Below the pieces are notes generated by a model. It did no database searches, was not told the origin of the DNA, and saw only the letters and a list, made by a program, of their open reading frames with translations. Below, one piece after another: positions 1 to 64,000 of a stretch of DNA of 64,000 nucleotides. Made by a program: the position numbers and the translations under genes. Source of the stretch: Streptomyces qinzhouensis (GTDB lineage: Bacteria > Actinomycetota > Actinomycetes > Streptomycetales > Streptomycetaceae); the NCBI RefSeq assembly GCF_007856155.1, contig NZ_CP042266.1, positions 6,820,001 through 6,884,000 of the forward strand, in the 5' to 3' direction. Within the stretch, counting starts at the first letter, position 1, and every line of letters begins with the position of its first letter.

Positions 1-62
1 CGTGCTCGCTACTTGGTGGTGGTAGCCACCCGGCGGTGTGCCCCGCCAGCCCCGCCAGACGG

Positions 63-2108
63 TCAGGGGAACAGCCAGAGCCTGTCCACCCAGGCGATCT
101 GGATGAAGCGCCCCTTCTCTGCGAGCCAGGGGTAGGGGGTGCGGAACCGCGTTAGGTTCTCCATCGATACCACCGGTGCGTTGAGTTGCCCCGCGACGTT
201 GAGTACCGCATGCGAGGACGTCGAGGAAACGGCGATTACGTTCCCTTGGGCGATGGCCTGGTCCAGTAGGTCCCGTTCGTGGTGCTCGACCGCCTCGGAC
301 ACATCCGTGCCGATGACCGTGACAATGCGCCGGTTAGGGAAGCGCTGTCCGATCACTGCGAGTGCGGAGGTGAGCAGCCTATAGCTTGGCGGTCGCCGTG
401 ATGCAGGGGTGCGCCCTGCCGTCATGACTCCTCTGCCGTCGACGACGAGAGCCGCAGTAGCCGGCCTGGGTTCTTCCACCTGTGGTTCGGCGTCCGTCTG
501 GGCCCCACCGGCCTTCCTCGCGTTGCTGTCGGAAGCAGGCTCTGTGATCCGTCGGAGCAGCCGTTCCAGCTCACGGTCGAGGCCCTGCTCGATGGGCGTT
601 CCGTCGGGTCCGAAGCAGTCGAGTTCCTCGTTGAGGATCTCGCAGCCCCCGTGCCGCAGAACGGCTCGGATCTTGAGGATTCCATCGCGGTCGTACCGGT
701 AGTCGACGTCGAAGAGATTGGCTGAGGGATCGGCCGCGGGCTGGGGTACGGGCAGTTCGATCCGTGCGAGCGGGAACGTGCGCTCGTCATCGGCGGCACG
801 AGCGCTGTCGCCCTCGACGATTTCAAGGACGACTCTTGATGCACCGCGAACGGCGGGCATTGCACTGCGGCTGCCGCGTGCGGGCAGGGTGGAGTAGCGC
901 GGGATCAACGTGGCGAATCCGCGACGGCCCCCAGCCTGGAAGGCGAGCCCCAGATCATGGCTGGCGGCCACCGAGATGGTGGTCCCCGGGACCAGGCCGT
1001 CGATCTCGGCTGCTGTGATCGCGGCTCCGCGGGCGACTGCCGTCATGGGGTTGCATAGACGCGCGTCGACGACATCCCGGACCAGTGCCGCCTCGACCTC
1101 GCGCCGGACCATCGGGATCTGCGAAGTTCCACCGATCATCAGCACGGCGTCGAGCGCGCCGGGGGAGAGCCCCACGTCGTTGAGGCACTCCTCCAACGGC
1201 ACTAGAGCTCGCCGTACAAGAGGTTCGACGGCCTGCTCGAACTCCTCGCAGTGGATGACCACCGCTCGGCCGCCGCCGGGCGGCTCGAACAGGACCTCCG
1301 TGGTCCCTGGCTGGGACAGTGCGATCTTGGTGAGCTCTACATGACGGCGCCAGCGAAAAGCTTCGGCGCGCGTGAGGTGCTCAGGCCTCGTACCGAGCTT
1401 GGGCAGCACGAGCCTCACCAGCGCCTCGTCGAATTCGAGTCCGCCGAGGGCCGTGATCCCTCGTGAGGCGATCTCGTCGAAAATGCCGTCGTAGTGCTCG
1501 AGAACCGTGATGTCGATGGTGCCGCCGCCCCAGTCGAAGACGAGGAAGCATCCTTCGCCGGGGTACTCGTGGGCGTAGCTGATGGCCGCCGCGGTGGGCT
1601 CGTTGATGAGCGCCTTCACCTTGATGCCGGCCAGGCGGGCCGCGGCCCGGGTGCGGTAGCGGGCCGCGCCGGTCGCATTGGCGGGGACAGTGACGACGGC
1701 CTCGTCCATCTCCCGAAGATTACGGCGGACCCCGGCCCGCATCTGGTCGAACAGGGAAGCCGCTACCGTCGTACTCCGATAGGGCTCGTCGCCCAGCCAG
1801 ACGTTGTGTTCTTCCGGCACTGACAGGCGCGCGCCCTCGTCTTCTTCGGAGGAGGCCCTCGGCCTGGAAGCGAGCATGCGCTTCACCGCGTCCTGTGGTG
1901 TATTCGTACTGCACTTCGCGGCCCATCCGAAGCACAGCGTTCGCTGCACGTCGCGAATAGAAACCACTGAGGGGAACAGCTCGTCGAAGCCAGGGCGGTT
2001 CCACTCGGCGGGCAGGCCCCCGCTGTCCACCCGGATCACCTCAGTGCCGTGCCCCGTCCAGCGTGCGACGACCGAGTTGCTGGTGCCGAAGTCGATCCCG
2101 AACGTCAT
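63..2108 (-). CDS. Hsp70-family ATPase with an extra C-terminal NYN-like domain
   Basis: A 681-residue DnaK/Hsp70-type protein. The actin-like ATPase fold is visible: phosphate-1 loop IDFGTSNS (residues 5-12), VVTVPAN near 138, phosphate-2 loop FDWGGGTIDIT near 190, and the adenosine motif MIGGTSQIPMVRREVE near 325. A beta-rich segment resembling a reduced substrate-binding domain follows to about residue 500, then an acidic linker. The last 130 residues do not belong to Hsp70: they start with a strand ending VVDGRG, continue with alternating helices and strands (IVTVIGTD, NVIAVSS) and APVVSMENL, a pattern like Zc3h12a/NYN ribonucleases, although the later acidic residues of that family are not clearly kept. 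The start codon overlaps the previous gene's stop by 4 nt (ATGA), so translation is probably coupled. It is the last gene of the operon. The Hsp70 call is secure; the C-terminal domain call is inference. Confidence 0.93.
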   Translation of the reverse strand: MTFGIDFGTSNSVVARWTGHGTEVIRVDSGGLPAEWNRPGFDELFPSVVSIRDVQRTLCFGWAAKCSTNTPQDAVKRMLASRPRASSEEDEGARLSVPEEHNVWLGDEPYRSTTVAASLFDQMRAGVRRNLREMDEAVVTVPANATGAARYRTRAAARLAGIKVKALINEPTAAAISYAHEYPGEGCFLVFDWGGGTIDITVLEHYDGIFDEIASRGITALGGLEFDEALVRLVLPKLGTRPEHLTRAEAFRWRRHVELTKIALSQPGTTEVLFEPPGGGRAVVIHCEEFEQAVEPLVRRALVPLEECLNDVGLSPGALDAVLMIGGTSQIPMVRREVEAALVRDVVDARLCNPMTAVARGAAITAAEIDGLVPGTTISVAASHDLGLAFQAGGRRGFATLIPRYSTLPARGSRSAMPAVRGASRVVLEIVEGDSARAADDERTFPLARIELPVPQPAADPSANLFDVDYRYDRDGILKIRAVLRHGGCEILNEELDCFGPDGTPIEQGLDRELERLLRRITEPASDSNARKAGGAQTDAEPQVEEPRPATAALVVDGRGVMTAGRTPASRRPPSYRLLTSALAVIGQRFPNRRIVTVIGTDVSEAVEHHERDLLDQAIAQGNVIAVSSTSSHAVLNVAGQLNAPVVSMENLTRFRTPYPWLAEKGRFIQIAWVDRLWLFP

Positions 2109-2893
2109 CCTCTGCCCTTCGACTCGCCAGTGTCATCTGCCGGCAGCCGCCGTACGGCGCCACGCTGGACAACGCGGCCGGTCACCGTCTCGACGTACGC
2201 TGGCGACAGAACCTCGTAGCTGGCCGCGTGGCTGTGTTCCTGCGAGTCGACGACGTCGAACGGCGTCAGGTTGGTTGGCGTCGTCAGGCGAGTGAGTCCC
2301 GCCCGCTTCATCTCGGCGTCGACGCGCAGGCGCACGGCTTCGATGTCGTCGGTGCCCCATGCGGTGCGATCGATGAGCGCGAGTTGCGCGAGCTGCTGGT
2401 CGCGGACGCGAGTGGCGTCGAGCACAGCGGTCCTCAGGGTGTCGTCCACCGCTGCCTGGACAGCTTGACGCACCAGTGTGCCCACCTTGTCGGCGGTGGA
2501 CATGGCCACGCGGATGGCGTCGTCGAGCTCTTCGGTGAGCTTGCGGGACAGCTCCTGTGATGCTTTCAGTCCGGCCCTGGAGGCTGCCTTGTCCACCTGA
2601 GAGGCCAACTTCACGGTCAACTTCTCGAAGAGCGCGCCGGGGTCGGCGAGCGCGTTGCCCACCACGGGAGCATGTCCGTCGTGTTCCTCCGCAACGTCAA
2701 GGTCCCGATTCCTGACGGTCTGCTGCGTGGCCGTGTCCGTCCTGGCGTCGGATCCGGCTTGTCGGCCCGACGACCGGGGCTGTTTACCCTGCGCCTTCGG
2801 CTGGTCCCGGGCGCCACCGGGCCTGGAACGGGAGCGCACTCCCTGGAACTCGGGGATGGAGTTGAGAGGTTGCCTCTTGTTTCTGCTGCCCAT
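2105..2893 (-). CDS. Coiled-coil protein with GrpE-like C-terminus, Hsp70 partner candidate
   Basis: A 262-residue protein with three parts: a basic, disordered N-terminus (about 1-85), a long amphipathic helix (about 95-190, rich in KLTEELDDAI-type heptads), and a small beta C-terminus. That C-terminus reads LTPFDVVDSQEHSHA, then YEVLSPAYVE, then TGRVVQRGAVRRL. This resembles the end of GrpE, where PFDP..HEAV is followed by EVLQPGYRL and GRVLRPA. Long helix plus beta wing is the architecture of Hsp70 nucleotide-exchange factors, and the gene sits directly before an Hsp70 gene with a 4-nt overlap. I infer a dedicated exchange factor; it may only mimic GrpE. Its own start overlaps the upstream stop by 1 nt (TGATG). 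Confidence 0.8.
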   Translation of the reverse strand: MGSRNKRQPLNSIPEFQGVRSRSRPGGARDQPKAQGKQPRSSGRQAGSDARTDTATQQTVRNRDLDVAEEHDGHAPVVGNALADPGALFEKLTVKLASQVDKAASRAGLKASQELSRKLTEELDDAIRVAMSTADKVGTLVRQAVQAAVDDTLRTAVLDATRVRDQQLAQLALIDRTAWGTDDIEAVRLRVDAEMKRAGLTRLTTPTNLTPFDVVDSQEHSHAASYEVLSPAYVETVTGRVVQRGAVRRLPADDTGESKGRG

Positions 2894-4656
2894 CAGTGGT
2901 CTTCCCTCATGATTCTGCCGCGGCTGACGATGTCCCGAGCCGCTTCGGACGCGGTCCAGTTCCGTTCTTCGGACGTACTTGGGTCCGTGCGGCGTTCCAA
3001 GGGGCGTATCCGCGGTTGGAGAACAGGTGAGTGGACGCGCGGGATCCGCAGGAACTGTTCGTCCAGGGGAAGCTCGTACAGAATCTCAGCCTCCCTGCCC
3101 ATTCGCCCGGCCATCTCGCGTCGCTGGACTCGATCCTTGGCGTTGTTGATGTACTCCAACTGCTCGGCGGGGACTTGACCGCGCAGATTTCGCCAGCCGT
3201 GGCGCCACTCAGACGAACCGTGCTCGACGGAGAGGGCCAGATACGGGTTGAGGACGTCGTGAGGTCTCGACTTCTGTCGCAGAGCCTGCAGCAGATCGCT
3301 GAGTACGATCATGCGTCGGCGAGCCTGAGGGTCCACGCCTCCGCGACGCCGAGTACCGCGCCTGAGTACCTCTTCCAGGAGCCCGACAGCTCGGTCCAGT
3401 CTGTCCCGGTCTCCCGGACGAGCAGTCAGGAAGTAGACATACGCCAACACCGCGCGTGCTTCCCGGCCCGCTTTGCCGGCTCCTGCTCCCTCTTTCTCGT
3501 TGCGTAGAGCGATCGCCTGCTCCACCACGCTGCGCAGGACGTCCGGTGCAATGTCGGGTTCAGCTGCCATGGCCCAATGAGCCTCGTCGAGTAGCCGGTA
3601 CAGGCGTCGCGTGCCGGCCCAGTAGTGGAACTTGGACGAGCCGGACACCAAACGACCATTCGGGAGACAGTCCTCCAGTAGGAAGAACAGTCCCGGTTCT
3701 TGTCCCAGCTCAGGTCCCACGGCAGCTCCGCGGCGTACGGCCTGAAGCGAGCGGACCAGCCGGGACAGATCCGGTGGGAAATGCGTGTCGCTGAGTGGCC
3801 CTACCTGGTCGAGCGCATTGACGTCACCGTTGAGCAGCGCCGCACGCAGACTCCACTCGTCGTGCCGCCCATCGACCGGAAGGACCTCGGCCCCCTCCAT
3901 CACGGCGCGCCGTCGCAGCTCACTCGTCCATGCGAGGGCCTTGACGTCGGAGGCGCCGAGTGCGCCCGGCGACAGGCGGGCCGTTACATAGCGGGAGCGG
4001 TCGTCGTGGTCCGGCCAGCTGGCCAAGTCGGCCCGTGCATCGAGCCTCCCGGAGTCGATGAGGTCGTCTACAACGGCCAGTGGGAGCTTATGCACGAGGC
4101 GGCGCCACGCACCTTTGGAGAGGACGGCACGGGTACCCGCCTCGTGAGCCTCGAGGAGCAGCTGCCATGAGTCCAGCTCGGAGGGATCCACCGGGGGAGC
4201 GGGAAGGCGGCCGGTGAGAATTGCCTCGGCCCGCAGGGATTCGTCGTCGCTGAAGACAGGCATCCCTGCCGTTGTGAGATCGGCAAGATGTGCGAGGGCG
4301 CCGAGGGGCGGGAATGCGGCGGAGATGCTTTCCCGTACGGCGTTGGCGACGTACTCCATCGGATCGCTCAAGCCGCCGGCTCGCATGAGTACGTCGTGGA
4401 ACATGTCCGCGGCCCCGGCCTCTCCGCCAACACGATCCAGGACGGTGACGAGGCGCGCGGGCAGCACCAGCGGTGCCGGCGGGGCATCCGGTGTAGCACC
4501 TGCCACGCCGAGATCGCCGGGATTGACTGCTCTGCGACGAGCCCGAAGAGCAGGTATCTCGCCTCTCTCCCGGGCGAGCCGTCGCTGTCGGCGCTTCTCC
4601 CGCTCAATCTGGCGAAGCTCCTCGGCACTGGCCTCGTTAACAGACTCCAACGACAT
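2893..4656 (-). CDS. Helical protein of unknown function in the Hsp70/sacsin operon
   Basis: I do not recognise a family. From the chosen start the protein has 587 residues. It opens with a strongly charged helix (EELRQIEREKRRQRRLARER), then a long, mostly alpha-helical body with Leu/Ala/Arg-rich helices. Residues around 380-490 look like helical (TPR-like) repeats (AVGLLEEVLRRG, LSDLLQALRQK). It has no signal peptide and no membrane segments. The reading frame stays open to an ATG at 4755, but the ATG at 4656 has GGGGAG nine bases upstream, so I prefer it. Its stop overlaps the start of the GrpE-like gene. By position it could be the adaptor or substrate receptor of the chaperone set. Confidence 0.75.
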   Translation of the reverse strand: MSLESVNEASAEELRQIEREKRRQRRLARERGEIPALRARRRAVNPGDLGVAGATPDAPPAPLVLPARLVTVLDRVGGEAGAADMFHDVLMRAGGLSDPMEYVANAVRESISAAFPPLGALAHLADLTTAGMPVFSDDESLRAEAILTGRLPAPPVDPSELDSWQLLLEAHEAGTRAVLSKGAWRRLVHKLPLAVVDDLIDSGRLDARADLASWPDHDDRSRYVTARLSPGALGASDVKALAWTSELRRRAVMEGAEVLPVDGRHDEWSLRAALLNGDVNALDQVGPLSDTHFPPDLSRLVRSLQAVRRGAAVGPELGQEPGLFFLLEDCLPNGRLVSGSSKFHYWAGTRRLYRLLDEAHWAMAAEPDIAPDVLRSVVEQAIALRNEKEGAGAGKAGREARAVLAYVYFLTARPGDRDRLDRAVGLLEEVLRRGTRRRGGVDPQARRRMIVLSDLLQALRQKSRPHDVLNPYLALSVEHGSSEWRHGWRNLRGQVPAEQLEYINNAKDRVQRREMAGRMGREAEILYELPLDEQFLRIPRVHSPVLQPRIRPLERRTDPSTSEERNWTASEAARDIVSRGRIMREDH

Positions 4657-4700
4657 TTGATGTGTCTCCCCGGCGAATACGACCTGTAACCAGCCCCATG

Positions 4701-4919
4701 TCACAGGTGTTTCGATTCGGATCGTATGCCAGGTTGGAGGGCCCGGTGTAGCCATTCCAAAAGGTCGTCACCGAAGGGTTTTGGGCTGGCTGCCCATGTC
4801 GGTGGGAGGCCGATTGCGTACAGCCTCTGGGGGGCTACGGCAACATCGGGAGCTGCCATCTCGATCCGTGTACCCCGCCCGCAGGCAAGCTGACTGCGGG
4901 CGGGGTGAGATCTGCTCAC
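4701..4919 (-). CDS. Possible small protein overlapping the sacsin-like gene stop
   Basis: A 72-codon frame whose GTG overlaps the upstream TGA (GTGA), the usual arrangement for coupled genes in this operon. It ends 44 bases before the preferred start of the next gene. The composition is weakly coding (third positions only moderately GC) and no family is recognised. It competes with the upstream-extended reading of the following gene, which starts at 4755, so at most one of the two is real in this interval. Confidence 0.3.
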   Translation of the reverse strand: MSRSHPARSQLACGRGTRIEMAAPDVAVAPQRLYAIGLPPTWAASPKPFGDDLLEWLHRALQPGIRSESKHL

Positions 4920-7900
4920 TCCTCAGCGGGCCACTCGTACAGTGTGGAGTCCACATCCGTGTCCCGGATGCTCTTGAGTCTGACGTGCGTCAGAGGCTCT
5001 ACTTCGAAGCGGTTCACAGGGTCGGTCACGAGGCGGAGGGTGGGGGCGCCGGTGCCCTCCTCCAGATGCGAGGCGATGACCAGGGTGTAGTTTTCCCCTT
5101 CGGATAGTGCCCGCACGAATTCGGCACGAGTAAGGGTCAGTTCTGGCGGGACGGCGCCGCCGTGGGCCTTGATCTCGTAGTAGCGCCCGGCCGAGTCAAA
5201 GGCATCCGCCCCAAGTCCCGAAACGCCACGCTGGTCCTCCAGTTCGATGCCCTGCTCCCGCAGGATCTGGCGTAGGGCTCGGATCACGAGCCGCTCCTTG
5301 TCCGAGTCCCGGTAGCCGAGCGGTGCGAACTGCTCTCGTGGCGAGGCGCCGCCGGGCCGGGGTTGGGGGAGTGAGGACGGCCGCCGTTTGCTTCCGCCGG
5401 GTCGTGCGGATCTCGAGCGGGACGACATACCCGGATGCAGTGGCGGAGTACCGGTCTGGGTGACTTTACGGGACCGCTTGTCGAATTCGGTCGCACCCAC
5501 GAGGTGGCGCACGGGTGCCAACTGTTCCGACTGCGGAGGTGGCGGCGGTGCGCTCGGCAGAGGTGCGGGTGGAGCGTCGGGAGCGGGGCGCGGCGCCGGT
5601 ACGCCGTTCGCGGGTCGTAGCGGCACGGGGCGTGATGCGGGGGCGGACGGCATCGGACGCGAGGGCGGTTTCTCCTGCTCCCGTCGGCGCAGCTGCTCGT
5701 CCAGCCGCTGACGGTCTTCTTGGTCCTGCTGCTTGGTCGAGCTGAGGGCGTCTTCGCGGACGGTCTCCACCAGGTCCTCCTCCCATACATCCCGCCATCG
5801 GTGCCCAACGCGGGTCCGCTCCGTGGCGAAATGGGAAGCGATCGCCGCCCCCGCACCACCCTTGGCGCTCAGTGCCTCGACGGACCGGATGAAGACGGTG
5901 GCCTGTTCGCGGTCGATCTGCGCGTTGATGGGGAGCTCGATCGGCTCGTGCCCGCCGCCCGGTTCCAGCCGGATCCGCAGCCCGGGATGGAGCCGTACCT
6001 CCAGGCCGGCCAGCCAAGTCCAGCCGGTGAAGTTCTCGGCTACCTCGGGCTCGTCACGGACAAGGAGGTCTTGGAGGGCGACGACGGCTCGGCGGAAGTC
6101 CTCAGTGAGAGTGCCGTCCGGCGACAGGTCCTGTCCTCCGACGACTTGCGCGCCGACGACGTCCAGCGGGGTGACCCGTAGCAGGCCGAGCAGCGAGGCG
6201 AACTGCTGGACGTCCCCTCCAGGTTTCCAAAGAGGCAGCCGTTCTGCGAGGGCGCGTTCGAGGCCGGAGTCGTCCACAGCGAAGACCGGCCTGGTCTTGG
6301 TCCACCCGGCCGTGGTCCACAGCGGCAGCGGGCGCAACTTGTTCCGCAGCCCGAGCTGGACCTGTCCGTCATTGGAGGCGACGCGGTCCCGCAGGCGTCG
6401 TAGGGCATTGAGCATCACCTGCTGCTGCCGGACATCAGGCGCGCTGCCGGCCTGCGCGATCTCCTTCAGCACGTCGGCAAGGTCCTCGGCGCCGGGCTCA
6501 CTGATGTCAAGCACCCGCCACAGTGGGTCAAGATCCGACCCGGTGAGCGCGAAGGGGCGGAACCCGCGCAAGACGACGGTACCTCGGAAGCATGCGTCCG
6601 ACGTCATCCAGCCTTGGTCGGTAAGTACGAGTTCTTCCCTCATGAACCCGTAGCGGATCTGCTTCTCGACCTCCGCGCGCGAGGTGTCGATCGAGCGCTC
6701 CGTCAGGCGTCTTGCCAGAGCCCGGTACACGAGCAACGCCTCGGCCCTGAGGGCGTCGCCGACCTCGACGTCACCTGGAGTGCGTTCACGGAGCTCGCGA
6801 AGCCGTTCCAAGAGTCGGGGGACGTCCGGATCGCCGGAGACGCCGAGGGCCGTGAGGACGTCGGCGCGGGTCGCCAGGGCTTGATGGATGGCGGAGTGGA
6901 GGTAGCCGGGGTTGTCGTGCCCGTAGAGGGCTTCGGCGTCCGGGGTGCGCAGCTGGAGTCTGGTCGGGGTGCGCAGGTCGCCGTCGGCGTCCTCCAGCCA
7001 GGCAGTGTCCCGCAGCTGCCACACCCACATGGCCGACGTCTCGCCCTTGACGATCCACTTGCGGTCTGCCCATGCCATCGAAACCCGCGCCTGGTCGGGA
7101 CTGGTGACCGGACCGGCAAGCGTACGCAGCAGCGCGGCCGTTCGTCGGCGTCGCTCCTCTACGTTTCGCTCGGCCACGATGTTAGCCACGACGGCGACGA
7201 GATCGGCGCTGATCAGGTCATCGAGGGTGAAGTTGGCGGCTTTCTCGCTCATCGCGCGCCAGCGATCCGGGCTGCTCCACATACAGTCACGTGCCAGGCC
7301 GAGGCGTGAGTCCGCCGAGTACTGCTTGAAGTAGGAGTGGTGGTATTGACGGCGTGGTACCGGTGTCAGCCGGGGTGTGTCCGCTACGCCGAGCAGTTTG
7401 AGGAAGGCCGTCCTGCTCAGGCCGTTGCTCTGCGCGGCGGAGAGCAAAGATCGCGCATAGGAGCGGTGCACCCAGACGAGCCCGGGCGTCTTGCGGGCCG
7501 CCACTGCGAACCGGTCTCCGTCGGCACTCTCCAGCGTCGAGGAGAGGTAGGCGGCGCGGGGCTGCACTCTGGCGGGATTTTCGTTGCCCTGGTCATCGAA
7601 CATGAAGCCGTTCAGCCGGATGGCCCGCCCGATGTCCGGCCCGAGTTCGTCCCTTAGCTTCTTCGGTACCTCACCAAGTGCCCGCTGCAGTGACGTAAGG
7701 CGAGCGATCTCCTCAGTCTCTCCGGCATCGGGCAGGTGCCCGCCTGACTCGCCGAGCCGAGCGACGAGCCTCAGCACGGCAGCCGTGTCGTCCCGCCGGA
7801 CCAGCCATTCCTGCCTCCGCAGCCAGTCGACCACCCTCTTCGACCACTGGTTCTCCTCCCAGTAGGCAGAGTGCAGATCGAGCACGACACCCAGGTGGTC

Positions 7901-9517
7901 CAGCACCCCCGTGGTCTTGCCACTTCGCTCCGCGAACGCGTGCTTGTCGGCTGATGGGCGCAGCGGACGTCCGTCGGCCGTGATCACGCACGGCTTGCGC
8001 GCCAACGCGTAGGCATGGCCGACTTCCACGGCGACCGCGGCGAGCCGGATGACCCGTGTGACATCACGGTCTGCCTCGTCGAAGAGGCTGAGCGCATCAG
8101 TGACACGGACCTCTGGGCGCAGGTCCGCCGCCCCCGCCGAGCGCCAGTCCGCGAGCACCCCACGCCAGCGGTCGGCCCGGTCGCGGGAGGCAGCGGGAAA
8201 GGCGTACTGGGCGCCGGACAACCGGGTGATGTCCGCATCGTCAAGCACGCCCGACAAGGCGGCCTCTTCAGCAGCGAACTCGGCCAAGGGTGCCGCGGGC
8301 CCGCCGTCCGCGACCGGCAAGGTGAGCCCCGAGGCGAGCGACTGCCTGGCGCGTGAATGGAGTGCCGCCCGCATCGTGTCCTGCAGCCGGTCTGGTGAGG
8401 CGGCCCCGGCTGTGGAGGGTAGGGGAATGAGGTGCCAGGCAGCCGGGTCCACTCGTCCGAGTACGTCGTGGACAGCGGCCTCCCATAGGTCGGCGACCAA
8501 GGGGACGAGCTGCTGGTTCAGGCGACTGTCGGCGAAGCCCTCGCGGCTGGCGACGGGGTCGAACTGGGCGTGGACGCGGGCAGCCGCGTTCAGCGGTGCG
8601 ACCGGCAGGCCGGCATGGACGCTGCCGTGCACCTGGGGCTGCAAAGGGAGCGCCACGGCGACCGGCATCGTCGTCCCAACGGCCTTGTGGTGGCGCTCCC
8701 AGCCGGGGCGCGGCGGCACCTGGGCTTCGTACACCCGCCAGACCGCGCCGTCACTCGCCGTGGCGTGTCGCACCAGCACGTCAGTGTCCGCGCCGCCGAC
8801 CGGGACCCGGTGTCGTGCCGCTTCCTCCCAGGACAGGGCCAATACAGTAGTGCGCTTGCCGTCCGAGACTTCGAGTCGTTTGAGGTGCCGCAGGAAGAGC
8901 AGCGAGGCATCGCTCCAGCTCTCGAACCATTCGAAGAGATCGGAGGCGGGCAGCGCGTCCGACTCCAGAGGGATACGGAAGACCGTCCATTGGGGCCCGG
9001 AGATCTCTTCTGGTAGTTCCGGCGGAGCGACTGGTTCCAGGGCGAGATCGGCGAACCGCACGTGGAAGGGATGGCAGTGGACTTCCCATGTCGTTGCCAG
9101 TGCCCTGAGCGTTGACAGCCCGATGCCGAAACGGCCCGTGCTCTGAGCGTCGGCGGTCTTGCCACTGAGCCAGGGCATACCGAGGAGTAGGACATCGCCC
9201 ATGCGCACGCTGACGCCGTCGTGGGCGATCAGCAGCGCGTCTGGATGCCACAGGAAACGCAGCTGGCTGGCCCTCGCATCGTTGGCGTTCTGTACGAACT
9301 CGGAGAGCACCTGGAGCGGGTCTGACGATAGAGTCTCGGAGCCCCGCTGAGCGCCCTCGGCCATTCTGCGGAAGACCCCCGGTCCTTCGCGCAGCCCCTG
9401 GTCGAGGAGGCGTACTGCGTGTGCTGCCTCCTCGGTACCGGACACCTCCAGCTCTGGATCCACGCGCGGATCGTCCAAAAGCCTGCGCGCCGCCGACGTG
9501 AGCGCCTCATGGTCCAC
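4916..9517 (-). CDS. Sacsin/Hsp90-type ATPase with C-terminal NO VEIN-like (DUF3883) domain
   Basis: A 1533-residue protein from a GTG start preceded by GGGGGAG; longer readings lack such a site. Residues about 55-200 form a GHKL (Hsp90/sacsin) ATP-binding module: N-box LSEFVQNANDA, then LIAHDGVSV, then the lid motif STGRFGIGLS. A long middle region of over 1000 residues has no motif I can name, as usual for sacsin-like proteins. A proline-rich linker (about 1290-1370) leads to a C-terminal domain of about 140 residues resembling the NO VEIN C-terminus, with ADAFDSAGRYYEIKAHG. The spaced D and E-x-K there fit a PD-(D/E)xK nuclease core. It is the first gene of the operon ending in the GrpE-like and Hsp70 genes. 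The family combination is typical of bacterial genomic islands; the biochemical role is unknown. Confidence 0.88.
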   Translation of the reverse strand: MDHEALTSAARRLLDDPRVDPELEVSGTEEAAHAVRLLDQGLREGPGVFRRMAEGAQRGSETLSSDPLQVLSEFVQNANDARASQLRFLWHPDALLIAHDGVSVRMGDVLLLGMPWLSGKTADAQSTGRFGIGLSTLRALATTWEVHCHPFHVRFADLALEPVAPPELPEEISGPQWTVFRIPLESDALPASDLFEWFESWSDASLLFLRHLKRLEVSDGKRTTVLALSWEEAARHRVPVGGADTDVLVRHATASDGAVWRVYEAQVPPRPGWERHHKAVGTTMPVAVALPLQPQVHGSVHAGLPVAPLNAAARVHAQFDPVASREGFADSRLNQQLVPLVADLWEAAVHDVLGRVDPAAWHLIPLPSTAGAASPDRLQDTMRAALHSRARQSLASGLTLPVADGGPAAPLAEFAAEEAALSGVLDDADITRLSGAQYAFPAASRDRADRWRGVLADWRSAGAADLRPEVRVTDALSLFDEADRDVTRVIRLAAVAVEVGHAYALARKPCVITADGRPLRPSADKHAFAERSGKTTGVLDHLGVVLDLHSAYWEENQWSKRVVDWLRRQEWLVRRDDTAAVLRLVARLGESGGHLPDAGETEEIARLTSLQRALGEVPKKLRDELGPDIGRAIRLNGFMFDDQGNENPARVQPRAAYLSSTLESADGDRFAVAARKTPGLVWVHRSYARSLLSAAQSNGLSRTAFLKLLGVADTPRLTPVPRRQYHHSYFKQYSADSRLGLARDCMWSSPDRWRAMSEKAANFTLDDLISADLVAVVANIVAERNVEERRRRTAALLRTLAGPVTSPDQARVSMAWADRKWIVKGETSAMWVWQLRDTAWLEDADGDLRTPTRLQLRTPDAEALYGHDNPGYLHSAIHQALATRADVLTALGVSGDPDVPRLLERLRELRERTPGDVEVGDALRAEALLVYRALARRLTERSIDTSRAEVEKQIRYGFMREELVLTDQGWMTSDACFRGTVVLRGFRPFALTGSDLDPLWRVLDISEPGAEDLADVLKEIAQAGSAPDVRQQQVMLNALRRLRDRVASNDGQVQLGLRNKLRPLPLWTTAGWTKTRPVFAVDDSGLERALAERLPLWKPGGDVQQFASLLGLLRVTPLDVVGAQVVGGQDLSPDGTLTEDFRRAVVALQDLLVRDEPEVAENFTGWTWLAGLEVRLHPGLRIRLEPGGGHEPIELPINAQIDREQATVFIRSVEALSAKGGAGAAIASHFATERTRVGHRWRDVWEEDLVETVREDALSSTKQQDQEDRQRLDEQLRRREQEKPPSRPMPSAPASRPVPLRPANGVPAPRPAPDAPPAPLPSAPPPPPQSEQLAPVRHLVGATEFDKRSRKVTQTGTPPLHPGMSSRSRSARPGGSKRRPSSLPQPRPGGASPREQFAPLGYRDSDKERLVIRALRQILREQGIELEDQRGVSGLGADAFDSAGRYYEIKAHGGAVPPELTLTRAEFVRALSEGENYTLVIASHLEEGTGAPTLRLVTDPVNRFEVEPLTHVRLKSIRDTDVDSTLYEWPAEE

Positions 9518-10187
9518 GCTCGTCTCCCCCCTGTATGCCGTATGCAGGCGACAATCCTCAGGCGTGGCGTGGCCTCTCCGATCAACAACCTCCGTGATTC
9601 CGCCAACCTCCGGCCGCCTCCCCGAAGTGTCCCCGCCCGGGCCGTTGCCCGCGCTGGGGCGAGCACATCCGGTGACCAGCGTGTGAGCCCCTCTGCACCT
9701 GGGCTTGAACGCGGCGGAAACTTTTTGGCTCCCCTGCTGGTTGTCAGACCCGACTGCTAGAGCGCGTCTCTTCCAGGGGATCGTCAGTTGATCGGTGTCG
9801 GCGATCACCCGCAGGGAGCGGCGTGGCGACTACTGCACGCAGGCCCGACCCGGGGCCCGCGCCTGCGGTGGTCGACCGCCATCGAGTGACGGGACGGCTC
9901 CACCACGATGACCAGCCCGGCCCGTGCCACCTGTCGCATCACGGTTTCAGGTCGCCCGTGGGAGTGAGAAGCGTCATAAACGAGCCGAGTGGGCGTCCGG
10001 CTCGGCTGGGGGAGTGGGCTGAAAGCCAGGGCGTGCGCGGCCCGCCCAGTCGGCCCGAACCTCCCGAGTGGCGCCTTGGAATGACGATTGGTTGGGGACC
10101 AGTGTCGCTGCACGCAGGTGCACGGCACGCACATTGATGCACGTTCCACGCGGTCAAATAGCGCCACACGTCCTGATTGCGGGCCCG
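9518..10187. other. Leader region of the chaperone operon; no clear gene
   Basis: About 670 bp between the sacsin-like start and the tRNA-Pro remnant. It should contain the operon promoter, but I could not identify convincing -35/-10 boxes. A minus-strand frame around 9805-9990 has coding-like third positions (it includes RLVYDASHSHG and MRQVARAGLVIVVE) but no recognised family; it may be a gene fragment trapped at the element boundary. A perfect palindrome, GCGGGCCCGC, lies at 10180-10189, right at the edge of the tRNA match. Confidence 0.4.
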
Positions 10188-10230
10188 CTGGGGGTCAAGG
10201 GGTCGCAGGTTCAAATCCTGTCATCCCGAC
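10188..10230 (+). other. 3' half of tRNA-Pro(GGG): attachment-site core
   Basis: The sequence matches a proline tRNA from the anticodon loop (CTGGGGG, anticodon GGG) through the anticodon-stem 3' strand TCAAG, the T arm (GCAGG TTCAAAT CCTGT) and the acceptor 3' strand CATCCCG plus A and C. The 5' half (acceptor, D arm, anticodon 5' stem) is missing: the bases upstream do not pair. A tRNA 3' half beside a tyrosine integrase is the hallmark of an att site left by tRNA-targeting integrative elements; pSAM2-type elements are known to use tRNA-Pro. The intact tRNA should lie outside the window. Confidence 0.85.
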
Positions 10231-10251
10231 CGTGCGGAAACGCAGGTCGGA

Positions 10252-10281
10252 GGCCGTTCTCTCATCCATGGGAGAACGGCC
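10252..10281. terminator. Hairpin terminator behind the tRNA-Pro remnant and integrase
   Basis: GGCCGTTCTC and GAGAACGGCC form a perfect 10-bp stem with a 10-nt loop, followed on the plus strand by TTTC. It could end tRNA transcription (plus) and also overlaps the last codons of the integrase (minus). Because tRNA genes usually carry such a hairpin, the att identity block may extend past the tRNA into this terminator. Confidence 0.75.
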
Positions 10282-11542
10282 TTTCGTGCGTCCGGAGTCG
10301 TGGTGGTCGCAGCCACGCTTGCCGGATTGGGCGGGCGGCGGGCTGTTCGGCTCCGCTGAGAACGTGGGCGATGGTGTCGACGGCTTGGTGTGCGGCCTGC
10401 TGAGTGAGGTGGCTGTAGAGGTTCGCGGTGGTCGACAGGGTGGAGTGCCGCGGTGTCTTGGAGACCGCGGTGAGCGGGACGCCGGCGGAGATGGTGATCG
10501 TGGCAGCGAGGTGCCGTAGATCGTGGACCGTGACCCGGGGGACGTCGGCCTCCTTGGACATTCGGTGGAGCCGGTCGAGTACCAGGTACGGCTCGAGTGG
10601 GCGGCCGTCAGGGTGGCAGAACACCAGTCCTGCGAAGGGGTTGCTGGGGTCGCCGCAGATTCGGGGTGCTGATTGTGCTCGGTGGCGGAGGGCGAGGGCA
10701 ACGCGGGGTGAGATGGCGATCCAGCCTTTGCTGGAACGGGTCTTGGGCGTGGTGATGACGAGGCGGTTGTTGTCGATTGCGGAGAGGGTGCAGCGCACAT
10801 AGAGGATGTTTTGGTCGAGGTGGACATCGGCCCAGTGCAGTCCCAGGGCCTCTCCCTTGCGCATGCCGGTGCCGATGAGGACTTCGAACAGGTCGGCCAT
10901 GTCGGGGTCGGTTCGGTGGTAGTGGGCAAGGAAGTGGGCGGCCTCCTCCGCGGTCCAGATCCGTCGCTCGGGTGAGGGTGGTCGGCGCAGGACCGGGGGA
11001 GACGCCGGGTTGTGGGGGAGGCGGCGCTGACCGACCGCGTCGCCGAGGGCGCTGGAGAGGGTGGCCAGGCACCGGTAGAGGGTGGTGAGGCCGCGGCCGG
11101 CGGCGAGCTGGCCGGTGACGAAGGCTGAGATATGCCGATGGGCGAGCTGGTCGAGCTGGAGCATGCCGAACGCGGGGACCAGGTCGTTGCGGACGTAGTC
11201 CCGGTAACGGGCCATCGTCGTCCGCTTCAGTACGAGTGCCTTTGCTGCCAGCCACGTGTCCAGGTAGGTCGCGACGGTCTGGTTAGGGTCCGCGTCGAAC
11301 CCGCCGGCCTCGCCCTCAAGGAACCGCCGTAGTGCTTCTTCGGCCGAGTCCTGGCTGCCGAAGCCGCCCCGGCGGACTGTCGACCTGACGTGGCTCGGGG
11401 TTGGCACGTCGACGGCGAAGGTCCAGGTCCCGTGGGTGCTGCCGGCACGCAGATGAGGGCAGCGGGCACCCATCTGGTGACGCTGGGTATCTCTACAGCT
11501 ACAGCGGCGGCAGACGCGGCCGCGTCCGATGCTCGTGCGCAT
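10262..11542 (-). CDS. int: Tyrosine recombinase / integrase
   Basis: A 426-residue phage/AICE-type site-specific recombinase. The N-terminus holds a Cys-containing segment (CRRCSCRD), then a SAM-like DNA-binding domain (VATYLDTWLAAK to about residue 190). The C-terminal catalytic domain keeps all expected residues: Arg in GTGMRKGEALGLHW, Lys in TPKTRSSKGW, HxxR in VHDLRHLAATI, His in PRHSTLSTT (normally LGHSS) and the nucleophile Tyr in NLYSHL. The ATG at 11542 has AGAGGCG upstream; a longer reading to 11578 has no such site. Its 3' end lies next to the tRNA-Pro remnant, as in integrated pSAM2-type elements. No excisionase, replication or transfer gene follows, so the element is probably decayed or mixed. 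Confidence 0.9.
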   Translation of the reverse strand: MRTSIGRGRVCRRCSCRDTQRHQMGARCPHLRAGSTHGTWTFAVDVPTPSHVRSTVRRGGFGSQDSAEEALRRFLEGEAGGFDADPNQTVATYLDTWLAAKALVLKRTTMARYRDYVRNDLVPAFGMLQLDQLAHRHISAFVTGQLAAGRGLTTLYRCLATLSSALGDAVGQRRLPHNPASPPVLRRPPSPERRIWTAEEAAHFLAHYHRTDPDMADLFEVLIGTGMRKGEALGLHWADVHLDQNILYVRCTLSAIDNNRLVITTPKTRSSKGWIAISPRVALALRHRAQSAPRICGDPSNPFAGLVFCHPDGRPLEPYLVLDRLHRMSKEADVPRVTVHDLRHLAATITISAGVPLTAVSKTPRHSTLSTTANLYSHLTQQAAHQAVDTIAHVLSGAEQPAARPIRQAWLRPPRLRTHERPFSHG

Positions 11543-11998
11543 AGTGATCGCCTCTAGGGGTGGACCAGATCCTGACACCTTCTAGCGTGCGACCACACGC
11601 GACCGCCACGCCTGTTGGGGGAGCTCTGATCAGTGTGTTTTCCCTTGTGTGCGCGCCAAGGATCGCCTCCGGGTACTGCGGACGATCGCCGGATGGCACC
11701 AGTCGGACAGTGCGATTCTTGCGATTTTCTGTGACCGGATGGTTACGGAATGCGTGGAGGTTGTGATGCTGGCCAGGTCTGTTTTAGGCAAGACCGGGAA
11801 GTTAGGACTGTCTTGATGGTTGACATGCCGACGGAGCCCGGCGCGGACTGTGAGTGTCGGGGTCACGGTTCGAGGGGGCTGGGCGGCGCCCTGATCCAGG
11901 ACCCGGACGCGGAACCGGTTGGCCTGCCGGCGGTGTGATGGTTCGTTCGCTGCGCTCCGGGCAGGGCCCGCCCGCCATGGGGGTGCGGGCGGCCCGGG
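11543..11998. other. Intergenic region, no gene seen
   Basis: About 456 bp upstream of the integrase. The stretch around 11630-11800 is less GC-rich than its surroundings, suggesting promoter or element-derived DNA. I find no convincing coding frame, repeat or second copy of the tRNA-Pro core. Confidence 0.4.
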
Positions 11999-12511
11999 TC
12001 AGCGGGTGCGGGCGGGGCGATGTCGGGCGGCCCGGGCCGCGGCGCGCAGCAGACTGGTGTACGGGCTCCACCGGGCGGGCCGTGCGACCGTTCCCGTCCC
12101 CGACTGCTCGGCGCGGTCGAAAGCGTCTTCGATCAGGGCGTTGTGGAGCGGGCGGAAGAACAGCGGCCAGGTGAGCCGGGCCGGTCCGTGCGGGACGAGG
12201 AGCAGGGTGTGGCGGAGCAGCGCCGTGCCGTCGTCCGCCGGGCGGACGGTCAGTTCGTGGTGGCCGTCGAAGCCGGCCGGACCGGTGAAGCGGAAGCGCA
12301 CCTGCCGGCCCGGTTCATAGGCGACGACCGTGTAGCGGACCGGTCCGTGCCCGCCCGTGGCGCCGACCGCGAGCCCCGGCTCCAGCCGCATCCTCGGCCA
12401 GTGAGCGACGGGCCACCGCGGATCGTCCGATGAAGCGAGCCTGTCGAGCAGTGCGCCGATCCGCTCCGGCGGTGCCGCGATCCGGCGTTCGTGGACATTC
12501 CGTACGGCCAT
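11999..12511 (-). CDS. SRPBCC (START-like) family protein
   Basis: A 170-residue protein with the helix-grip pattern of the SRPBCC/polyketide cyclase-dehydrase superfamily: an opening strand (NVHERRIAAPPERIGALLDRL), a series of beta strands (VRYTVVAYEPGRQVRFRFTGPAGFDGHHELTV, read in parts) and a long C-terminal helix (WPLFFRPLHNALIEDAFDRA). Members bind hydrophobic ligands or act as Aha1-like cochaperone domains; the substrate here cannot be told. It has no signal peptide. It stands alone, convergent to nothing obvious, between the integrase and the oxidase gene. Confidence 0.8.
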   Translation of the reverse strand: MAVRNVHERRIAAPPERIGALLDRLASSDDPRWPVAHWPRMRLEPGLAVGATGGHGPVRYTVVAYEPGRQVRFRFTGPAGFDGHHELTVRPADDGTALLRHTLLLVPHGPARLTWPLFFRPLHNALIEDAFDRAEQSGTGTVARPARWSPYTSLLRAAARAARHRPARTR

Positions 12512-13081
12512 TCGCTCGCCCTCCCCGGGGCCCGGGCGGACCGGGCCCGCTCCCGACGCAGGCTACTGAAGAGGCTGTCGGGGTGATGGCGCGGCCCGCG
12601 CGGCGAGGGGAATCCGGGGGTTCCGGTTGTGTGCCCGAAGAACGGGATACGGCGGTCGTCTCATCGTCGGGAACGACCCTCCGACGGAGAGGGACGGGTG
12701 TGCATACTGCCCGGATGTCGTTCCCGGTCGTGACCGTATCCATCTGATGGTGACGTTCGTGCTGGTGATGTGCGGGGCGGTCGGCGGATCCGTGTGCGAG
12801 ATGTGCGCCCGCTCCCCCGCGGGCTGCCGGGGAGTGCTCGCCGCTGGTGAACGAGGCGAGCAGAGGGCGTTCGCCCTCCGGGCGGCATGGGTGGTGTGGG
12901 CTTCATCCGGCGGAGGGGTCGGCTTCGCGTACAAGGGCGGAGGTTTTGCGCCAACTCGCTTGTTCTACGCCCGAGTTAATGTGTGACGATCTTATGTTCA
13001 AGGGGTTCACAGCGGGCTCACAGCCGATGTCGGCGCTTCACCGTTCCCTTTCCGCTTCCGCGGTCTGCCCAGGAGGTCCGA
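12512..13081. other. Intergenic region upstream of the secreted oxidase
   Basis: About 570 bp between divergent genes. Only frames with random-like composition are present. The stretch around 12955-13015 is less GC-rich and probably holds the promoter of the oxidase gene. The AGGAGGT ribosome binding site of that gene is at 13071-13077. Confidence 0.4.
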
Positions 13082-15640
13082 TTGCAGCCCAGACGTATCT
13101 CCGCTCTCCCCCGAGCGTTACGCCGTTCCCCTCTGCTCATCGCCTTTGCCCTCGGCTCGTTGCTCGTCGGGGCCACGCCATGGATCGGCGTGGCGAGTAC
13201 CGGGCCGGGCGGCGGCCCCGACGGGGCAGCGCTCCGGCCGGCGTCCGCACCAGTCGGCCAGCAGGCGGCGAAGGCGTCGCCGCACCATGCCGTGGCCCCG
13301 GCGAACGCCATGGAGCCCGCGGCTCCGCTACTCGACCGGACCGGATGGACCGTCACGGCGAGCGATGAGGAGACCGCCGCCGAGAACGGCCGCGCGGCCA
13401 ACGTCCTCGACGGCAACGCGGCCACCATCTGGCACAGCAGGTATGCCGGCACCTCGGCCCCGCTGCCGCACAGCATCACCATCGACATGAACCGCACGGC
13501 GGTCGTCTCCGGCCTCGTCTACCTGCCCCGCAACGACGGCCCCAACGGGCGCGTCGGCGAGTACAGCATCAGCATGAGCGCGGACGGGCAGAACTGGGGC
13601 AGTCCCGTCGCCACCGGCACCCTCGCGGACGACGCCGCCGCCAAGACCCTCGGATTCGCCCCGACGGGCGCCCGGTTCGTCCGCCTCACCGCCGTCACCG
13701 AGGCCGGCAACCGCGGCCCGTGGACCACCGCCGCCGAGCTCAACCTGCTCGGCGACCCGGGAACCCCGGCCGCCACCGTCGACCTGCCCCGCACCGGATG
13801 GACGGCCACGGCGAGCGATGAGGAGACCGCCGCCGAGAACGGCCGCGCGGCCAACGTCCTCGACGGCAACGCGGCCACCATCTGGCACAGCAGGTATGCC
13901 GGCACCTCGGCCCCGCTGCCGCACAGCATCACCATCGACATGAACCGCACGACGGCCGTCTCCGCCCTCGTCTACCAGCCCCGCAACGACGGCCCCAACG
14001 GGCGCGCGGGCGCGTACACCGTAACCACCAGCACCGACGGGACCACCTTCGGCACCCCGGTCGCGACGGGCACCTGGCGCGACGACGACACCGTCAAGAC
14101 CGCCACCTTCACCCGCACCGCGACCGCCCGCTACGTACGCCTGACCGCGACCGGCGAGGCCGGCAACCGCGGGCCCTGGACCACGGCCGCCGAGATACGC
14201 CTGAGCGGACCGGCCAACCCGGCCACCCACGGCGCCTGGGACCGGATCACCGGATTCCCCCTCGTACCGGTGGCCACCGCCGTCCTGCCCGGCGACAAGC
14301 TCCTGGCCTGGTCGGCGTACGCGGTCGACCGCTTCGGCGGCAGCAACGGCTACACCCAGACCGCGATCCTCGACCTGAAGACGGGCAAGGTCACCCAGCG
14401 CCGCGTCGACAACACCGGCCACGACATGTTCTGCCCGGGCATCGCGATGCTCGCCGACGGCCGGGTCCTGGTCACCGGCGGCAGCAACGCGGAGAAGGCC
14501 AGCATCTACAACCCGGCCACCGACACCTGGTCCGCGACCACCAACATGAACATCGCCCGCGGCTACCAGTCGATGACCCTGCTCTCCACCGGCGAGGCCT
14601 TCGTCCTCGGCGGGTCCTGGAGCGGAGCCGCGGGTGACAAGGCCGGCGAGGTCTGGTCCCCGAACACCTCCACCTGGCGCAAGCTCCCCGGCGTCCCGGC
14701 CACTTCGACCATGACCGCCGACCCAGCCGGCCCCTACCGTGCCGACAACCACATGTGGCTGTACGCCACTTCGGGCGGCAAGGTGCTCCAACTCGGCCCG
14801 AGTAAGCAGATGAACTGGATCACCACCGCCGGGAACGGCAGCATCACCCCGGCCGGCCCCCGCGCCGACAGCCAGGACGCCATGACCGGCAACGCCGTCG
14901 CGTACGACATCGACAAACTGCTCACCCTGGGCGGCTCACCCGCGTACGACAACGTGCCCGCCACCCGGCGCGCGTACACCGTGAGCATCAACGGCGGCCA
15001 GGTCCAGGCCGCGCGTACGGGCGACATGGACCAGGCCCGCGCCTTCGCCAACAGCGTCGTCATGCCCGACGGCAAGGTCGCCGTCTTCGGCGGCCAGTCG
15101 TACCCCGTGCCGTTCAGCGACGCCACCTCCGTGCTGACCCCCGAACTGTGGGACCCGGCGACCGGCAGCTTCACCCCGCTCGCCACCATGGCCATCCCGC
15201 GGAACTACCACAGCGTGGCGAACCTGCTGCCCGACGGCCGGATCTTCTCCGGCGGCGGCGGCCTCTGCGGCGACTGCGCCACCAACCACGCCGACGGAGC
15301 CGTGTTCACCCCGCCGTACCTGCTCAACGCGGACGGCTCACCCAAACCGCGTCCCGCCATCACCGGCGGCGTACCGTCCCAGGCCCCCGCGGGCACCTCG
15401 CTCACGGTCACCACCGGCGGGCCGGTGGCCTCCTTCGTGCTGATGCGGGCGGCGGCCGCGACCCACTCCACCGACAACGACCAGCGGCGCGTCCCCCTGA
15501 CCTCCACCCCCGCGGGCGCCAACACCCATACGGTCTCCATCCCGGCCGACAGGGGCGTCGTCCTCCCCGGCACCTACATGCTCTTCGCCCTCAACGCCCA
15601 AGGAGTCCCCAGCACCGCCCGCTTCATCACCATCCCCTGA
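13082..15640 (+). CDS. Secreted galactose oxidase-like copper radical oxidase with two discoidin domains
   Basis: An 852-residue exported enzyme. A TTG start directly after AGGAGGTCCGA gives a basic N-terminus and a hydrophobic signal segment (LLIAFALGSLLVGA). Two F5/8-type C (discoidin, CBM32-like) domains occupy about 85-230 and 235-382, then a kelch propeller, then an Ig-like DUF1929 end. The galactose oxidase cofactor is intact: Cys451 (HDMFCPGI) and Tyr495 (ARGYQSM), 44 residues apart as in the Fusarium enzyme (Cys228/Tyr272); Trp in GGSWSG; Tyr-His in IPRNYHS; His in THSTDNDQRR. Such enzymes oxidise primary alcohols, often sugars, to aldehydes with release of H2O2; GlxA-type relatives act in Streptomyces cell-surface glycan handling, but this one has extra sugar-binding domains and lies alone. 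A strong hairpin follows the stop. Confidence 0.93.
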   Translation: MQPRRISALPRALRRSPLLIAFALGSLLVGATPWIGVASTGPGGGPDGAALRPASAPVGQQAAKASPHHAVAPANAMEPAAPLLDRTGWTVTASDEETAAENGRAANVLDGNAATIWHSRYAGTSAPLPHSITIDMNRTAVVSGLVYLPRNDGPNGRVGEYSISMSADGQNWGSPVATGTLADDAAAKTLGFAPTGARFVRLTAVTEAGNRGPWTTAAELNLLGDPGTPAATVDLPRTGWTATASDEETAAENGRAANVLDGNAATIWHSRYAGTSAPLPHSITIDMNRTTAVSALVYQPRNDGPNGRAGAYTVTTSTDGTTFGTPVATGTWRDDDTVKTATFTRTATARYVRLTATGEAGNRGPWTTAAEIRLSGPANPATHGAWDRITGFPLVPVATAVLPGDKLLAWSAYAVDRFGGSNGYTQTAILDLKTGKVTQRRVDNTGHDMFCPGIAMLADGRVLVTGGSNAEKASIYNPATDTWSATTNMNIARGYQSMTLLSTGEAFVLGGSWSGAAGDKAGEVWSPNTSTWRKLPGVPATSTMTADPAGPYRADNHMWLYATSGGKVLQLGPSKQMNWITTAGNGSITPAGPRADSQDAMTGNAVAYDIDKLLTLGGSPAYDNVPATRRAYTVSINGGQVQAARTGDMDQARAFANSVVMPDGKVAVFGGQSYPVPFSDATSVLTPELWDPATGSFTPLATMAIPRNYHSVANLLPDGRIFSGGGGLCGDCATNHADGAVFTPPYLLNADGSPKPRPAITGGVPSQAPAGTSLTVTTGGPVASFVLMRAAAATHSTDNDQRRVPLTSTPAGANTHTVSIPADRGVVLPGTYMLFALNAQGVPSTARFITIP
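13340..13497 (+). repeat. Discoidin DNA repeat, copy A (158 bp)
   Basis: This segment recurs at 13793-13950 with only two base differences near its start. The rest of the two discoidin domains differs much more. Identity at silent positions means recent duplication or gene conversion limited to this segment. Confidence 0.95.
13793..13950 (+). repeat. Discoidin DNA repeat, copy B (158 bp)
   Basis: Second copy of the 158-bp block, 453 bp (151 codons) downstream of copy A and in the same frame. Both encode the stretch starting ASDEETAAENGRAANVLDG. Confidence 0.95.
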
Positions 15641-15673
15641 CCCCCACCACTCCCGACCACCACCTGAAACCCC

Positions 15674-15706
15674 CTCGCCCCGCCCCGTCACCGGGGCAGG
15701 GGCGAG
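15674..15706 (+). terminator. Strong GC hairpin after the oxidase gene
   Basis: CTCGCCCC pairs with GGGGCGAG and the inner GCCCCG with CGGGGC, leaving a small loop, 33 bases after the stop codon. There is no T-run, which is common for Streptomyces terminators. Confidence 0.75.
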
Positions 15707-15796
15707 CCCACCCCCGCGTGCGCGGGGACCATGGTCCGGGTCGTGACCACGCCGAGGTGATCAGGGGGGGGCCATCCCCGCCTGCGCGCGGGGTGC
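15706..15796. repeat. Pair of CRISPR-repeat-like palindromes (doubtful)
   Basis: Two imperfect copies of a palindromic unit, CCCCGCGTGCGCGGGG-like at 15706-15730 and CCCCGCCTGCGCGCGGGG-like at 15771-15796, resemble type I-E repeats of actinomycetes. They are separated by about 40 bases, so the period is about 65 rather than the usual 61. Only two units exist and no cas gene is nearby. It may be a decayed array end or a chance pair of GC hairpins. Confidence 0.25.
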
Positions 15797-15878
15797 GTGC
15801 CGTGCAGGGAATCCCGTCGCCCGTCGCGCCCGTTCTCCCGTACGACCGGGATCAGGGCGAGCGTACCGGCGGGATTCC

Positions 15879-16092
15879 TCAGGCGCCGGAGGCGGATTCG
15901 GGGGAGGTGCCGGCATCGCGCCGGGCGGGCAGGCTGTCGGCGAATGCGGAGGCCTGGACCAGATAGGCGGCCCGGAAGTCTCCGGTGGCGGCGGTCTCGC
16001 CCATCAGCTCCGGGAAGCTGCCGGCCTCGGCCACCTGCCCATCCTTCATCACGTGGATGAGGTCCGCATGGCGTACGGAGTGGAGGCGGTGG
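15879..16092 (-). pseudogene. ABC transporter ATPase fragment (3' exon behind a group II intron)
   Basis: About 70 codons correspond to the C-terminal end of an ABC ATPase: the H-loop HRLHSVRHADLIHVMKDGQ, then VAEAGSFPELM, the standard pattern of multidrug and peptide exporters, ending with a short variable tail. Everything upstream (Walker A, signature motif, Walker B, membrane domain) is missing. The homology starts exactly where the group II intron 3' end stops, so the intron had inserted in the H-loop codons and the 5' exon was later lost. Confidence 0.75.
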
Positions 16093-16374
16093 GTCGGGTA
16101 GCCGGGGCTCATTGCTGAACCCCGGCCCCCTAAGAACCGGGCGAGCCTGTTTCCAGGCACCTCGGCTCAAGCAGTCCCGAGGACTTGAAGGAGTTCCTGC
16201 ACCGTGCTCAGGTAGAGCGTGATCACGGCTGTGACAATCAGCGTGCACGAGGCGTAGATTGTTCATGTTGTCACACCATCCATCTTTCCTGTACACGAGA
16301 AAGTGGTGTTTGTGTAGCCGCTTTCTCGTGGCATCGAACCAGGCGATCCATTCGCGGACGTTGTCTGGGCCAGT
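16093..16374 (-). mobile_element. 3' end of a group II intron (HNH domain, domains V and VI)
   Basis: On the minus strand this block first encodes the HNH end of an intron maturase (NMNNLRLVHADCHSRDHA after HKHHF). Then comes a classical domain V at 16168-16134, with GAGCCG and CGGTTC pairing at the base, a GAAA tetraloop and the AGC triad. A domain VI-like hairpin follows and the 3' terminus is CTACCCGAC at 16093. The reverse transcriptase, maturase X domain and 5' intron half are absent, replaced by the serine-protease 5' region that begins at 16388. The fragment cannot splice on its own. Confidence 0.8.
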
Positions 16375-16387
16375 AGTCCACCCACCA

Positions 16388-16802
16388 CCAGCCCCAGCGC
16401 CGGAGCCCCCGCCATCAGCACCCGCCGCAAGCACCACGACTGCACAGTCGTTCGCCCTTCCGACTCGGAACATCACGTCCCTGCCAGACCTTCCCGCCGC
16501 CCCCGGCTACACCCTCCTACCGTTGACACCACCCCAGTGGACGCGCACTCAAGCGGACATTCCCGTGTCACTGCCCAATGGGGGCGGACGAGACGGTCGA
16601 CTTCGGTGCGGGTCGTGTTGCGGCGTGCGTCACGGACGGCGGTGGAGTCGCCGTAGGCGAGGCCGGGATGGTGCGGAGGTGGGCGATGCCGAGCGCGGCG
16701 CCGAGCTGCCGTCGCGCCTCCGGCGGCAGCCGGGAAGGGGCGGACTGACCGGGCGGGAGCGTGGCCACCAGCGCAGTCAATCTGGGGACCACTCGGGGAC
16801 CA
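16388..16802 (-). repeat. Degenerate serine-protease 5' region, copy 1
   Basis: This 415-bp stretch matches 40317-40718 at high but imperfect identity with small indels. Read on the minus strand it consists of an upstream region and the start of an exported protein (a GTG followed by a signal-like RRVLMAGAPALGLVVGG). Copy 2 continues into a trypsin-like sequence; this copy is cut after the signal segment by the group II intron fragment. It is a gene-family scar, not a mobile element that I can name. Confidence 0.75.
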
Positions 16803-16906
16803 CACGATGTGCGCGGTAGCGCACGTCAGGCACCCGTAGGCATTGCATGCGCCTAGCTTAAGCATGCTATGTCCTGAAAATGCCTCCACCCCTCACTCCT
16901 AGAGTC

Positions 16907-17755
16907 ATGGCCGTGACCACCGAACCCCAATCGAGCGAGGCATTGAAGCACTTTCTGAACACACTGCGGGCCGGCGAAGTCCGCACCGGGTGCGTCATCA
17001 GGGTCGAAGACCGAGAGGCACTCGTCGAACTGGACGGGTTCCCCGGTCCCGGAAAGGCGCTGGGACGCATCCCTCGTGGCGATCTGACCCGTAAGGCCAT
17101 CGGGCATCCGTCCGAAGCCGTGAGCGTCGGGCAGCAGCTCACCTTCGAGGTGATAGCCGTCGACTAGCAGCAGGAGTGCGTCTGGGCCTCTGCTTCAGCG
17201 TGTGAGGACCCGGCTCTGCGAGCGTTTCTCCTTGGCCTTGGGCGAGGTGCAACCCATGAGGGGCGAGTGCAGAGCGTCCATAACTTCGGTGTGTTCGTGA
17301 ACCTCGACGGCGAACCGGATGATCAGTGCACTGGGTTCATCAGAGGTCCCGAACTGAGCTGGCGGCGGATCGACCATCCCGCGGACGCCGTCACGGCCGG
17401 CCAGCGGGTCGTCGGCGAGATCATCGACATAGACACCCGTCGTGGACAGGTCCAGCTGTCGCTGAAAGCTCTCCAAGTGGACCCGCTCGTTCCCTTCACG
17501 GACCAGGCAGGCATGGTCACGACCGGGCAGGTCACCAAGCTAATCCCGTTCGGAGCCTTCGTCCGCGTCGCCGACGGCGTCGAGGGCCTCGTACACAACA
17601 CCGAATTCCGTGACGAGCCCGTCGAGCACCCCGGCCAGATCGTGAGCGAGGGCGACGAGATCACCGTACGGATCGCCGAGGTCGACCTCGTACGCCGCCG
17701 CCTCACCCTGTCCGCCGGAAATCTGCCGAGAAACGGGAAACGATCTCTCCTGTGA
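16907..17755 (+). pseudogene. S1 RNA-binding domain protein interrupted by one amber codon
   Basis: One continuous frame of 283 codons encodes three S1-like (OB-fold) domains: about residues 20-85 (GCVIRVEDREALVELDG), 110-190 (GRVQSVHNFGVFVNLDG to GQVQLSLKAL) and 200-270 (GQVTKLIPFGAFVRVADGVEGLVH to RRRLTLSAG). A single TAG at 17165-17167 interrupts it after the first domain; codons on both sides stay in frame and look coding (ACEDPALRAFLLGL). Unless TAG is read through or is a sequencing error, this is a recent nonsense mutation. A restart is possible at the GTG/ATG codons near 17267. Intact homologues would bind RNA and may be linked to ribosomes. Confidence 0.8.
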
Positions 17756-17763
17756 CGGCCTGC

Positions 17764-18378
17764 TCAGGCAGTCGCTTCACCTCTGATGCTGACGATACGG
17801 TCGGGCCGGCCGAGCCCGCTGGTCTGGATCCAACCCCGACCGTGTACGTGACCAGCATCGATCAGGCCCTTTGCTTGCCCCGACGGAGCCAGCGTCTGGT
17901 TGTAGCTCTGGACCAGCCCCTCCTCGGTGTCCGCGAACAAATAGCGGGTCGCGTAGACCTGGCCGCTGTGTTCCCACTCGTGGCGGACAATCGGCTTCCG
18001 CAAGAGTGCCTCGAACCATCTGGCGGCGCGTTCAGCCAGTTCCTGCGGTGACCCGACCGCCTCCATCGCAAGGCTCGTCGGCTGGTCCGGGAGGAAATAG
18101 AGCTGATTGTGGAGGCGGTCGCCGCGGACGCTGGAACCAACCAGGTGCACACCGATATCGATCAGCGACACCCTGCGGTGCCTATCGCTCAGCCCCACGA
18201 AGGCCAGGAGTGATGAATCGTCCTCTGGACGACCGACCCAGCTGTGGGCATAAGGGACATCCCATGAGCTGGCCTGCTCGCGGAGAGCTGTCGAGAAGGC
18301 GAGCTCGGCAGCATCGAAGCCGAACTCATCGTCAGGGTCATCTATCTCGAACCACGGATTCCCAAGCACGATGATCAC
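17764..18378 (-). CDS. Hypothetical protein
   Basis: A 204-residue soluble protein I do not recognise. It starts with GTG and MIIVLGNPWFEID, has an acidic N-terminus, an alternating strand pattern (VSLIDIGVHLVGSSVRGDRLHNQLYF, read in parts) and a helix-rich centre (SPQELAERAARWFEALLRKPIVRHEW), and ends with VHGRGWIQTSGL. It has no signal or membrane segments. It is convergent with the broken S1 gene, with eight bases between the stops. Codon use is typical for the genome, so it is probably functional. Confidence 0.7.
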   Translation of the reverse strand: MIIVLGNPWFEIDDPDDEFGFDAAELAFSTALREQASSWDVPYAHSWVGRPEDDSSLLAFVGLSDRHRRVSLIDIGVHLVGSSVRGDRLHNQLYFLPDQPTSLAMEAVGSPQELAERAARWFEALLRKPIVRHEWEHSGQVYATRYLFADTEEGLVQSYNQTLAPSGQAKGLIDAGHVHGRGWIQTSGLGRPDRIVSIRGEATA

Positions 18379-18833
18379 AATAGAACAGGCGGTCGACAGT
18401 ATTCACCCGGTGCTGGGAAACGATCACGCGGGGAATGGGAAGCGATCTACGTACGGTCTCTGTCGGCACTGATCAGAGGTACTCGTGAACAGCCCAACCC
18501 CGACCCGACGATCCGGATCCGCGTCGCCCTGGCCTAGGACCCGGACCTGGCCCGCGATCACTTCGAGCGTGTCCTTCGAGAGGACCCCCTGGTCCCGTGG
18601 ATGACCGAAGCCCAGGAGAAGGCACGTGAGCTACACGCCATGGCGCCGGGATCGCGACGCCGTGACCGCCTGGGGCACCCGGGCCGTCGACTCATGCCGC
18701 AGCAAACGGGGCCTGGACCCTGACTCTCTCGCAATCACCGCAAGAAGCACACTCGTTCAGCGACAGAGCCGCGGTGTTTCGGAACCGCCCGGGTGTCTCA
18801 CAGAGCCCGATTCTGGCGATCAAGACTCTTCCT
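18379..18833. other. Region with possible gene fragments
   Basis: About 455 bp. A plus-strand frame from about 18490 to 18645 reads like coding sequence (RIRVALA, a TAG at 18535, then DPDLARDHFERVLRE and EAQEKARELHAMAP), suggesting a decayed gene. A second start at 18626 after AGGAGAAGG opens a 78-codon frame whose first half has coding-like third positions. Neither matches a family I know. Confidence 0.35.
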
Positions 18834-19352
18834 TCAAGGGGGCATGCCATGCTTCGCAGTAGGTCCCTGCCCCCGGTGCCGGGGCAGCCGGACCGGAGCC
18901 CATGGCCATTTCTGAGCGCTCCGGCTCGGGATACCTGAACGTTGCTCATCCGTGTGTCTCATGCGCTTATGCGCGGTCTGTGCCGCTCGGACAACGGCAG
19001 GCCAGTGAAGCGACGCGATGTAGGTGGCATCGGGCGCATCACCCAGCATGTTGATCAGTACTTCGAGCGGCTCTGCCAGTTCACGCAGGGCAGCGGCCTC
19101 GTGTTCGTCCTGGAGGACCTCGCCGACGGTCTGTTCCGGGTCGTCCAGGACGCGGGCGTCGTCGAGGATGTTCACCACCATCGTAAGATCGTCCACCGGA
19201 TCGCCGGGACCGGGGGCTTTGTCAACCCAGACTTGCTGTTGATGCCTGGGATCCGTGAGCGATTCCAGCGCAGCAGTGACCTGCACACGGACCGCCGGAA
19301 ACTCAACCCCGTCCGGATCTGCCCGTCGCCCGGGGAACGTTGTCTCCTCCAA
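18834..19352 (-). CDS. Hypothetical protein (SCO4402-like family)
   Basis: A 172-residue protein with the pattern of a small family common in streptomycetes: VRVQVTAALESLTDPRHQQQVWV, then DDLTMVVNILDDARVLDDPE, an acidic stretch with LRELAEPLEVLINMLGD, and HWPAVVRAAQTAHKRM. The family has no known function. The last 35 residues are basic and look like an added tail. The start at 19352 lacks a strong Shine-Dalgarno, so the exact N-terminus is uncertain. Confidence 0.65.
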   Translation of the reverse strand: MEETTFPGRRADPDGVEFPAVRVQVTAALESLTDPRHQQQVWVDKAPGPGDPVDDLTMVVNILDDARVLDDPEQTVGEVLQDEHEAAALRELAEPLEVLINMLGDAPDATYIASLHWPAVVRAAQTAHKRMRHTDEQRSGIPSRSAQKWPWAPVRLPRHRGQGPTAKHGMPP

Positions 19353-19499
19353 TGCTCACCGCCCCCTTCCAGATTCGCCACTCCCCCCATGGAGGAACAG
19401 CCCAGGGTAGGAGAACAACGTGATGATGTCCGAATCTGATCCTGACCGGCAGAGGAAGGGGTTGCTGGTCCTGAGGCAGAAGGCGTTGCTGACGGCGCG

Positions 19500-19875
19500 G
19501 TCCGGGACACTGTCAGCGCGAGGTGACGCATTCGGCCGGTGGAGGTACTCAGAAGCCCGCCGGAGTGGGCGGTGGTCCTCTGCGCCGACGAGAAGTACCA
19601 GACCGGCGCCGGACCGCTCGCAGCCGATGCTGCCGGTGATGCCGGGGGCGCCCGAACGGCGTACGCACGACTGCCTGCGGCATGGCATCACCAGCATGTT
19701 CGCAGTGTTCAGCGACGTCGACGGAACCGTGACCAGCGAAACCGCCACCGGCACGGGGCGGTGGAGTTCGAGAAGATCCTGACTGCGATGGACAAGGCCG
19801 TGTCTCCGGGCTGGACGTGCACCTGGTGTGTGACGACTCTGAGGATCTGCGCCACCCGAAACTGCAGATTATGAG
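19500..19875 (+). pseudogene. IS630-family transposase remnant
   Basis: Pieces in different frames line up with one IS630-type transposase: PPEWAVVLCADEKYQ (normally VDEKSQ), RSQPMLPVMPGAPERRTHD, LRHGITSMFAVFSDVDG, then RHGAVEFEKILTAMDKAV. At least two frameshifts and a missing 5' half make it non-functional. No terminal inverted repeats were found. It marks a past insertion that probably removed the 5' end of the next gene. Confidence 0.7.
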
Positions 19876-19914
19876 CGTCGGCGTATCGCGGAGGGCGTCG
19901 ATGCCCTGATCGAC

Positions 19915-20400
19915 GTGCTCGGTGACCCGACACGGCGCATGCCGGTGATTGTGGCGGCCCAGCCTCTCCGTCCCAGCGCGCTGTGGTCGGATCGGCTGGG
20001 GCAGGCGATGCGGCAATCTGTCGGCGCGGCCTCGCTGTACGCGCTGACGGGCACCGAAGCCGTCGATGCGTTTCGCGCGGCGATCGAGGAGTACCACCGC
20101 GTTGCCCCGGGAGCCGTACGCACATTCCTGAGCGAGGTGGATCCGGCGTGGCCGAAGGACGCCTCGCGTCACCGGTTCCTGACCGTGGCCCGGATGAGCG
20201 ACCCCCGGGACGGGGCGTGGCTCGGCATCGCGCGTACGGTCCAGCGACTCTCTGCCGAGACCCCCTTGCCCGAGGCTCTGCCGGGTCAGGCATGTGTAGA
20301 GGTCTTCCCGGAAGTGGGATGTGAAGTCGAATGCTTCGTGCCGGGCATCGTGGTGCAGCAGACTCACCCCTGGGGCCTTCGGGTGAGTGCGGTTCTGTGA
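19915..20400 (+). CDS. Hypothetical protein, probably 5'-truncated
   Basis: A 161-codon frame from a GTG; the same frame stays open upstream (ERRRIAEGVDALIDVLGDP) into the IS630 remnant, so the original N-terminus may have been replaced. The sequence has a strand (RMPVIVAAQPLRPSALW), helices around 35-75, and a C-terminal beta portion (ACVEVFPEVGCEVECFVPG). I do not recognise it. No ribosome binding site precedes the GTG, so expression is doubtful. Confidence 0.45.
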   Translation: MLGDPTRRMPVIVAAQPLRPSALWSDRLGQAMRQSVGAASLYALTGTEAVDAFRAAIEEYHRVAPGAVRTFLSEVDPAWPKDASRHRFLTVARMSDPRDGAWLGIARTVQRLSAETPLPEALPGQACVEVFPEVGCEVECFVPGIVVQQTHPWGLRVSAVL

Positions 20401-20502
20401 CGGAACGCATGCTCGTGCGTGGGCCGTCCGCCTGTCCCGTGAATGCCCAGGTGAGTGAACCTGTTCGATGCATTGTTCGACGTTGAAGGACAGAAGCCGG
20501 GC

Positions 20503-21393
20503 TCAGGTCGCGGCGGGTATGTGGCGCGCTGCTATGACCTGGGCCATCGTCCGAAGTCTTGTGAAGTAGGAGGCGCAGTACTCCTCGTTGACCAGGGGCA
20601 CGATCTTGTCGAGGTCGGTGATGCAGCCCCAGAGGGAGGCGATGCCGCTGTCGTCGAGTCCGCCGTTCAGTTCCCTGTGTACGAGGCCGGCGGCGCCGGA
20701 GTCCAGGAGGGTCAGGTCCACGCCGTCGAGGTCCACGCCGCGGAAGCCAGCGGGGAACGGTGCGCGCAGGTGGTCCTCCCACAGCTGGGCGAGTCCGCTG
20801 TCGGGTCGTGCTCCGCCCATGTCGGCGGCTGTCGCCTGTGCCGCGGCCGGTGGGTGAAGGAGGAGGGAGACGGCGTCGAAGACGGCACGCACCATCGCAA
20901 GGGCCTGGAGCGGGGGGAGGGCGGCACTCGACTGGGAGCCCTGCGCAAGCTTGTCGCGCAGCAGTTGGCTGCGGTCGAGTTCGGCGGCGAGTGCGGCCGT
21001 GATGAGCCCAACGTCAGCGGCCCGCGCGATCATATCATGGAGCGGGTCGTTCGTTGCCAGCCGCTCGGCGAGGACGTGCTCCAGGGCGAACAGGGAGTGA
21101 GTGACGGCGACGGTGGCGAACTCGTACCGGAAGTAGGAGTGCCGGATGAGTTCGCGAGAGGTCTCCAACGCACTCATGACGTACATCGATGCGCCCTCGG
21201 GCAGGACCAGGTCGGCAACCAGAGCGTGCATGCCCGCATAGTCGAGAACAAGGGTGCGGGCGCGCGGGTCCGGTACCGGCACAGGGAGCGGGCCGGGCAA
21301 CGGCGGCAAGTTGTTCACCAGCGCAGTCTTGTCGCTGGAAGGCCATCGATGCCATCGGATTTGCCCGGGGTGGTTGGTGGTCCACTGCCGCAT
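20503..21393 (-). CDS. Hypothetical helical protein downstream of the giant LamG gene
   Basis: A 296-residue protein of unknown family, mostly alpha-helical (ALETSRELIRHSYFRYEFATVAV, MVRAVFDAVSLLLH), with a moderately hydrophobic centre but no signal peptide. I chose the ATG at 21393 (MRQWTTNHPGQIRWHR); the frame opens 66 bases earlier but without coding character. It follows the 2479-residue LamG gene on the same strand after about 125 bp, so it may be co-transcribed. A small companion to a giant adhesin- or toxin-like protein could be an immunity or accessory factor, but nothing in the sequence proves this. Confidence 0.65.
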   Translation of the reverse strand: MRQWTTNHPGQIRWHRWPSSDKTALVNNLPPLPGPLPVPVPDPRARTLVLDYAGMHALVADLVLPEGASMYVMSALETSRELIRHSYFRYEFATVAVTHSLFALEHVLAERLATNDPLHDMIARAADVGLITAALAAELDRSQLLRDKLAQGSQSSAALPPLQALAMVRAVFDAVSLLLHPPAAAQATAADMGGARPDSGLAQLWEDHLRAPFPAGFRGVDLDGVDLTLLDSGAAGLVHRELNGGLDDSGIASLWGCITDLDKIVPLVNEEYCASYFTRLRTMAQVIAARHIPAAT

Positions 21394-21518
21394 GTCGCCC
21401 CCGGCCCGCCCCGACCTTAAAAAACAAGTGTTCGTGGCGTGGTGCCGCCCGGCGGGCACTTGCGATCAGGGGCCAAAGAGTCGGCCGCCCGGGCGGTTCC
21501 GCGTCGCCTTTTCGTTCG

Positions 21519-24500
21519 TCAGTCGGTGATGCCGTAGTAGTCGGCGAGGAACTGGGTGATCTCGATCGCGTGCGGGAGGAGTTGGGGGAGGTGGACGCTG
21601 AGCGCGTCGCGGGTTGCGGTGGCGAGTTCGCCGAGGGAGCCGGTGGCACTGGAGGTGTAGGGGTTGAGACGTTGGATGAGCTGGTAGTTGCTGGGGATGT
21701 CGATGTCGCGGAGGGCTTTCTCCAGCGGGGGTGCGGTGGCGGTGGGGATGGCGGGGAGGATGCGGGAGATGTAGGTGACACGGTGGAGGATCCGCCAGCA
21801 GGGCGGCTTGGTGTCGGACTGGCGGGCCTGGCGCAGGGCGGCGGCTGCGGCGTCGTTACTGTTGGCGAGCCAGGTGGGGTCGGCGACCTTGTTGTAGAAG
21901 TCGTCGAAGTGGGTGTTGTCCTGGCCGAGGTAGAAGGTCATGAAGCGGTAGGCGTCGACCTTGCCGGGGGCCAGGATCGGCTTGCCCTTGGTGTCGTACT
22001 GGGGTTTGCCCGCGGTGTCGTACTGCTGGAGGTCGCGGGTGGGGTTGCACTCGACGTCGAGGCTGTGGGTGCGGGTGGATTCCTTGGAACGGTGGCGGGT
22101 GGTGGTCATGCCGCCGCCGATGGAGGCGTCCATCTGGAAGCCTGCTCCGATTCCGGCGACCTCGAAGCCGATCTCCATGCCGAGGGTGACGGCGCCGGAG
22201 AGGCTGTATGAGCCGCCGGTGGTCTGGGTGATGACATCGACGGTGCCGGTGGTCTCGGCGAAGAAGCCGCCGTCGGCGGTCCAGACGTAGGTGTTGGCGA
22301 TGTTGCGGTTCGCGAAGGCACTGGTGGCCTGGTCCGGGGGGTTCTTGTCCGGCGCGGGGGGCAGGGGGCCGGAGAAGGATTCCAGGAGGCGTTTGGCGCG
22401 GTCGCCGGTGGGGTCGCTGTCGCCGGTTTCGGTGGAGACGTTGTTGTAGAAGCTCTCCAGCTCCTGGTGCTCGCGCAGGATGCGGCGTTTGAGGGCGTAT
22501 GCCTCGCGGGGTTTGAAGTAGCTGTAGTCCCCGCGCTGGCGGGCATTGGGGTAGGCGGGGTCGAGGACCTTGCCCTGGTCGTCGAAGCCGACCCCGCCGT
22601 CCAGGGTGCCCTGCTTGGTGTACTGGGGGTTGAGCGGGAAGCTGATGATGTTCCAGTCTTTGGGGATGTCCGGGTTGGGCATCATCCGGTACGCGACCAG
22701 CGCGCCGGTGTGGGCGAGGCGCAGGGCGTAGACGTCGGCGGTCTCGGACTGGACGAGGGCGTAGCCGGTGTTGGCGGGGACGTAGCGGCGGCCGATGGCG
22801 GTGTTGAGGATCTTGGCGGGGTCTTCCCAGTGACCGGTGAGGGTGGCGGTGGTGTCGCGCTCGGTCGTGGTGCCCTGGGAGACCGATGTTTCGTCGGTCC
22901 AGGCGTTGGAGAACTCGAAGCTGCCGCCGACGCGCAGTTTGACGTTGACGCTGGCCAGCGGTTGTGCGGTGCCGATGCCGAGAGGGGCGGTGATCATGAG
23001 GATCTGGGCGTCGGTGTCGAGGCCGGCAGCGATGTTGAAGGCGGTGTTGACGCTTTTCTCGGTGTCGGAGGAGAGGGTGGAGGTGACTTCCTCGGCCTGG
23101 CGGAAGGTGACGCTGGAGCAGCCCTCGGGGTCATGAACCGTGGAGGTGAGGTTCTCGGAGGGGACGGGGGGTGCGCCTTCGATGTAGCCGATGAGCTGGG
23201 GGTCGTACTGGATCTGGCTGACCCATTCGCTGATCAGGTCGCCGACCTTGTAGCCGGTGATGAGGTGCCAGGTGCCGTCCTTGAGGTGGGTGTAGGCGCG
23301 TTTGAGGACGCCCTGGGCTTCTCCGGTGGCCGTGTACTGGAGGTCGGCGTACTCGGTGGCCGCGGGGGGTGCGGTGATGAGTTCGTGGAAGGGGGTGCGG
23401 ATGCCGGAGAGGGCGGAGCGGACGGCGGCGGTGTCGGTGGAGACGGGTGCGGTGGAGAGGGTGAGCGGGGGGTTGGTGGTGGCGGGGTCGAGGTGGTTGC
23501 CGCGCAGGGACTGGTCCTGGAGGGCGGCAGTCTCCGGGGTGGCGGTGGTGGAGGCGGTGTCGAAGGGCCAGTAGCCGAGGAGGTCCTGTTTGTCGCCCTT
23601 GAGGCGGGTGAAGAGGCTGTCGAGGATCTGCTCGGGGGTGCGGGCGGTGCGCCACAGGCGGACTTCTTCGAGGACGCCTTCGTAGAGCTGGTCGTGAGTG
23701 CCGCTGGTGTTCTTCCGGGCCCCCAGGGTGAGCTGGTCGCTGCCCCAGTCGCCGAGAGGGCTGCCGGTGGGGGTGTCGGTGGGGATCGGCTGGCCGTTGC
23801 GGTAGAGGGTGAAGGAGGAGGCACCCGGGTCGGGGTCGGTGGTCCAGCGGGCGCCGCGGAGCTTGAGGTCGTAGCCGCCGACGGGGTCGGCGGTGGTGCT
23901 CCCGGTGTTCTCCTCGAAGGTCCAGCGGGCGATCAGGCCCTCGTCGCGGGGCTGGACCGGGGTGCCGAGCTGGGCGGTGTCGCGGGCCCTGGCCCAGATC
24001 CGTACCTCGCCGATGGCTCCCCAGAAGAAGTGGACGCTGCTGCCCTGCCGGGCGCGGCCGATCTCCAGCGGACCGTCGTTGCCCCGTGGTCCGGGGCCGG
24101 TGTAGCGGCCGGTGCCGGCTTCGGTGCCGTCGATGACGAAGACGATGTCGTCCCAGGTCTTGGTGTCGACGCGGTCGACGACATCGACGGTCTTGGTCTG
24201 GTTGGTGCCGTCCTGGTCCTTGTAGGTGATGTTCTTGGTGCCCCTGACCTCCTCGGTGGACTTGCCGGCCTTGCGGACGACGGCGAGGCGGTGGAAGCCG
24301 TTGGTGACCGACGTGGTGGAGGTGTAGCGCCTGATGACGGAGCCGGGCTCCTCGAAGGCGAACTCCAGCTTCCCGCCCGGGAGGATGGAGAACTGGTAGG
24401 GGGTGCTGCCGCTCTCACCGTCCCCGAGGAGCCCCTTGGAGACGATGCCCTGGCGGAGACCGGTCAGGTCGATCTGGGCGAAGACCTCGATGGTCAGGTC

Positions 24501-27500
24501 CTCGGTGAGGTCCAGGGCGTCGGCGTCCGGGGTTTCCGCCCAGGAGGAGCCGTTGAACCGCAGGGCCCAGGACTCCTCGTACACGGCCGCGAGATGGGCC
24601 CACTGGCCCGCGGGGTAGACCTCCCGGCTGATGCGGGTCTTGTCGCCCGCGCCGGCCAGCGCGCGGTAGCCCTTGATCGCGGACTCGCTCATCGCGGGAT
24701 TCCCCCAGACACCTCCGTGGCGGCCGTTGCCGCTGATGTCGGTGAAGAACCACTGGGCGTCGGGGACGGTGGTGTCCTGCGCGGTCCTGTCGTAGATCCA
24801 CGCGCCGGCCAGGCCGGACTCGCCGGGGATGGCCCGGCGCGTCCTGGCGGTGCTGATGTCGGCCGCCGTGCGGGCGGTGTTCCACGTCCGCAGCTCGGCC
24901 AGCCCTCCGGAGAAGTGGATGAAGGTGCTGACGTCGGTGCGGCCCACGATGAGATAGGTACTGGCCGCAGGTACGGCGGTGGCGGTGCGGCGGGTGACCT
25001 CCACGCCGTCACGGTAGATGACCTGCACTTTGCTGGTCCGGTCGAAGGTGACCGCCCAGTGGTGCCAGTCGCTGTCGGTGTAGGCCACCGTGGTGGTGAG
25101 CGTCTGCGCGGCGGTGCCGGTACCGAAGCCGAAGCTGAACTTGCCGTCGGCGGTGAACCCCACCGTCAGCCCGTTCGTGGCGCAGGAGACGATGGTGTCC
25201 ACGGCAGTGAGGTTCGCGGCGCGTTTGAGCCAGCACTCGATGGTGAAGTCGGTCTGGGTGGGGTCGGCGCCGTTGATCTGCATGGCGTCGTTGACGCCGT
25301 CGAGGAGCATGCCGCCGTCCAGCGGCCCCTGTGCCAGGGCGAGCGCCGCCCGGGTTCCGGAGCTGTTGAGGTGCAGCAGCCGGGTTCCCGGGGACGGGAT
25401 GACCGTGGGGAGGACCCAGGTCTCCATGCTGAGGTCCCCGGCCGGTGCGGTGACCTGCGGCAGCCGGGCGGCCGGCAGGGACAGCCGCTGGGCCTTGCCG
25501 TCCAAGGCGAACGCCCGCCCCGGGGAGTCCCCGCGCCAGCGGGGCCCGTGCCCGGGGACCAGGGCGGTGGCGGTGCCATTGGCGACCGGAACATCGGCCT
25601 TGGCCGCGCTGACCGTGACCCACTGCGACCCGCCGGAGAGCGAGGCCCCCGGACGGGAAGCAACAGCCAGGGAGGGGTCATAGCGGACCAGGGACACAAT
25701 CGCGCCCACCGACTCGGCCGACGGCTCGACGGTCAGGGTCACCCTGGTCGCGCCCGATTCCACAGCGGTGGCCACCTGGTGGAAGGTGTCCCCGATCCGC
25801 ACGTATCCGGCGGCCGGCAGCGCGACCGGTGCACCGGCGGCCAGGGTGACCGTACGGTCCTGGACCCTGTCCACCGTTCCCACCGGGACGCCCTCGTCCG
25901 CGCTCCCGCTGACGACCGCCGCCAGCTCCCGCGCCACGCGCGGCAGCCCGCGGAACGTCTCGCTCTCCGCGCCCCGGGTGAGAGTCAGGTCGCACAGCCG
26001 GCCCACCACGGCCCCGCCCACGGTGTGGTCGGTGACCTTGACCGTCGTACCCGCCAGGTCCACACCGGCGTCACGGGCGGTCAGCAGCACGGTCTGCCCG
26101 CCACCGGTCAGCTGTTGGCTGCCCCTCTGTACCGAGATGTCGAGGTAGGCGGCGAAGAACTGGCCATTGGATCCCTGGAAGTAGAGCGCCACCCGGCCGG
26201 CCGCCCCGTTCATCAGAGCGGGAGCGGCGGCAGTACGGGCGAACTTCAGCAGCGCACCCGCACTGCTGAGCCCGTTGACGTCGATCGCGATGTGCGGAAC
26301 GGGCAGGACCAGGTCGGAATCACCCAGCAGCGCGGCGGTACGGCGGGCCAGCTCTTCCCGGGCGGGCTGGATCTCGGCCGTCTTCGCGATCAGTTCGCGT
26401 TTGCGCTGATCGAGGAGCGGATTGACCACAGCGAGCCGGTCGACCTTGGCCTGGAGTGTCGTGTCCGGGATGATCCGGACCTTCTCGACCGTGAAACTGA
26501 GCGCGGCCGCAGCGTTGTCGGCCAGCCTGTCGGCGGATTGCTCGTTGATCCATATATCGTGCCCGGCGAGCTGGAACTGAACACTGGTGTTCCATGAGCC
26601 ACGCACGGACCACTGCTGCCAGGGTTCGGAGGCGTTGAAGGGCTTGAGCTCAGTGATGTAGCGGTCGTAGTAGATCGCTTGTACGGCCAGGCTCGGTGAG
26701 TTGTCGCTGACCAGAGCGTAGGTCGGGTTGCCGTACGCGGTGGCCGACCCGGCTCGTACAAGCCGCCATTCCAAGTAGAGGTTGTTTTTGGAGATCAACC
26801 CCACTCGGTTTCCCTGCGCCGGCAGGCTGTTCCCTAGCGCATAGGCACCCAGGGTGCTGTCGTACCTCCCGCGGAGCTGGACGATCCAGCGTGCCGGATC
26901 GTTGGCCGCGGCGTTGGTGGATGCCGCGATCGCCTGTTCCAGGGTCGTCTTCTCCTCGGTCAGGTTGTTGACCTCGGATTGAAGAGCGGCGGCCTGCTGT
27001 TCGATGCCGGTGAGGATCTGCTGCTGGGCGCTGACCTGGTCGCTGGTCTGCTCGACGGGGCGGCCCAGTTCGGTCAGGGTGACGACGTCGGGGATGTCGG
27101 CGAGGCGTCCGTCGATGCCGACACCGAGGTCGACCGTGGCGATATGGGCATCGGCCGTCGCGTTGCCGGTGGGGCGGGTGGCGCAGGCGAGCAGGACGCG
27201 GGCGTTGCGTTTGGCGGGCTTGGGGGTGTCCTGGTAGCCGGAGACTGCGTCTTCCTGCTGGTAGTAGAGGGTGGAGGTGAGTCCGGAGACGATGTCACGG
27301 CCGGCGAGGGTGAAGCTGTCGCGGCGCACTCCGGGGTGCTCGCCGACGGGGGCCTGGGAGGTCACCCACTGCGGGGCGCTGTCGAGGTTGGCGTGGGCGG
27401 CGGTGTCGGTCTGGTCGTAGGCGGTGGTGCCGCTGCCCTCGTCGAAACGGTAGTAGGCGGCCAGGCCGGGTTCGTTGCCGATCAGGCGGTAGCGGCTGCT

Positions 27501-28958
27501 GTCGGCAATCTCGCTCTGGCCTCGGGCCCGGTTCCAGATCCGTACCTCGTCGATGGTCCCGCTGTAGAACGGGCCGCCCGGCTTTGCACCGATGTGCAGG
27601 AGCGCGGTGCCGTCGCCGGAGGTCGGCAGGGCCTTGTCGCCGCTGAAGGCCCCGTCGATGTAGAGGGTGGCGGTGGTGCCGTCGAAGGAGGCGGCGATGT
27701 GCGCCCAGGTGCCGGCCTGGATGTTCTGGAGGGAAGTGAGGGTGCCCCCGCTGTGGTCCAGCGCCACCTGACCCGTGCCGGTGATCCGCAGCTGGAAGCC
27801 GCCCTGGCCCGCGGCGCCGGATCCGCGGGCGAGGACCGGGCCACCCGCCGCCCGCGGTTTGACCCAGGCCTCCACCGCGTAGGCGCGGCCCTGGAACTTC
27901 AGCTTCGGCGCGTCCCCCATATTCAGATAGTTGCTGGTGCCGTTGAACTGCAGCGCGGTCTCGGGATGCGGGACATCCGGGGTGACCGGTACTAAGGGGA
28001 GGCTGGTGAACGGGCAGATCCCCGGTGCCCGCTCGTACACCGACCCCCGGTAGGCCGGGTCGGGGCTGGTCCAGTAGCGGCTGCCCTGCGTGTTGAACAG
28101 GCCGTCCGGGTCCTGCTCGATGTTGAAGGAGTCGATCCGGCCCGTGGCACTGTTGTGGGCGAAGAACTGCCACCGCCGCTGCCCCTGCATCGCCGTCGGC
28201 GTCAGGACGGCGGTGAACCGGCCCCCGGTCAGGTTCCGGATCAGGTCCAGCTCCTGGGTGGGCTCGAAGAACGCCTTTCCGTCCATGTCGGCGGGTCCGA
28301 GGCTGTCCTTCTCCGACGCCGGACGGGTCTTGTGCCGGCTCCGCTTGAACCGCACCTCCGCCACCGGCTTCAGCCGCCCGCCGACCAGCAGGAACCGGTC
28401 GCACAGCAGCGTCCCGTCCACCACCGGCGCCGGTGTGGTGCCCGACTTCACCACATCCACCCGGCCGCTGTCCCCCGAGGAGCCCACACCGTCGGCGAGG
28501 GTGAACACCGCGTCCGCGTGACCCCGGGCGATGGCCTGCCGCAGCACAACCACATGCGAGCCGTCGGAGATCACCTGGAATGGAGCGTCTGGCGCGGTGA
28601 GCCGCGCCGTCGACGACAGGAAGGGGTCCGTCTCCTCCGGGGTGAGCACCTCGTCCACCCCGGCCTCGGTCCGGCCGCCCTTCTTCACCGCCGGCATCGC
28701 CGTCGCGCCGGCCACCGCGTAGCCGACCTTCACCACCTCGGCGGGAAACGGCAGCTCGGCCGGGTTCTCCGACCAGTACGCGACATCCAGCTCCCCCTTC
28801 TTCTCGTCGAAGGAGGACAGGTCGAGAACCGTGTAAACGATCCTGCGCTTGTCGTCGACGGCGAACGCGATCACCGTGCCCTGATGCCGCACCATTGTGG
28901 TGTGGGTGTAGGTGCGGTCGCTGTAGATCTTCACCAGACTCTGATCAGCCGTGCTCAT
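21519..28958 (-). CDS. Giant LamG/concanavalin-fold repeat protein
   Basis: A 2479-residue protein from the ATG at 28958 (GAGGGATGG upstream). At least four LamG-like jellyroll modules are visible, near residues 338-520 (FNGTSNYLNMGD to IDEVRIWNRA), 1220-1385, 1465-1690 and 1710-1810, each with the typical GxLxEVRxWxxAR ending. Two coiled coils lie near 633-676 and 843-876. The N-terminal 300 residues and the last 500 residues are unlike LamG; the end is rich in Ser/Thr-containing strands (SVNVKLRVGGSFEFSNAW), a composition seen in beta pore-forming and adhesin proteins. From the chosen start there is no signal peptide, so it would be cytoplasmic, exported unusually, or released by lysis. LamG folds bind sugars or proteins. 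The long antisense frame over 22467-26597 is a GC artefact. Confidence 0.88.
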   Translation of the reverse strand: MSTADQSLVKIYSDRTYTHTTMVRHQGTVIAFAVDDKRRIVYTVLDLSSFDEKKGELDVAYWSENPAELPFPAEVVKVGYAVAGATAMPAVKKGGRTEAGVDEVLTPEETDPFLSSTARLTAPDAPFQVISDGSHVVVLRQAIARGHADAVFTLADGVGSSGDSGRVDVVKSGTTPAPVVDGTLLCDRFLLVGGRLKPVAEVRFKRSRHKTRPASEKDSLGPADMDGKAFFEPTQELDLIRNLTGGRFTAVLTPTAMQGQRRWQFFAHNSATGRIDSFNIEQDPDGLFNTQGSRYWTSPDPAYRGSVYERAPGICPFTSLPLVPVTPDVPHPETALQFNGTSNYLNMGDAPKLKFQGRAYAVEAWVKPRAAGGPVLARGSGAAGQGGFQLRITGTGQVALDHSGGTLTSLQNIQAGTWAHIAASFDGTTATLYIDGAFSGDKALPTSGDGTALLHIGAKPGGPFYSGTIDEVRIWNRARGQSEIADSSRYRLIGNEPGLAAYYRFDEGSGTTAYDQTDTAAHANLDSAPQWVTSQAPVGEHPGVRRDSFTLAGRDIVSGLTSTLYYQQEDAVSGYQDTPKPAKRNARVLLACATRPTGNATADAHIATVDLGVGIDGRLADIPDVVTLTELGRPVEQTSDQVSAQQQILTGIEQQAAALQSEVNNLTEEKTTLEQAIAASTNAAANDPARWIVQLRGRYDSTLGAYALGNSLPAQGNRVGLISKNNLYLEWRLVRAGSATAYGNPTYALVSDNSPSLAVQAIYYDRYITELKPFNASEPWQQWSVRGSWNTSVQFQLAGHDIWINEQSADRLADNAAAALSFTVEKVRIIPDTTLQAKVDRLAVVNPLLDQRKRELIAKTAEIQPAREELARRTAALLGDSDLVLPVPHIAIDVNGLSSAGALLKFARTAAAPALMNGAAGRVALYFQGSNGQFFAAYLDISVQRGSQQLTGGGQTVLLTARDAGVDLAGTTVKVTDHTVGGAVVGRLCDLTLTRGAESETFRGLPRVARELAAVVSGSADEGVPVGTVDRVQDRTVTLAAGAPVALPAAGYVRIGDTFHQVATAVESGATRVTLTVEPSAESVGAIVSLVRYDPSLAVASRPGASLSGGSQWVTVSAAKADVPVANGTATALVPGHGPRWRGDSPGRAFALDGKAQRLSLPAARLPQVTAPAGDLSMETWVLPTVIPSPGTRLLHLNSSGTRAALALAQGPLDGGMLLDGVNDAMQINGADPTQTDFTIECWLKRAANLTAVDTIVSCATNGLTVGFTADGKFSFGFGTGTAAQTLTTTVAYTDSDWHHWAVTFDRTSKVQVIYRDGVEVTRRTATAVPAASTYLIVGRTDVSTFIHFSGGLAELRTWNTARTAADISTARTRRAIPGESGLAGAWIYDRTAQDTTVPDAQWFFTDISGNGRHGGVWGNPAMSESAIKGYRALAGAGDKTRISREVYPAGQWAHLAAVYEESWALRFNGSSWAETPDADALDLTEDLTIEVFAQIDLTGLRQGIVSKGLLGDGESGSTPYQFSILPGGKLEFAFEEPGSVIRRYTSTTSVTNGFHRLAVVRKAGKSTEEVRGTKNITYKDQDGTNQTKTVDVVDRVDTKTWDDIVFVIDGTEAGTGRYTGPGPRGNDGPLEIGRARQGSSVHFFWGAIGEVRIWARARDTAQLGTPVQPRDEGLIARWTFEENTGSTTADPVGGYDLKLRGARWTTDPDPGASSFTLYRNGQPIPTDTPTGSPLGDWGSDQLTLGARKNTSGTHDQLYEGVLEEVRLWRTARTPEQILDSLFTRLKGDKQDLLGYWPFDTASTTATPETAALQDQSLRGNHLDPATTNPPLTLSTAPVSTDTAAVRSALSGIRTPFHELITAPPAATEYADLQYTATGEAQGVLKRAYTHLKDGTWHLITGYKVGDLISEWVSQIQYDPQLIGYIEGAPPVPSENLTSTVHDPEGCSSVTFRQAEEVTSTLSSDTEKSVNTAFNIAAGLDTDAQILMITAPLGIGTAQPLASVNVKLRVGGSFEFSNAWTDETSVSQGTTTERDTTATLTGHWEDPAKILNTAIGRRYVPANTGYALVQSETADVYALRLAHTGALVAYRMMPNPDIPKDWNIISFPLNPQYTKQGTLDGGVGFDDQGKVLDPAYPNARQRGDYSYFKPREAYALKRRILREHQELESFYNNVSTETGDSDPTGDRAKRLLESFSGPLPPAPDKNPPDQATSAFANRNIANTYVWTADGGFFAETTGTVDVITQTTGGSYSLSGAVTLGMEIGFEVAGIGAGFQMDASIGGGMTTTRHRSKESTRTHSLDVECNPTRDLQQYDTAGKPQYDTKGKPILAPGKVDAYRFMTFYLGQDNTHFDDFYNKVADPTWLANSNDAAAAALRQARQSDTKPPCWRILHRVTYISRILPAIPTATAPPLEKALRDIDIPSNYQLIQRLNPYTSSATGSLGELATATRDALSVHLPQLLPHAIEITQFLADYYGITD

Positions 28959-29634
28959 GAACCATCCCTCGGACAGGCCACCCCCCTGTGCGAGGAGGTG
29001 GGCGGGCGGGTGGAGCAAACGCGAGGGCAGCAGAAAGAAGCCGCCCTCAAGGGGCGGCAATGACGCGGTCAATACGAGGCCGGGCACAGCAGACCACACC
29101 CCACCCCCACCGAATATCGAACACACAGCCAAAAGTCTTCGCACGGTTGCGGAATGGCGCATACACCCTCCCTCATCGTCAGAAGGACACGCTCAACCCA
29201 CCGCAACACGCCGTCTCGCACCAGCCGCCACCACGGCAGACCCCACCAGCCACCCACTCCCGGCAAGACACCAAGCCCAGCCTTTCAGCACAACCGAGAA
29301 GAGTGACCCGAACCCTCCTCTTGCTGTGACCGTTCGGCAGGTCAGGCCGATCCCACCGGACCCGCCACATCGACCTGCGAGGCGCGAATGCTGGGTACGG
29401 TGCGGTCGATCCACTCCGAACACATGGCAAAACCAGTGCCCTTGGCGCCCGGGAGGGCCAACCGGCTGTCCGCAGAGCGGAATGGGCAACCTACTCGTAC
29501 GCAGCAACATGGGCCGACGGCTGGACGTTTCAGGAACGTCCCAGCCCAGGGCGATGCAGAATTAGCGTCCGTGCCGGACTCCTACACCTCCCGGGAGGCG
29601 CCCGCCGGTGGCGGAGGCATTCGGCGGCATGGAG
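28959..29634. other. Intergenic region between the LamG gene and the ABC exporter
   Basis: About 676 bp, somewhat less GC-rich than the flanks. It must hold the promoter of the giant gene on the minus strand. I see no gene, tRNA or repeat in it. Confidence 0.4.
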
Positions 29635-31632
29635 TCATGCGTCGTCCGTCCCAGTTGGTGCCACCTGGTATCCGGCTGCTTGCAGGGTGAACATCGCCGC
29701 GTATTCACCCTCCTTGTCCATGAGTTGCTGGTGCGTTCCGGATTCGATGATCCTGCCGCTGTCGAAGACGTAGATCCTGTCGGCCCGCACGACAGAGGCG
29801 AGGCGGTGGGAGATGAGGACGGTGATCCTCCCGGGGCGGCGGGCACCGTTCAGGACCGACTCGTAGACGGCCTGTTCGGCGCGGGGGTCCATGCTGGCGG
29901 TCGGTTCGTCGAGGAGGAGGACGGGCGCCTGTTTGTAGAGGCCGCGGGCGACCGCGATCTTGGCCCACTGGCCGGCGGAGAGTTCCTGGCCGCCCGCGAA
30001 CCGTTTGGACAGCAGCGCCTTCCAGGTGCCGGGCAGGGAGGCGATGACGGTGTCGGCGCCGGACGCGGTGGCCGCGGCGTGGGCTTGCTCGGGGTCTGCG
30101 GTGGTAATCGTGCCCCGGGACACGGCGATGTTCGCCAGCGCGGTGAAGGGCAGGTGGATCGGGTCCTGGAGGACCATGGCAACCTGCTGGTGGAGCGAGA
30201 CCGGGTCAAGTTCCCGCGCGTCCGTCCCGTTCCAGGTGACGGTGCCGACCGTCGGGTCGTACAGCCCGGCGATGAGTTTCGCGCAGGTGGACTTGCCGGA
30301 CCCGTTGGCGCCGACGAACGCGATCGTCTCCCCGGCCCGGAGGTTCAGGGTCACACCGTCGAGGGCGGGGGTGTCCTTGCCGGGGTAGGCGAAGGTGACC
30401 TCGTCGAGCTGGATCTCCTCTACGTCCTGTGGGGCGGGGAGGCCGCCGGTGCGGGGGAGCCGGGTGCGGCAGTGGGCCTGCACGGCTTGCAGGTCGGTGA
30501 CCCAGAGCGCGTTCTCAAAAACGAGGTGGGAGAGGTTGACGAAGGTGGTCAGGGACTGGCGGCCGGACTGGATGGCCAGGACGGCTCCGGCGCCGACCGC
30601 GAGTGGGATCCAGCCATCCAGCAGCATCAGGCACAGGGCCGTGTAGGTGAGTCCGGCGCCCAGCCCGCCGAAGGCGCGCCCGGCGAGGGTGACGCGGGCC
30701 GCGCTGACCCCGAGCCGGGTGTCCTCGGCGGCGATCTTCTCCGCGATCCGCCGGTGTTCGGCCAGCAGCGCGTCCTGGGAGGTGGTCGAGCGCAGCTCGG
30801 CGGCGGAGTCCTGGTCGAGCAGCAGCCAGGTGAACACCCGCAGCCTGCGCTGCATTGCGTTCCACCGCATATAGGAGTGGAAGCGGTCCCGCGCCGAGCG
30901 TACGGCTGCGGCGCCGACGGGGAGGACGGACAGCGGGAGCATGAGGATCAGCAGCGGGTGGAGCACGGCCAGGACGCCCGCGGTGGCGACGATGTCCAGG
31001 GCCGCTGCGGCGACCGCGATGACGTTCCCGACGATCTGCCGCGCGTAGTACAGACCCCGGTCGCTCGCGCGGTGGACGGCGTCGTGCCACTCGGGGTCCT
31101 CGACGGCCTCCAGCCGCACCCGTCCGGCCAGCGAGTAGAACTCGGATTCCAGCGCGATGCGGATCTTCGGCGTGAGCCGCGCCTCGGTGGCGGCGACCCC
31201 GGCCTCCAGCAGTGCGCGCAGCGACAGCAGGGCGACGACGAGGACCAGCTGGGGGACCGCGGCCCGGATCCGGTCGGGGGTGGGCCCCGAGCCGAACAGC
31301 TCGCGCAGGACACCGACCGAGGCAACGAGCCCGAATGCTGCCATCGCCGCCGACGCGAGCTGGAGAACGACGACCAGCACGGTGGCACGCCGGTCCGCCC
31401 GCCACGCCAGAGCGCCGACCTGCCGCACGATCCGCGGGAGCCGGCCGAGGATCTCCCTGACGCTCGCCTTCGCGGACGCCCCGTCGTGGATCGCCCAGAA
31501 CGCCGTCGTCATCCCGTCCGTCACATCGTTGCCGTCGTCGTCCGGGCCGGCGGGCACTCGCGACGGCGGCAGGCTCAGCCCTTTCGCGCCCCGTGGGCCG
31601 GGAACGGTGTTGTTCACCTCGCTCTCGCTCAC
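29635..31632 (-). CDS. ABC exporter, fused membrane and ATPase domains
   Basis: A 665-residue half-transporter. A GTG at 31632 with GAGGGA upstream fits the family; the frame continues upstream without coding character. Residues about 60-380 contain an ABC exporter membrane domain with six hydrophobic segments (VLVVVLQLASAAMAAFGLV and others). The nucleotide-binding domain has Walker A VGANGSGKST near 440, Q-loop VLQDP, a signature LSAGQWAKIA (A for G in LSGGQ), Walker B VLLLDEPTASMD near 570 and H-loop SHRLASV near 605. Relatives export lipids, drugs and RiPP peptides. It is the nearest exporter to the lanthipeptide genes, 2 kb away and on the opposite strand, so a role there is possible but unproven. 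No peptidase domain is fused. Confidence 0.9.
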   Translation of the reverse strand: MSESEVNNTVPGPRGAKGLSLPPSRVPAGPDDDGNDVTDGMTTAFWAIHDGASAKASVREILGRLPRIVRQVGALAWRADRRATVLVVVLQLASAAMAAFGLVASVGVLRELFGSGPTPDRIRAAVPQLVLVVALLSLRALLEAGVAATEARLTPKIRIALESEFYSLAGRVRLEAVEDPEWHDAVHRASDRGLYYARQIVGNVIAVAAAALDIVATAGVLAVLHPLLILMLPLSVLPVGAAAVRSARDRFHSYMRWNAMQRRLRVFTWLLLDQDSAAELRSTTSQDALLAEHRRIAEKIAAEDTRLGVSAARVTLAGRAFGGLGAGLTYTALCLMLLDGWIPLAVGAGAVLAIQSGRQSLTTFVNLSHLVFENALWVTDLQAVQAHCRTRLPRTGGLPAPQDVEEIQLDEVTFAYPGKDTPALDGVTLNLRAGETIAFVGANGSGKSTCAKLIAGLYDPTVGTVTWNGTDARELDPVSLHQQVAMVLQDPIHLPFTALANIAVSRGTITTADPEQAHAAATASGADTVIASLPGTWKALLSKRFAGGQELSAGQWAKIAVARGLYKQAPVLLLDEPTASMDPRAEQAVYESVLNGARRPGRITVLISHRLASVVRADRIYVFDSGRIIESGTHQQLMDKEGEYAAMFTLQAAGYQVAPTGTDDA

Positions 31633-32117
31633 CGGCGGGCTCCCTCGGCCGCCACGCGCTGACGTGATGCTCCTGCTCGATTTGTGGACTCCACGTTTTG
31701 CTCCTGGTCCGGTGCGGGATGGGTGTGACGGGCGATCTCCGGGGTCGGGGGATGCCGCCGGACCGGCGGCATCCGGAACAACGAGACGGAGCCCTGCTTC
31801 GAACACACGTGTTTCGGTCGGCCACCTCTTCCGGCCGCGCTGGGGAACTGAATGCAGGGGCTGTCCGGGGCCGTGTCCCGCTTGGTCCGTGAGGAGAGCG
31901 GGAGTTGGCCGAAATGCTGTTCCTGCGAGCCGGGGCCCGTGCGATGCCGCGCCTTCGACAGCGCGCCTCGTCTCCGAGTACTGCCATCCGTTCTGACCGG
32001 AGCGCCGGCCTGGTTGCCGCAACACTCTGCGGTATTGCCTGTGGACCGCCGATGTCACTGGGCCCGAGTACGGTTCGGGTTGGCCACATGGCTGGGCGGT
32101 GACGGAAGGAAAGAGCT
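31633..32117. other. Intergenic region, divergent promoters expected
   Basis: About 485 bp between the ABC exporter and the DUF4241 remnant, which are divergent. No convincing gene is seen. Confidence 0.4.
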
Positions 32118-32698
32118 GTGGAGCGGACCGGGGACGTCCGGCTGGTGGCCGGGCCGGAGGACGCCTCGTATCTGGAGGTGGTGTTCGTGCCCGGCAAGCA
32201 TGTGGGGACGGTGTGGAACGATCCGGCGACGCCTGTCGTGGTCACGGAGATTGAAGAAGTGGCCGCTGCGCGCGTACCCAGTGGCCGTTTGATGGTGGAT
32301 GCGCCGTGGCACGACGACGAGGTCCGGGAGTACGAGCTCGGGCTGCCGACGAGCCCGCCCCGGGAGCCGGCGGTGCGCATTCCACCGGGCACCTATCGGA
32401 TAGAGATCGCTTGGACAGCCGGGCCGTACGAATTCTTCGGGGAGCGCTTCGACGGGGTCGAATACGCTGCGGCCCGCTTGGTGATCAGTGACGACCCGGT
32501 GTTCGGGTGGGAGAGAGAGGCCTGGGCGTCGACGACGATGTCGACCGGCTCCGGCCGGAGGACATCCGTTTCTCGTCCGACGCCAATGTCGGCTGCTTCG
32601 CCGATGCCGCCGCGTGGACAGCCCTGTCGGCTCCCTTTCGCACGCTCGTTGACGGCGAGCCGGCACCGCGTGATTCGACGACGCCCTGGCGCGCGTAG
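32118..32698 (+). pseudogene. DUF4241-family protein, frameshifted and 3'-truncated
   Basis: From GTG at 32118 the first frame gives a DUF4241-like N-terminus (VPSGRLMVDAP, RIPPGTYRIEIAW, AAARLVISDDPVFGWERE). Near 32510-32520 the family continues in another frame (GLGVDDDVDRLR, then NVGCFADAAAWTAL, the conserved acidic/Cys motif), which ends at 32698. The end found in intact members is missing because a CoiA-like fragment starts there on the opposite strand. DUF4241 proteins are common in polymorphic-toxin and RiPP neighbourhoods as possible immunity proteins. Confidence 0.65.
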
Positions 32699-32904
32699 TC
32701 CCGGTGACGGGTCCGCCACCCGTCATCGGTCATGAGCCTGCGCTGCGCCTCCAGCGCGATCTTCGTGCCGTCCTGGAGCAGCACCTCGACGTCGGCCCGC
32801 CGGTCGTGACTCTCCGTCCACTGCTCCAGCCGCACCCGGTCCACCCCCGAGCCGGGACCGGGCCCAGGCCGGCACCAGGTCCTGTGCCGCGTGGTGGGCA
32901 ACAT
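32676..32904 (-). pseudogene. CoiA-like nuclease fragment
   Basis: On the minus strand, the sequence VRLEQWTESHDRRADVEV, DGTKIALEAQRRLMTDD and WRTRHRDYARQGVV matches the CoiA-like nuclease core (aspartate strand, ExQ motif, RxxxY helix). The flanking N-terminal part is in another frame and the C-terminal domain is absent. It joins the broken DUF4241 gene tail to tail, showing a rearrangement breakpoint around 32680. Confidence 0.6.
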
Positions 32905-33386
32905 CTGCTACCGCCATTGTCCGCTTCGCAGGTAAGGCTCCCTTTCGCGTCACCGCGAACCGGGTGGCCGTGCGCCAAGTGCGGGCACGGGCAGTGGAGA
33001 CGAGGACGACGAGGTTCTACCGGGGGTGGGCAGAGGGTCGGCGGCACCCACAGGCAACGGGCGAGGCCCGCGGCGACGGGTGGCCGGCGCGGACTCGGGA
33101 CTGCCAGGTGAGGTGCTGATGAGGCTTGTGTCTTTGACGGGTTGAGACAGGCCGGCGCGGTGGCGGGACCCGAAGCCAGGTGACCGCCCCCCTTCCTGCT
33201 GCGTGCCATCCAACTGCCCCCAGTCCGGGACTCTCGATGTCCCGGGACATCGGGACATCTGCCTCATGCGTTCGGGACTCGCGCTACGCCATATTCGAGG
33301 GCGGGTCAGCCGGACAGCGGGGGCGGGCAGTATCCACGGTCCGACGGTCGCAGGACCGGTCTTCGTCACTGGCAGGAGGAGTACTT
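32905..33386. other. Region upstream of the lanthipeptide genes
   Basis: About 480 bp with no convincing gene. It probably contains the promoter for the plus-strand lanthipeptide operon. Confidence 0.4.
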
Positions 33387-33455
33387 GTGAACAGAGGAGT
33401 TGGCGCGGCTCTGGGAGCCGGTGCGGTCGCCGCTGCCGAGATGAAGGACCCGTAG
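33387..33455 (+). CDS. Possible 22-residue peptide upstream of the radical SAM gene
   Basis: A GTG preceded by a near-perfect GGCAGGAGGAGTACTT opens 22 codons (start MNRGVGAALGAGAVAAAEM) and stops at 33455. Alanine- and glycine-rich, with no Cys or Ser/Thr, it is not a lanthipeptide. The ribosome binding site is among the best in the window, so a leader peptide, a small membrane helix or a second RiPP-type substrate is possible. Too short to call by composition. Confidence 0.35.
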   Translation: MNRGVGAALGAGAVAAAEMKDP

Positions 33456-33585
33456 CCGGTGGAGGAGGTGGACGACCACACCGGCCGGCACGGCGAGACG
33501 TCGGCCGAGCGCTTGCCCACCGGGCGTGGGGTTTCCTGCCCATCAGCTCGGCTACCTGCTCGTCACACAACAACCAGGGGGACGC

Positions 33586-34626
33586 ATGACCCGCAACGGC
33601 CCTGCTCAGATCGTCTGGGACATCACGTACACCTGTCCACTGCGCTGCGTCCACTGCTACTCCGAATCCGGACGGCGCCCGGCGCGTCAACTCGGCCTCG
33701 ACGGAATGCTGCGGGTCGCCGACGGACTCATCGAGCTCGGACCCGACAGCATCGCCCTGGCAGGCGGCGAACCCCTCCTGGTGAAGGGGGTTTTCGAAGT
33801 GGCGGAGCGACTGGCGCAGGCAGGCATCGAGATCATCCTCTACACCGGCGGCTGGTCACTGGAGCCGTGGATGACCGAGCCCATCGCTCGCCTGTTCTCC
33901 CGGGTCAGCGTCAGCATCGACGGCGGCACCCCCGAGGTGCACGACCGGATCCGGGGCCGGTCCGGCTCGTACGACCGCGCCATGAGGGCCCTCGGCCTGC
34001 TGGACGAAGCGGCCCGCCACCGCCGAGGGGCACAGGAGCGGGAGCCCTGGCTCGGCATCGACTACGTCGTCGTCCGAACCAACTTCCCCCAGATGGGGCA
34101 GTTGTGCACCACAGTCGCGGACCGCTTTCCGGAACTCGGGTTCGTCTTCTTCGGGGCGGCCGTGCCCGCCGGGCTGGCCAGCCGCACCGGATTCCAGCAC
34201 CACGAGCTCATCTCCGAGGCACAGGCCGGAGAACTCGCCGAGGGCGAACTCGCCGCCCGCCTGCAGACCCTCGTACCCAACACCCTCACCGTACGCACCA
34301 CGGACAACTCCTTCCTCTGGATGTACGACGTCGCCATCACCGAGGGCGGCGGGTTCCACGCCCTCCAGGTGGAGCCCGACGGCGCGGTGCGGGCCATGCC
34401 GATCTACGAAGGCACGGTGGGCAGCCTGCTGACGGACCCACCCGCGGAACTGTGGCAGCGGGCGGTCGCGCGCTGGAGCGACCCCTACGTCGTGGAGACC
34501 CTTGCCCCGGTGCGGACCATGGCCGGCTGGGCGGAGGCCACCCGCGCCCTCGACCAGCGCTTCGCCGCACCGGAAGACCTGGCGCGCATCGACCGCCGCC
34601 CCGCCTACGCGGCACCCGGCTGCTGA
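33586..34626 (+). CDS. Radical SAM enzyme of the lanthipeptide locus
   Basis: A 346-residue radical SAM protein. The [4Fe-4S] motif CPLRCVHC is at residues 17-24, followed by GGEPLL near residue 65 and the strand SVSIDGG near 108, as expected for the TIM-barrel core. The C-terminus has no Cys-rich SPASM/Twitch pattern; the only late cysteine is the last residue. ATG 33586 follows AGGGGGA. It is 18 bases upstream of the LanL gene and surely co-transcribed with it. Radical SAM enzymes in RiPP loci make epimers, thioethers or C-C crosslinks; which one applies here cannot be deduced. Confidence 0.9.
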   Translation: MTRNGPAQIVWDITYTCPLRCVHCYSESGRRPARQLGLDGMLRVADGLIELGPDSIALAGGEPLLVKGVFEVAERLAQAGIEIILYTGGWSLEPWMTEPIARLFSRVSVSIDGGTPEVHDRIRGRSGSYDRAMRALGLLDEAARHRRGAQEREPWLGIDYVVVRTNFPQMGQLCTTVADRFPELGFVFFGAAVPAGLASRTGFQHHELISEAQAGELAEGELAARLQTLVPNTLTVRTTDNSFLWMYDVAITEGGGFHALQVEPDGAVRAMPIYEGTVGSLLTDPPAELWQRAVARWSDPYVVETLAPVRTMAGWAEATRALDQRFAAPEDLARIDRRPAYAAPGC

Positions 34627-34644
34627 CCCTGGAGGAGAAACCCG

Positions 34645-37425
34645 GTGGACTTCATGGACCGCTCCGACGGGGCCGGCCTCGATCAACTGCTGACCGGCAT
34701 CGTGCGGGCGCGGCTCGAAAGCCGCGCGGACAAGAACCGATGGCGGGTGATCGACGACAGCGGGTTCTGGTGCCGGGTGACCCCCGCAGGCCGCCCGCTG
34801 CGCCCCCAAGGGTGGAAACTGCACCTCTCCGCCACACCGCTGTCCGCACCGTACGTCCTGGCCCGGGCCACCGACGTCCTGATCCGGCACCGCGTCGCCT
34901 TCAAATTCGCCACCACCGTGGACCGGGTGCGCGAGCTGGTGTCCCGGCATGCGGGCCGCAGCAGTGGTGGGAAGTTCCTCACCGTCTACCCCGAGTGCGA
35001 CGACGACCGGCTCCGTGAACTCGCCGAAGCGCTGCACCAGGCCACCCGGGGCCTCCCGGGACCCGGCATCCTCTCGGACCGGCGGTACCGCGCCGACAGC
35101 CTCCTGCACTACCGGTACGGAGCCTTCGGCGGCGTACCCGTACTGGGTAACGACGGGACCTACGAGTCCTTCCTGATCGCTCCGGACGGGTCCCTTGTAC
35201 CGGATCAGCGCAAGGCTTGGTTCACTCCACCGTCCTGGGCGCCGCGCGACCCCTTCCGGCCCGTCGGCTCGGCGGAGACTCCTGCCCCGTACCCAGGTGC
35301 CTCCGTTCCACGCCCCCGTCCCGGACCCGTCCTCCTCGACGGCAGATACCTGGTCCGAGGGGTCATCCGGCACTCGTACCACGGCGGGGTGTACCGCGGC
35401 ACCGACCGCCGCACCGGCACCGACGTCATCATCAAACAAGCCCGGCCGCACACCGGCGCCGAGCTGACCGGGAGCGATGTTCGCGATCTGCGGCGAAACG
35501 AGGCCCGGATGCTGGAACTGCTGGAACCGACCGGACTGAGCGCCCGCCCCCTCGGGCTGTTCGAACAACAAGGAGACCTGTTCCTGGTCCAAGAAGCCCT
35601 ACCCGGTGTCTCACTGCGCCGATGGGTGGTCCAGAACCTCACCCTCAACGGCGACACCTGGGGCCCCGCCCCGCAGGAGGCCCGACGGCTGGCGCACGGG
35701 CTGGCCGCGCTGATGTCGGCTGCGCATGCGCAGGGCCTGGTTCTGCGGGACTTCAACCCCAGCAATGTCATGGTCACCCCGGACGGCTCCGTACGGCTGA
35801 TCGACCTGGAACTGGTGGCGCGCCCCGGGACCTACGTCGGTCGCGCCGGCACTCCCGGATACGCCGCGCCCGAACAGCGCGACGCCCTCTCCTTCGGGCC
35901 TGCACCGGGCCCGCCCGCCGACCTCCACGGCCTGGGCGCCACCTTCTTCTACCTGGTGACCGGCCTGGACCCGGTCCTGCCCGCCGACGAACCGCCAACC
36001 CGTCCGACCGGAGACCGGATCGGGACGTGGCTGGAGCGGCTCGCCGTCACCAACCCGGCAGCCCTGCAGCTCAGCGAGATCATCCTGGAACTGATGCGCG
36101 AGGACCCCGAGCGGCGGCCCCCGCTGGAGGAGGTTTCGACCCGCCTCGCCGACACCGCACAGCCGCACCCTCCGCCCCGCGGAGAGCCCGCCCAGGAAGC
36201 AGCGGGCCGAACCGAGGCCGCGTTCACCGAGTCGGACCTGAAACCCCTCATCGCCGATGCCGTCGAGTACCTCCTCGCGACGATGGACCCCCAGGATCCG
36301 GATCGGCTCTGGCCCTCGGGGACGTTCGGCGCCACCACCGACCCGTTCGCCGTGCAACACGGCGCAGCCGGGATCCTTGAGGTCCTCGTCCGTGCGTATC
36401 AGGCCGAGCCGGACCCAGCACTGCGGCAGGCGGTGACCACCGCTGCGAAGTGGATCGGCCGCCACGTGACGCGTGAACCGCGCACGCTGCCCGGTCTCCA
36501 CTTCGGACGGTCCGGCACCGCATGGGCACTGCTGGACGCGGGACTGACCCTGGACGCACCGGCATTGGTTCAGCAGGCCCGCGACCTGAGCTCCCGCATA
36601 CCCACGGTCTGCCCCAACCCCGACGTCTGCCACGGTGCCTCCGGGGCCGGACTGGCCCAGCTGAGGTTCTGGGAGGCTACCGGCGAGGCCGCATTCCTGG
36701 ACCGGGCCCGCCAAGCGGCCGACGCCGTCACCGCCGCGGCCGAACACCACGACGGCGGAATCCACTGGCCCGTCCCCGCCGACTACCCGTCCGCCCTCGC
36801 CGGGGTGAGCCACTACGGTTTCGCCCATGGGACAGCCGGTGTGGGCGCGTTCCTGCTGGCAGCGGCCCGGGCCACCGGGGACGGTACGTACGCCGAACAG
36901 GCCGATGCCGCGGCCCGGACCCTGGCAGCCGCAGCCCAGGTCGAGGACGGCGCCGCTCACTGGCCGACGGCAGACAACGACCTGCGGTACAAGACCCACT
37001 GGTGCAGCGGGTCCTCGGGGGTCGGCACCTTCCTGCTGAGGTACTGGCAGACCAGCGGCGAGCAGCAGTACCTGGACCTGGCGGCTCAGGCGGCGGAAGC
37101 GGTGTTCCGGGCGCGCCGGCATGCATCGCCCGCCCAGTGCCACGGACTGGCGGGTGACGGGGACTTCCTCCTCGACCTCGCCCAGGCCACCGGCGACGAC
37201 CACTACCGCGACGCGGCCGGCCGGCTCGCCGCCTGCATCCACCACCGGTACGCCCTGCACGACGGACGGCGCCTCGCCCCGGACGAAACCGGCACGGCCG
37301 TGGTGGCCGACTACGCCACCGGGCTCAGCGGCGTCCTCGCCTTCCACCTCCGTCTCCGCCACGGCGGACCGCGCCTGTGGCAACCCGGCCTGCTGACCGG
37401 TCACGCCCCGGCAGCCACCTTCTGA
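34645..37425 (+). CDS. lanL: Class IV-like lanthionine synthetase (lyase-kinase-cyclase)
   Basis: A 926-residue trifunctional enzyme. Residues 1-220 resemble the phospho-Ser/Thr lyase domain of LanKC/LanL (FKFATTVDRVRELVSRHAG). Residues 230-500 form a Ser/Thr kinase-like domain with IIKQARP, the catalytic loop RDFNPSNVMV near 369 and LIDLELV in place of DFG. Residues 540-926 are LanC-like and keep the zinc ligands: Cys in HWCSGSSG (about 786) and Cys-His in QCHGLAGD (about 832-833). Class III enzymes lack these ligands, so it fits class IV (LanL). A GTG start follows GGAGGAG. The enzyme would phosphorylate, eliminate and cyclise Ser/Thr and Cys of the precursor encoded just downstream. Confidence 0.9.
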   Translation: MDFMDRSDGAGLDQLLTGIVRARLESRADKNRWRVIDDSGFWCRVTPAGRPLRPQGWKLHLSATPLSAPYVLARATDVLIRHRVAFKFATTVDRVRELVSRHAGRSSGGKFLTVYPECDDDRLRELAEALHQATRGLPGPGILSDRRYRADSLLHYRYGAFGGVPVLGNDGTYESFLIAPDGSLVPDQRKAWFTPPSWAPRDPFRPVGSAETPAPYPGASVPRPRPGPVLLDGRYLVRGVIRHSYHGGVYRGTDRRTGTDVIIKQARPHTGAELTGSDVRDLRRNEARMLELLEPTGLSARPLGLFEQQGDLFLVQEALPGVSLRRWVVQNLTLNGDTWGPAPQEARRLAHGLAALMSAAHAQGLVLRDFNPSNVMVTPDGSVRLIDLELVARPGTYVGRAGTPGYAAPEQRDALSFGPAPGPPADLHGLGATFFYLVTGLDPVLPADEPPTRPTGDRIGTWLERLAVTNPAALQLSEIILELMREDPERRPPLEEVSTRLADTAQPHPPPRGEPAQEAAGRTEAAFTESDLKPLIADAVEYLLATMDPQDPDRLWPSGTFGATTDPFAVQHGAAGILEVLVRAYQAEPDPALRQAVTTAAKWIGRHVTREPRTLPGLHFGRSGTAWALLDAGLTLDAPALVQQARDLSSRIPTVCPNPDVCHGASGAGLAQLRFWEATGEAAFLDRARQAADAVTAAAEHHDGGIHWPVPADYPSALAGVSHYGFAHGTAGVGAFLLAAARATGDGTYAEQADAAARTLAAAAQVEDGAAHWPTADNDLRYKTHWCSGSSGVGTFLLRYWQTSGEQQYLDLAAQAAEAVFRARRHASPAQCHGLAGDGDFLLDLAQATGDDHYRDAAGRLAACIHHRYALHDGRRLAPDETGTAVVADYATGLSGVLAFHLRLRHGGPRLWQPGLLTGHAPAATF

Positions 37426-37443
37426 CCGGTCGTTCCCGACCGG
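37426..37443 (+). terminator. Hairpin between lanL and the precursor gene
   Basis: CCGGTCG TTCC CGACCGG is a perfect 7-bp stem right after the lanL stop. It may reduce read-through or protect transcript ends, giving different levels of enzyme and precursor. Confidence 0.55.
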
Positions 37444-37530
37444 CCGCCCCACCCGTGCCACCGCGGGCCGACCTGCTGCGGCACGGTCACCCACCCTCAC
37501 CCGCCGTACAAGAGAAGGGAGGTGAAGACC

Positions 37531-37647
37531 ATGGAGACCGAACCGGAGTACAGCGTGGACGCCCTGCAGATGCTGCAGGAGGAGGAGGCCGACCTCGGCC
37601 TGTTCCCGTGCACGGTCACGACGACATGTGACTTCAGGACCCTCTGA
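37531..37647 (+). CDS. lanA: Lanthipeptide precursor peptide
   Basis: A 38-residue peptide after an excellent GGGAGGTGAAGACC site. The leader is acidic and amphipathic (SVDALQMLQEEEADLG), as in precursors recognised by LanKC/LanL enzymes. The C-terminal core, LFPCTVTTTCDFRTL, has two cysteines separated by Thr-rich sequence, suitable for one or two (methyl)lanthionine rings. No GG-type cleavage site is obvious. It lies 105 bases after lanL and is followed by a strong terminator. Location and composition make the assignment good; the ring pattern is unknown. Confidence 0.85.
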   Translation: METEPEYSVDALQMLQEEEADLGLFPCTVTTTCDFRTL

Positions 37648-37658
37648 GATCCCCGATG

Positions 37659-37698
37659 ACTCCGGTCCGCCCGTCGCACCCGGCAGGCGGACCGGAGT
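37659..37698 (+). terminator. Strong terminator after the lanthipeptide precursor
   Basis: ACTCCGGTCCGCC and GGCGGACCGGAGT form a perfect 13-bp stem with a 14-nt loop, 11 bases after the precursor stop codon. Confidence 0.85.
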
Positions 37699-37951
37699 GC
37701 GCCGGCTCACCACGGACCCGGAAGGAGGCGGACGAGGACTACGATCTCCTGGTTCAGACCCGGGAACGCGGCACGGTCCCCGGTGAACTTCGGGCCTCAG
37801 GAGAGCCCCGGCCCGCCGGACTCGACGACGGCGGAGCCGGGCTCATTCCCCGGGGGACGGTCGAGGGCGCCGGACACTACCTGCACTGGCTGACCCACCC
37901 GGCCGGAAGGCCTCGGAATGGACCGACCCCCTCTCTTCCAGGAGACAGCGC

Positions 37952-38090
37952 GTGTCCGCTCTCGACACCCTCATCCGCCTGTGCTCCCCGCCCGCCTCCG
38001 CCCCGGATGTCTTCGACTGGGACACGATCGAGGCGCGGCTCGCCCTGCGGCTGCCGGATGACTACAAGCGGCTCGTCATGAGGACTACCG
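37952..38090 (+). pseudogene. SMI1/KNR4-family N-terminal fragment
   Basis: A GTG after CAGGAGACAGCGC starts a protein beginning like SMI1/KNR4 members: DWDTIEARLALRLPDDYKRLV near residues 22-44. After about 46 codons the similarity ends abruptly and the frame continues in unrelated sequence up to 38341. SMI1/KNR4 proteins often act as immunity proteins for polymorphic toxins. Confidence 0.6.
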
Positions 38091-38318
38091 CGATCAGTGG
38101 CGGCCGTAGCCGGTCCGGTTCGTGCAGCGACTGGCGATACCACTCACTGGCCACGGTCTACCAGGATGTGAGGCCTGTCCGAACCGCAGGCACCCATGGA
38201 GATCGTCCGGCAGCGCATCGCCCCCGTGGAGGTTCGCCATTCGTGACCAGTTGGCATTGCGGGAACTTCTGCTCCCCGAGGTCACGTTGGCCTTCGCGGG
38301 AGGAGAGAGGAGTTCTGG

Positions 38319-38828
38319 GTGAAGAGGACACGTCAGCGTGATCGTGACATGCCTGGACCCCAGGCACCCTGGGACGAAATCGTGCCAGGGTTATGGATGG
38401 GCGGTCACTACTGGACCGATCCAGCCGGTGAACTCCAGCCGGTCGTCGTCGGTGGCGAGTTCGACCTTGTCGTCAGCCTCTTCACCCGATCCGGCCATGG
38501 GCCCCAGCCCGGCACGGAGCACCTGGTCGCCGAGATTCCCGATGCCCCTCTCAGCGCTGATCAGATCGGCGCGGTGCAGCAGCTCGCACACGCCACCGCG
38601 CACGCCGTCCAGAACGAGCGTACAGCCCTGGTCCGCTGCCACTCCGGCTACAACCGCTCAGGCCTCGTTGTGGCTCAGGCCCTCATTCACCTGGGCTGGG
38701 AAGCCGCGACGGTGATCCAACTCGTTCAAGAGAGGCGATCCCCCTGGGCATTGAACAATGCGGCCTTCAGGAGCTATCTGACCTCGGGTCTTGATGTCGC
38801 CCGCCTCCTGACCGGGCTCCGCGGTTGA
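38319..38828 (+). CDS. Dual-specificity protein phosphatase
   Basis: A 169-residue cytoplasmic phosphatase. The P-loop CHSGYNRSG (C-x5-R) is at about residue 107 and preceded by a general region IPDAPLSADQ that fits the acid loop. The family dephosphorylates Tyr and Ser/Thr or small phosphates. A GTG at 38319 has AGGAGAGAGGAG upstream; an internal ATG at 38349 is possible. It stands at the end of the lanthipeptide region after decayed genes, so a link to the LanL kinase activity is only a guess. Confidence 0.88.
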   Translation: MKRTRQRDRDMPGPQAPWDEIVPGLWMGGHYWTDPAGELQPVVVGGEFDLVVSLFTRSGHGPQPGTEHLVAEIPDAPLSADQIGAVQQLAHATAHAVQNERTALVRCHSGYNRSGLVVAQALIHLGWEAATVIQLVQERRSPWALNNAAFRSYLTSGLDVARLLTGLRG

Positions 38829-39309
38829 AGACAAGCTCTGCTTGAACTCGCCGTTCGCCCGCCTCGCAGTCCCTCCCAGGTCGTCGGCCCGGCTCCACAC
38901 CTCACTGCTCAAGACCATTAACGACGGTGTGGTCCTTCCTACTCGTCCTTCTCTCCCACAGGCACGGTGACGACCTGTACGCCTGGCTCGGCAATGAACC
39001 TTCACATGGCCGTCCACGGCCGCGGCCCTGTCGGAAGGGGATCACCTTGCGGCCGACCGGGAGGGGAGTGGTGGCCGCCGCCTGGTGTCCAGGCCTACAT
39101 CTCGTGCGGCAACAGCGAGGTGCCCCAGCCGCAGGCACCGCGAGCGGGCGCGACCCCGACGACTAGATGGAGGCACGCCAGCGTGCCCGCGAGGGCGTCC
39201 GGGCCGTCATGTCGCCGGTGACCGCCACCATTTTTTCAGGGGAGCGGCCGAGGTACGCGACCGGTTCGCCGCGGACTTCCACGACACCCTGTGGGGTCGG
39301 CCGGACTTC
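38829..39309. other. Intergenic region, no gene seen
   Basis: About 480 bp. Short plus-strand bits near 39240-39290 (VRDRFAADFHDTLWG) look like residual coding sequence without a family I recognise. Confidence 0.35.
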
Positions 39310-39440
39310 CCGCACAGCACCTGCCAGTCAGGAACCGGCTTCCGGCCGGGGTATTTGAACCGTCTCTCCCGCTTCGGCAGAAGCGGCTCGATCCGCTCCC
39401 ACAGGTCATCTGACACGATCCACGGCGAATCCCCATAGCC
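39310..39440 (-). pseudogene. IS5-family transposase N-terminal fragment
   Basis: About 40 codons read WIVSDDLWERIEPLLPK, then RRFKYPGRKPVPDWQVLCG, the typical start of IS5-group (DUF4096) transposases. The remainder of the transposase and the DDE catalytic part are absent. No inverted repeats were found. Confidence 0.7.
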
Positions 39441-39563
39441 CGGACAACGCCGAACCCGCCAACCGGACACGGCCACCAGGACCGTCCACCTCATTGTTTT
39501 AGACGCTCTGAGGCAGAGGTCGTATCGAATTATCGAGCCGCATGCGGCAGTGGCATCCGTGCG

Positions 39564-40031
39564 CTACTGAGATGATGGCCAGAATTGAATGATGTATCTT
39601 TCCCCTGCCAAGGCTTGCGCGCGGTCGGCAGTGATGGGGAAATTATGTATTGCTTCTCGCATTTGCTGCCAGCCGCTGTACATTACGCGCACGGTGTAGA
39701 CGCCGGGTTCGGGGAGTTCGAAGACCGAAGTGTCGATGGTGCGCTCAGAGATGACGAGAATGCCCGTGGGGCATTCCAAGGAAAGAAGACGGTGTCCTTC
39801 CCAGAAAGTGAAGTCAGTGTCCGGGGCCGTTTCCCAGGCCTCGATCGTGAGGTTGACTGCCATGATACCCGCGCAGGCGATGGCGATTTCGTATCCGTTG
39901 CCGGCTGCTACGTCGCTCCTGGCTGCCGTGGCTACCTGTGGATCCCCAGCGTCACTGTCACCGTCGTAGAGGTCGAATCCGCCGTAGTCGGGAGTGACCC
40001 GGAAGTGTCGTGCCGACAGCTGTTCGGCCAT
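39564..40031 (-). CDS. Hypothetical beta-rich protein
   Basis: A 155-residue protein (MAEQLSARHFRV) from an ATG with AGAGAGGGG upstream; the longer frame to 40250 has no coding character. It alternates strands and turns (GYEIAIACAGIMAVNLTIEAW, GVYTVRVMYSGWQQM) like a small beta-sandwich immunity-type protein. No named family is recognised. The gene and its surroundings (39500-40120) are clearly less GC-rich than the neighbours, a sign of recent acquisition. Confidence 0.65.
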   Translation of the reverse strand: MAEQLSARHFRVTPDYGGFDLYDGDSDAGDPQVATAARSDVAAGNGYEIAIACAGIMAVNLTIEAWETAPDTDFTFWEGHRLLSLECPTGILVISERTIDTSVFELPEPGVYTVRVMYSGWQQMREAIHNFPITADRAQALAGERYIIQFWPSSQ

Positions 40032-40084
40032 TGAAGCCCCTCTCTTTGTCCCCTGTAATGTCTCCCGTGGAAAGGAAGTCGGCA

Positions 40085-40374
40085 CTATTCGGAAGGGATG
40101 TTCCGATGAGGCCATTCCTCGCCCACAAGAACACCGAGGTCGGAAGGATCGCGGTCTACGAGGTAGGGCGCCGCGGTGAGGGTGTACTCGTCGACGGTCA
40201 CCCCTGCCCCGCAGTCGAGGCCCCGACCCCGGGCCGACGATGCCAGCCATCCAGGGAAACTCGTTCAGTCGGGTCTCCTGCCCGTCGGCGATCGCGGGCG
40301 CTCGGAACGCCCATCGCCAGCCCCAGCGCCAGAGCCCCCGCCATCAGTACCCGCCACCAGCACCGCGACGGCAC
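40085..40374 (-). pseudogene. Trypsin-like serine protease, 5' remnant with frameshift
   Basis: From a GTG after GGAAGGAC a signal segment is read (WWRVLMAGALALGLAMG); then in another frame the mature start of a trypsin-like protease appears: DGQETRLNEFPWMAGIVG, then CGAGVTVDEYTLTAAPYLVDRDP. The catalytic His of the LTAAHC motif is changed (LTAAPY), and the sequence ends at a stop after about 90 codons, before the Asp and Ser motifs. It is therefore dead. Its upstream region and signal segment are shared with copy 1 at 16388-16802. Confidence 0.65.
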
Positions 40375-40718
40375 AGTCGTTCGTCCTTCCGGACCCGGAA
40401 CATCAGGCCCCCGCCGCTCCTGGCTACAGCCGCCCAACCGTTGACACCACCCCAGTGGACACGCACCCAAGCCGATATTTCTGTCTCCCTGCCCAACGGG
40501 GTCGGACGAGTGGTTGACTTCGGTGCGGGTCGTTTTGCCGCGTGCGTCACGAACGGCGGTGGAGTCGCCGTAGGCGAGGCCCGGATGGTGCGGAGGTGGG
40601 CGATGCCGAGTGTGGCGCCGAGGCGCCGTCGCGCCTCCGGCGGCAGCCGGGAAGGAGCGGATCGACCAGGCGGGAGCGTGGCCATCAGTGCAGTGAATCT
40701 GGGGACCAGTTGGGGACC
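40317..40718 (-). repeat. Serine-protease 5' region, copy 2
   Basis: About 400 bp similar to 16388-16802. It includes the upstream DNA and the first codons of the trypsin-like pseudogene. The copies are in the same orientation, 24 kb apart, and each is truncated differently. Confidence 0.75.
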
Positions 40719-40826
40719 TCGCGGTCAGCGGCGCCTTCCGGGGGCGGGGCGGGGCGGCGAGACTGAGGGCTGTTCCGGCACCGGTGATCCGGGTGAGGTC
40801 GGGGTGGCCCTCTGGCGGGTGCGAAG

Positions 40827-41981
40827 TCAGTCTCGCGTCAGGGCCTGAGTGAGGTCGGCCCAGAGATCATCGACGTGTTCGAGACCGACGGAGATGCGGA
40901 GCAGCCGATCCGAGATACCGGCCTGTTCGCGTGAGCCCGGGTCCATGGCGTGATGGGTGAGCGAGGCCGGGTGCTGAATGAGGCTGTCGACGCTGCCGAG
41001 GCTGACCGCCGGGGTGAAGAGACGAACGCTGCCGGTCACCGCGTGCGGATCGTCGACCTCGAAGGACACGATCGCCCCGCCCGCAGCCATCTGCTCCGGC
41101 GGCCGGGGTTCACCGCTCAGCCCCGGGTAGTGGACCCTGGTGACAGACGGATGGTGTACGAGTCGGCGGGCGATCTCGGCGGCCGCGGCCGAGGCATGGT
41201 GCATCCGGACCGACAGCGTCGACAGTCCCCTGAGGAGCTGGTAGCCGGCCAGGGGATGCAGTACCCCTCCGGTGGCGAACCGGATCCGCCGCAGAGCACG
41301 GGCGAACTCCTCGTTCGACGCCACCACGCCGCCCATCACGTCACCGTGACCGCCCAGGTACTTCGTCGCACTGTGCAGGACGATGCCGGCACCACAGTTC
41401 AGGGGTCGCTGGAGCGCGGGCGTCGCGAAGGTGTTGTCGACCAGTACCGGAACCGGAGCGCATGCGGCGGCCAGCGCCTGGATGTCGATCTCCGTCAGTG
41501 TGGGGTTGGCGGGTGACTCAACGATCACCAGCCCCGTGTCGCTGCGGATGGCATCGCCGGTGCCGCGGGGTTCCGCCCAGGTCACCGAGGTTCCCAGCAG
41601 GCCCGAGTCCAGGAGGTAGTCGGTGGTGCCGTACAGGGGACGGACGGCGACGACGTGCGGCCGTCCCCGGGCGACCTGCGCGAGAAGGCAGGCGCAGAGC
41701 GCTGCCATGCCGCTGGCGAAGGCCACCGCGGCTTCGGCCCCTTCCAGTTCGGCCAGCGCGGACTCGAACCGTGCGACGGTGGGGTTTCCCACCCGGCCGT
41801 AGATCGGCGGACCTCCATCGTCGGCTCCGGAGCCGAACACGTCGAGCCGCGCCGCCTCGGCCACGGTGTCACGGGAGGGGTAGGTGGTGGACAGATCGAT
41901 GGGCGGAACATGCAGTCCGAGATCGACAAGGTCCTCACGCCCGGCATGGATCGCCCGGGTTTCCCAGTGATGCGAAGTCAT
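40827..41981 (-). CDS. PLP-dependent trans-sulfuration enzyme, methionine gamma-lyase-like
   Basis: A 384-residue member of the Cys/Met metabolism PLP family. Family landmarks: ETRAIHAGRE at the N-terminus, STTYPSRDT, YGRVGNPTVARFE, FASGMAALCA, VDNTFATP and the PLP lysine in HSATKYLGGHGDV (about residue 206). Candidates are cystathionine gamma-lyase/synthase or methionine gamma-lyase. The divergent Lrp-type regulator 59 bases away recalls the mdeR-mdeA arrangement of pseudomonads, so methionine or homocysteine breakdown to 2-oxobutyrate is the favoured role. Substrate assignment is not secure by sequence reading. Confidence 0.9.
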   Translation of the reverse strand: MTSHHWETRAIHAGREDLVDLGLHVPPIDLSTTYPSRDTVAEAARLDVFGSGADDGGPPIYGRVGNPTVARFESALAELEGAEAAVAFASGMAALCACLLAQVARGRPHVVAVRPLYGTTDYLLDSGLLGTSVTWAEPRGTGDAIRSDTGLVIVESPANPTLTEIDIQALAAACAPVPVLVDNTFATPALQRPLNCGAGIVLHSATKYLGGHGDVMGGVVASNEEFARALRRIRFATGGVLHPLAGYQLLRGLSTLSVRMHHASAAAAEIARRLVHHPSVTRVHYPGLSGEPRPPEQMAAGGAIVSFEVDDPHAVTGSVRLFTPAVSLGSVDSLIQHPASLTHHAMDPGSREQAGISDRLLRISVGLEHVDDLWADLTQALTRD

Positions 41982-42028
41982 GGCGGCAGTCTTCGCAAAG
42001 CATCGGGATCAGCGAATGAATGTCGCAC

Positions 42029-42034
42029 TATATT
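42029..42034 (+). promoter_or_regulatory. -10 box TATATT for a leaderless Lrp-type gene
   Basis: TATATT ends six bases before the ATG at 42041, so transcription would begin at the start codon itself. No Shine-Dalgarno is present, consistent with a leaderless mRNA. A -35 box is not clear, which fits activation or autoregulation by the regulator binding the 59-bp divergent interval. Confidence 0.45.
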
Positions 42035-42040
42035 CGGTCT

Positions 42041-42508
42041 ATGAAGGAAAAGGTTGTCCTGGATTCGATCGATCAGGCACTTCTGCGTGAGCTGCAGAAT
42101 GATGGTCGGCTGCCGAACAAGACGCTGGCCCAGAGGGTCGGCGTGGCACCGTCCACCTGTCTGGCCCGCACGCAGAGGCTGATGGAGTCGGGGGTGATCG
42201 AGGGTTTCCAGGCCCAGGTGAGTGCCGCGGCGATCGGCCGGCAGGTCCAGGCGATCCTCGCTGTGCAGTTCATCGCGCATTCACGTCCCCTCGTCGACCC
42301 GTTCGTAGCATGGGCCGGAAAGCGGCCTGAGACGCGCGCGCTTCACCATGTGACCGGAGCCTTCGACTTCCTTGTCCACACGGCCTGCCGTGACACTGAG
42401 GACCTCCGGCAACTCGTCCTGGAGTTCACCGCACGCCGGGAGGTGGGCCGAGTGGAGACCCACCTCGTGTTCGGATCCTGGCCGGGAGGACCGCTGACCC
42501 CGGGCTAG
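42041..42508 (+). CDS. Lrp/AsnC-family regulator
   Basis: A 155-residue regulator starting MKEKVVLDSIDQALL. The N-terminal winged HTH reads LLRELQNDGRLPNKTLAQRVG then STCLARTQRLMESGVI; the C-terminal RAM domain spans about 65-150 (ILAVQFIAHS, VTGAFDFLVHTACRD). Such proteins form dimers or octamers, bind amino acids and control neighbouring catabolic genes. Being divergent from the trans-sulfuration enzyme, it likely regulates that gene. An upstream start at 42020 is possible but lacks support; the -10 box lies inside that extension. Confidence 0.9.
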   Translation: MKEKVVLDSIDQALLRELQNDGRLPNKTLAQRVGVAPSTCLARTQRLMESGVIEGFQAQVSAAAIGRQVQAILAVQFIAHSRPLVDPFVAWAGKRPETRALHHVTGAFDFLVHTACRDTEDLRQLVLEFTARREVGRVETHLVFGSWPGGPLTPG

Positions 42509-42759
42509 TGACCTGAGTCGGAGTTGACGGGGCTATGCGCCGCTTGACCGCCCCGTCCCCGGCCTGTCCCCGCTGAGCACCGCGATCTCGACCTACTCGG
42601 CCGTTACGGCTTCACCGGCGTCCCGGCCGGCGACGCGCCCCGCCCAGTGCGCGGCCCGGACACACCAGGGGTTGACGAGGCGGAAGGAGCCGGGCAGGGC
42701 TGACCCGGCATCTGGTCGGGACGTGGTGAGGTGTGCCGCTACCGCCCGGTTGCGGCCGG

Positions 42760-43191
42760 TTCGGATGTGCGGGCCGGGGCGTCGCGGACGCCGAGGCGCA
42801 GGTGCTCGACGTGATAGAGGGCCTGGTCGAGCAGTTCGGCGACGGCGTCAACGACGCCCCCGCCCTGGCCGCCGCGCACTCCGGGATCGCGATGGGCAAA
42901 GCCGGCTCCGACCTCGCCCTGGAGACCGCCGACGCCATCGTCGTCCGTGACGAACTCGCCACCATCCCCGCCGTCGTCCAGCTCTCCCGCACCGCACGGC
43001 GCCTCGTGATCCAGAACCTCGTCATCGCCGGGACGTTCATCACCGTCCTGGTCGCCTGGGACCTGATCGGTACCCTCCCCCTGCCCCTCGGCGTCGCCGG
43101 ACACGAAGGCTCCACCATCATCGTCGGCCTCAACGGCCTGCGCCTGCTGCGCGAAGCCGCCTGGCCCCGCATCACGGAGGACACCGCGTGA
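42760..43191 (+). pseudogene. C-terminal remnant of a heavy-metal P-type ATPase
   Basis: The hinge motif GDGVNDAPALAAAHSGIAMG opens the fragment (given here in part), followed by DLALETADAIVV, the membrane segment LVIAGTFITVLVAWDLIG and the usual end GSTIIVGLNGLRLLR. The phosphorylation site DKTG, the metal-binding CPx helix and the first six membrane segments are missing, and a few codons before the hinge are deleted. It cannot transport ions. Confidence 0.8.
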
Positions 43192-43281
43192 GCAGGAGCA
43201 CCCGCCGTGCCGCCCCCGCCCCGGGGGCGGCACGGCCCACGGTCACCGTCCGCCGCGGCTACTGCGGCCGGGCCTTCAGCT

Positions 43282-43890
43282 TCAGTGTCGGCGGCGGTTG
43301 AGCACACCGATGAGAGTGGCCAGGTCGGACGCGCCGGCCGGGTCATCCGGGTAGCGGGTGGTCTGGAGGGGGCCGACCTCGGGAAGGACGATCTCCTCCC
43401 GGGCCAGCACATGGACCAGGGTCAACAGGGCGGCGCGGGCATTGCCATCAGTGAAGGGGTGGAAGAACGCCACATCGAGGTAGGCGCGGGCTGCGCGGGC
43501 CGCCAGTGGGATGGTCGGGTCGGTCGCCTCGTGCAGGCGGGAATCGAAGTCGGCCCGTGTATGAGGTGTCAGGCCATAGCGTTCGCGGCCGGCCTTCGCA
43601 TAGGCGTCGCTCCTGCGGAACGGTGCCTCTGGCACGGCGAGGACTTCGCGCTGCCAACCGGCCAGCAGGGTGAAGTCCAGTTGGGTGCGGCGTGCGGCGT
43701 CTTCTCGGGCCAGGGCGTGTGCGGCGAGCAGACGCTCGGCGCGAATCGGGTCGCGCCGCCGCACCGGCCCCTCGCACCAGCATCGGAACCCATCGCGGTC
43801 GGGCGGGATCGGCTGTAGGGCCGGTGCGCGCTGCCAGTCGGCCTCACGGCGCACGCGCAGCCAGACCGAAAGGCTGTCAGCAGCGGTCAT
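43282..43890 (-). CDS. Fic/DOC family protein
   Basis: A 202-residue protein with the Fic active-site motif HPFTDGNAR near residue 140, lying in the helix FFHPFTDGNARAALLTL. Fic proteins transfer AMP or other nucleotide phosphates to target side chains. I see no inhibitory (S/T)xxxE(G/N) helix with confidence. The ATG at 43890 lies inside the end of the upstream gene (14-nt overlap), so the two are translated together. The pair could be a toxin with its partner. Confidence 0.88.
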   Translation of the reverse strand: MTAADSLSVWLRVRREADWQRAPALQPIPPDRDGFRCWCEGPVRRRDPIRAERLLAAHALAREDAARRTQLDFTLLAGWQREVLAVPEAPFRRSDAYAKAGRERYGLTPHTRADFDSRLHEATDPTIPLAARAARAYLDVAFFHPFTDGNARAALLTLVHVLAREEIVLPEVGPLQTTRYPDDPAGASDLATLIGVLNRRRH

Positions 43891-44482
43891 GGAGTGCCTC
43901 CAGAGCCGCCCTCTCACGGTGGTCCCGGTACGGGGCATGGCCGGTGAGTCCGGCGGCCAGGTCCTCGCCGACGGAATCGATCAGCGTCCGTTCCGGGGTG
44001 ACCCAGCTCTCGAACCGGCCGCCGATCGCGCTCTCCACCGCTCGCGCGGCTTCGGCTCGGTCCATTCCGGTGCTGGTGAGGAACCAGCCCAGGACGATCG
44101 AGGCCTGCCGGTGCCAGCCGCCCTCCGCGCCCGAGTCCAGCGTGTGAGTCACGAGCCGAACGCACGCCCGCTCCAGGTGCCAGCTGCGGTCTTCGGGTGA
44201 GGCATCCGGCGGCGGCGCCAGTTCGGTGAAGCGCCGGGCCGTTCGCTCCAACCACTCCCGCCACTCCAGCAGCGCGGATACGACACGTTCTGCGGTCTCG
44301 TCGGGGGTCGTCACCGAGCTCGGCCCGCTGACCCAGTTACCGATGGGCCCGCCGTAGCGGTAGCACCAGCTCCATCCCCAGGCCCAGGTGCCGTATCGCT
44401 CCCGGACGATCGCGTCTATGTGGCTTTCACACCTGCTTTCGGCCTCCCACCCGCCGGCCGTACCGGAGAGCACGGGTGGCAC
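43877..44482 (-). CDS. Hypothetical protein paired with the Fic gene
   Basis: At least 201 residues, helical (TAERVVSALLEWREWLERTARRF; RQASIVLGWFLTSTGMDRAEAARAVE), no family recognised. The coding character continues upstream of the GTG at 44482 to about 44641 (THEAIRNWDEFDPARHSF, LRSLVREWVPP); the only start there would be a rare CTG at 44641 behind AGGAAGAG. The N-terminus is therefore uncertain and probably longer. Its stop overlaps the Fic start by 14 nt, suggesting a functional pair such as toxin-antitoxin or effector-adaptor. Confidence 0.75.
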   Translation of the reverse strand: MPPVLSGTAGGWEAESRCESHIDAIVRERYGTWAWGWSWCYRYGGPIGNWVSGPSSVTTPDETAERVVSALLEWREWLERTARRFTELAPPPDASPEDRSWHLERACVRLVTHTLDSGAEGGWHRQASIVLGWFLTSTGMDRAEAARAVESAIGGRFESWVTPERTLIDSVGEDLAAGLTGHAPYRDHRERAALEALHDRC

Positions 44483-44641
44483 CCACTCGCGGACCAGCGA
44501 GCGGAGACGGGCTTCCTCGTCCTCGTCCCAGGCGAACGAGTGGCGGGCGGGGTCGAACTCATCCCAGTTCCGAATGGCCTCGTGGGTGATGGGAGGTACC
44601 CGGTTCTCGGGGAAGGGCGGGGTGTCACGGTTGTACGTCAG

Positions 44642-44947
44642 CGCCGGTCACTCTTCCTGTGCGATCTGATCGACCCAATAGTGTCGGCTCAATGCCCCTG
44701 GGACCGCGACCGGTTTTCGGACCACACCCCGTGCGGCCATCCGCGCAGAACCTGTAGCCCGCCCTTGTCGTCACCGACCGACGGCGTACGCGACGGCATC
44801 CCCGTCCGCTGTGCCGCGGCCCGGTCCGCGCGGGGTGGCCCGTGCCACGGGGCCGAGCTCCGGAGTGAGCTCGGCCCCGATGGGTGGGCGGCCGTCCTCG
44901 ACCGTGGCGGCAGTGGGTGTTTCAGTGCCGTCCGATGGGTGTTCCCC
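44642..44947. other. Intergenic region, no gene seen
   Basis: About 305 bp upstream of the Fic pair and downstream of the FBP-domain gene. No convincing coding frame or structure was found. Confidence 0.4.
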
Positions 44948-45469
44948 TCACTTTTTCCGTCGAGTGGTTTGTTCCCATGCGGACACCGAGTGGATGAAGG
45001 TGATCGTGCGGGAACGCATGCCCACACGGCGTTGCTCGATCATTTCCTCGTCCGGGGGATCGAACGGCTGGCGGATCGGTTTGCTGTGCAACTTCACCGC
45101 GCAGTCGAGGTCGGTGCAGAGGAGAAGGCCCACCGTGTTGAGGCGTTTGCGTTTGTCCCGGGACGGGAGTCGGGCGGTGAAGAGTGAGATCTCGTTGAAC
45201 CGGCGGGTGAACCGGCACAGGTCGCACATCATCGCGCGCGAGTTGTGTGCCGCGTCGTTCGGGGCCTGCCGCAGCAGTACTCCCAATGCCTGGCCGTCGG
45301 CCTCGGTGACGAGGTAGGCGCGCTGCGGGGAGCGCAGGTCCCGCCATCCGAGGTAGTCGATTCGGTCCCAACGGACGTCGTCGAACCAGGTGGGCAGCCG
45401 GACCTTGGTGCCGGTCGTGTCCGGGTTCACGATCGCGCCGCGTATCTCTTCCCTGGTCATCGGACGCAT
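44948..45469 (-). CDS. FBP-domain (elongation factor G-binding-like) protein
   Basis: A 173-residue protein beginning MRPMTREEIRGAIVN, followed by WDRIDYLGWRDLRSPQRAYLV and a treble-clef zinc finger: MCDLCRF at about 95 and LLCTDLDCAV at about 125. This is the layout of FBP-like proteins, which resemble the fusidic acid resistance FusB group and bind EF-G/ribosomes in known cases. The ATG at 45469 follows GGGAG; the longer frame is non-coding. It stands alone. Confidence 0.85.
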   Translation of the reverse strand: MRPMTREEIRGAIVNPDTTGTKVRLPTWFDDVRWDRIDYLGWRDLRSPQRAYLVTEADGQALGVLLRQAPNDAAHNSRAMMCDLCRFTRRFNEISLFTARLPSRDKRKRLNTVGLLLCTDLDCAVKLHSKPIRQPFDPPDEEMIEQRRVGMRSRTITFIHSVSAWEQTTRRKK

Positions 45470-45959
45470 GGCAGCTCCCGGCGAGTCGCCCGTGCGGGGA
45501 TGTACGTGCCGGTCGGGAAGGTGGCTGGAAGGGGTGGGAGGGTCCTTGGGGTACTGGACACTCGGGGTGCTCCTTGCTGAGAAGTCCGTCATGACAGCAA
45601 GAGCAGGCCGAGCGGCTCGACGAAGAGGCCCACTCGCTCGCCGCGGGACAGGCACGCGGGCTGAGAGGTGTGGGCTGGTTCAGCGCACCGGAGATTCACG
45701 TCCGGTCCGCCGTCCGGCAAGGACGGCGTCAGAGAAACGGACGGTCAGGCGGTGCAGCGAGGCGCGCTCGGCGCGGGCCGAAACATAAAAATCCCTCTTC
45801 CGGGGCGCAGCGGGCCCAGAGCAGATCGACGGAGCCCGGCCAGATTAACAACAGGGCCCGGAGCGGTGGCAACCGATTATTGGCCGCATCCTCGGCTCCG
45901 TCCGTGGTGAGCGAGGACAGCCGCCCGGCGGCCGGCCATCGGGACCGGCACCACCGGGG
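45470..45959. other. Intergenic region, no gene seen
   Basis: About 490 bp between the FBP gene and the HAD remnant. A small AT-rich spot (ACATAAAAATCCC near 45785) may be part of a promoter. Confidence 0.35.
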
Positions 45960-46722
45960 TGCGATGCGATCGATGAGCGGATTGTCGGGGCGATCGGTGC
46001 GTGCGAGCAGGCCGGCCGGCAGGTGGTTTTTAGCGTCGGCCCGGCCGGTTCGCGACCTGCTGCCCGTCCTCGACGGTGCTTTTCCGTCCGCCACGCTGAT
46101 CGGTGGGAACGGGAGCCTCGTCTCGGTCGGCGGCCGGGTCCGGACCCGGACCGTCTTCGATCCCCACACACTCGGCCTGCTGATGGAGACCGTCGGACGG
46201 TACGGAGCGACCTACCTCGCCGACGGGCCGTGGGACTACGCCTACACCGGCCCCGCGGACCACCCGATCCTGAGCCGGGTCGATCAGGGCGGCCTCGCCC
46301 GCGGGGTGGACCTCGCAGAGCTTCCTGAGGTCGTGAAGTTCCTCGTCGTCGGCGCCTCCGACATGGCGGGACTCGCGGAGGCCGGCCGCGGGCTCGGCCT
46401 CACGGTCGACCACCACCTCGACGAGGCGATCATCGATGTCGCCCCGGGCGCGACAACGAAGTGGGAAGCCCTGACGTCACTGGGAATCGGCGAGTACGCC
46501 GCGTTCGGCAACGACATCAACGACGCCGATCTCCTGCGGAACGCCGAGCGAGCGGTCCGCGTCGGCGCCCACCCGGATCTGGACGAGGTGGCCCACATCA
46601 CCGTACCGCCGGACCCGGAGGCGGTCGCGGCTGAGATCAGCCTGCTGGCCCGGGCGGCGGCGGTCGGGCCCCGGCCGCGGCCCGGCCGGGTCGTTCAAGC
46701 CGGATCGAGCAACTGCTCGTAG
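45960..46722 (+). pseudogene. HAD-superfamily (Cof-type) phosphatase, frameshifted
   Basis: The body reads as a Cof-like HAD phosphatase: ASARPVRDLLPVLDG, LIGGNGSLVSVGG, DEAIIDVAPGATTKWEAL and motif IV GNDINDADLL. Upstream, the expected helix DERIVGAIGACEQAGRQVVF is found in another frame, changing at a TTTTT run near 46025-46031. The DxDGT nucleophile motif at the N-terminus is no longer recognisable. The enzyme is almost certainly inactive unless the frameshift is a sequencing error. Confidence 0.7.
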
Positions 46723-46974
46723 AGGCCGCCGTAGCCGCCGTAGCCGCGCCGGCCGCCGACGGCGGCGTGACGGTGGACATCGACGGAGTGCCGGACTCTC
46801 CGCACCGGCCGGCTCCCGGACCCGCGCCCGCGCGTCGGCCCGCGCCGTCCGGACCGGGGCCAGTGCCTCGGCCCGCGCGGTCCGGACCCTCGGCAAGTCC
46901 TGTCGTCGCGGGTCAGGAGCGCTTCGCTCGTTCTCGATCACACCTCGGACAACCCGCCTCGCGAAAGCCCGAGG
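46723..46974. other. Short imperfect tandem repeats in convergent intergenic DNA
   Basis: Between two convergent genes, GGCCCGCGCCGTCCGGACC near 46838 recurs as GGCCCGCGCGGTCCGGACC near 46870, with related units upstream. Their function is unknown; they could be terminator-like. Confidence 0.35.
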
Positions 46975-47538
46975 CTAGCCGAGGCGGTAGAGGCGGGTGA
47001 GCGCCAGGTAGTTCTGTGCGTGCGCGCTGATAAGTGCGAGGTCGGCCTCCTCCAGACGGCGCACCACGGTGCCGTGCGGGCCGGCCACCAGTGAGTGGGA
47101 CGGGATATCGCGTCCCTCGGGAACGATCGCGCCGGCGGCGACGATGCTGTGCGAGCCGATGCGGGCGCCGTTGAGGACGGTCGCGTGCATGCCGACCAGG
47201 ACATCGTCCTGGATGTCGCAGCCGTGCAGTACGGCATGGTGGCCGACCGAGACTCTGCTGCCGAGGCGAGCGGGAAAGCCCGGGTCGGTGTGCACGACAA
47301 CGCCGTCCTGGAGGTTGCTTTCCTCTCCCACGGTGATCTCGTCGCCGTCCGCGCGGAGGACGGCCTGGAACCACACGCCGGACCGGGGGCCCAGGCGTAC
47401 CGGCCCGATGAGTACCGCGGTCGGAGCGACGAACGCCGAAGCGTGGACGGCGGGTGCGCAGCCCAGCAGGGGCATGAGCAGCGGGTGAGCGGGGGCCTGC
47501 GGTGCCGGACCGGTCCGGTCGCGGCTGGTCGTCGTCAT
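46975..47538 (-). CDS. Gamma-carbonic anhydrase-like hexapeptide-repeat protein
   Basis: A 187-residue left-handed beta-helix protein. The hexapeptide pattern runs from about residue 30 (SAFVAPTAVLIGPVRLG) to 150. Putative metal ligands are in VVHTD and SVGHHAVLHGC, in the order seen in gamma-class carbonic anhydrases, with the Gln of NLQDG also kept. Members act as CO2 hydratases or as acyl-CoA-associated proteins of unclear role. It is divergent from the PKS gene across 383 bp, so membership in that cluster is possible but unproven. Confidence 0.85.
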   Translation of the reverse strand: MTTTSRDRTGPAPQAPAHPLLMPLLGCAPAVHASAFVAPTAVLIGPVRLGPRSGVWFQAVLRADGDEITVGEESNLQDGVVVHTDPGFPARLGSRVSVGHHAVLHGCDIQDDVLVGMHATVLNGARIGSHSIVAAGAIVPEGRDIPSHSLVAGPHGTVVRRLEEADLALISAHAQNYLALTRLYRLG

Positions 47539-47921
47539 GGATGCGCACTTTCCTTAGCCGGTGGCGTGTGGTGGCGTCGCGAGGCTCGGTCGCCGCGGCG
47601 GTGCGGGCCGGTCCTGCTCCAAAGCGGTGAACGAGGGAGGTTTCCCGGCGGCGGTGCGTCCGGCCCGGGGCGCGGCGGGGTCATGCTTCGGCAGCGCGGA
47701 CCGTCGAGGTCCGGCCGCCCTCTTGTGCCATGGCTGTCCGCCATCGCCGCCGTCTTTCGCCGAAGGAGGTCGCGGATGCCGAGTCAACACAACGCGCCGC
47801 TCGCGCGCGCTCGCCACGCCGGGCCTGCCCCCGTTCGGCCCCGGGGGACGGACCGCGCCCGTCCCGGGCCGGAGCCCTTCGGCCGCCGCTGTCTCCCCTG
47901 CCGGACTTTCAGGAGTTCTTC
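47539..47921. other. Divergent promoter region of the PKS locus
   Basis: 383 bp between the carbonic anhydrase-like gene and the PKS. It must hold both promoters. The AGGAGTTCTTC site just before 47922 sets the PKS start; the open frame further upstream is not coding. Confidence 0.45.
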
Positions 47922-50900
47922 ATGGCGTTCCGCCCCTCCGACGACGCGATCGCGATCGTCGGTACCGCCTGCCGGCTGCCCGGCGGGATCCATGGCACCG
48001 ATGGGCTGTGGGACGCGCTCACCCAGGGGCGTGACCTGATCGGAGAAGCCTCGCCGGACCGTTTCGACGCCGCGCGCTGGCTCGATGCGGACCGGCGGCG
48101 TCCGGGGAAGACGTACACCACCGCCGGTGGCTTCCTGGAGGACATCCGGGGTTTTGACGCCGGCTACTTCCATCTCTCGCCGCGTGAAGCCGACCGCATG
48201 GATCCGCAGCAGCGGCTGATGCTCGAATTGGCTGTCGAGGCGCTTGACCGGGCCGGTGTCCCCGCCGAGTCGCTCGCCGGGTCGGACACCGCGGTCTATG
48301 TCGGGGCCTCCAGCCAGAGCTACGCCTTTCTGCAAGGGCTGGACGCCGATTCGGCGAACGCTTACACGATGACGGGCGGCGCCACCTCCAACATCGCCAA
48401 CCGGGTCTCCCACTTCCTGGATCTGCGCGGGCCCAGCCTCGTGGTGGACACCGCCTGTTCCTCCTCGCTGGTGGCCCTGCACCACGCCTGTGAGGCCCTG
48501 CGGTCCGGACGCTGCCGGGCCGCGCTCGCCGGGGGCGTTCATGTGCTGCTGAGCCCGTTCGAGTTCGTCGGCTTCTCCAAGGCGTCCATGCTCTCCCCGA
48601 CCGGGCGCTGCCGCCCCTTCTCCCAGGAGGCGGACGGCTATGTACGGTCCGAGGGGGCCGGTCTGGTGCTGCTCAAGCCGCTGTCCGCCGCCCTGGCGGA
48701 CGGGGACCGGGTGCATGCGCTGATCCTCGGCAGCGGGGTCAATACCGACGGACGCACCCCCGGCCTGGCCCAGCCCAGCGCCGACGCCCAGGAGGCGCTG
48801 TTGCGCCAGGTGTACGCGACGGCCGGGGTGGACACCCGCGAGGTCGCGTACGTGGAGATGCACGGCACCGGCACCCCGGTGGGCGACCCGGTGGAGTGCC
48901 GGGCGGTCGGCCGGGCGCTGGCCACCGGGCGCGGTGCGGACCGGCCCCTGGCCGTGGGGTCGGTGAAGGGGCATATCGGCCATCTGGAGCCGGCCTCGGG
49001 CATGGCCGGCCTGCTGAAGGCGCTGCTCGTACTGGAGCATCGCCACGTGCCCGCCAATCTCCATGCGCACCCGCTCAATCCGGAGATCGATTTCACCGGC
49101 TGGGGCCTCGCCCCGGCCACCCGGCCCCGGCCCCTGGACATCCGGCCCGGAGACCGGGCGGTGGTGGGCGTGAACTCGTTCGGCTTCGGCGGGGCCAACG
49201 CCCATATTGTCCTCGCCGCACCGCCCCCGCCCACTCCGGCTCCGCCCCCTCCGCGGGGCGGGCACGGCCGACTCCCCGTCATGGTCTCCGGCAGGACGCC
49301 CGAAGCCGCCGTCGAGGCCGCCCGGCTGCTGGCCGACCGGCTCGACGCCTGCTCCGACGACGAGTTCTACGATCTCGCCTACACCACGTGCCGACGGCGC
49401 GGGCAGCATGAACACCGGGCCGCCGTACTCGCGGAGAACCCGGCCCGGGCCGCGGCACTGTTGCGCGAGACGGCCGCCCAGGACCAGCGGCCGGGTGGCC
49501 CGCTGATGACCGCCGCCGCCCGGGGAACCGTCGCGTTCGTCTTCTCCGGCAACGGCGCCCAGTGGCCGGGGATGGCAGCGGATCTCCTTGCCACCGATCC
49601 GGTCTTCCGCCGGGCGGTTGAGGAGGCCGACGAGGCGCTGCGGCCCCTGCTCGGCTGGTCGGTGACGGAGGAACTGGCCGCGCCCGCCGCAAGGCGCCGT
49701 CCCGACACCACCGATGTGGCACAACCGCTCATGTTCGCGGTGCAGACGGGCCTGGTGTCCCTGCTGCACGCACACGGTATCCGTCCCACCGCGGTCGCAG
49801 GCCACAGCTCCGGCGAGATGGCGGCCGCCTGGGCCGCCGGGGCGCTGGACCTGGCCACCGCGGCCCGCGTGGTCGTCGAACGGTCCCGGGCGCAGGCGAC
49901 GACCACGGGCGACTACGGGATGGCCGCGCTGGGCACCGGTCCGGTACGCGCCCGGCAACTGCTGGCGCCGTACGGCGGACTGCTGGAGATCGCCGGTGTC
50001 AACAGCGAGAAGGACGTGACCGTCAGCGGCGACCGGACCGCGCTGGCCCGCCTGGAGCAGGACTGCCGACGCGAGGGCCTGTTCTTCCACGACCTCGGCC
50101 TGTCGTACGCCTTCCACAGCCGCGCCATGGACGGCCTCGAACCCGGCCTGCTGAACGCGCTCGCCGGGATGAAGGCCGTGCGGGCCCGGCTCCCCTACGC
50201 GTCGGCGACCACCGGCACCCTGCTGACCGGGGACGAGATGGACGCCCGCTACTGGTGGCAGAACCTGCGCCGGACCGTGCAGTTCGCACCGGCGATCGAC
50301 CAGCTCAAGGACCTCGGCTGCGACGTGTACGTCGAGATCGGCCCGCACCCCGTGCTCTGCGGATACCTGCGGCGCCCGGCCGCCCCCGGCCGGCCGCCCG
50401 TCACAGCCGTGGCCACCCTCGACCGGGAATCGCCGGGACCCGCCGCCCTGCACTCCGCCATCGGCCGGATTCTGGCCTGTGGAGCGCGGACGGACCACCA
50501 GGTCTTCTTCCCCCGGCCCGGGCGCGTCACCGAACTGCCGGCCTATCCCTGGCAGCGCGAACCCCACTGGAGCGGCGGACCCGCCCGGTGGGCGGGAGGC
50601 TGCGGCGACGGAACCGTCGATCACCCCCTGCTCGGCGAACGCGCCGCCACGGCCGAGCCCTCCTGGCACGGCCCCTTCGAACCCGCCCGGGCCCCCTGGC
50701 TGGCCGACCACAAGGTCGGGGACACGGTCGTCATGCCCGCGGCCGGCTATCTGGAGATGATGCTCACCGCCGGACGGCGGGTCTTCGACACAGCCGTCGA
50801 GATCACCGACCTCCACATGCCGCACACCCTGGTCCTGCCCTTCGAGGACCACACCCGGCTCGACCTGTACACCACGCTGTCGGAGGAGGACGGCATCGTC

Positions 50901-53900
50901 CGCGTCGACAGTCGCGGCGACCGGGCGGACAGCTGGCAGCAGCACGCGCGGGGCCGCGCCCGCAGACTCTTCGCACAGGCCCCCGCCCCGGTTGACGTGA
51001 CACACCTCGCCGCCGGACTCACCAGCACCAGAAGCCCCGAAGAGCACTACCGGCTCACCCGGCGCACCGGCCTGGACTACGGCCCGGCCTTCCGAACGCT
51101 CGGGGAACTGCGCGTCGGGCACGGCCAAGTCCTCGCCACCTACCGGGCGATGACCGAGACGGAGGGCTACCAGGCACACCCCGCCGTGCTGGACGCGGCC
51201 CTCCAGGCCGGATCACCGCTGCTCGAAGACGTCACCACCGACGGCAGCCCCTTCCTGCCGGTGGCCTTCGACCGGGTACGCGCCTGGCGCCGGATGCCGG
51301 CCGTCGGCCATATCCACGTACGCTCCCGTGGGCTGTCCGAGCGGGAAGCGGTGTGGGACGTCACCGTCCTCGCCGCCAACGGCCTCGTCTGCCTCACCCT
51401 TGAAGGGTGCCGGCTGCGCCGCTTCGACAACCGGGCCGGTATCCCCCTCCGCCACTACACGACCGTGCTGCGGGCGGCACCACGCCCCGGCAGCGCCCGG
51501 GAACCGGCCCCCCTCCCCGCACCCGGCGTGATCGCCGCGGCCCTGACCGCCCGGGACGAACACCCGGAACGGCACGAGCCGGCCCGGGCGGCCCTGGCGC
51601 AGGCAAGCGAACTGACGGCACACTTCGGTGCCGCGGCGGTCAGCACCTTGCTGGGGAGTTCCGCCTCCCGCCCGTTCACCCGCGCCGATGTGATCGCGGC
51701 GGGCGCCCTGCCCGGGTACGCGCCCCTGATCGACCTGCTGTTGCGCACCGCGCACAGCCACGGCCTGGTGGAGCCGGTGCCGGACACCGGCGCGGCGGAC
51801 TCCCGGCCCGGACGCTGGCGCACCGCTGCCGCGGCCACACCGCGGCAGCGGTTCCGCGCCATCTGCGGGGCCGACCCCGGCCAGGCGGTCGAGCTGGGGC
51901 TCGTCGCCGCCTGCGGTACCCGTCTGGTGGACGTACTGCGCGGCGACGCCGACCCCGTGGACCTCCTGATGTCCGAGAGCGGCCGGCATCTGCTGGAGGA
52001 GTTCTACACGGGCTCCCGGGTGTGCGGCGCCGCCAACCGCCGGACCCGGGACCTCGTACAAGATCTTGTACGGCAGTGGCCGGCCGACCGGCCCCTGCGG
52101 GTCCTGGAAGCCGGCGCGGGAACCGGCGGCACCACCGCGCACCTGCTGCCGATCCTGCCTCCCGAACGCACCCGGTACCTGTTCACCGATGTGTCGCCGT
52201 CCTTCTTCCCCCGCGCCCGGAAACGGTTCGCGGCATACGACTTCGTCGACTACCGCGTACTCGACCTGGACCGGGATCCAGCCGCCCAGGAACTGCCCGA
52301 GAACGCCTTCGACCTGGTGGTGGCCCACAACGTCCTCCACGCCACCCGCGATGTGCGGCGCGCCATCGGCCATCTCGCCGGACTGACCGCCGACAGCGGC
52401 CTCCTCGCCGCCGCCGAAGTCCACGATCCGGCCATGCTCGCCCTGATGTTCGGGCTCCTGCCCTCCTTCTGGGAGTACGAGGACACCGCGCTGCGGCCCG
52501 ACGGACCACTGCTGGGCACTGATACCTGGCTGCGCCTGCTGTCCGCGAACGGCTGGGCGGAGCCGACCGCTCTGACGGCCGGGGACGACACCGGCCACCG
52601 CGCCGGCTCGGTCCTCATCGCCCGGCGGGGGCCGCGGCCGGCGACGGCACCGGCAGCCGTCTCCCCGGCCACCACAGCCGTACCGGAGCACAGCTGGCTC
52701 ATCGCCGCCGAGAGCACCCGCGCCGAACTCGCGGACGGTCTCGCCGCACGGCTCCAGGACGACGGTCACCAGGTGCTGCGTTGCACGGCCGACGGCGGCC
52801 GAACCCCCTGGGAGGCCCGGTCGGAACAGTGCCCGGGGCCCCTCTCCGTGGTGCTGCTCCTGGGGGACGACCCGGCCGCCGCCTCCGGGCAGGCGTTCGT
52901 GGACCGGGCCGCGGGCCATGTCGCGGCGCTGCGGGAGCTGGCCCTGGCCGCGGACCGGCGCGGTGCGGACACCCGCCTGGACCTGTGGCTCGTCACACCG
53001 CCCACCGGACTCCTGCCCGCCCCCGAAACGCCCCGGGCCACCGCGACCGCCGCCGCCTGGGGCGCCGCCCGCAACCTCGGCAACGAGCACCCCGACATCA
53101 CCGTGCGCCGCATCGCTCTGGACAGCTCCGGCGGCCCCGGGCCCGACGCCGCACTCCTGGCCGCGGAGTTCACCGACCCGGACGACGAGGACGAGGTCCT
53201 GCTCACTCCCTCCGGCCGCTTCGCCGCCCGGGTCCGTGACGGGCGAGACCCGCGGGCCGTGGCGGCGATCGCGACGGACCCGACGCGGGACGCGGCGGCC
53301 TTCGCCCTCCGGGTCGCCGCCCCGGGCCGCTCCTACCGGCTGGAATGGACCGCCGCCGACGTACCCGTGCCCGGACCGGACGAGATCGTCGTCGCGGTAC
53401 GAGCGGTAGCGCTGAACTACCGCGATGTGATGCAGGCCCTCGGCACACTTCCGCCGGACGACGCGGTTCGCGACACCGACGGACCGGGGCACATCCCCGG
53501 CAAGGAGTGCGCGGGACTGGTCACCGCGGTCGGCTCCCGGGTCACGGCCTTCGTCCCGGGGGACCGCGTCTTCGCCTTCGGCACCGGAACCCTGCGCTCC
53601 CATGCGGCGGTCCCGGCCGCGACCGCGGGCCGTATTCCGCCGGACATGGACTTCCCGGCCGCCACCACCCTGCCCGTCGTCTTCCTGACCGTGCATCACG
53701 CCCTGCACCACCTGGCGCGGCTGTCCCCCGGGGAGACCGTCCTCGTCCACGGTGCCGCCGGCGGTGTCGGCCTGGCGGCCCTTCAGTACGCGGAACAGGT
53801 CGGCGCCCAGGTCATCGCCACCGCCGGTACCCCCGCCAAACGCGAGCTGCTGCGGCTCCTCGGCGTCGAGCACGTTCTGGACTCCCGGTCCCTCGGCTTC

Positions 53901-55409
53901 GCCGACCGGATCAGCGCCCTGACCGGCGGCAGGGGCGTGGACGTGGTCCTCAACTCGCTGGCCGGCGAGGCCGTGGCCCGGGGGCTGGAAACGCTCCGGC
54001 CCGGCGGACGCTTCGTCGAACTCGGCAAACGCGACCTGTACGCCAACAGCCGGCTGCTGACCGCTCCCTTCCTGAACAACCTCACCTTCTGCGCCGCCGA
54101 CCTGGCGCAGTTGGCCCAGGTGCGGCCGCGGGCCGTCGCCGAGCAGTTCGCGGAGGTCTCCCGCCGAGTCCGGGACGGCCGCTACCGGCCCGTACTCCAC
54201 CAGGTCTATCCGGCCGCCCGGGCGGCGGACGCGTTCACCGCCCTGCAGCACTCCCGGCACATCGGCAAGGTCGTGATCTCCCTCGACGCGTCCCCCGGCC
54301 GGGTATCCCGCCCGGTCCCGGCGCCGCTCGACCCCGCGGCCACCTACCTGGTCACCGGCGGTCTCAGCGGCTTCGGGGCGGCCACCGCCCGCCGGCTGGC
54401 CGCCCGGGGCGCCCGCCGGCTCAGCCTCATCGGCCGGCGCGGCCCCGACAGCCCCGAGGCCCCGGCCCTCCTGGAAGACCTCCGCCGGCAAGGTGTCACC
54501 GTCACCGTCCACGCGGCCGACGTCGCCGACCCCGAAGCCATGCGACGCGTCCTGGACGCCTCCGACACCGCCGACCATCCGCTGCGCGGCGTGGTGCACG
54601 CCGCCATGGCCCTCGCCGACGCCCCGCTGACCCGGCTCACCGACGACGAGGTACGCCTCGCTCTGGCGGCCAAGGCGGGCGGCGCCCAGGTCCTGGACCG
54701 GCTGACCCGCGGCCGGGAGCTGGACTTCTTCATCCTCTACTCCTCGGGCGCCGCACTCCTGGGCAACCACAACCAGGCCAACTACACCGCGGCCAACGTC
54801 TGTCTGGAGGCCCTGGCCCGAGCCCGCCGACGGGCCGGACACCCCGCCCTGGCCGTCGCCTGGGGAGCCATCGGCGATGTCGGGTACGTGGCCCGGCACG
54901 ATCTGACCGGATTCATGGAGCAACTGGGGCTCGGCCCGGTGCCGCCCGACCGGGCGTTCGCCGCCCTCGACGAACTGCTCGCCCAGGGAGCCGAGGTCAC
55001 CACGGTGGCCTCCATCGACTGGAACCGGGTACGGCATGTCATCCCCGGTATCGCGGCCCCCCGCTTCCGTACCGTCCGGCCGGACACGGACGACGCCGAC
55101 CGGGCCCATCAGGCACTGGACCGGGCCCTGGCCGGGGCGACCGACGAGGAAGCCGTGTCTCTGGTGACGGAGGTCGTCGTCGACGCCCTCTGCCGAGTCC
55201 TCCAGACCACGGCCGACCGGATCCCGCCCGACAAGCGGCTCCACGAACTGGGCCTGGACTCGCTCATGGGCGCGGAGCTGATGACCATGATCCATGAGCG
55301 GCTCGGCTGCAACCTGCCCGCCGTGGAGATCCTCAACAGCACCACCGTGGGCGATCTCGCCCAGCGCTGTGTGCGGCGGCTCAAGCGCGCGGCCGGCACG
55401 GCCGTATGA
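47922..55409 (+). CDS. Single-module reducing type I polyketide synthase, KS-AT-DH-MT-ER-KR-ACP
   Basis: A 2495-residue megasynthase. Approximate positions: KS with active Cys179 (DTACSSSLV) and both histidine motifs (HGTGTPVGDP, GHIGHLEPASG); AT with GHSSGE near 628 and YAFHS (malonyl-type features mixed); DH with LADHKVGDTVVMP near 930; C-methyltransferase with LEAGAGTGG near 1398 and NVLHAT; ER with HGAAGGVG near 1943; KR with TGGLSGFG near 2145 and NYTAAN near 2287; ACP with LGLDSL near 2446. No thioesterase or docking domain. The set and order are those of fungal highly reducing iterative PKSs, so it likely acts iteratively and makes a reduced, C-methylated chain released by another enzyme. 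P450, amidotransferase and exporter genes converge on it. Confidence 0.95.
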   Translation: MAFRPSDDAIAIVGTACRLPGGIHGTDGLWDALTQGRDLIGEASPDRFDAARWLDADRRRPGKTYTTAGGFLEDIRGFDAGYFHLSPREADRMDPQQRLMLELAVEALDRAGVPAESLAGSDTAVYVGASSQSYAFLQGLDADSANAYTMTGGATSNIANRVSHFLDLRGPSLVVDTACSSSLVALHHACEALRSGRCRAALAGGVHVLLSPFEFVGFSKASMLSPTGRCRPFSQEADGYVRSEGAGLVLLKPLSAALADGDRVHALILGSGVNTDGRTPGLAQPSADAQEALLRQVYATAGVDTREVAYVEMHGTGTPVGDPVECRAVGRALATGRGADRPLAVGSVKGHIGHLEPASGMAGLLKALLVLEHRHVPANLHAHPLNPEIDFTGWGLAPATRPRPLDIRPGDRAVVGVNSFGFGGANAHIVLAAPPPPTPAPPPPRGGHGRLPVMVSGRTPEAAVEAARLLADRLDACSDDEFYDLAYTTCRRRGQHEHRAAVLAENPARAAALLRETAAQDQRPGGPLMTAAARGTVAFVFSGNGAQWPGMAADLLATDPVFRRAVEEADEALRPLLGWSVTEELAAPAARRRPDTTDVAQPLMFAVQTGLVSLLHAHGIRPTAVAGHSSGEMAAAWAAGALDLATAARVVVERSRAQATTTGDYGMAALGTGPVRARQLLAPYGGLLEIAGVNSEKDVTVSGDRTALARLEQDCRREGLFFHDLGLSYAFHSRAMDGLEPGLLNALAGMKAVRARLPYASATTGTLLTGDEMDARYWWQNLRRTVQFAPAIDQLKDLGCDVYVEIGPHPVLCGYLRRPAAPGRPPVTAVATLDRESPGPAALHSAIGRILACGARTDHQVFFPRPGRVTELPAYPWQREPHWSGGPARWAGGCGDGTVDHPLLGERAATAEPSWHGPFEPARAPWLADHKVGDTVVMPAAGYLEMMLTAGRRVFDTAVEITDLHMPHTLVLPFEDHTRLDLYTTLSEEDGIVRVDSRGDRADSWQQHARGRARRLFAQAPAPVDVTHLAAGLTSTRSPEEHYRLTRRTGLDYGPAFRTLGELRVGHGQVLATYRAMTETEGYQAHPAVLDAALQAGSPLLEDVTTDGSPFLPVAFDRVRAWRRMPAVGHIHVRSRGLSEREAVWDVTVLAANGLVCLTLEGCRLRRFDNRAGIPLRHYTTVLRAAPRPGSAREPAPLPAPGVIAAALTARDEHPERHEPARAALAQASELTAHFGAAAVSTLLGSSASRPFTRADVIAAGALPGYAPLIDLLLRTAHSHGLVEPVPDTGAADSRPGRWRTAAAATPRQRFRAICGADPGQAVELGLVAACGTRLVDVLRGDADPVDLLMSESGRHLLEEFYTGSRVCGAANRRTRDLVQDLVRQWPADRPLRVLEAGAGTGGTTAHLLPILPPERTRYLFTDVSPSFFPRARKRFAAYDFVDYRVLDLDRDPAAQELPENAFDLVVAHNVLHATRDVRRAIGHLAGLTADSGLLAAAEVHDPAMLALMFGLLPSFWEYEDTALRPDGPLLGTDTWLRLLSANGWAEPTALTAGDDTGHRAGSVLIARRGPRPATAPAAVSPATTAVPEHSWLIAAESTRAELADGLAARLQDDGHQVLRCTADGGRTPWEARSEQCPGPLSVVLLLGDDPAAASGQAFVDRAAGHVAALRELALAADRRGADTRLDLWLVTPPTGLLPAPETPRATATAAAWGAARNLGNEHPDITVRRIALDSSGGPGPDAALLAAEFTDPDDEDEVLLTPSGRFAARVRDGRDPRAVAAIATDPTRDAAAFALRVAAPGRSYRLEWTAADVPVPGPDEIVVAVRAVALNYRDVMQALGTLPPDDAVRDTDGPGHIPGKECAGLVTAVGSRVTAFVPGDRVFAFGTGTLRSHAAVPAATAGRIPPDMDFPAATTLPVVFLTVHHALHHLARLSPGETVLVHGAAGGVGLAALQYAEQVGAQVIATAGTPAKRELLRLLGVEHVLDSRSLGFADRISALTGGRGVDVVLNSLAGEAVARGLETLRPGGRFVELGKRDLYANSRLLTAPFLNNLTFCAADLAQLAQVRPRAVAEQFAEVSRRVRDGRYRPVLHQVYPAARAADAFTALQHSRHIGKVVISLDASPGRVSRPVPAPLDPAATYLVTGGLSGFGAATARRLAARGARRLSLIGRRGPDSPEAPALLEDLRRQGVTVTVHAADVADPEAMRRVLDASDTADHPLRGVVHAAMALADAPLTRLTDDEVRLALAAKAGGAQVLDRLTRGRELDFFILYSSGAALLGNHNQANYTAANVCLEALARARRRAGHPALAVAWGAIGDVGYVARHDLTGFMEQLGLGPVPPDRAFAALDELLAQGAEVTTVASIDWNRVRHVIPGIAAPRFRTVRPDTDDADRAHQALDRALAGATDEEAVSLVTEVVVDALCRVLQTTADRIPPDKRLHELGLDSLMGAELMTMIHERLGCNLPAVEILNSTTVGDLAQRCVRRLKRAAGTAV

Positions 55410-55428
55410 CACACCGCCGCCCGGCGGA

Positions 55429-55456
55429 TACGGCCCCGGGGGCGCCCGGGGCCGTA
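55429..55456. terminator. Bidirectional terminator between PKS and P450 genes
   Basis: TACGGCCCCGGG GGCG CCCGGGGCCGTA is a perfect 12-bp stem with a four-base loop, located between two convergent stops (55409 and 55461), so it can serve both genes. Confidence 0.88.
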
Positions 55457-55460
55457 CCCC

Positions 55461-56687
55461 CTACGGCCAGCGACCCTCGGCCTCGGGGACCGCGGTCAGC
55501 ACCACCGGCAGCCGCTCCAGACCCCGGCTGATCAGCGTGTTCCTGTAGCGCGCCGGTTCACCCACCGCCATGGGCCGGCACCGCGCCAGCGCCGTGAGCA
55601 TCAACTGCGCCTGCACCCGCACCAGCCGCGCCCCCAGACAGAAGTGCTCGCCCCAGCCCAGGGCCAGGTGCTGGGGCAGGCGCCCGGTGTCCAGCCGGTG
55701 CGGCTCCTCGTACACCCCGGGGTCACGATTCGCCGCACCCACCAGCAGGCCCACGACGGCACCCGCCGGAATCTCGGTATCACCAATGGCGGCATCCCGC
55801 AGCGCCACCCGGATGATCAGTTGGATGGGAGGGTCGAAGCGCAGCAGTTCCTCCACCACGGCAGGCGCCGTACCGGGACGCTCCCGAAGCCGGTCCAGCT
55901 GATCGGGGTGGGCCAGCAGCGCCCGCAGCCCGTTGGCGATCAGATTGAGCGCGGGCTCGAACCCCGCCACTACCAACTGACTGACACCGGCGACGATCTG
56001 GGCCTCGGTCAGGACGGTCCCGTCCCGGCCGGGGGCCACCAGGGCACTGACGAAGTCGTCCCTGGGGTTCTCGCGGTGGTCCGTGATGAGGCCGCCGAGG
56101 TACCTGGCGAAGTCCAGCCGTGCGGAGGCCACCCGCACCCTGGTCTCCTCGTCGTGGAGCGCTTCCGGGTCGAGGCCGGTCGCCAGCCACGACAAGGGTT
56201 CGAACCAGGCCGGCCGGTCCGTCAGCTCCATGCCGATCAGATCGCAGATCACCTCCAGCGCGAGCGGGGCACCGAGGCCGGCGACCACATCGACCTCTCC
56301 CGTCGGGTCGATCCCCGCCAGCAGCTCCGCCACCCGGCGGCTGATGGCCGGCCGGAGGCGGTCCACCGCCCGAGCCGCGAACGGCGGTGTGACCCGGGCC
56401 CGCAACTGACGGTGCTCGGGCGGGTCCGTCATCAGCAGTGACTGCCCCTGGGCGCCCAGGGGCTTCATGCCGAACCGCTCGTCGCCGAGCACCGCCGAGC
56501 ACTCCCGGTATCCCGTGACCGCCACCACGTCCTCGGCGAGACGCGTCACCGGGCCACCGGCCCGCAGCCGTTCGAGGTACGGGTAGGGGTCGGCATGGTA
56601 CTCGGGGCTGCGGACGTCGAAGGGCAGCCGGTCCCAGAAAGCACCGGCCACCGTGACGCTCCGCACCGCCTGGACGTTCACGTTCAT
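55461..56687 (-). CDS. Cytochrome P450 lacking the usual I-helix threonine
   Basis: A 408-residue soluble bacterial P450. The heme loop GWGEHFCLGA carries the Cys ligand near residue 350; ExxR is EELLR; the last helix pattern is typical. In the I-helix the normal AGxET is AGFEP (about 244-248), so the conserved Thr that helps proton delivery to dioxygen is replaced by Pro. Similar losses are known in P450s with special substrates or peroxide-like chemistry. ATG 56687 with GAGGGG upstream was chosen. The gene ends the MMPL-AsnB-P450 run converging on the PKS and probably oxidises the polyketide. Confidence 0.92.
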   Translation of the reverse strand: MNVNVQAVRSVTVAGAFWDRLPFDVRSPEYHADPYPYLERLRAGGPVTRLAEDVVAVTGYRECSAVLGDERFGMKPLGAQGQSLLMTDPPEHRQLRARVTPPFAARAVDRLRPAISRRVAELLAGIDPTGEVDVVAGLGAPLALEVICDLIGMELTDRPAWFEPLSWLATGLDPEALHDEETRVRVASARLDFARYLGGLITDHRENPRDDFVSALVAPGRDGTVLTEAQIVAGVSQLVVAGFEPALNLIANGLRALLAHPDQLDRLRERPGTAPAVVEELLRFDPPIQLIIRVALRDAAIGDTEIPAGAVVGLLVGAANRDPGVYEEPHRLDTGRLPQHLALGWGEHFCLGARLVRVQAQLMLTALARCRPMAVGEPARYRNTLISRGLERLPVVLTAVPEAEGRWP

Positions 56688-56772
56688 CACACGGTCCCCT
56701 CGAGGTCGTGTCCGCAGAGTCCCGCCCGGCCCGCGACGCCCGGCGCGGGCCGGTGCGCCGTCCGGGACCGGG

Positions 56773-58629
56773 TCACAGCGCCGTACGGACGCGGTAGTCG
56801 CTCAGCCAGGTGTTCAAGTCGAGGACGAGCTCGGTGGCGTACCGCACGTCCTTGGGATCGGTGTCGGCGGAGAGAGCCTGGCCGACGGCTGCCGGGTCCA
56901 GCAGGTCCCGCACCGGAGCCGCGGGATCGTGGGCGATCTCGGTCAGTCCGGCCCGTAGGGCCGAGCCGTACTCGGGGTCCTGCACGGTGGGGTAGGGGTT
57001 CTTGGGGCGGTTCAGGACCACCTCCGGCAGCAGATCGCGAACGGCGGCACGCAGAACGCTCTTCTCCCGCCCGTCGAAGGTCTGCATGGCCCAAGGGATG
57101 TTGAACACGTACTGCGCCAGACGATGGTCACAGAAGGGGACGCGCACCTCCAGGCCGGTCGCCATGCTCATCCGGTCCTTACGGTCGAGCAGCATCGGCA
57201 GGAAGCGGGTCAGGTGCAGATACGTGATCTCGCGCATCCGCCGCTCGTGGCGGTCGGCCGGCTCCGTCCGCGGCACCTCGGCCAGGGCGTCGCGGTAGCG
57301 GTCGTCCCGGTAGCGGGGCAGGTCGAGTTCGGCCACCAGGCCGGGATCGAGCAGTCGCGTGGACATGGGCGCATCACCGAAACCACCCTTGGTGTAAAGA
57401 TCGATGGCCGCATGCCAGGGGAAGGTGTCAGCGGCCACGGCCTGCGGATCGTGGCACCAGAAGTAGCCGCCGAAGAGTTCGTCGGCCCCTTCCCCGGACA
57501 GGGCGACAGTGGAGTGCTCCCGTACGGCTTTGAACAACAGTGCCGCGGAGACGTCGAAGTCACCGAGGCCCGCGGGCAGGTCCCGGGCGCGCAGCGCCTC
57601 CCGCCGGATACGCCGGTCCGTCATGCCCGAGGTGATCAGCGTGACATCCGTGTGGTCCGTGCCCGCGTGCGCGGCCAGCGCCCGCGCGTACGGCCGGTCG
57701 GCGTCGAGGTGCACGGGGTCGGCGGCGAAGTCGCGTTCCTGATGGGCGAAGTCGATGGCGAAGGAGCGCAGCTTCGAGTGCCGCCGCTGCCGGGCGGCCA
57801 GGGCGGTGATCGCGCTGGAGTCCAGCCCTCCCGACAACAGGGAGCACAGGGGTACGTCGGCGGCGAGCTGGGCGGTCACCGCCTGCTCCAGCAGGGAGCG
57901 GACGGTGGAGATGGTGTCGTCGAGCCCGTCGGTGTGCTCCTTCGCCCGCAGCGCCCAGTACCGTTCCTCGGTCGCCCCCCGCTTCGTGACCTTGATCAGG
58001 TGACCCGGGCGGACCTCCCGCATACCGTCGTACACGGCATGGCCGGGGGTTTTGACCAGCCCCAGCAGCTCACGGAAGCCATCGACGGTCACCCTGGGCT
58101 CGATCGCGGGATGGGCCAGGAGCGCCTTGGGCTCGGACCCGAACAGCACTCCCTGATCGGTACGGGCGTAGTACAGGGGCTTGATGCCACAGCGGTCCCG
58201 TACCAGCAGCAGTTCCTGGGCGTCCGGGTTCCACACGGCGAGTGCGTACATGCCGTTCAGCCGGGTGGGGAAGAGGTCCCCCCACGCCAAGTAGGCCCGT
58301 AGGACGACTTCGGTGTCGCCGGACGTCCGGAACGTATGCCCGAGGCTCTCCAGTTCCCTTCGGAGCTCACGGTAGTTGTAGATCTCCCCGCTGAAGGTGA
58401 GTGCGGCCAGGGTCCGGCCGCTTTCGACGACAGTCATGGGCTGGCGGCCGCCCGGAAGGTCGATGACCGCCAGCCGCCGGTGGCCCAGCGCCGCATGCCG
58501 GCTCACCCAGTCGCCTTCCGCGTCCGGGCCGCGGCATGCCATGGTCGCCGTCATGGCGGCGAGAGCGGCGCGCGCCTCGCCCGCGGTCAGGTCGCGGTCG
58601 TAGTCGACCCATCCGGTGATGCCGCACAC
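56773..58629 (-). CDS. asnB: Glutamine-dependent asparagine synthetase-type amidotransferase
   Basis: A 618-residue AsnB-family enzyme. A GTG at 58629 behind AAGGAG puts Cys at position 2 (MCGITGW), the N-terminal glutaminase nucleophile after Met removal. The glutaminase domain fills about 1-200 (RLAVIDLPGGRQP, FSGEIYNYRELR), and the synthetase domain has the ATP loop LLSGGLDSSAI near 265 and GEGADELFGGY. In a secondary-metabolite locus such enzymes can amidate carboxylic acids (as proposed for PieD in piericidin biosynthesis) instead of making asparagine. I infer chain amidation or release with the PKS product. Confidence 0.93.
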   Translation of the reverse strand: MCGITGWVDYDRDLTAGEARAALAAMTATMACRGPDAEGDWVSRHAALGHRRLAVIDLPGGRQPMTVVESGRTLAALTFSGEIYNYRELRRELESLGHTFRTSGDTEVVLRAYLAWGDLFPTRLNGMYALAVWNPDAQELLLVRDRCGIKPLYYARTDQGVLFGSEPKALLAHPAIEPRVTVDGFRELLGLVKTPGHAVYDGMREVRPGHLIKVTKRGATEERYWALRAKEHTDGLDDTISTVRSLLEQAVTAQLAADVPLCSLLSGGLDSSAITALAARQRRHSKLRSFAIDFAHQERDFAADPVHLDADRPYARALAAHAGTDHTDVTLITSGMTDRRIRREALRARDLPAGLGDFDVSAALLFKAVREHSTVALSGEGADELFGGYFWCHDPQAVAADTFPWHAAIDLYTKGGFGDAPMSTRLLDPGLVAELDLPRYRDDRYRDALAEVPRTEPADRHERRMREITYLHLTRFLPMLLDRKDRMSMATGLEVRVPFCDHRLAQYVFNIPWAMQTFDGREKSVLRAAVRDLLPEVVLNRPKNPYPTVQDPEYGSALRAGLTEIAHDPAAPVRDLLDPAAVGQALSADTDPKDVRYATELVLDLNTWLSDYRVRTAL

Positions 58630-58844
58630 AGGGTGGCTCCTTCGTTCCGGCGCCGATCGCGGGAGGGGTCGCCGCGCGAGGTCGTCACGCGGTCGGCCGA
58701 CGCGTTCGCCGAGTACGTCGCATCGAGCGGGCTCGGATGCCCTACCGGCTCCGTATCCTGCCCCACGCGGACCGGGCCGCCGGCTCAGGGAAGGGGCCGC
58801 CTCACTCATCGTCACCCGCAAGGACGAGCGGCGCCCCGCGTGCC

Positions 58845-61199
58845 TCAGCACGGTCCGGAAGGCCCGGCCGCGGTACGGGCTTCGCCCCCGTCGACCGGGC
58901 GCGGCGAGCCGTGCTGAGCCGGCGGGGGACCCGGCGCCCCGTCCGCCGGCCCGCCGTCATCGCCGCGGTGCCGGTCCTTCTTGCTCTCCAGCCAGGCGGG
59001 CTGCCACCAGTTGGCCTTCCCGGCGAGCGCCATGACCGAGGGCACCAGCAGACCGCGGACCACGGTGGCATCGAGCAGAGCGGCCAGCGCCAACCCGACG
59101 CCCACGAGCTTGAGGAAGATCAGGTCCGAGGAGGCGAGCGCGGCCATGACCGCGGTGAGGACGACGGCGGCCCAGGTGAACAGGCGGGCGGTACGGTCCA
59201 CGCCGTGCGTGACGGCCTGGGTGGTGTCGCCGGTACGCCGGTACTCCTCCACGATGCGGGACAGCAGGATGACCTCGTAGTCCATGGAGAGGCCGAAGGC
59301 GATACAGAACACCAGGATCGGCAGAAAGACATCCGTCGTTCCGGTGACGGTGAAGTCGCCGACGATATGGCGCAGATGTCCTTCCTGGAAGACGAAGACG
59401 ATGGCGCCGAAGGTCGCGCACAGGCTGAGGGTGTTGAGCAGCAGGGCCTTGAGTGCCAGAACCGGCCTTCTGGTGAGGGCGAGCACGAGCAGGAACACCG
59501 CCGCGGCGGCCAGCGCGACGGCGAGTGGGGCACGTCGCGCGACGGGGTGCTGGATATCGGCCGCCCGCGCGCCGGGCCCGCCCACCAGGACGGGCCCCGG
59601 GGCCGCCAGGGCCCGGATGCGCCGGACCCGCTCGACGCCGGCCGGACCCTGCGGCTCGCCCCGCGTCGTCACGGCGAGGAACACCCCGCGCGAGGAGACG
59701 TACCGGTCCGCTTCGGCGGGCGGGGCGGCGGAAAGGCTCCCCTGCCGGTAGGTCCCCGTGCCGGTATCCACCCGCACCACGCCGGGCACCTCCGAGACAC
59801 GGCGTGCGTAGCGGTCCAGCCGGTCCGGGCCGTCGCCGTCGGCCCGGAGGGCGAAGCCGGGCAGTACGACGGTCGTCGCCCGGACCAGCGCGCCGGCGCC
59901 GAAGTGCTCGCGCAGGTCCTCGGACGCCTGGGCGGCGGGCGCGTCGGGAGGCAGGGCGCGGTGGTCGAGTACGGCGAACTGCACACCGCTGAACGGTGCC
60001 GCCAGCAGCAGGAGCAGGACCGTGACCGGGATGCCCACCCACAGCGGCCGCCGCATGACGGCCGCCGCGATCCGGCCCCAAGCACCGAGTTCCCCGGGCC
60101 CGTTCCGGCCGGCCGGGCCGGCGGCCGCGCGTCTTCGGCGGCGCCCGGCGAAGACGTCGCCCCGCTCCAGACGGTCTCCCAGCAACGCCACCACCGCGGG
60201 CAGGACCACCAGACTGCCGATCAGGGCCATGACGGTCGCCGTGACACCACCGTAGGCCGTGGACCTCAGCAGGGGGTCGTCGAAGACCAGCAGCACCGTC
60301 ATGGCCGTCGCGACGGTCGCCGCGGAGAAGAACACCGCCCGGCCGGATGTGCGCAGCATCGTCCGCAGCGCCGGACCGGTTTCCACTCCGCTACGGCGTT
60401 CCTCGCGGTAGCGGCTCAGAAGGAACAGGCTGTAGTCGATGGACAGGCCCAGGACCAGTGCCGTGCAGATGTTCACCGAGTACACCGAGATATCGGTGAC
60501 ACCACTGAGGGCGCGCAGCACGGCAGCGGTGCCGGCGACGGAGAAGACGCCTACCAGCACGGGCAGAGCGGCGGCCACCACCGAACCGAATGCCATCAGC
60601 AGCAGGGCCAGGGTGACCGGCAGCGCCAGCAGTTCACCGCGGTGCGCGTCGTGTGCCGCCCGGTCCGAGACCTCCCGCCGGACCATGGCTTCTCCCACGG
60701 CCGAGACACGCAGCGGGCCGGTCCGCCACGTCGTCCGGGGCGCCACATGGCGGACCACGTCCGCCGCCCTGCCGGCGTCCTCGCGAAACCAGGCCAGGAC
60801 CAGGGCGCCCCGTCCGTCCCGGGAGCGCAGCCGGGGGTCTCGCAGCTGCCAGTACGACCGCACCCGCTCGACCACGGGGGAGCGGGCGACCCGGCGTGCC
60901 AGGAGGTCTCCGGCCGCGGCGGCATCCTGCTCGTCCACCGGCCTGTCGGCCCGGGCCAGCAGGACCAGATCGGGGTCGCCCGCCCGGAACTCCCGGGTCA
61001 GTATGCGAGCGGCGCGGGCGGATTCGGCCCCGGCCGGCACCGATCCGGGGAGTGAGGCGTGCTCGGTGACGCTCCGTCCGTACAGGCCGGCGAGCGCCAC
61101 GAAGACGACGGCGAGCAGGGTGACCACGTACCGGTGGCGCACGGCGAATGGCCGAAGGGCGGCGCCGGGCACCGGCCCGCCGGGCTGGCGCGGAGACAT
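58845..61199 (-). CDS. MMPL/RND-type membrane transporter
   Basis: A 784-residue protein with about 12 membrane segments in the MMPL arrangement: one near the N-terminus (VVTLLAVVFVALAGLYG), a large outer loop, a bundle of five (LLALPVTLALLLMAFGSVV; ALVLGLSIDYSLFLLSRY), then the same again in the second half (FCIAFGLSMDYEVILLSRI). The two D-Y motifs in the fourth and tenth helices are those that carry protons in MmpL3-type pumps. Family members export lipids, polyketides and siderophores. It is upstream of and on the same strand as asnB and P450 (215-bp gap), making it the likely exporter of the PKS product. Confidence 0.92.
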   Translation of the reverse strand: MSPRQPGGPVPGAALRPFAVRHRYVVTLLAVVFVALAGLYGRSVTEHASLPGSVPAGAESARAARILTREFRAGDPDLVLLARADRPVDEQDAAAAGDLLARRVARSPVVERVRSYWQLRDPRLRSRDGRGALVLAWFREDAGRAADVVRHVAPRTTWRTGPLRVSAVGEAMVRREVSDRAAHDAHRGELLALPVTLALLLMAFGSVVAAALPVLVGVFSVAGTAAVLRALSGVTDISVYSVNICTALVLGLSIDYSLFLLSRYREERRSGVETGPALRTMLRTSGRAVFFSAATVATAMTVLLVFDDPLLRSTAYGGVTATVMALIGSLVVLPAVVALLGDRLERGDVFAGRRRRRAAAGPAGRNGPGELGAWGRIAAAVMRRPLWVGIPVTVLLLLLAAPFSGVQFAVLDHRALPPDAPAAQASEDLREHFGAGALVRATTVVLPGFALRADGDGPDRLDRYARRVSEVPGVVRVDTGTGTYRQGSLSAAPPAEADRYVSSRGVFLAVTTRGEPQGPAGVERVRRIRALAAPGPVLVGGPGARAADIQHPVARRAPLAVALAAAAVFLLVLALTRRPVLALKALLLNTLSLCATFGAIVFVFQEGHLRHIVGDFTVTGTTDVFLPILVFCIAFGLSMDYEVILLSRIVEEYRRTGDTTQAVTHGVDRTARLFTWAAVVLTAVMAALASSDLIFLKLVGVGLALAALLDATVVRGLLVPSVMALAGKANWWQPAWLESKKDRHRGDDGGPADGAPGPPPAQHGSPRPVDGGEARTAAGPSGPC

Positions 61200-61610
61200 G
61201 CCGTTCCTTCTCGGAGGAGCTTTGCGACATCCTCCTCATCGGCAGCTTCAGCGGCCGGCATGAGGACCTGCGGTTCCACGGGCCGTCGCCCGCGGCGACC
61301 TCGCCACCACGGCGGTGACCGTCCCGGCCGTCCGCACCGCGAAGGGCCGACCACCGCTACGGCGTGACGTTCCTCCGCCTGCCGCCTGCCGCTGCCCGGA
61401 CCGCCGCTGTTGGAGCGCGGGCCCCGAGGAGCCCCGCCTTGTCACCATGCCCGAGACCATCCGCGCGCCGACCGCCCGGGCCGAGGCCCGGCCCGGATGC
61501 TTCTCGGCCGTTCCGTCTACGGCCAGTGGTCGTCCGGGCCTGCGCACGGGTACGCGGCCCCGGGAACGTATGGCCGGCATGCCGGTGGATCGGGCCGCGC
61601 GGTGTTCCTG
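61200..61610. other. Intergenic region, no gene seen
   Basis: About 410 bp between two minus-strand genes. It should hold the promoter of the MMPL gene; no motif was recognised. Confidence 0.4.
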
Positions 61611-62663
61611 TCACGCCGGCGCGGTGGGCAGGGGGCCGTTACCTCGCTGGTAGGCCGGTGCCCTGGCAGGGGGGTGCTGTCTCACCAGGAGGGCGAGCCA
61701 GGTATCCACATCCACCTTGCCGGTCGCGGGCAGGTGCGCCGACCGCTGGAAGGCCCTTACGTCCGCGGCGGTTGTCGACGTAAAGCGTCCCGACACCTCC
61801 GTGCCGCCGGGCCCCGCGTTGTCGAGGAGTTCCTGCACGGCCCGCACCTCGAAACGCTTGGACCCGTGCCCGACCTCCTTGACCAGCTCCGGCCAGGTCT
61901 TCTCGCCCACTTTGCCGTCGGCCGGCAGACCCTGTCTCTGCTGGAACTCCATGACGGCGTCCTTGGTGTCCTGCCGGAAGAAACCATCGGTGCGCACGGT
62001 GAACCCGTGCGCGTTGAGAAGGTACTGCAGCGCGCGACCCCGCGTGTAATAGTCGTGCTCGACCATGTACAGCACCGGCCATTTCAGCACGGCCATGTCC
62101 GGAGTCGCGCCGCCGCCCGCGCCATCGCCCGCGGTGCTGTGCTCCGGGGGCACGTACCGTTCCTGGACGACCATTCCGGCGGTAAACGCCAGGGCCACAG
62201 CGGCCGCCACCAGCACCGGACGCAACCTCGGGAAGCCGGGCCGACCCGGTGCGCGCCGTCCCCCGGAGCCCGGAGCCCGGCCGCTTCCTTGTTCGGATGC
62301 CGTGGACACGCCCTCGTCACCCGCCGGCGCCGAACGCTCCCCGCCGCCGGTGGCCTGGCGGCGGGCGTTCTCCCGCAAAGCCCTGCGGCACAGTTCCCGC
62401 GCCTGTTCGAGTTCCCCGGCCGGGGCACGCAACAGCACATGGAGTGCCTCGACCACCCGCAACGGAGCCGTCGACGGGCGCCGTACATTCAGATATCGCG
62501 ACAGCGTCGCCTGGTCGATCTTCAGCTTCGAGGCCAGTGCCTGTTGCGTCGGCCGGCTACCGCCGGGTGGCTTCCCGGCCTCCTCCCACCAGCGGCGCAG
62601 CATCCGCGCAAGCTCCAGGCCCGCTTCCCCGCCGAGGCCCTCGGCACCCTGTTCATGATCCAC
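61611..62663 (-). CDS. Membrane-anchored HTH protein with two peptidoglycan-binding domains
   Basis: A 350-residue protein from GTG 62663 (AGAGGG nine bases upstream; a GTG six bases earlier is possible). An N-terminal Xre-like HTH (QQALASKLKIDQATLSRYL) is followed by a disordered stretch, a single membrane helix (VLVAAAVALAFTAGMVV, about 155-172), and two PG_binding_1 domains (ALQYLLNAHGFTVRTDGFF to LPADGKVGEKTWPEL; AVQELLDNAG to LPATGKVDVDTWLALL). The HTH would be cytoplasmic and the rest outside, a layout suitable for sensing cell-wall state. It is divergent from a lysozyme gene, which it might regulate. Confidence 0.88.
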   Translation of the reverse strand: MDHEQGAEGLGGEAGLELARMLRRWWEEAGKPPGGSRPTQQALASKLKIDQATLSRYLNVRRPSTAPLRVVEALHVLLRAPAGELEQARELCRRALRENARRQATGGGERSAPAGDEGVSTASEQGSGRAPGSGGRRAPGRPGFPRLRPVLVAAAVALAFTAGMVVQERYVPPEHSTAGDGAGGGATPDMAVLKWPVLYMVEHDYYTRGRALQYLLNAHGFTVRTDGFFRQDTKDAVMEFQQRQGLPADGKVGEKTWPELVKEVGHGSKRFEVRAVQELLDNAGPGGTEVSGRFTSTTAADVRAFQRSAHLPATGKVDVDTWLALLVRQHPPARAPAYQRGNGPLPTAPA

Positions 62664-63336
62664 GTACACGCACCCTCTGCCTTCATGCGGAACAGACGGG
62701 CCTTGTCCACATCGCCCGCGTAACGGACATCTCTGCAGGTCAGATCCATGCATAGCGGCGCGCATCGTTGTGCCGGCGCCAGCGGCGCCGATCGTAGCGG
62801 CCCGTACGCCCTGCCGGGCGCTGCCCTTCGGCGGCCGTCCGGGCCCGCGCCCCGGCCCCGGACCGGCCGTGGTCCGGGCCCAGCCGTCCGGACCAGGAGG
62901 ATCGGCCGGACCGGCACATCGCGGCAGCCACTCCGGTCGTCACCCGAACGAGTGCACAGGCAGCAGACGGCCCGGACGCACGGCTGTTGTCTCCCCGCCG
63001 TCGGCCTTCTCCGCCCGGCCCGGAACACCGAGTTGCCGCACTGGCGCGCCGGTTCCGGGTCGCGCTTCGCCGGGACCCGCTCGCGCAAGGCGCGAGCATA
63101 CGGCCGATGGCTGCATAGTCGCAGGTCACCGCCCGTTCATACGCAGTCCTGTCTGCATGCATGAACTGCCCCCCGAACATGCTGGTGACCACATCGGGGA
63201 CTCGGGCAATCTGTGAGCCGGGCCCGGCGCGACCGCCGCCCTGACCCCCCATCTCCCTTATGCCCCTGGTCTGCCCCTGCCTGCGCGCACAGCAGACCCC
63301 GGCACCACGGACATCACCAGAACCAGGAGTCACACC
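62664..63336. other. Divergent intergenic region upstream of the lysozyme gene
   Basis: About 670 bp. Coding-like frames here are inconsistent and have no family. The AGGAGTCACACC ribosome binding site of the lysozyme gene is at its right end. Promoters for both flanking genes must lie within it. Confidence 0.4.
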
Positions 63337-64000
63337 ATGCCCTCAAGGTCATCCGTACGAGTACGTCTGGTAAGTGCCGCCGCCACCCTGGGCGCGGCGC
63401 TGGCCGGTCTTCCCGCCACCACCGCCCCCGCTCACGCGGCCCCGCCGTCGGCTTACTCCGTCACGGGAGTCGACACCAGCCACCACAACCACGGCCAAGG
63501 GGAGAAGACACCGATCGACTGGCGAGACGTGGCCACCAACCACAGCTTCGCCTTCCTGAAGGCCACTCAGGGCACTCGCTACACCGACCCCTGGCTCCAG
63601 CGCGACTACGCCGCAGCCGCGGGCACCACGCTGCTACGCGCTCCGTACCACTTCTTCGATCCCCGCACCACCGACGACGGCGCCGCCCAGGCACGCCATT
63701 TCGTCGCCGCCGCCCGCGCCGCCGGCTACCAGGGCGGCGGCAAAGGCGAACTGCCCCCCGTCCTGGACATCGAGAAGGTCCGCCGGAACGGCCGGGAGGT
63801 CTGTCCTCCCGAACTCCGCGCTCAGCAGGTCCGGATCTTCCTGAACGAGGTCGAGCGGTCCTTCGCCGTGCGGCCCATCGTCTACACCCGTGCCTCGTTC
63901 GTCCAGGAGTGCATGGGCGGTAAGGGAGAGGTCTTCACCGGGCACCCGCTCTGGCTCGCCCGCTACCGCAGCGGCGCCAACGAACCCCAGCAGGTGCCCG
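63337..64000 (+). CDS. Secreted GH25 lysozyme, partial (runs off the window)
   Basis: The first 221 codons of an exported muramidase. The signal peptide spans about 1-37 (LVSAAATLGAALAGL, then ATTAPAHA). The GH25 fold follows: GVDTSHHN with the first catalytic Asp, IDWRDVA, FAFLKATQG, APYHFFDP, LPPVLDIE with the catalytic acid pair, IVYTRASFV and PLWLARYRSG. The ATG has AGGAG upstream. It would cleave peptidoglycan (N,O-diacetylmuramidase type) outside the cell. The rest, possibly with a cell-wall-binding domain, is beyond the window. Confidence 0.93.
   Translation, partial: MPSRSSVRVRLVSAAATLGAALAGLPATTAPAHAAPPSAYSVTGVDTSHHNHGQGEKTPIDWRDVATNHSFAFLKATQGTRYTDPWLQRDYAAAAGTTLLRAPYHFFDPRTTDDGAAQARHFVAAARAAGYQGGGKGELPPVLDIEKVRRNGREVCPPELRAQQVRIFLNEVERSFAVRPIVYTRASFVQECMGGKGEVFTGHPLWLARYRSGANEPQQVP

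Follow-up and report, generated by a model that had tools for sequence, protein, structure and literature searches.

Three adjacent genes in Streptomyces qinzhouensis encode a helical protein of 587 residues (P587), a nucleotide exchange factor of GrpE type and an Hsp70-family protein fused to an NYN domain. These genes form a unit, referred to below as the trio, whose large partner gene changes from locus to locus and which, in the DNA analyzed here, is carried by an element integrated at tRNA-Pro and has an NYN domain in decay. It is plausible, if short of probable, that the trio is a portable Hsp70 machine found near interchangeable large defense proteins, acting as a sensor or holdase.

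Gene Organization

The stretch of DNA that was analyzed, hereafter the window, comprises 64,000 nucleotides starting at position 6,820,001 of the 8.15-Mb single-contig genome. Four genes on the minus strand lie across 9517..63, i.e., a TmtA-like gene (4916..9517, 1533 residues, GTG start), the P587 gene (2893..4656, 587 residues, where an alternative upstream ATG at 4755 would give 620 residues), the gene of the GrpE-type factor (2105..2893, 262 residues) and that of the Hsp70 with the NYN domain, Hsp70-NYN (63..2108, 681 residues). The P587 and GrpE-type genes overlap at TGATG, and the GrpE-type and Hsp70 genes at ATGA. The first-pass annotation of this DNA had described an operon of four to five overlapping genes; this description is accurate for the coupling of the last three, but there are four genes rather than five and the TmtA-like gene does not overlap the next one, from which it is separated by 259 nt that include a hairpin. 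This G+C-rich hairpin (4873..4905, strand not assigned), identified by eye, has a perfect 12-bp stem without a T-run and is absent from the output of the terminator scan, which gave two terminator-like sites, fewer than in shuffled sequences. A scan for sigma-70-type promoters found none, with 0.6 expected, and no conserved regulatory element is visible upstream of the trio beyond the close copies. The sequence identity with one related locus (L003) stops at window position 4842, between TmtA and P587, which indicates that the trio carries its own leader; this leader is kept where TmtA is absent.

Separation of the Trio from TmtA

The analysis covers ten loci, all found through P587, namely the window, L001-L007, L020 and L021, of which three (the window, L001 and L002) are near-copies. 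The order P587, GrpE-type factor, Hsp70-NYN is seen in each of the seven loci from the contig scan (L001-L007) and also in the two distant loci, L020 and L021, where P587 is 32% and 30% identical, respectively, to that of the window, i.e., in ten of ten loci in total. The hosts are mostly Streptomyces; L020 is from a Carbonactinospora and L021 from the window's own genus. With the window counted, the ATGA overlap is kept in all ten loci and the TGATG overlap in nine, L021 having a 49-nt gap instead. Among the 49 P587 homologues found, 24 are paired with an Hsp70-NYN match on what is apparently the same contig.

TmtA adjoins the trio in three of the ten loci only (the window, L001 and L002), on the same strand and in the same order, and the L001 and L002 proteins are 93-94% identical to that of the window. 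In a set of 61 genomes, P587 was found in four (the window's own, one with apparently the same contig as L006, and those of L020 and L021), TmtA in five, own genome included, using the first 500 residues as query, and the two together in one, which is the window's own. The trio is absent from the flanks of all eight other distinct TmtA loci examined. These were drawn from five of six plasmid matches, of which two are fragments, and from four stretches of the 61 genomes, one of which duplicates a plasmid record. Because the trio and TmtA separate across loci and genomes, an obligate four-gene system was rejected. The initial proposal of one such system is thus not supported, with the trio lacking TmtA in seven of ten loci and TmtA lacking the trio in eight of eight; the expected co-occurrence was found for three of the genes (10/10 loci) but not for the sacsin-type gene (both present in 1/61 genomes). 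The accompanying statement that no described system has this set of genes likewise stands for these three, which were not matched in this way, whereas the sacsin-type gene matches TmtA of PADLOC at 1409 bits. In a literature search, no title or abstract among the matches listed describes the trio, most subscription journals being outside the scope of the search.

Broken or partial TmtA genes were observed on Streptomyces plasmids (L087:9001-10984 and L088:9001-10049), one of them adjoining an annotated cas2e, and a second, fragmentary TmtA-like match is present in genome G018. Carriage of the trio on plasmids or phages was also considered and rejected; a tblastn search with P587 covered 72,556 records of plasmids and 50,697 of phages without a match, and none of 23 candidate stretches from a scan of viral contigs was confirmed.

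The TmtA-like Protein

Residues 3-1529 of the 1533-residue protein align with positions 10-1480 of 1486 of the PADLOC profile PDLC03968 (TmtA) at 1408.9 bits, i.e., over the full length. The N-terminal part contains a sacsin/GHKL ATP-binding segment (residues 69-147, 9077..9313, minus strand), for which NF047352 scores above its cut-off and PF25794 below. In an alignment with six relatives the motifs EFVQNANDA, HDG and GRFGIG are present, which we take to be the N, G1 and G2 motifs of the GHKL family. A NO VEIN/DUF3883-like domain is found near the C-terminus (residues 1408-1485, 5063..5296, minus strand); its match to PF13020 (E 0.0015) is sub-threshold at 19 bits, the cut-off being 22.1. The GAD...ExK pattern of this domain is kept in seven of seven aligned TmtA proteins, and the DUF3883-type site looks intact. 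The combination of a GHKL ATPase and a DUF3883-like domain noted at first reading is therefore confirmed, above the cut-off at the N-terminus and below the Pfam cut-off at the C-terminus. A sequence search against solved structures gave nothing for TmtA. From the PADLOC naming, TmtA is presumably Tiamat, a known defense family that consists of a single gene. DUF3883 has been described as a novel restriction endonuclease domain (PMC3710099). Tiamat has been counted with the systems that are enriched in Actinobacteria, its mechanism being given there as not known (PMC10482375).

Integrative Element and Attachment Site

The block composed of TmtA and the trio is carried as cargo by an integrative element located in tRNA-Pro(GGG). 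An attachment (att) site, consisting of the 3' end of tRNA-Pro(GGG), is located at ~10186..10231 (plus strand) and forms the right boundary of the block common to the window and L001, which bears out the tRNA attachment site proposed earlier; ARAGORN found no whole tRNA in the window. The identity to L001 extends from 6,819,982 to 6,830,230, one base before the end of the att fragment, and that to L002 continues for 80 bases beyond the identity to L001. In L002, an intact tRNA-Pro(GGG) is found beside an integrase, and its 3' end is repeated at the opposite end of the element; the stretch from att to tRNA contains no sizeable genes other than TmtA, the trio and the integrase. The same 3' fragment is present in the window at 10208-10231. 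Intact tRNA-Pro(GGG) genes in the window's genome are located at ~6,766,450 and ~7,153,630.

A tyrosine integrase gene (PF00589; 10262..11578, minus strand) lies beyond the att site as seen from the block. Its product is 77% identical to the L002 integrase, which lies directly beside the intact tRNA-Pro, and the 20 kb that precede the block on its left contain no relative of it. Because the integrase gene is located outside the block, it probably belongs to a neighboring, tandem element. To the left of the window (6,800,001-6,820,000), several tyrosine-recombinase-like open reading frames, one transposase-like frame and one SUKH/SMI1-like frame were recognized by eye from their translations, and the region from the tRNA-Pro at 6.766 Mb to the att site at 6.830 Mb may consist of stacked mobile elements.

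Components of the Trio

The Hsp70 component has a clear ATPase domain (PF00012, 4.4e-58), and the nucleotide-binding motifs of DnaK are intact in an alignment with the DnaK of the same genome (GIDFGTSNS, VKRM, NEPTAAA, FDWGGGTID and GGTSQIP). The ATPase domain is followed by a beta substrate-binding domain and then, from residue ~490, by a linker and the NYN domain; as judged by alignment, the helical lid of DnaK is absent and the NYN domain occupies its place. Because of this arrangement, the protein is assigned to the Hsp70 family rather than called a canonical DnaK, and the additional domain recognized in the first reading turns out to be of NYN type. The genome also has its own canonical dnaK, grpE and dnaJ.

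In the window, the domain is a degraded NYN/Zc3h12a-type domain (residues ~553-681, 66..452, minus strand) that was delineated by alignment with relatives, the region itself giving no Pfam hit. PF11977 is above its cut-off in the relatives L020, L021 and P0072, and not in P0053 or the window copy. The motifs VVDGSN, VVDAS, KAD/RGD and VSND, corresponding to a complete site, are kept in L020 and L021. The window's branch was examined in a census of 47 rows (the window and 46 homologues, one of them cut off short and several metagenomic) at the Asp and Asn positions, which we take to be the catalytic residues. The first Asp is kept in 46 rows; the Asn, the second Asp and the third Asp are found in none; Met takes the place of the next Asn in 46; and at the last position there are 16 Asp, 25 Glu, 5 other residues and 1 gap, i.e., 41 acidic residues. 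All 47 sequences have thus lost both Asn and two of the four acidic residues. The two nuclease-like domains postulated at first are present as folds (NYN and DUF3883-like), but much of the putative active site of the NYN domain is lost in the window copy. Because of this degradation, two active nucleases are doubtful here, the DUF3883-type site being the one that looks intact.

The 262-residue protein displays the layout of GrpE, i.e., a long helix, a short helix and a beta domain. In a Foldseek search, the best four of the matches listed are GrpE, at low TM-scores and with no match at E <= 0.001 among those listed; with VIA, GrpE accounts for six of the best seven matches listed, at modest scores. 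A profile-profile comparison with GrpE gave E 1.3e-4 at a probability of 54%, with 0.32 for the reversed control and 0 of 200 shuffles reaching this score. The earlier assignment as GrpE-like therefore holds. The protein has no Pfam hit up to E 1, PF01025 matches only the canonical grpE product in this genome, and a sequence search against solved structures gave noise only; because there is no sequence match to PF01025, we use the name GrpE-type rather than GrpE.

P587 is all-helical in an AlphaFold model with a mean pLDDT of 87 and contains a TPR-like region (residues ~313-464, 3265..3720, minus strand). This region is followed by a possible J-like segment (residues 468-518, 3103..3255, minus strand) that lacks the HPD motif and in which the model has helices at 471-474, 484-492 and 497-518. 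An alignment of this segment with 27 J domains using hhalign gave E 0.0012 (probability 20%, reversed control 0.41), a score that was reached by none of 300 column shuffles; the whole-length profile of P587 against J domains was not significant (E 0.069, reversed 0.12). No hit to the Pfam J domain (PF00226) was found in 42 P587 members, and none of the 19 sequences compared has HPD in the segment. Because of the missing motif, P587 is at best a J-like protein, and the assignment is weak. J-domain chains are not found among the listed matches of a VIA structure search with P587, which is not evidence against a J domain, and a distant profile search with P587 recovered a single protein from the 8000 candidates that were scored. 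The view of these genes as a chaperone machine is retained for the Hsp70, the GrpE-type factor and possibly a J-like protein, but not with the TmtA-like gene as a part of it.

Genes near the Trio

Within ~10 kb of the trio, a gene of PADLOC type or a STAND gene is present in all ten loci, as judged from scans of HMM libraries with selected large neighbors. The neighbors are TmtA in three loci (assigned by the PADLOC scan in the window and by the 93-94% identity in L001 and L002), a CHAT-NACHT-TPR gene in one, a full-length Type I-like methylase in three, a DruE-like helicase in two and a PDC-M07A-like ATPase in one. In L003, the CHAT-NACHT-TPR gene (15229-19128) follows immediately downstream of the trio and precedes another integrase, its att setting resembling that of TmtA in other loci. 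The methylases of L004-L006 match PDLC03037 at 881-897 bits; HsdM accompanies them in L004 and L005, and L004 and L006 have a DndB-like gene. HsdM and the DndB-like gene, together with a second methylase that has a specificity-like tail, possibly constitute a separate defense locus (L004:3444-9245, L005:4592-9131 and L006:63-3605) that is divergent from or upstream of the trio. The DruE-like DEAD/MZB helicases of L007 (2556-8927) and L020 (12962-18268), both near the trio, are 55% identical over 1,795 columns, and that of L007, from Streptomyces sp. Y2F8-2, is fused to a Ser/Thr kinase. The neighbor in L021 is an AAA ATPase that matches PDC-M07A at 159 bits.

In four arbitrary windows of the same genome used as a control, two of ten large open reading frames had a PADLOC match at 1e-10, both partial; because ten frames are too few, this control does not provide a background rate. 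The original guess of a defense role is supported as regards a probable defense setting, and the defense-type neighbors may reflect an island effect rather than function.

Interpretation

The replacement of the lid by NYN, the change of partner between loci and the recurrence of defense-type neighbors suggest that the trio is more than a spare chaperone. Considered together with the HSP70-GrpE theme of the GAP1-N2 systems and the precedent of bNACHT25 (see below), they lead us to favor a sensor or holdase module that would serve interchangeable outputs. According to this model, mobile elements or defense regions would carry the trio near a large defense protein, here TmtA. Clients would be recruited via the TPR-like surface of P587, the Hsp70 would be driven by the J-like segment of P587 and the machine would be reset by the GrpE-type factor. 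Upon infection, a phage would flood the machine with unfolded or nascent phage protein, perhaps translation complexes to which the decayed NYN domain would bind, and the machine would then release or load its partner, where it is a guess whether the partner is kept off or loaded. TmtA would subsequently open its clamp, driven by ATP, and its DUF3883-like domain would cut nucleic acid.

A somewhat unlikely alternative is that the trio is a stand-alone effector acting at the RNA level, where the Hsp70 brings an NYN RNase or its RNA-binding remnant to phage or stalled translation, the neighbors being separate systems. The above-cut-off PF11977 matches and retained NYN motifs of L020 and L021 are in line with this alternative, as is the prediction that CoCoNuTs bind RNA via Hsp70 homologues and keep inactivated nucleases for binding (PMC11090510). 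However, the loss of two acidic and both Asn positions throughout the window's branch argues against it; furthermore, the Hsp70 ATPase motifs look intact, while those of the CoCoNuT homologue CnuD are degenerate, and neither the GrpE-type factor nor P587 would be needed for mere RNA binding.

It is distinctly unlikely that the trio is a spare stress chaperone that hitch-hikes on mobile elements and is functionally unconnected to TmtA or the other neighbors. Such an origin would agree with the single genome of 61 that has both TmtA and P587, the absence of the trio from the eight other TmtA loci, the variable partners and the presence of dnaK, grpE and dnaJ elsewhere in the genome. It is more difficult to reconcile with a defense-type gene near the trio in every locus, the control being small, with the content of the L002 element, where TmtA, the trio and the integrase are the sizeable genes, and with the lidless, NYN-fused form of the Hsp70, for which a role in general protein folding is unlikely. 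The dedicated four-gene system of the first-pass annotation, in which the Hsp90-like TmtA and the Hsp70 machine would have to work together, is quite improbable. It would fit the window, L001 and L002, where a single element carries both on one strand and in the same order, as well as human sacsin, in which Hsp90-like modules are combined with a DnaJ domain (PMC3710099). The 259-nt gap with its hairpin, the loci that have the trio or TmtA alone, and the match of the gene to TmtA, a single-gene system, argue against it.

The reading as a portable Hsp70 machine may be taken one step further, to a possibility that we consider speculative and on the unlikely side, namely that the trio is a plug-in immune chaperone, i.e., a mobile, shared infection sensor rather than a folding chaperone. 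TmtA, Type I-like methylases, DruE-like helicases and NACHT proteins would then be interchangeable outputs, and the NYN domain would reflect an RNase ancestry, turned into a binding surface in one branch. A dedicated chaperone set found with Tiamat and other defense types offers a handle on the question of whether a private Hsp70 machine senses infection or holds an effector, and it connects NACHT sensing through DnaJ in bacteria with loci that have an Hsp70 machine of their own. The Hsp70 of the trio is also an example of a lid exchanged for a nuclease-type domain.

Comparison with Known Systems

The window shares with Tiamat the full-length match, the GHKL N-terminus and the NO VEIN/DUF3883-like C-terminus of the 1533-residue protein; the trio is not part of Tiamat. 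Like the genes considered here, sacsin, which in its human form contains a DnaJ domain, combines Hsp90-like modules, recruitment of Hsp70 and a nuclease-type domain, there HEPN (PMC3710099). However, the animal protein is one giant polypeptide, whereas here the genes are separate, the nuclease-type fold is different and the association is loose.

CoCoNuT systems of Type III contain Hsp70 homologues (CnuD/CnuCD), and Type I restriction-modification and Druantia Type III are named as CoCoNuT companions (PMC11090510). The likeness consists of an Hsp70-like domain in a restriction locus. In contrast to these systems, no McrB GTPase was recognized among the scanned neighbors of the trio, the Hsp70 motifs are intact in the trio while the Walker A-like motifs of CnuD are degenerate, and the term "GrpE" is absent from the main text of PMC11090510.

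Among published ideas, the closest to the present one concerns the GTPase-centered GAP1-N2 conflict systems with their HSP70-GrpE theme (PMC7159879, eLife 2020), the second theme of these systems, which is an actinobacterial set of HSP70, GrpE and a DnaJ-domain or TPR protein. The trio resembles this set in conflict loci, but no GAP1-N2 or FNIII gene was recognized among its selected large neighbors, an NYN fusion is not mentioned in the HSP70-GrpE section of that paper, and the partners are instead TmtA, Type I-like methylases, DruE-like helicases, CHAT-NACHT and a PDC-M07A-like ATPase. The nearest experiment is that on bNACHT25, which requires DnaJ for protection against phage and for which J-domain mutants that impair the DnaJ-DnaK cycle do not restore defense (PMC12169576). 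There, as proposed here, a defense NTPase operates via an Hsp70 cycle, and in L003 the trio adjoins a CHAT-NACHT-TPR gene. The chaperone used by bNACHT25 is the housekeeping one, whereas the trio is a dedicated set encoded in the locus.
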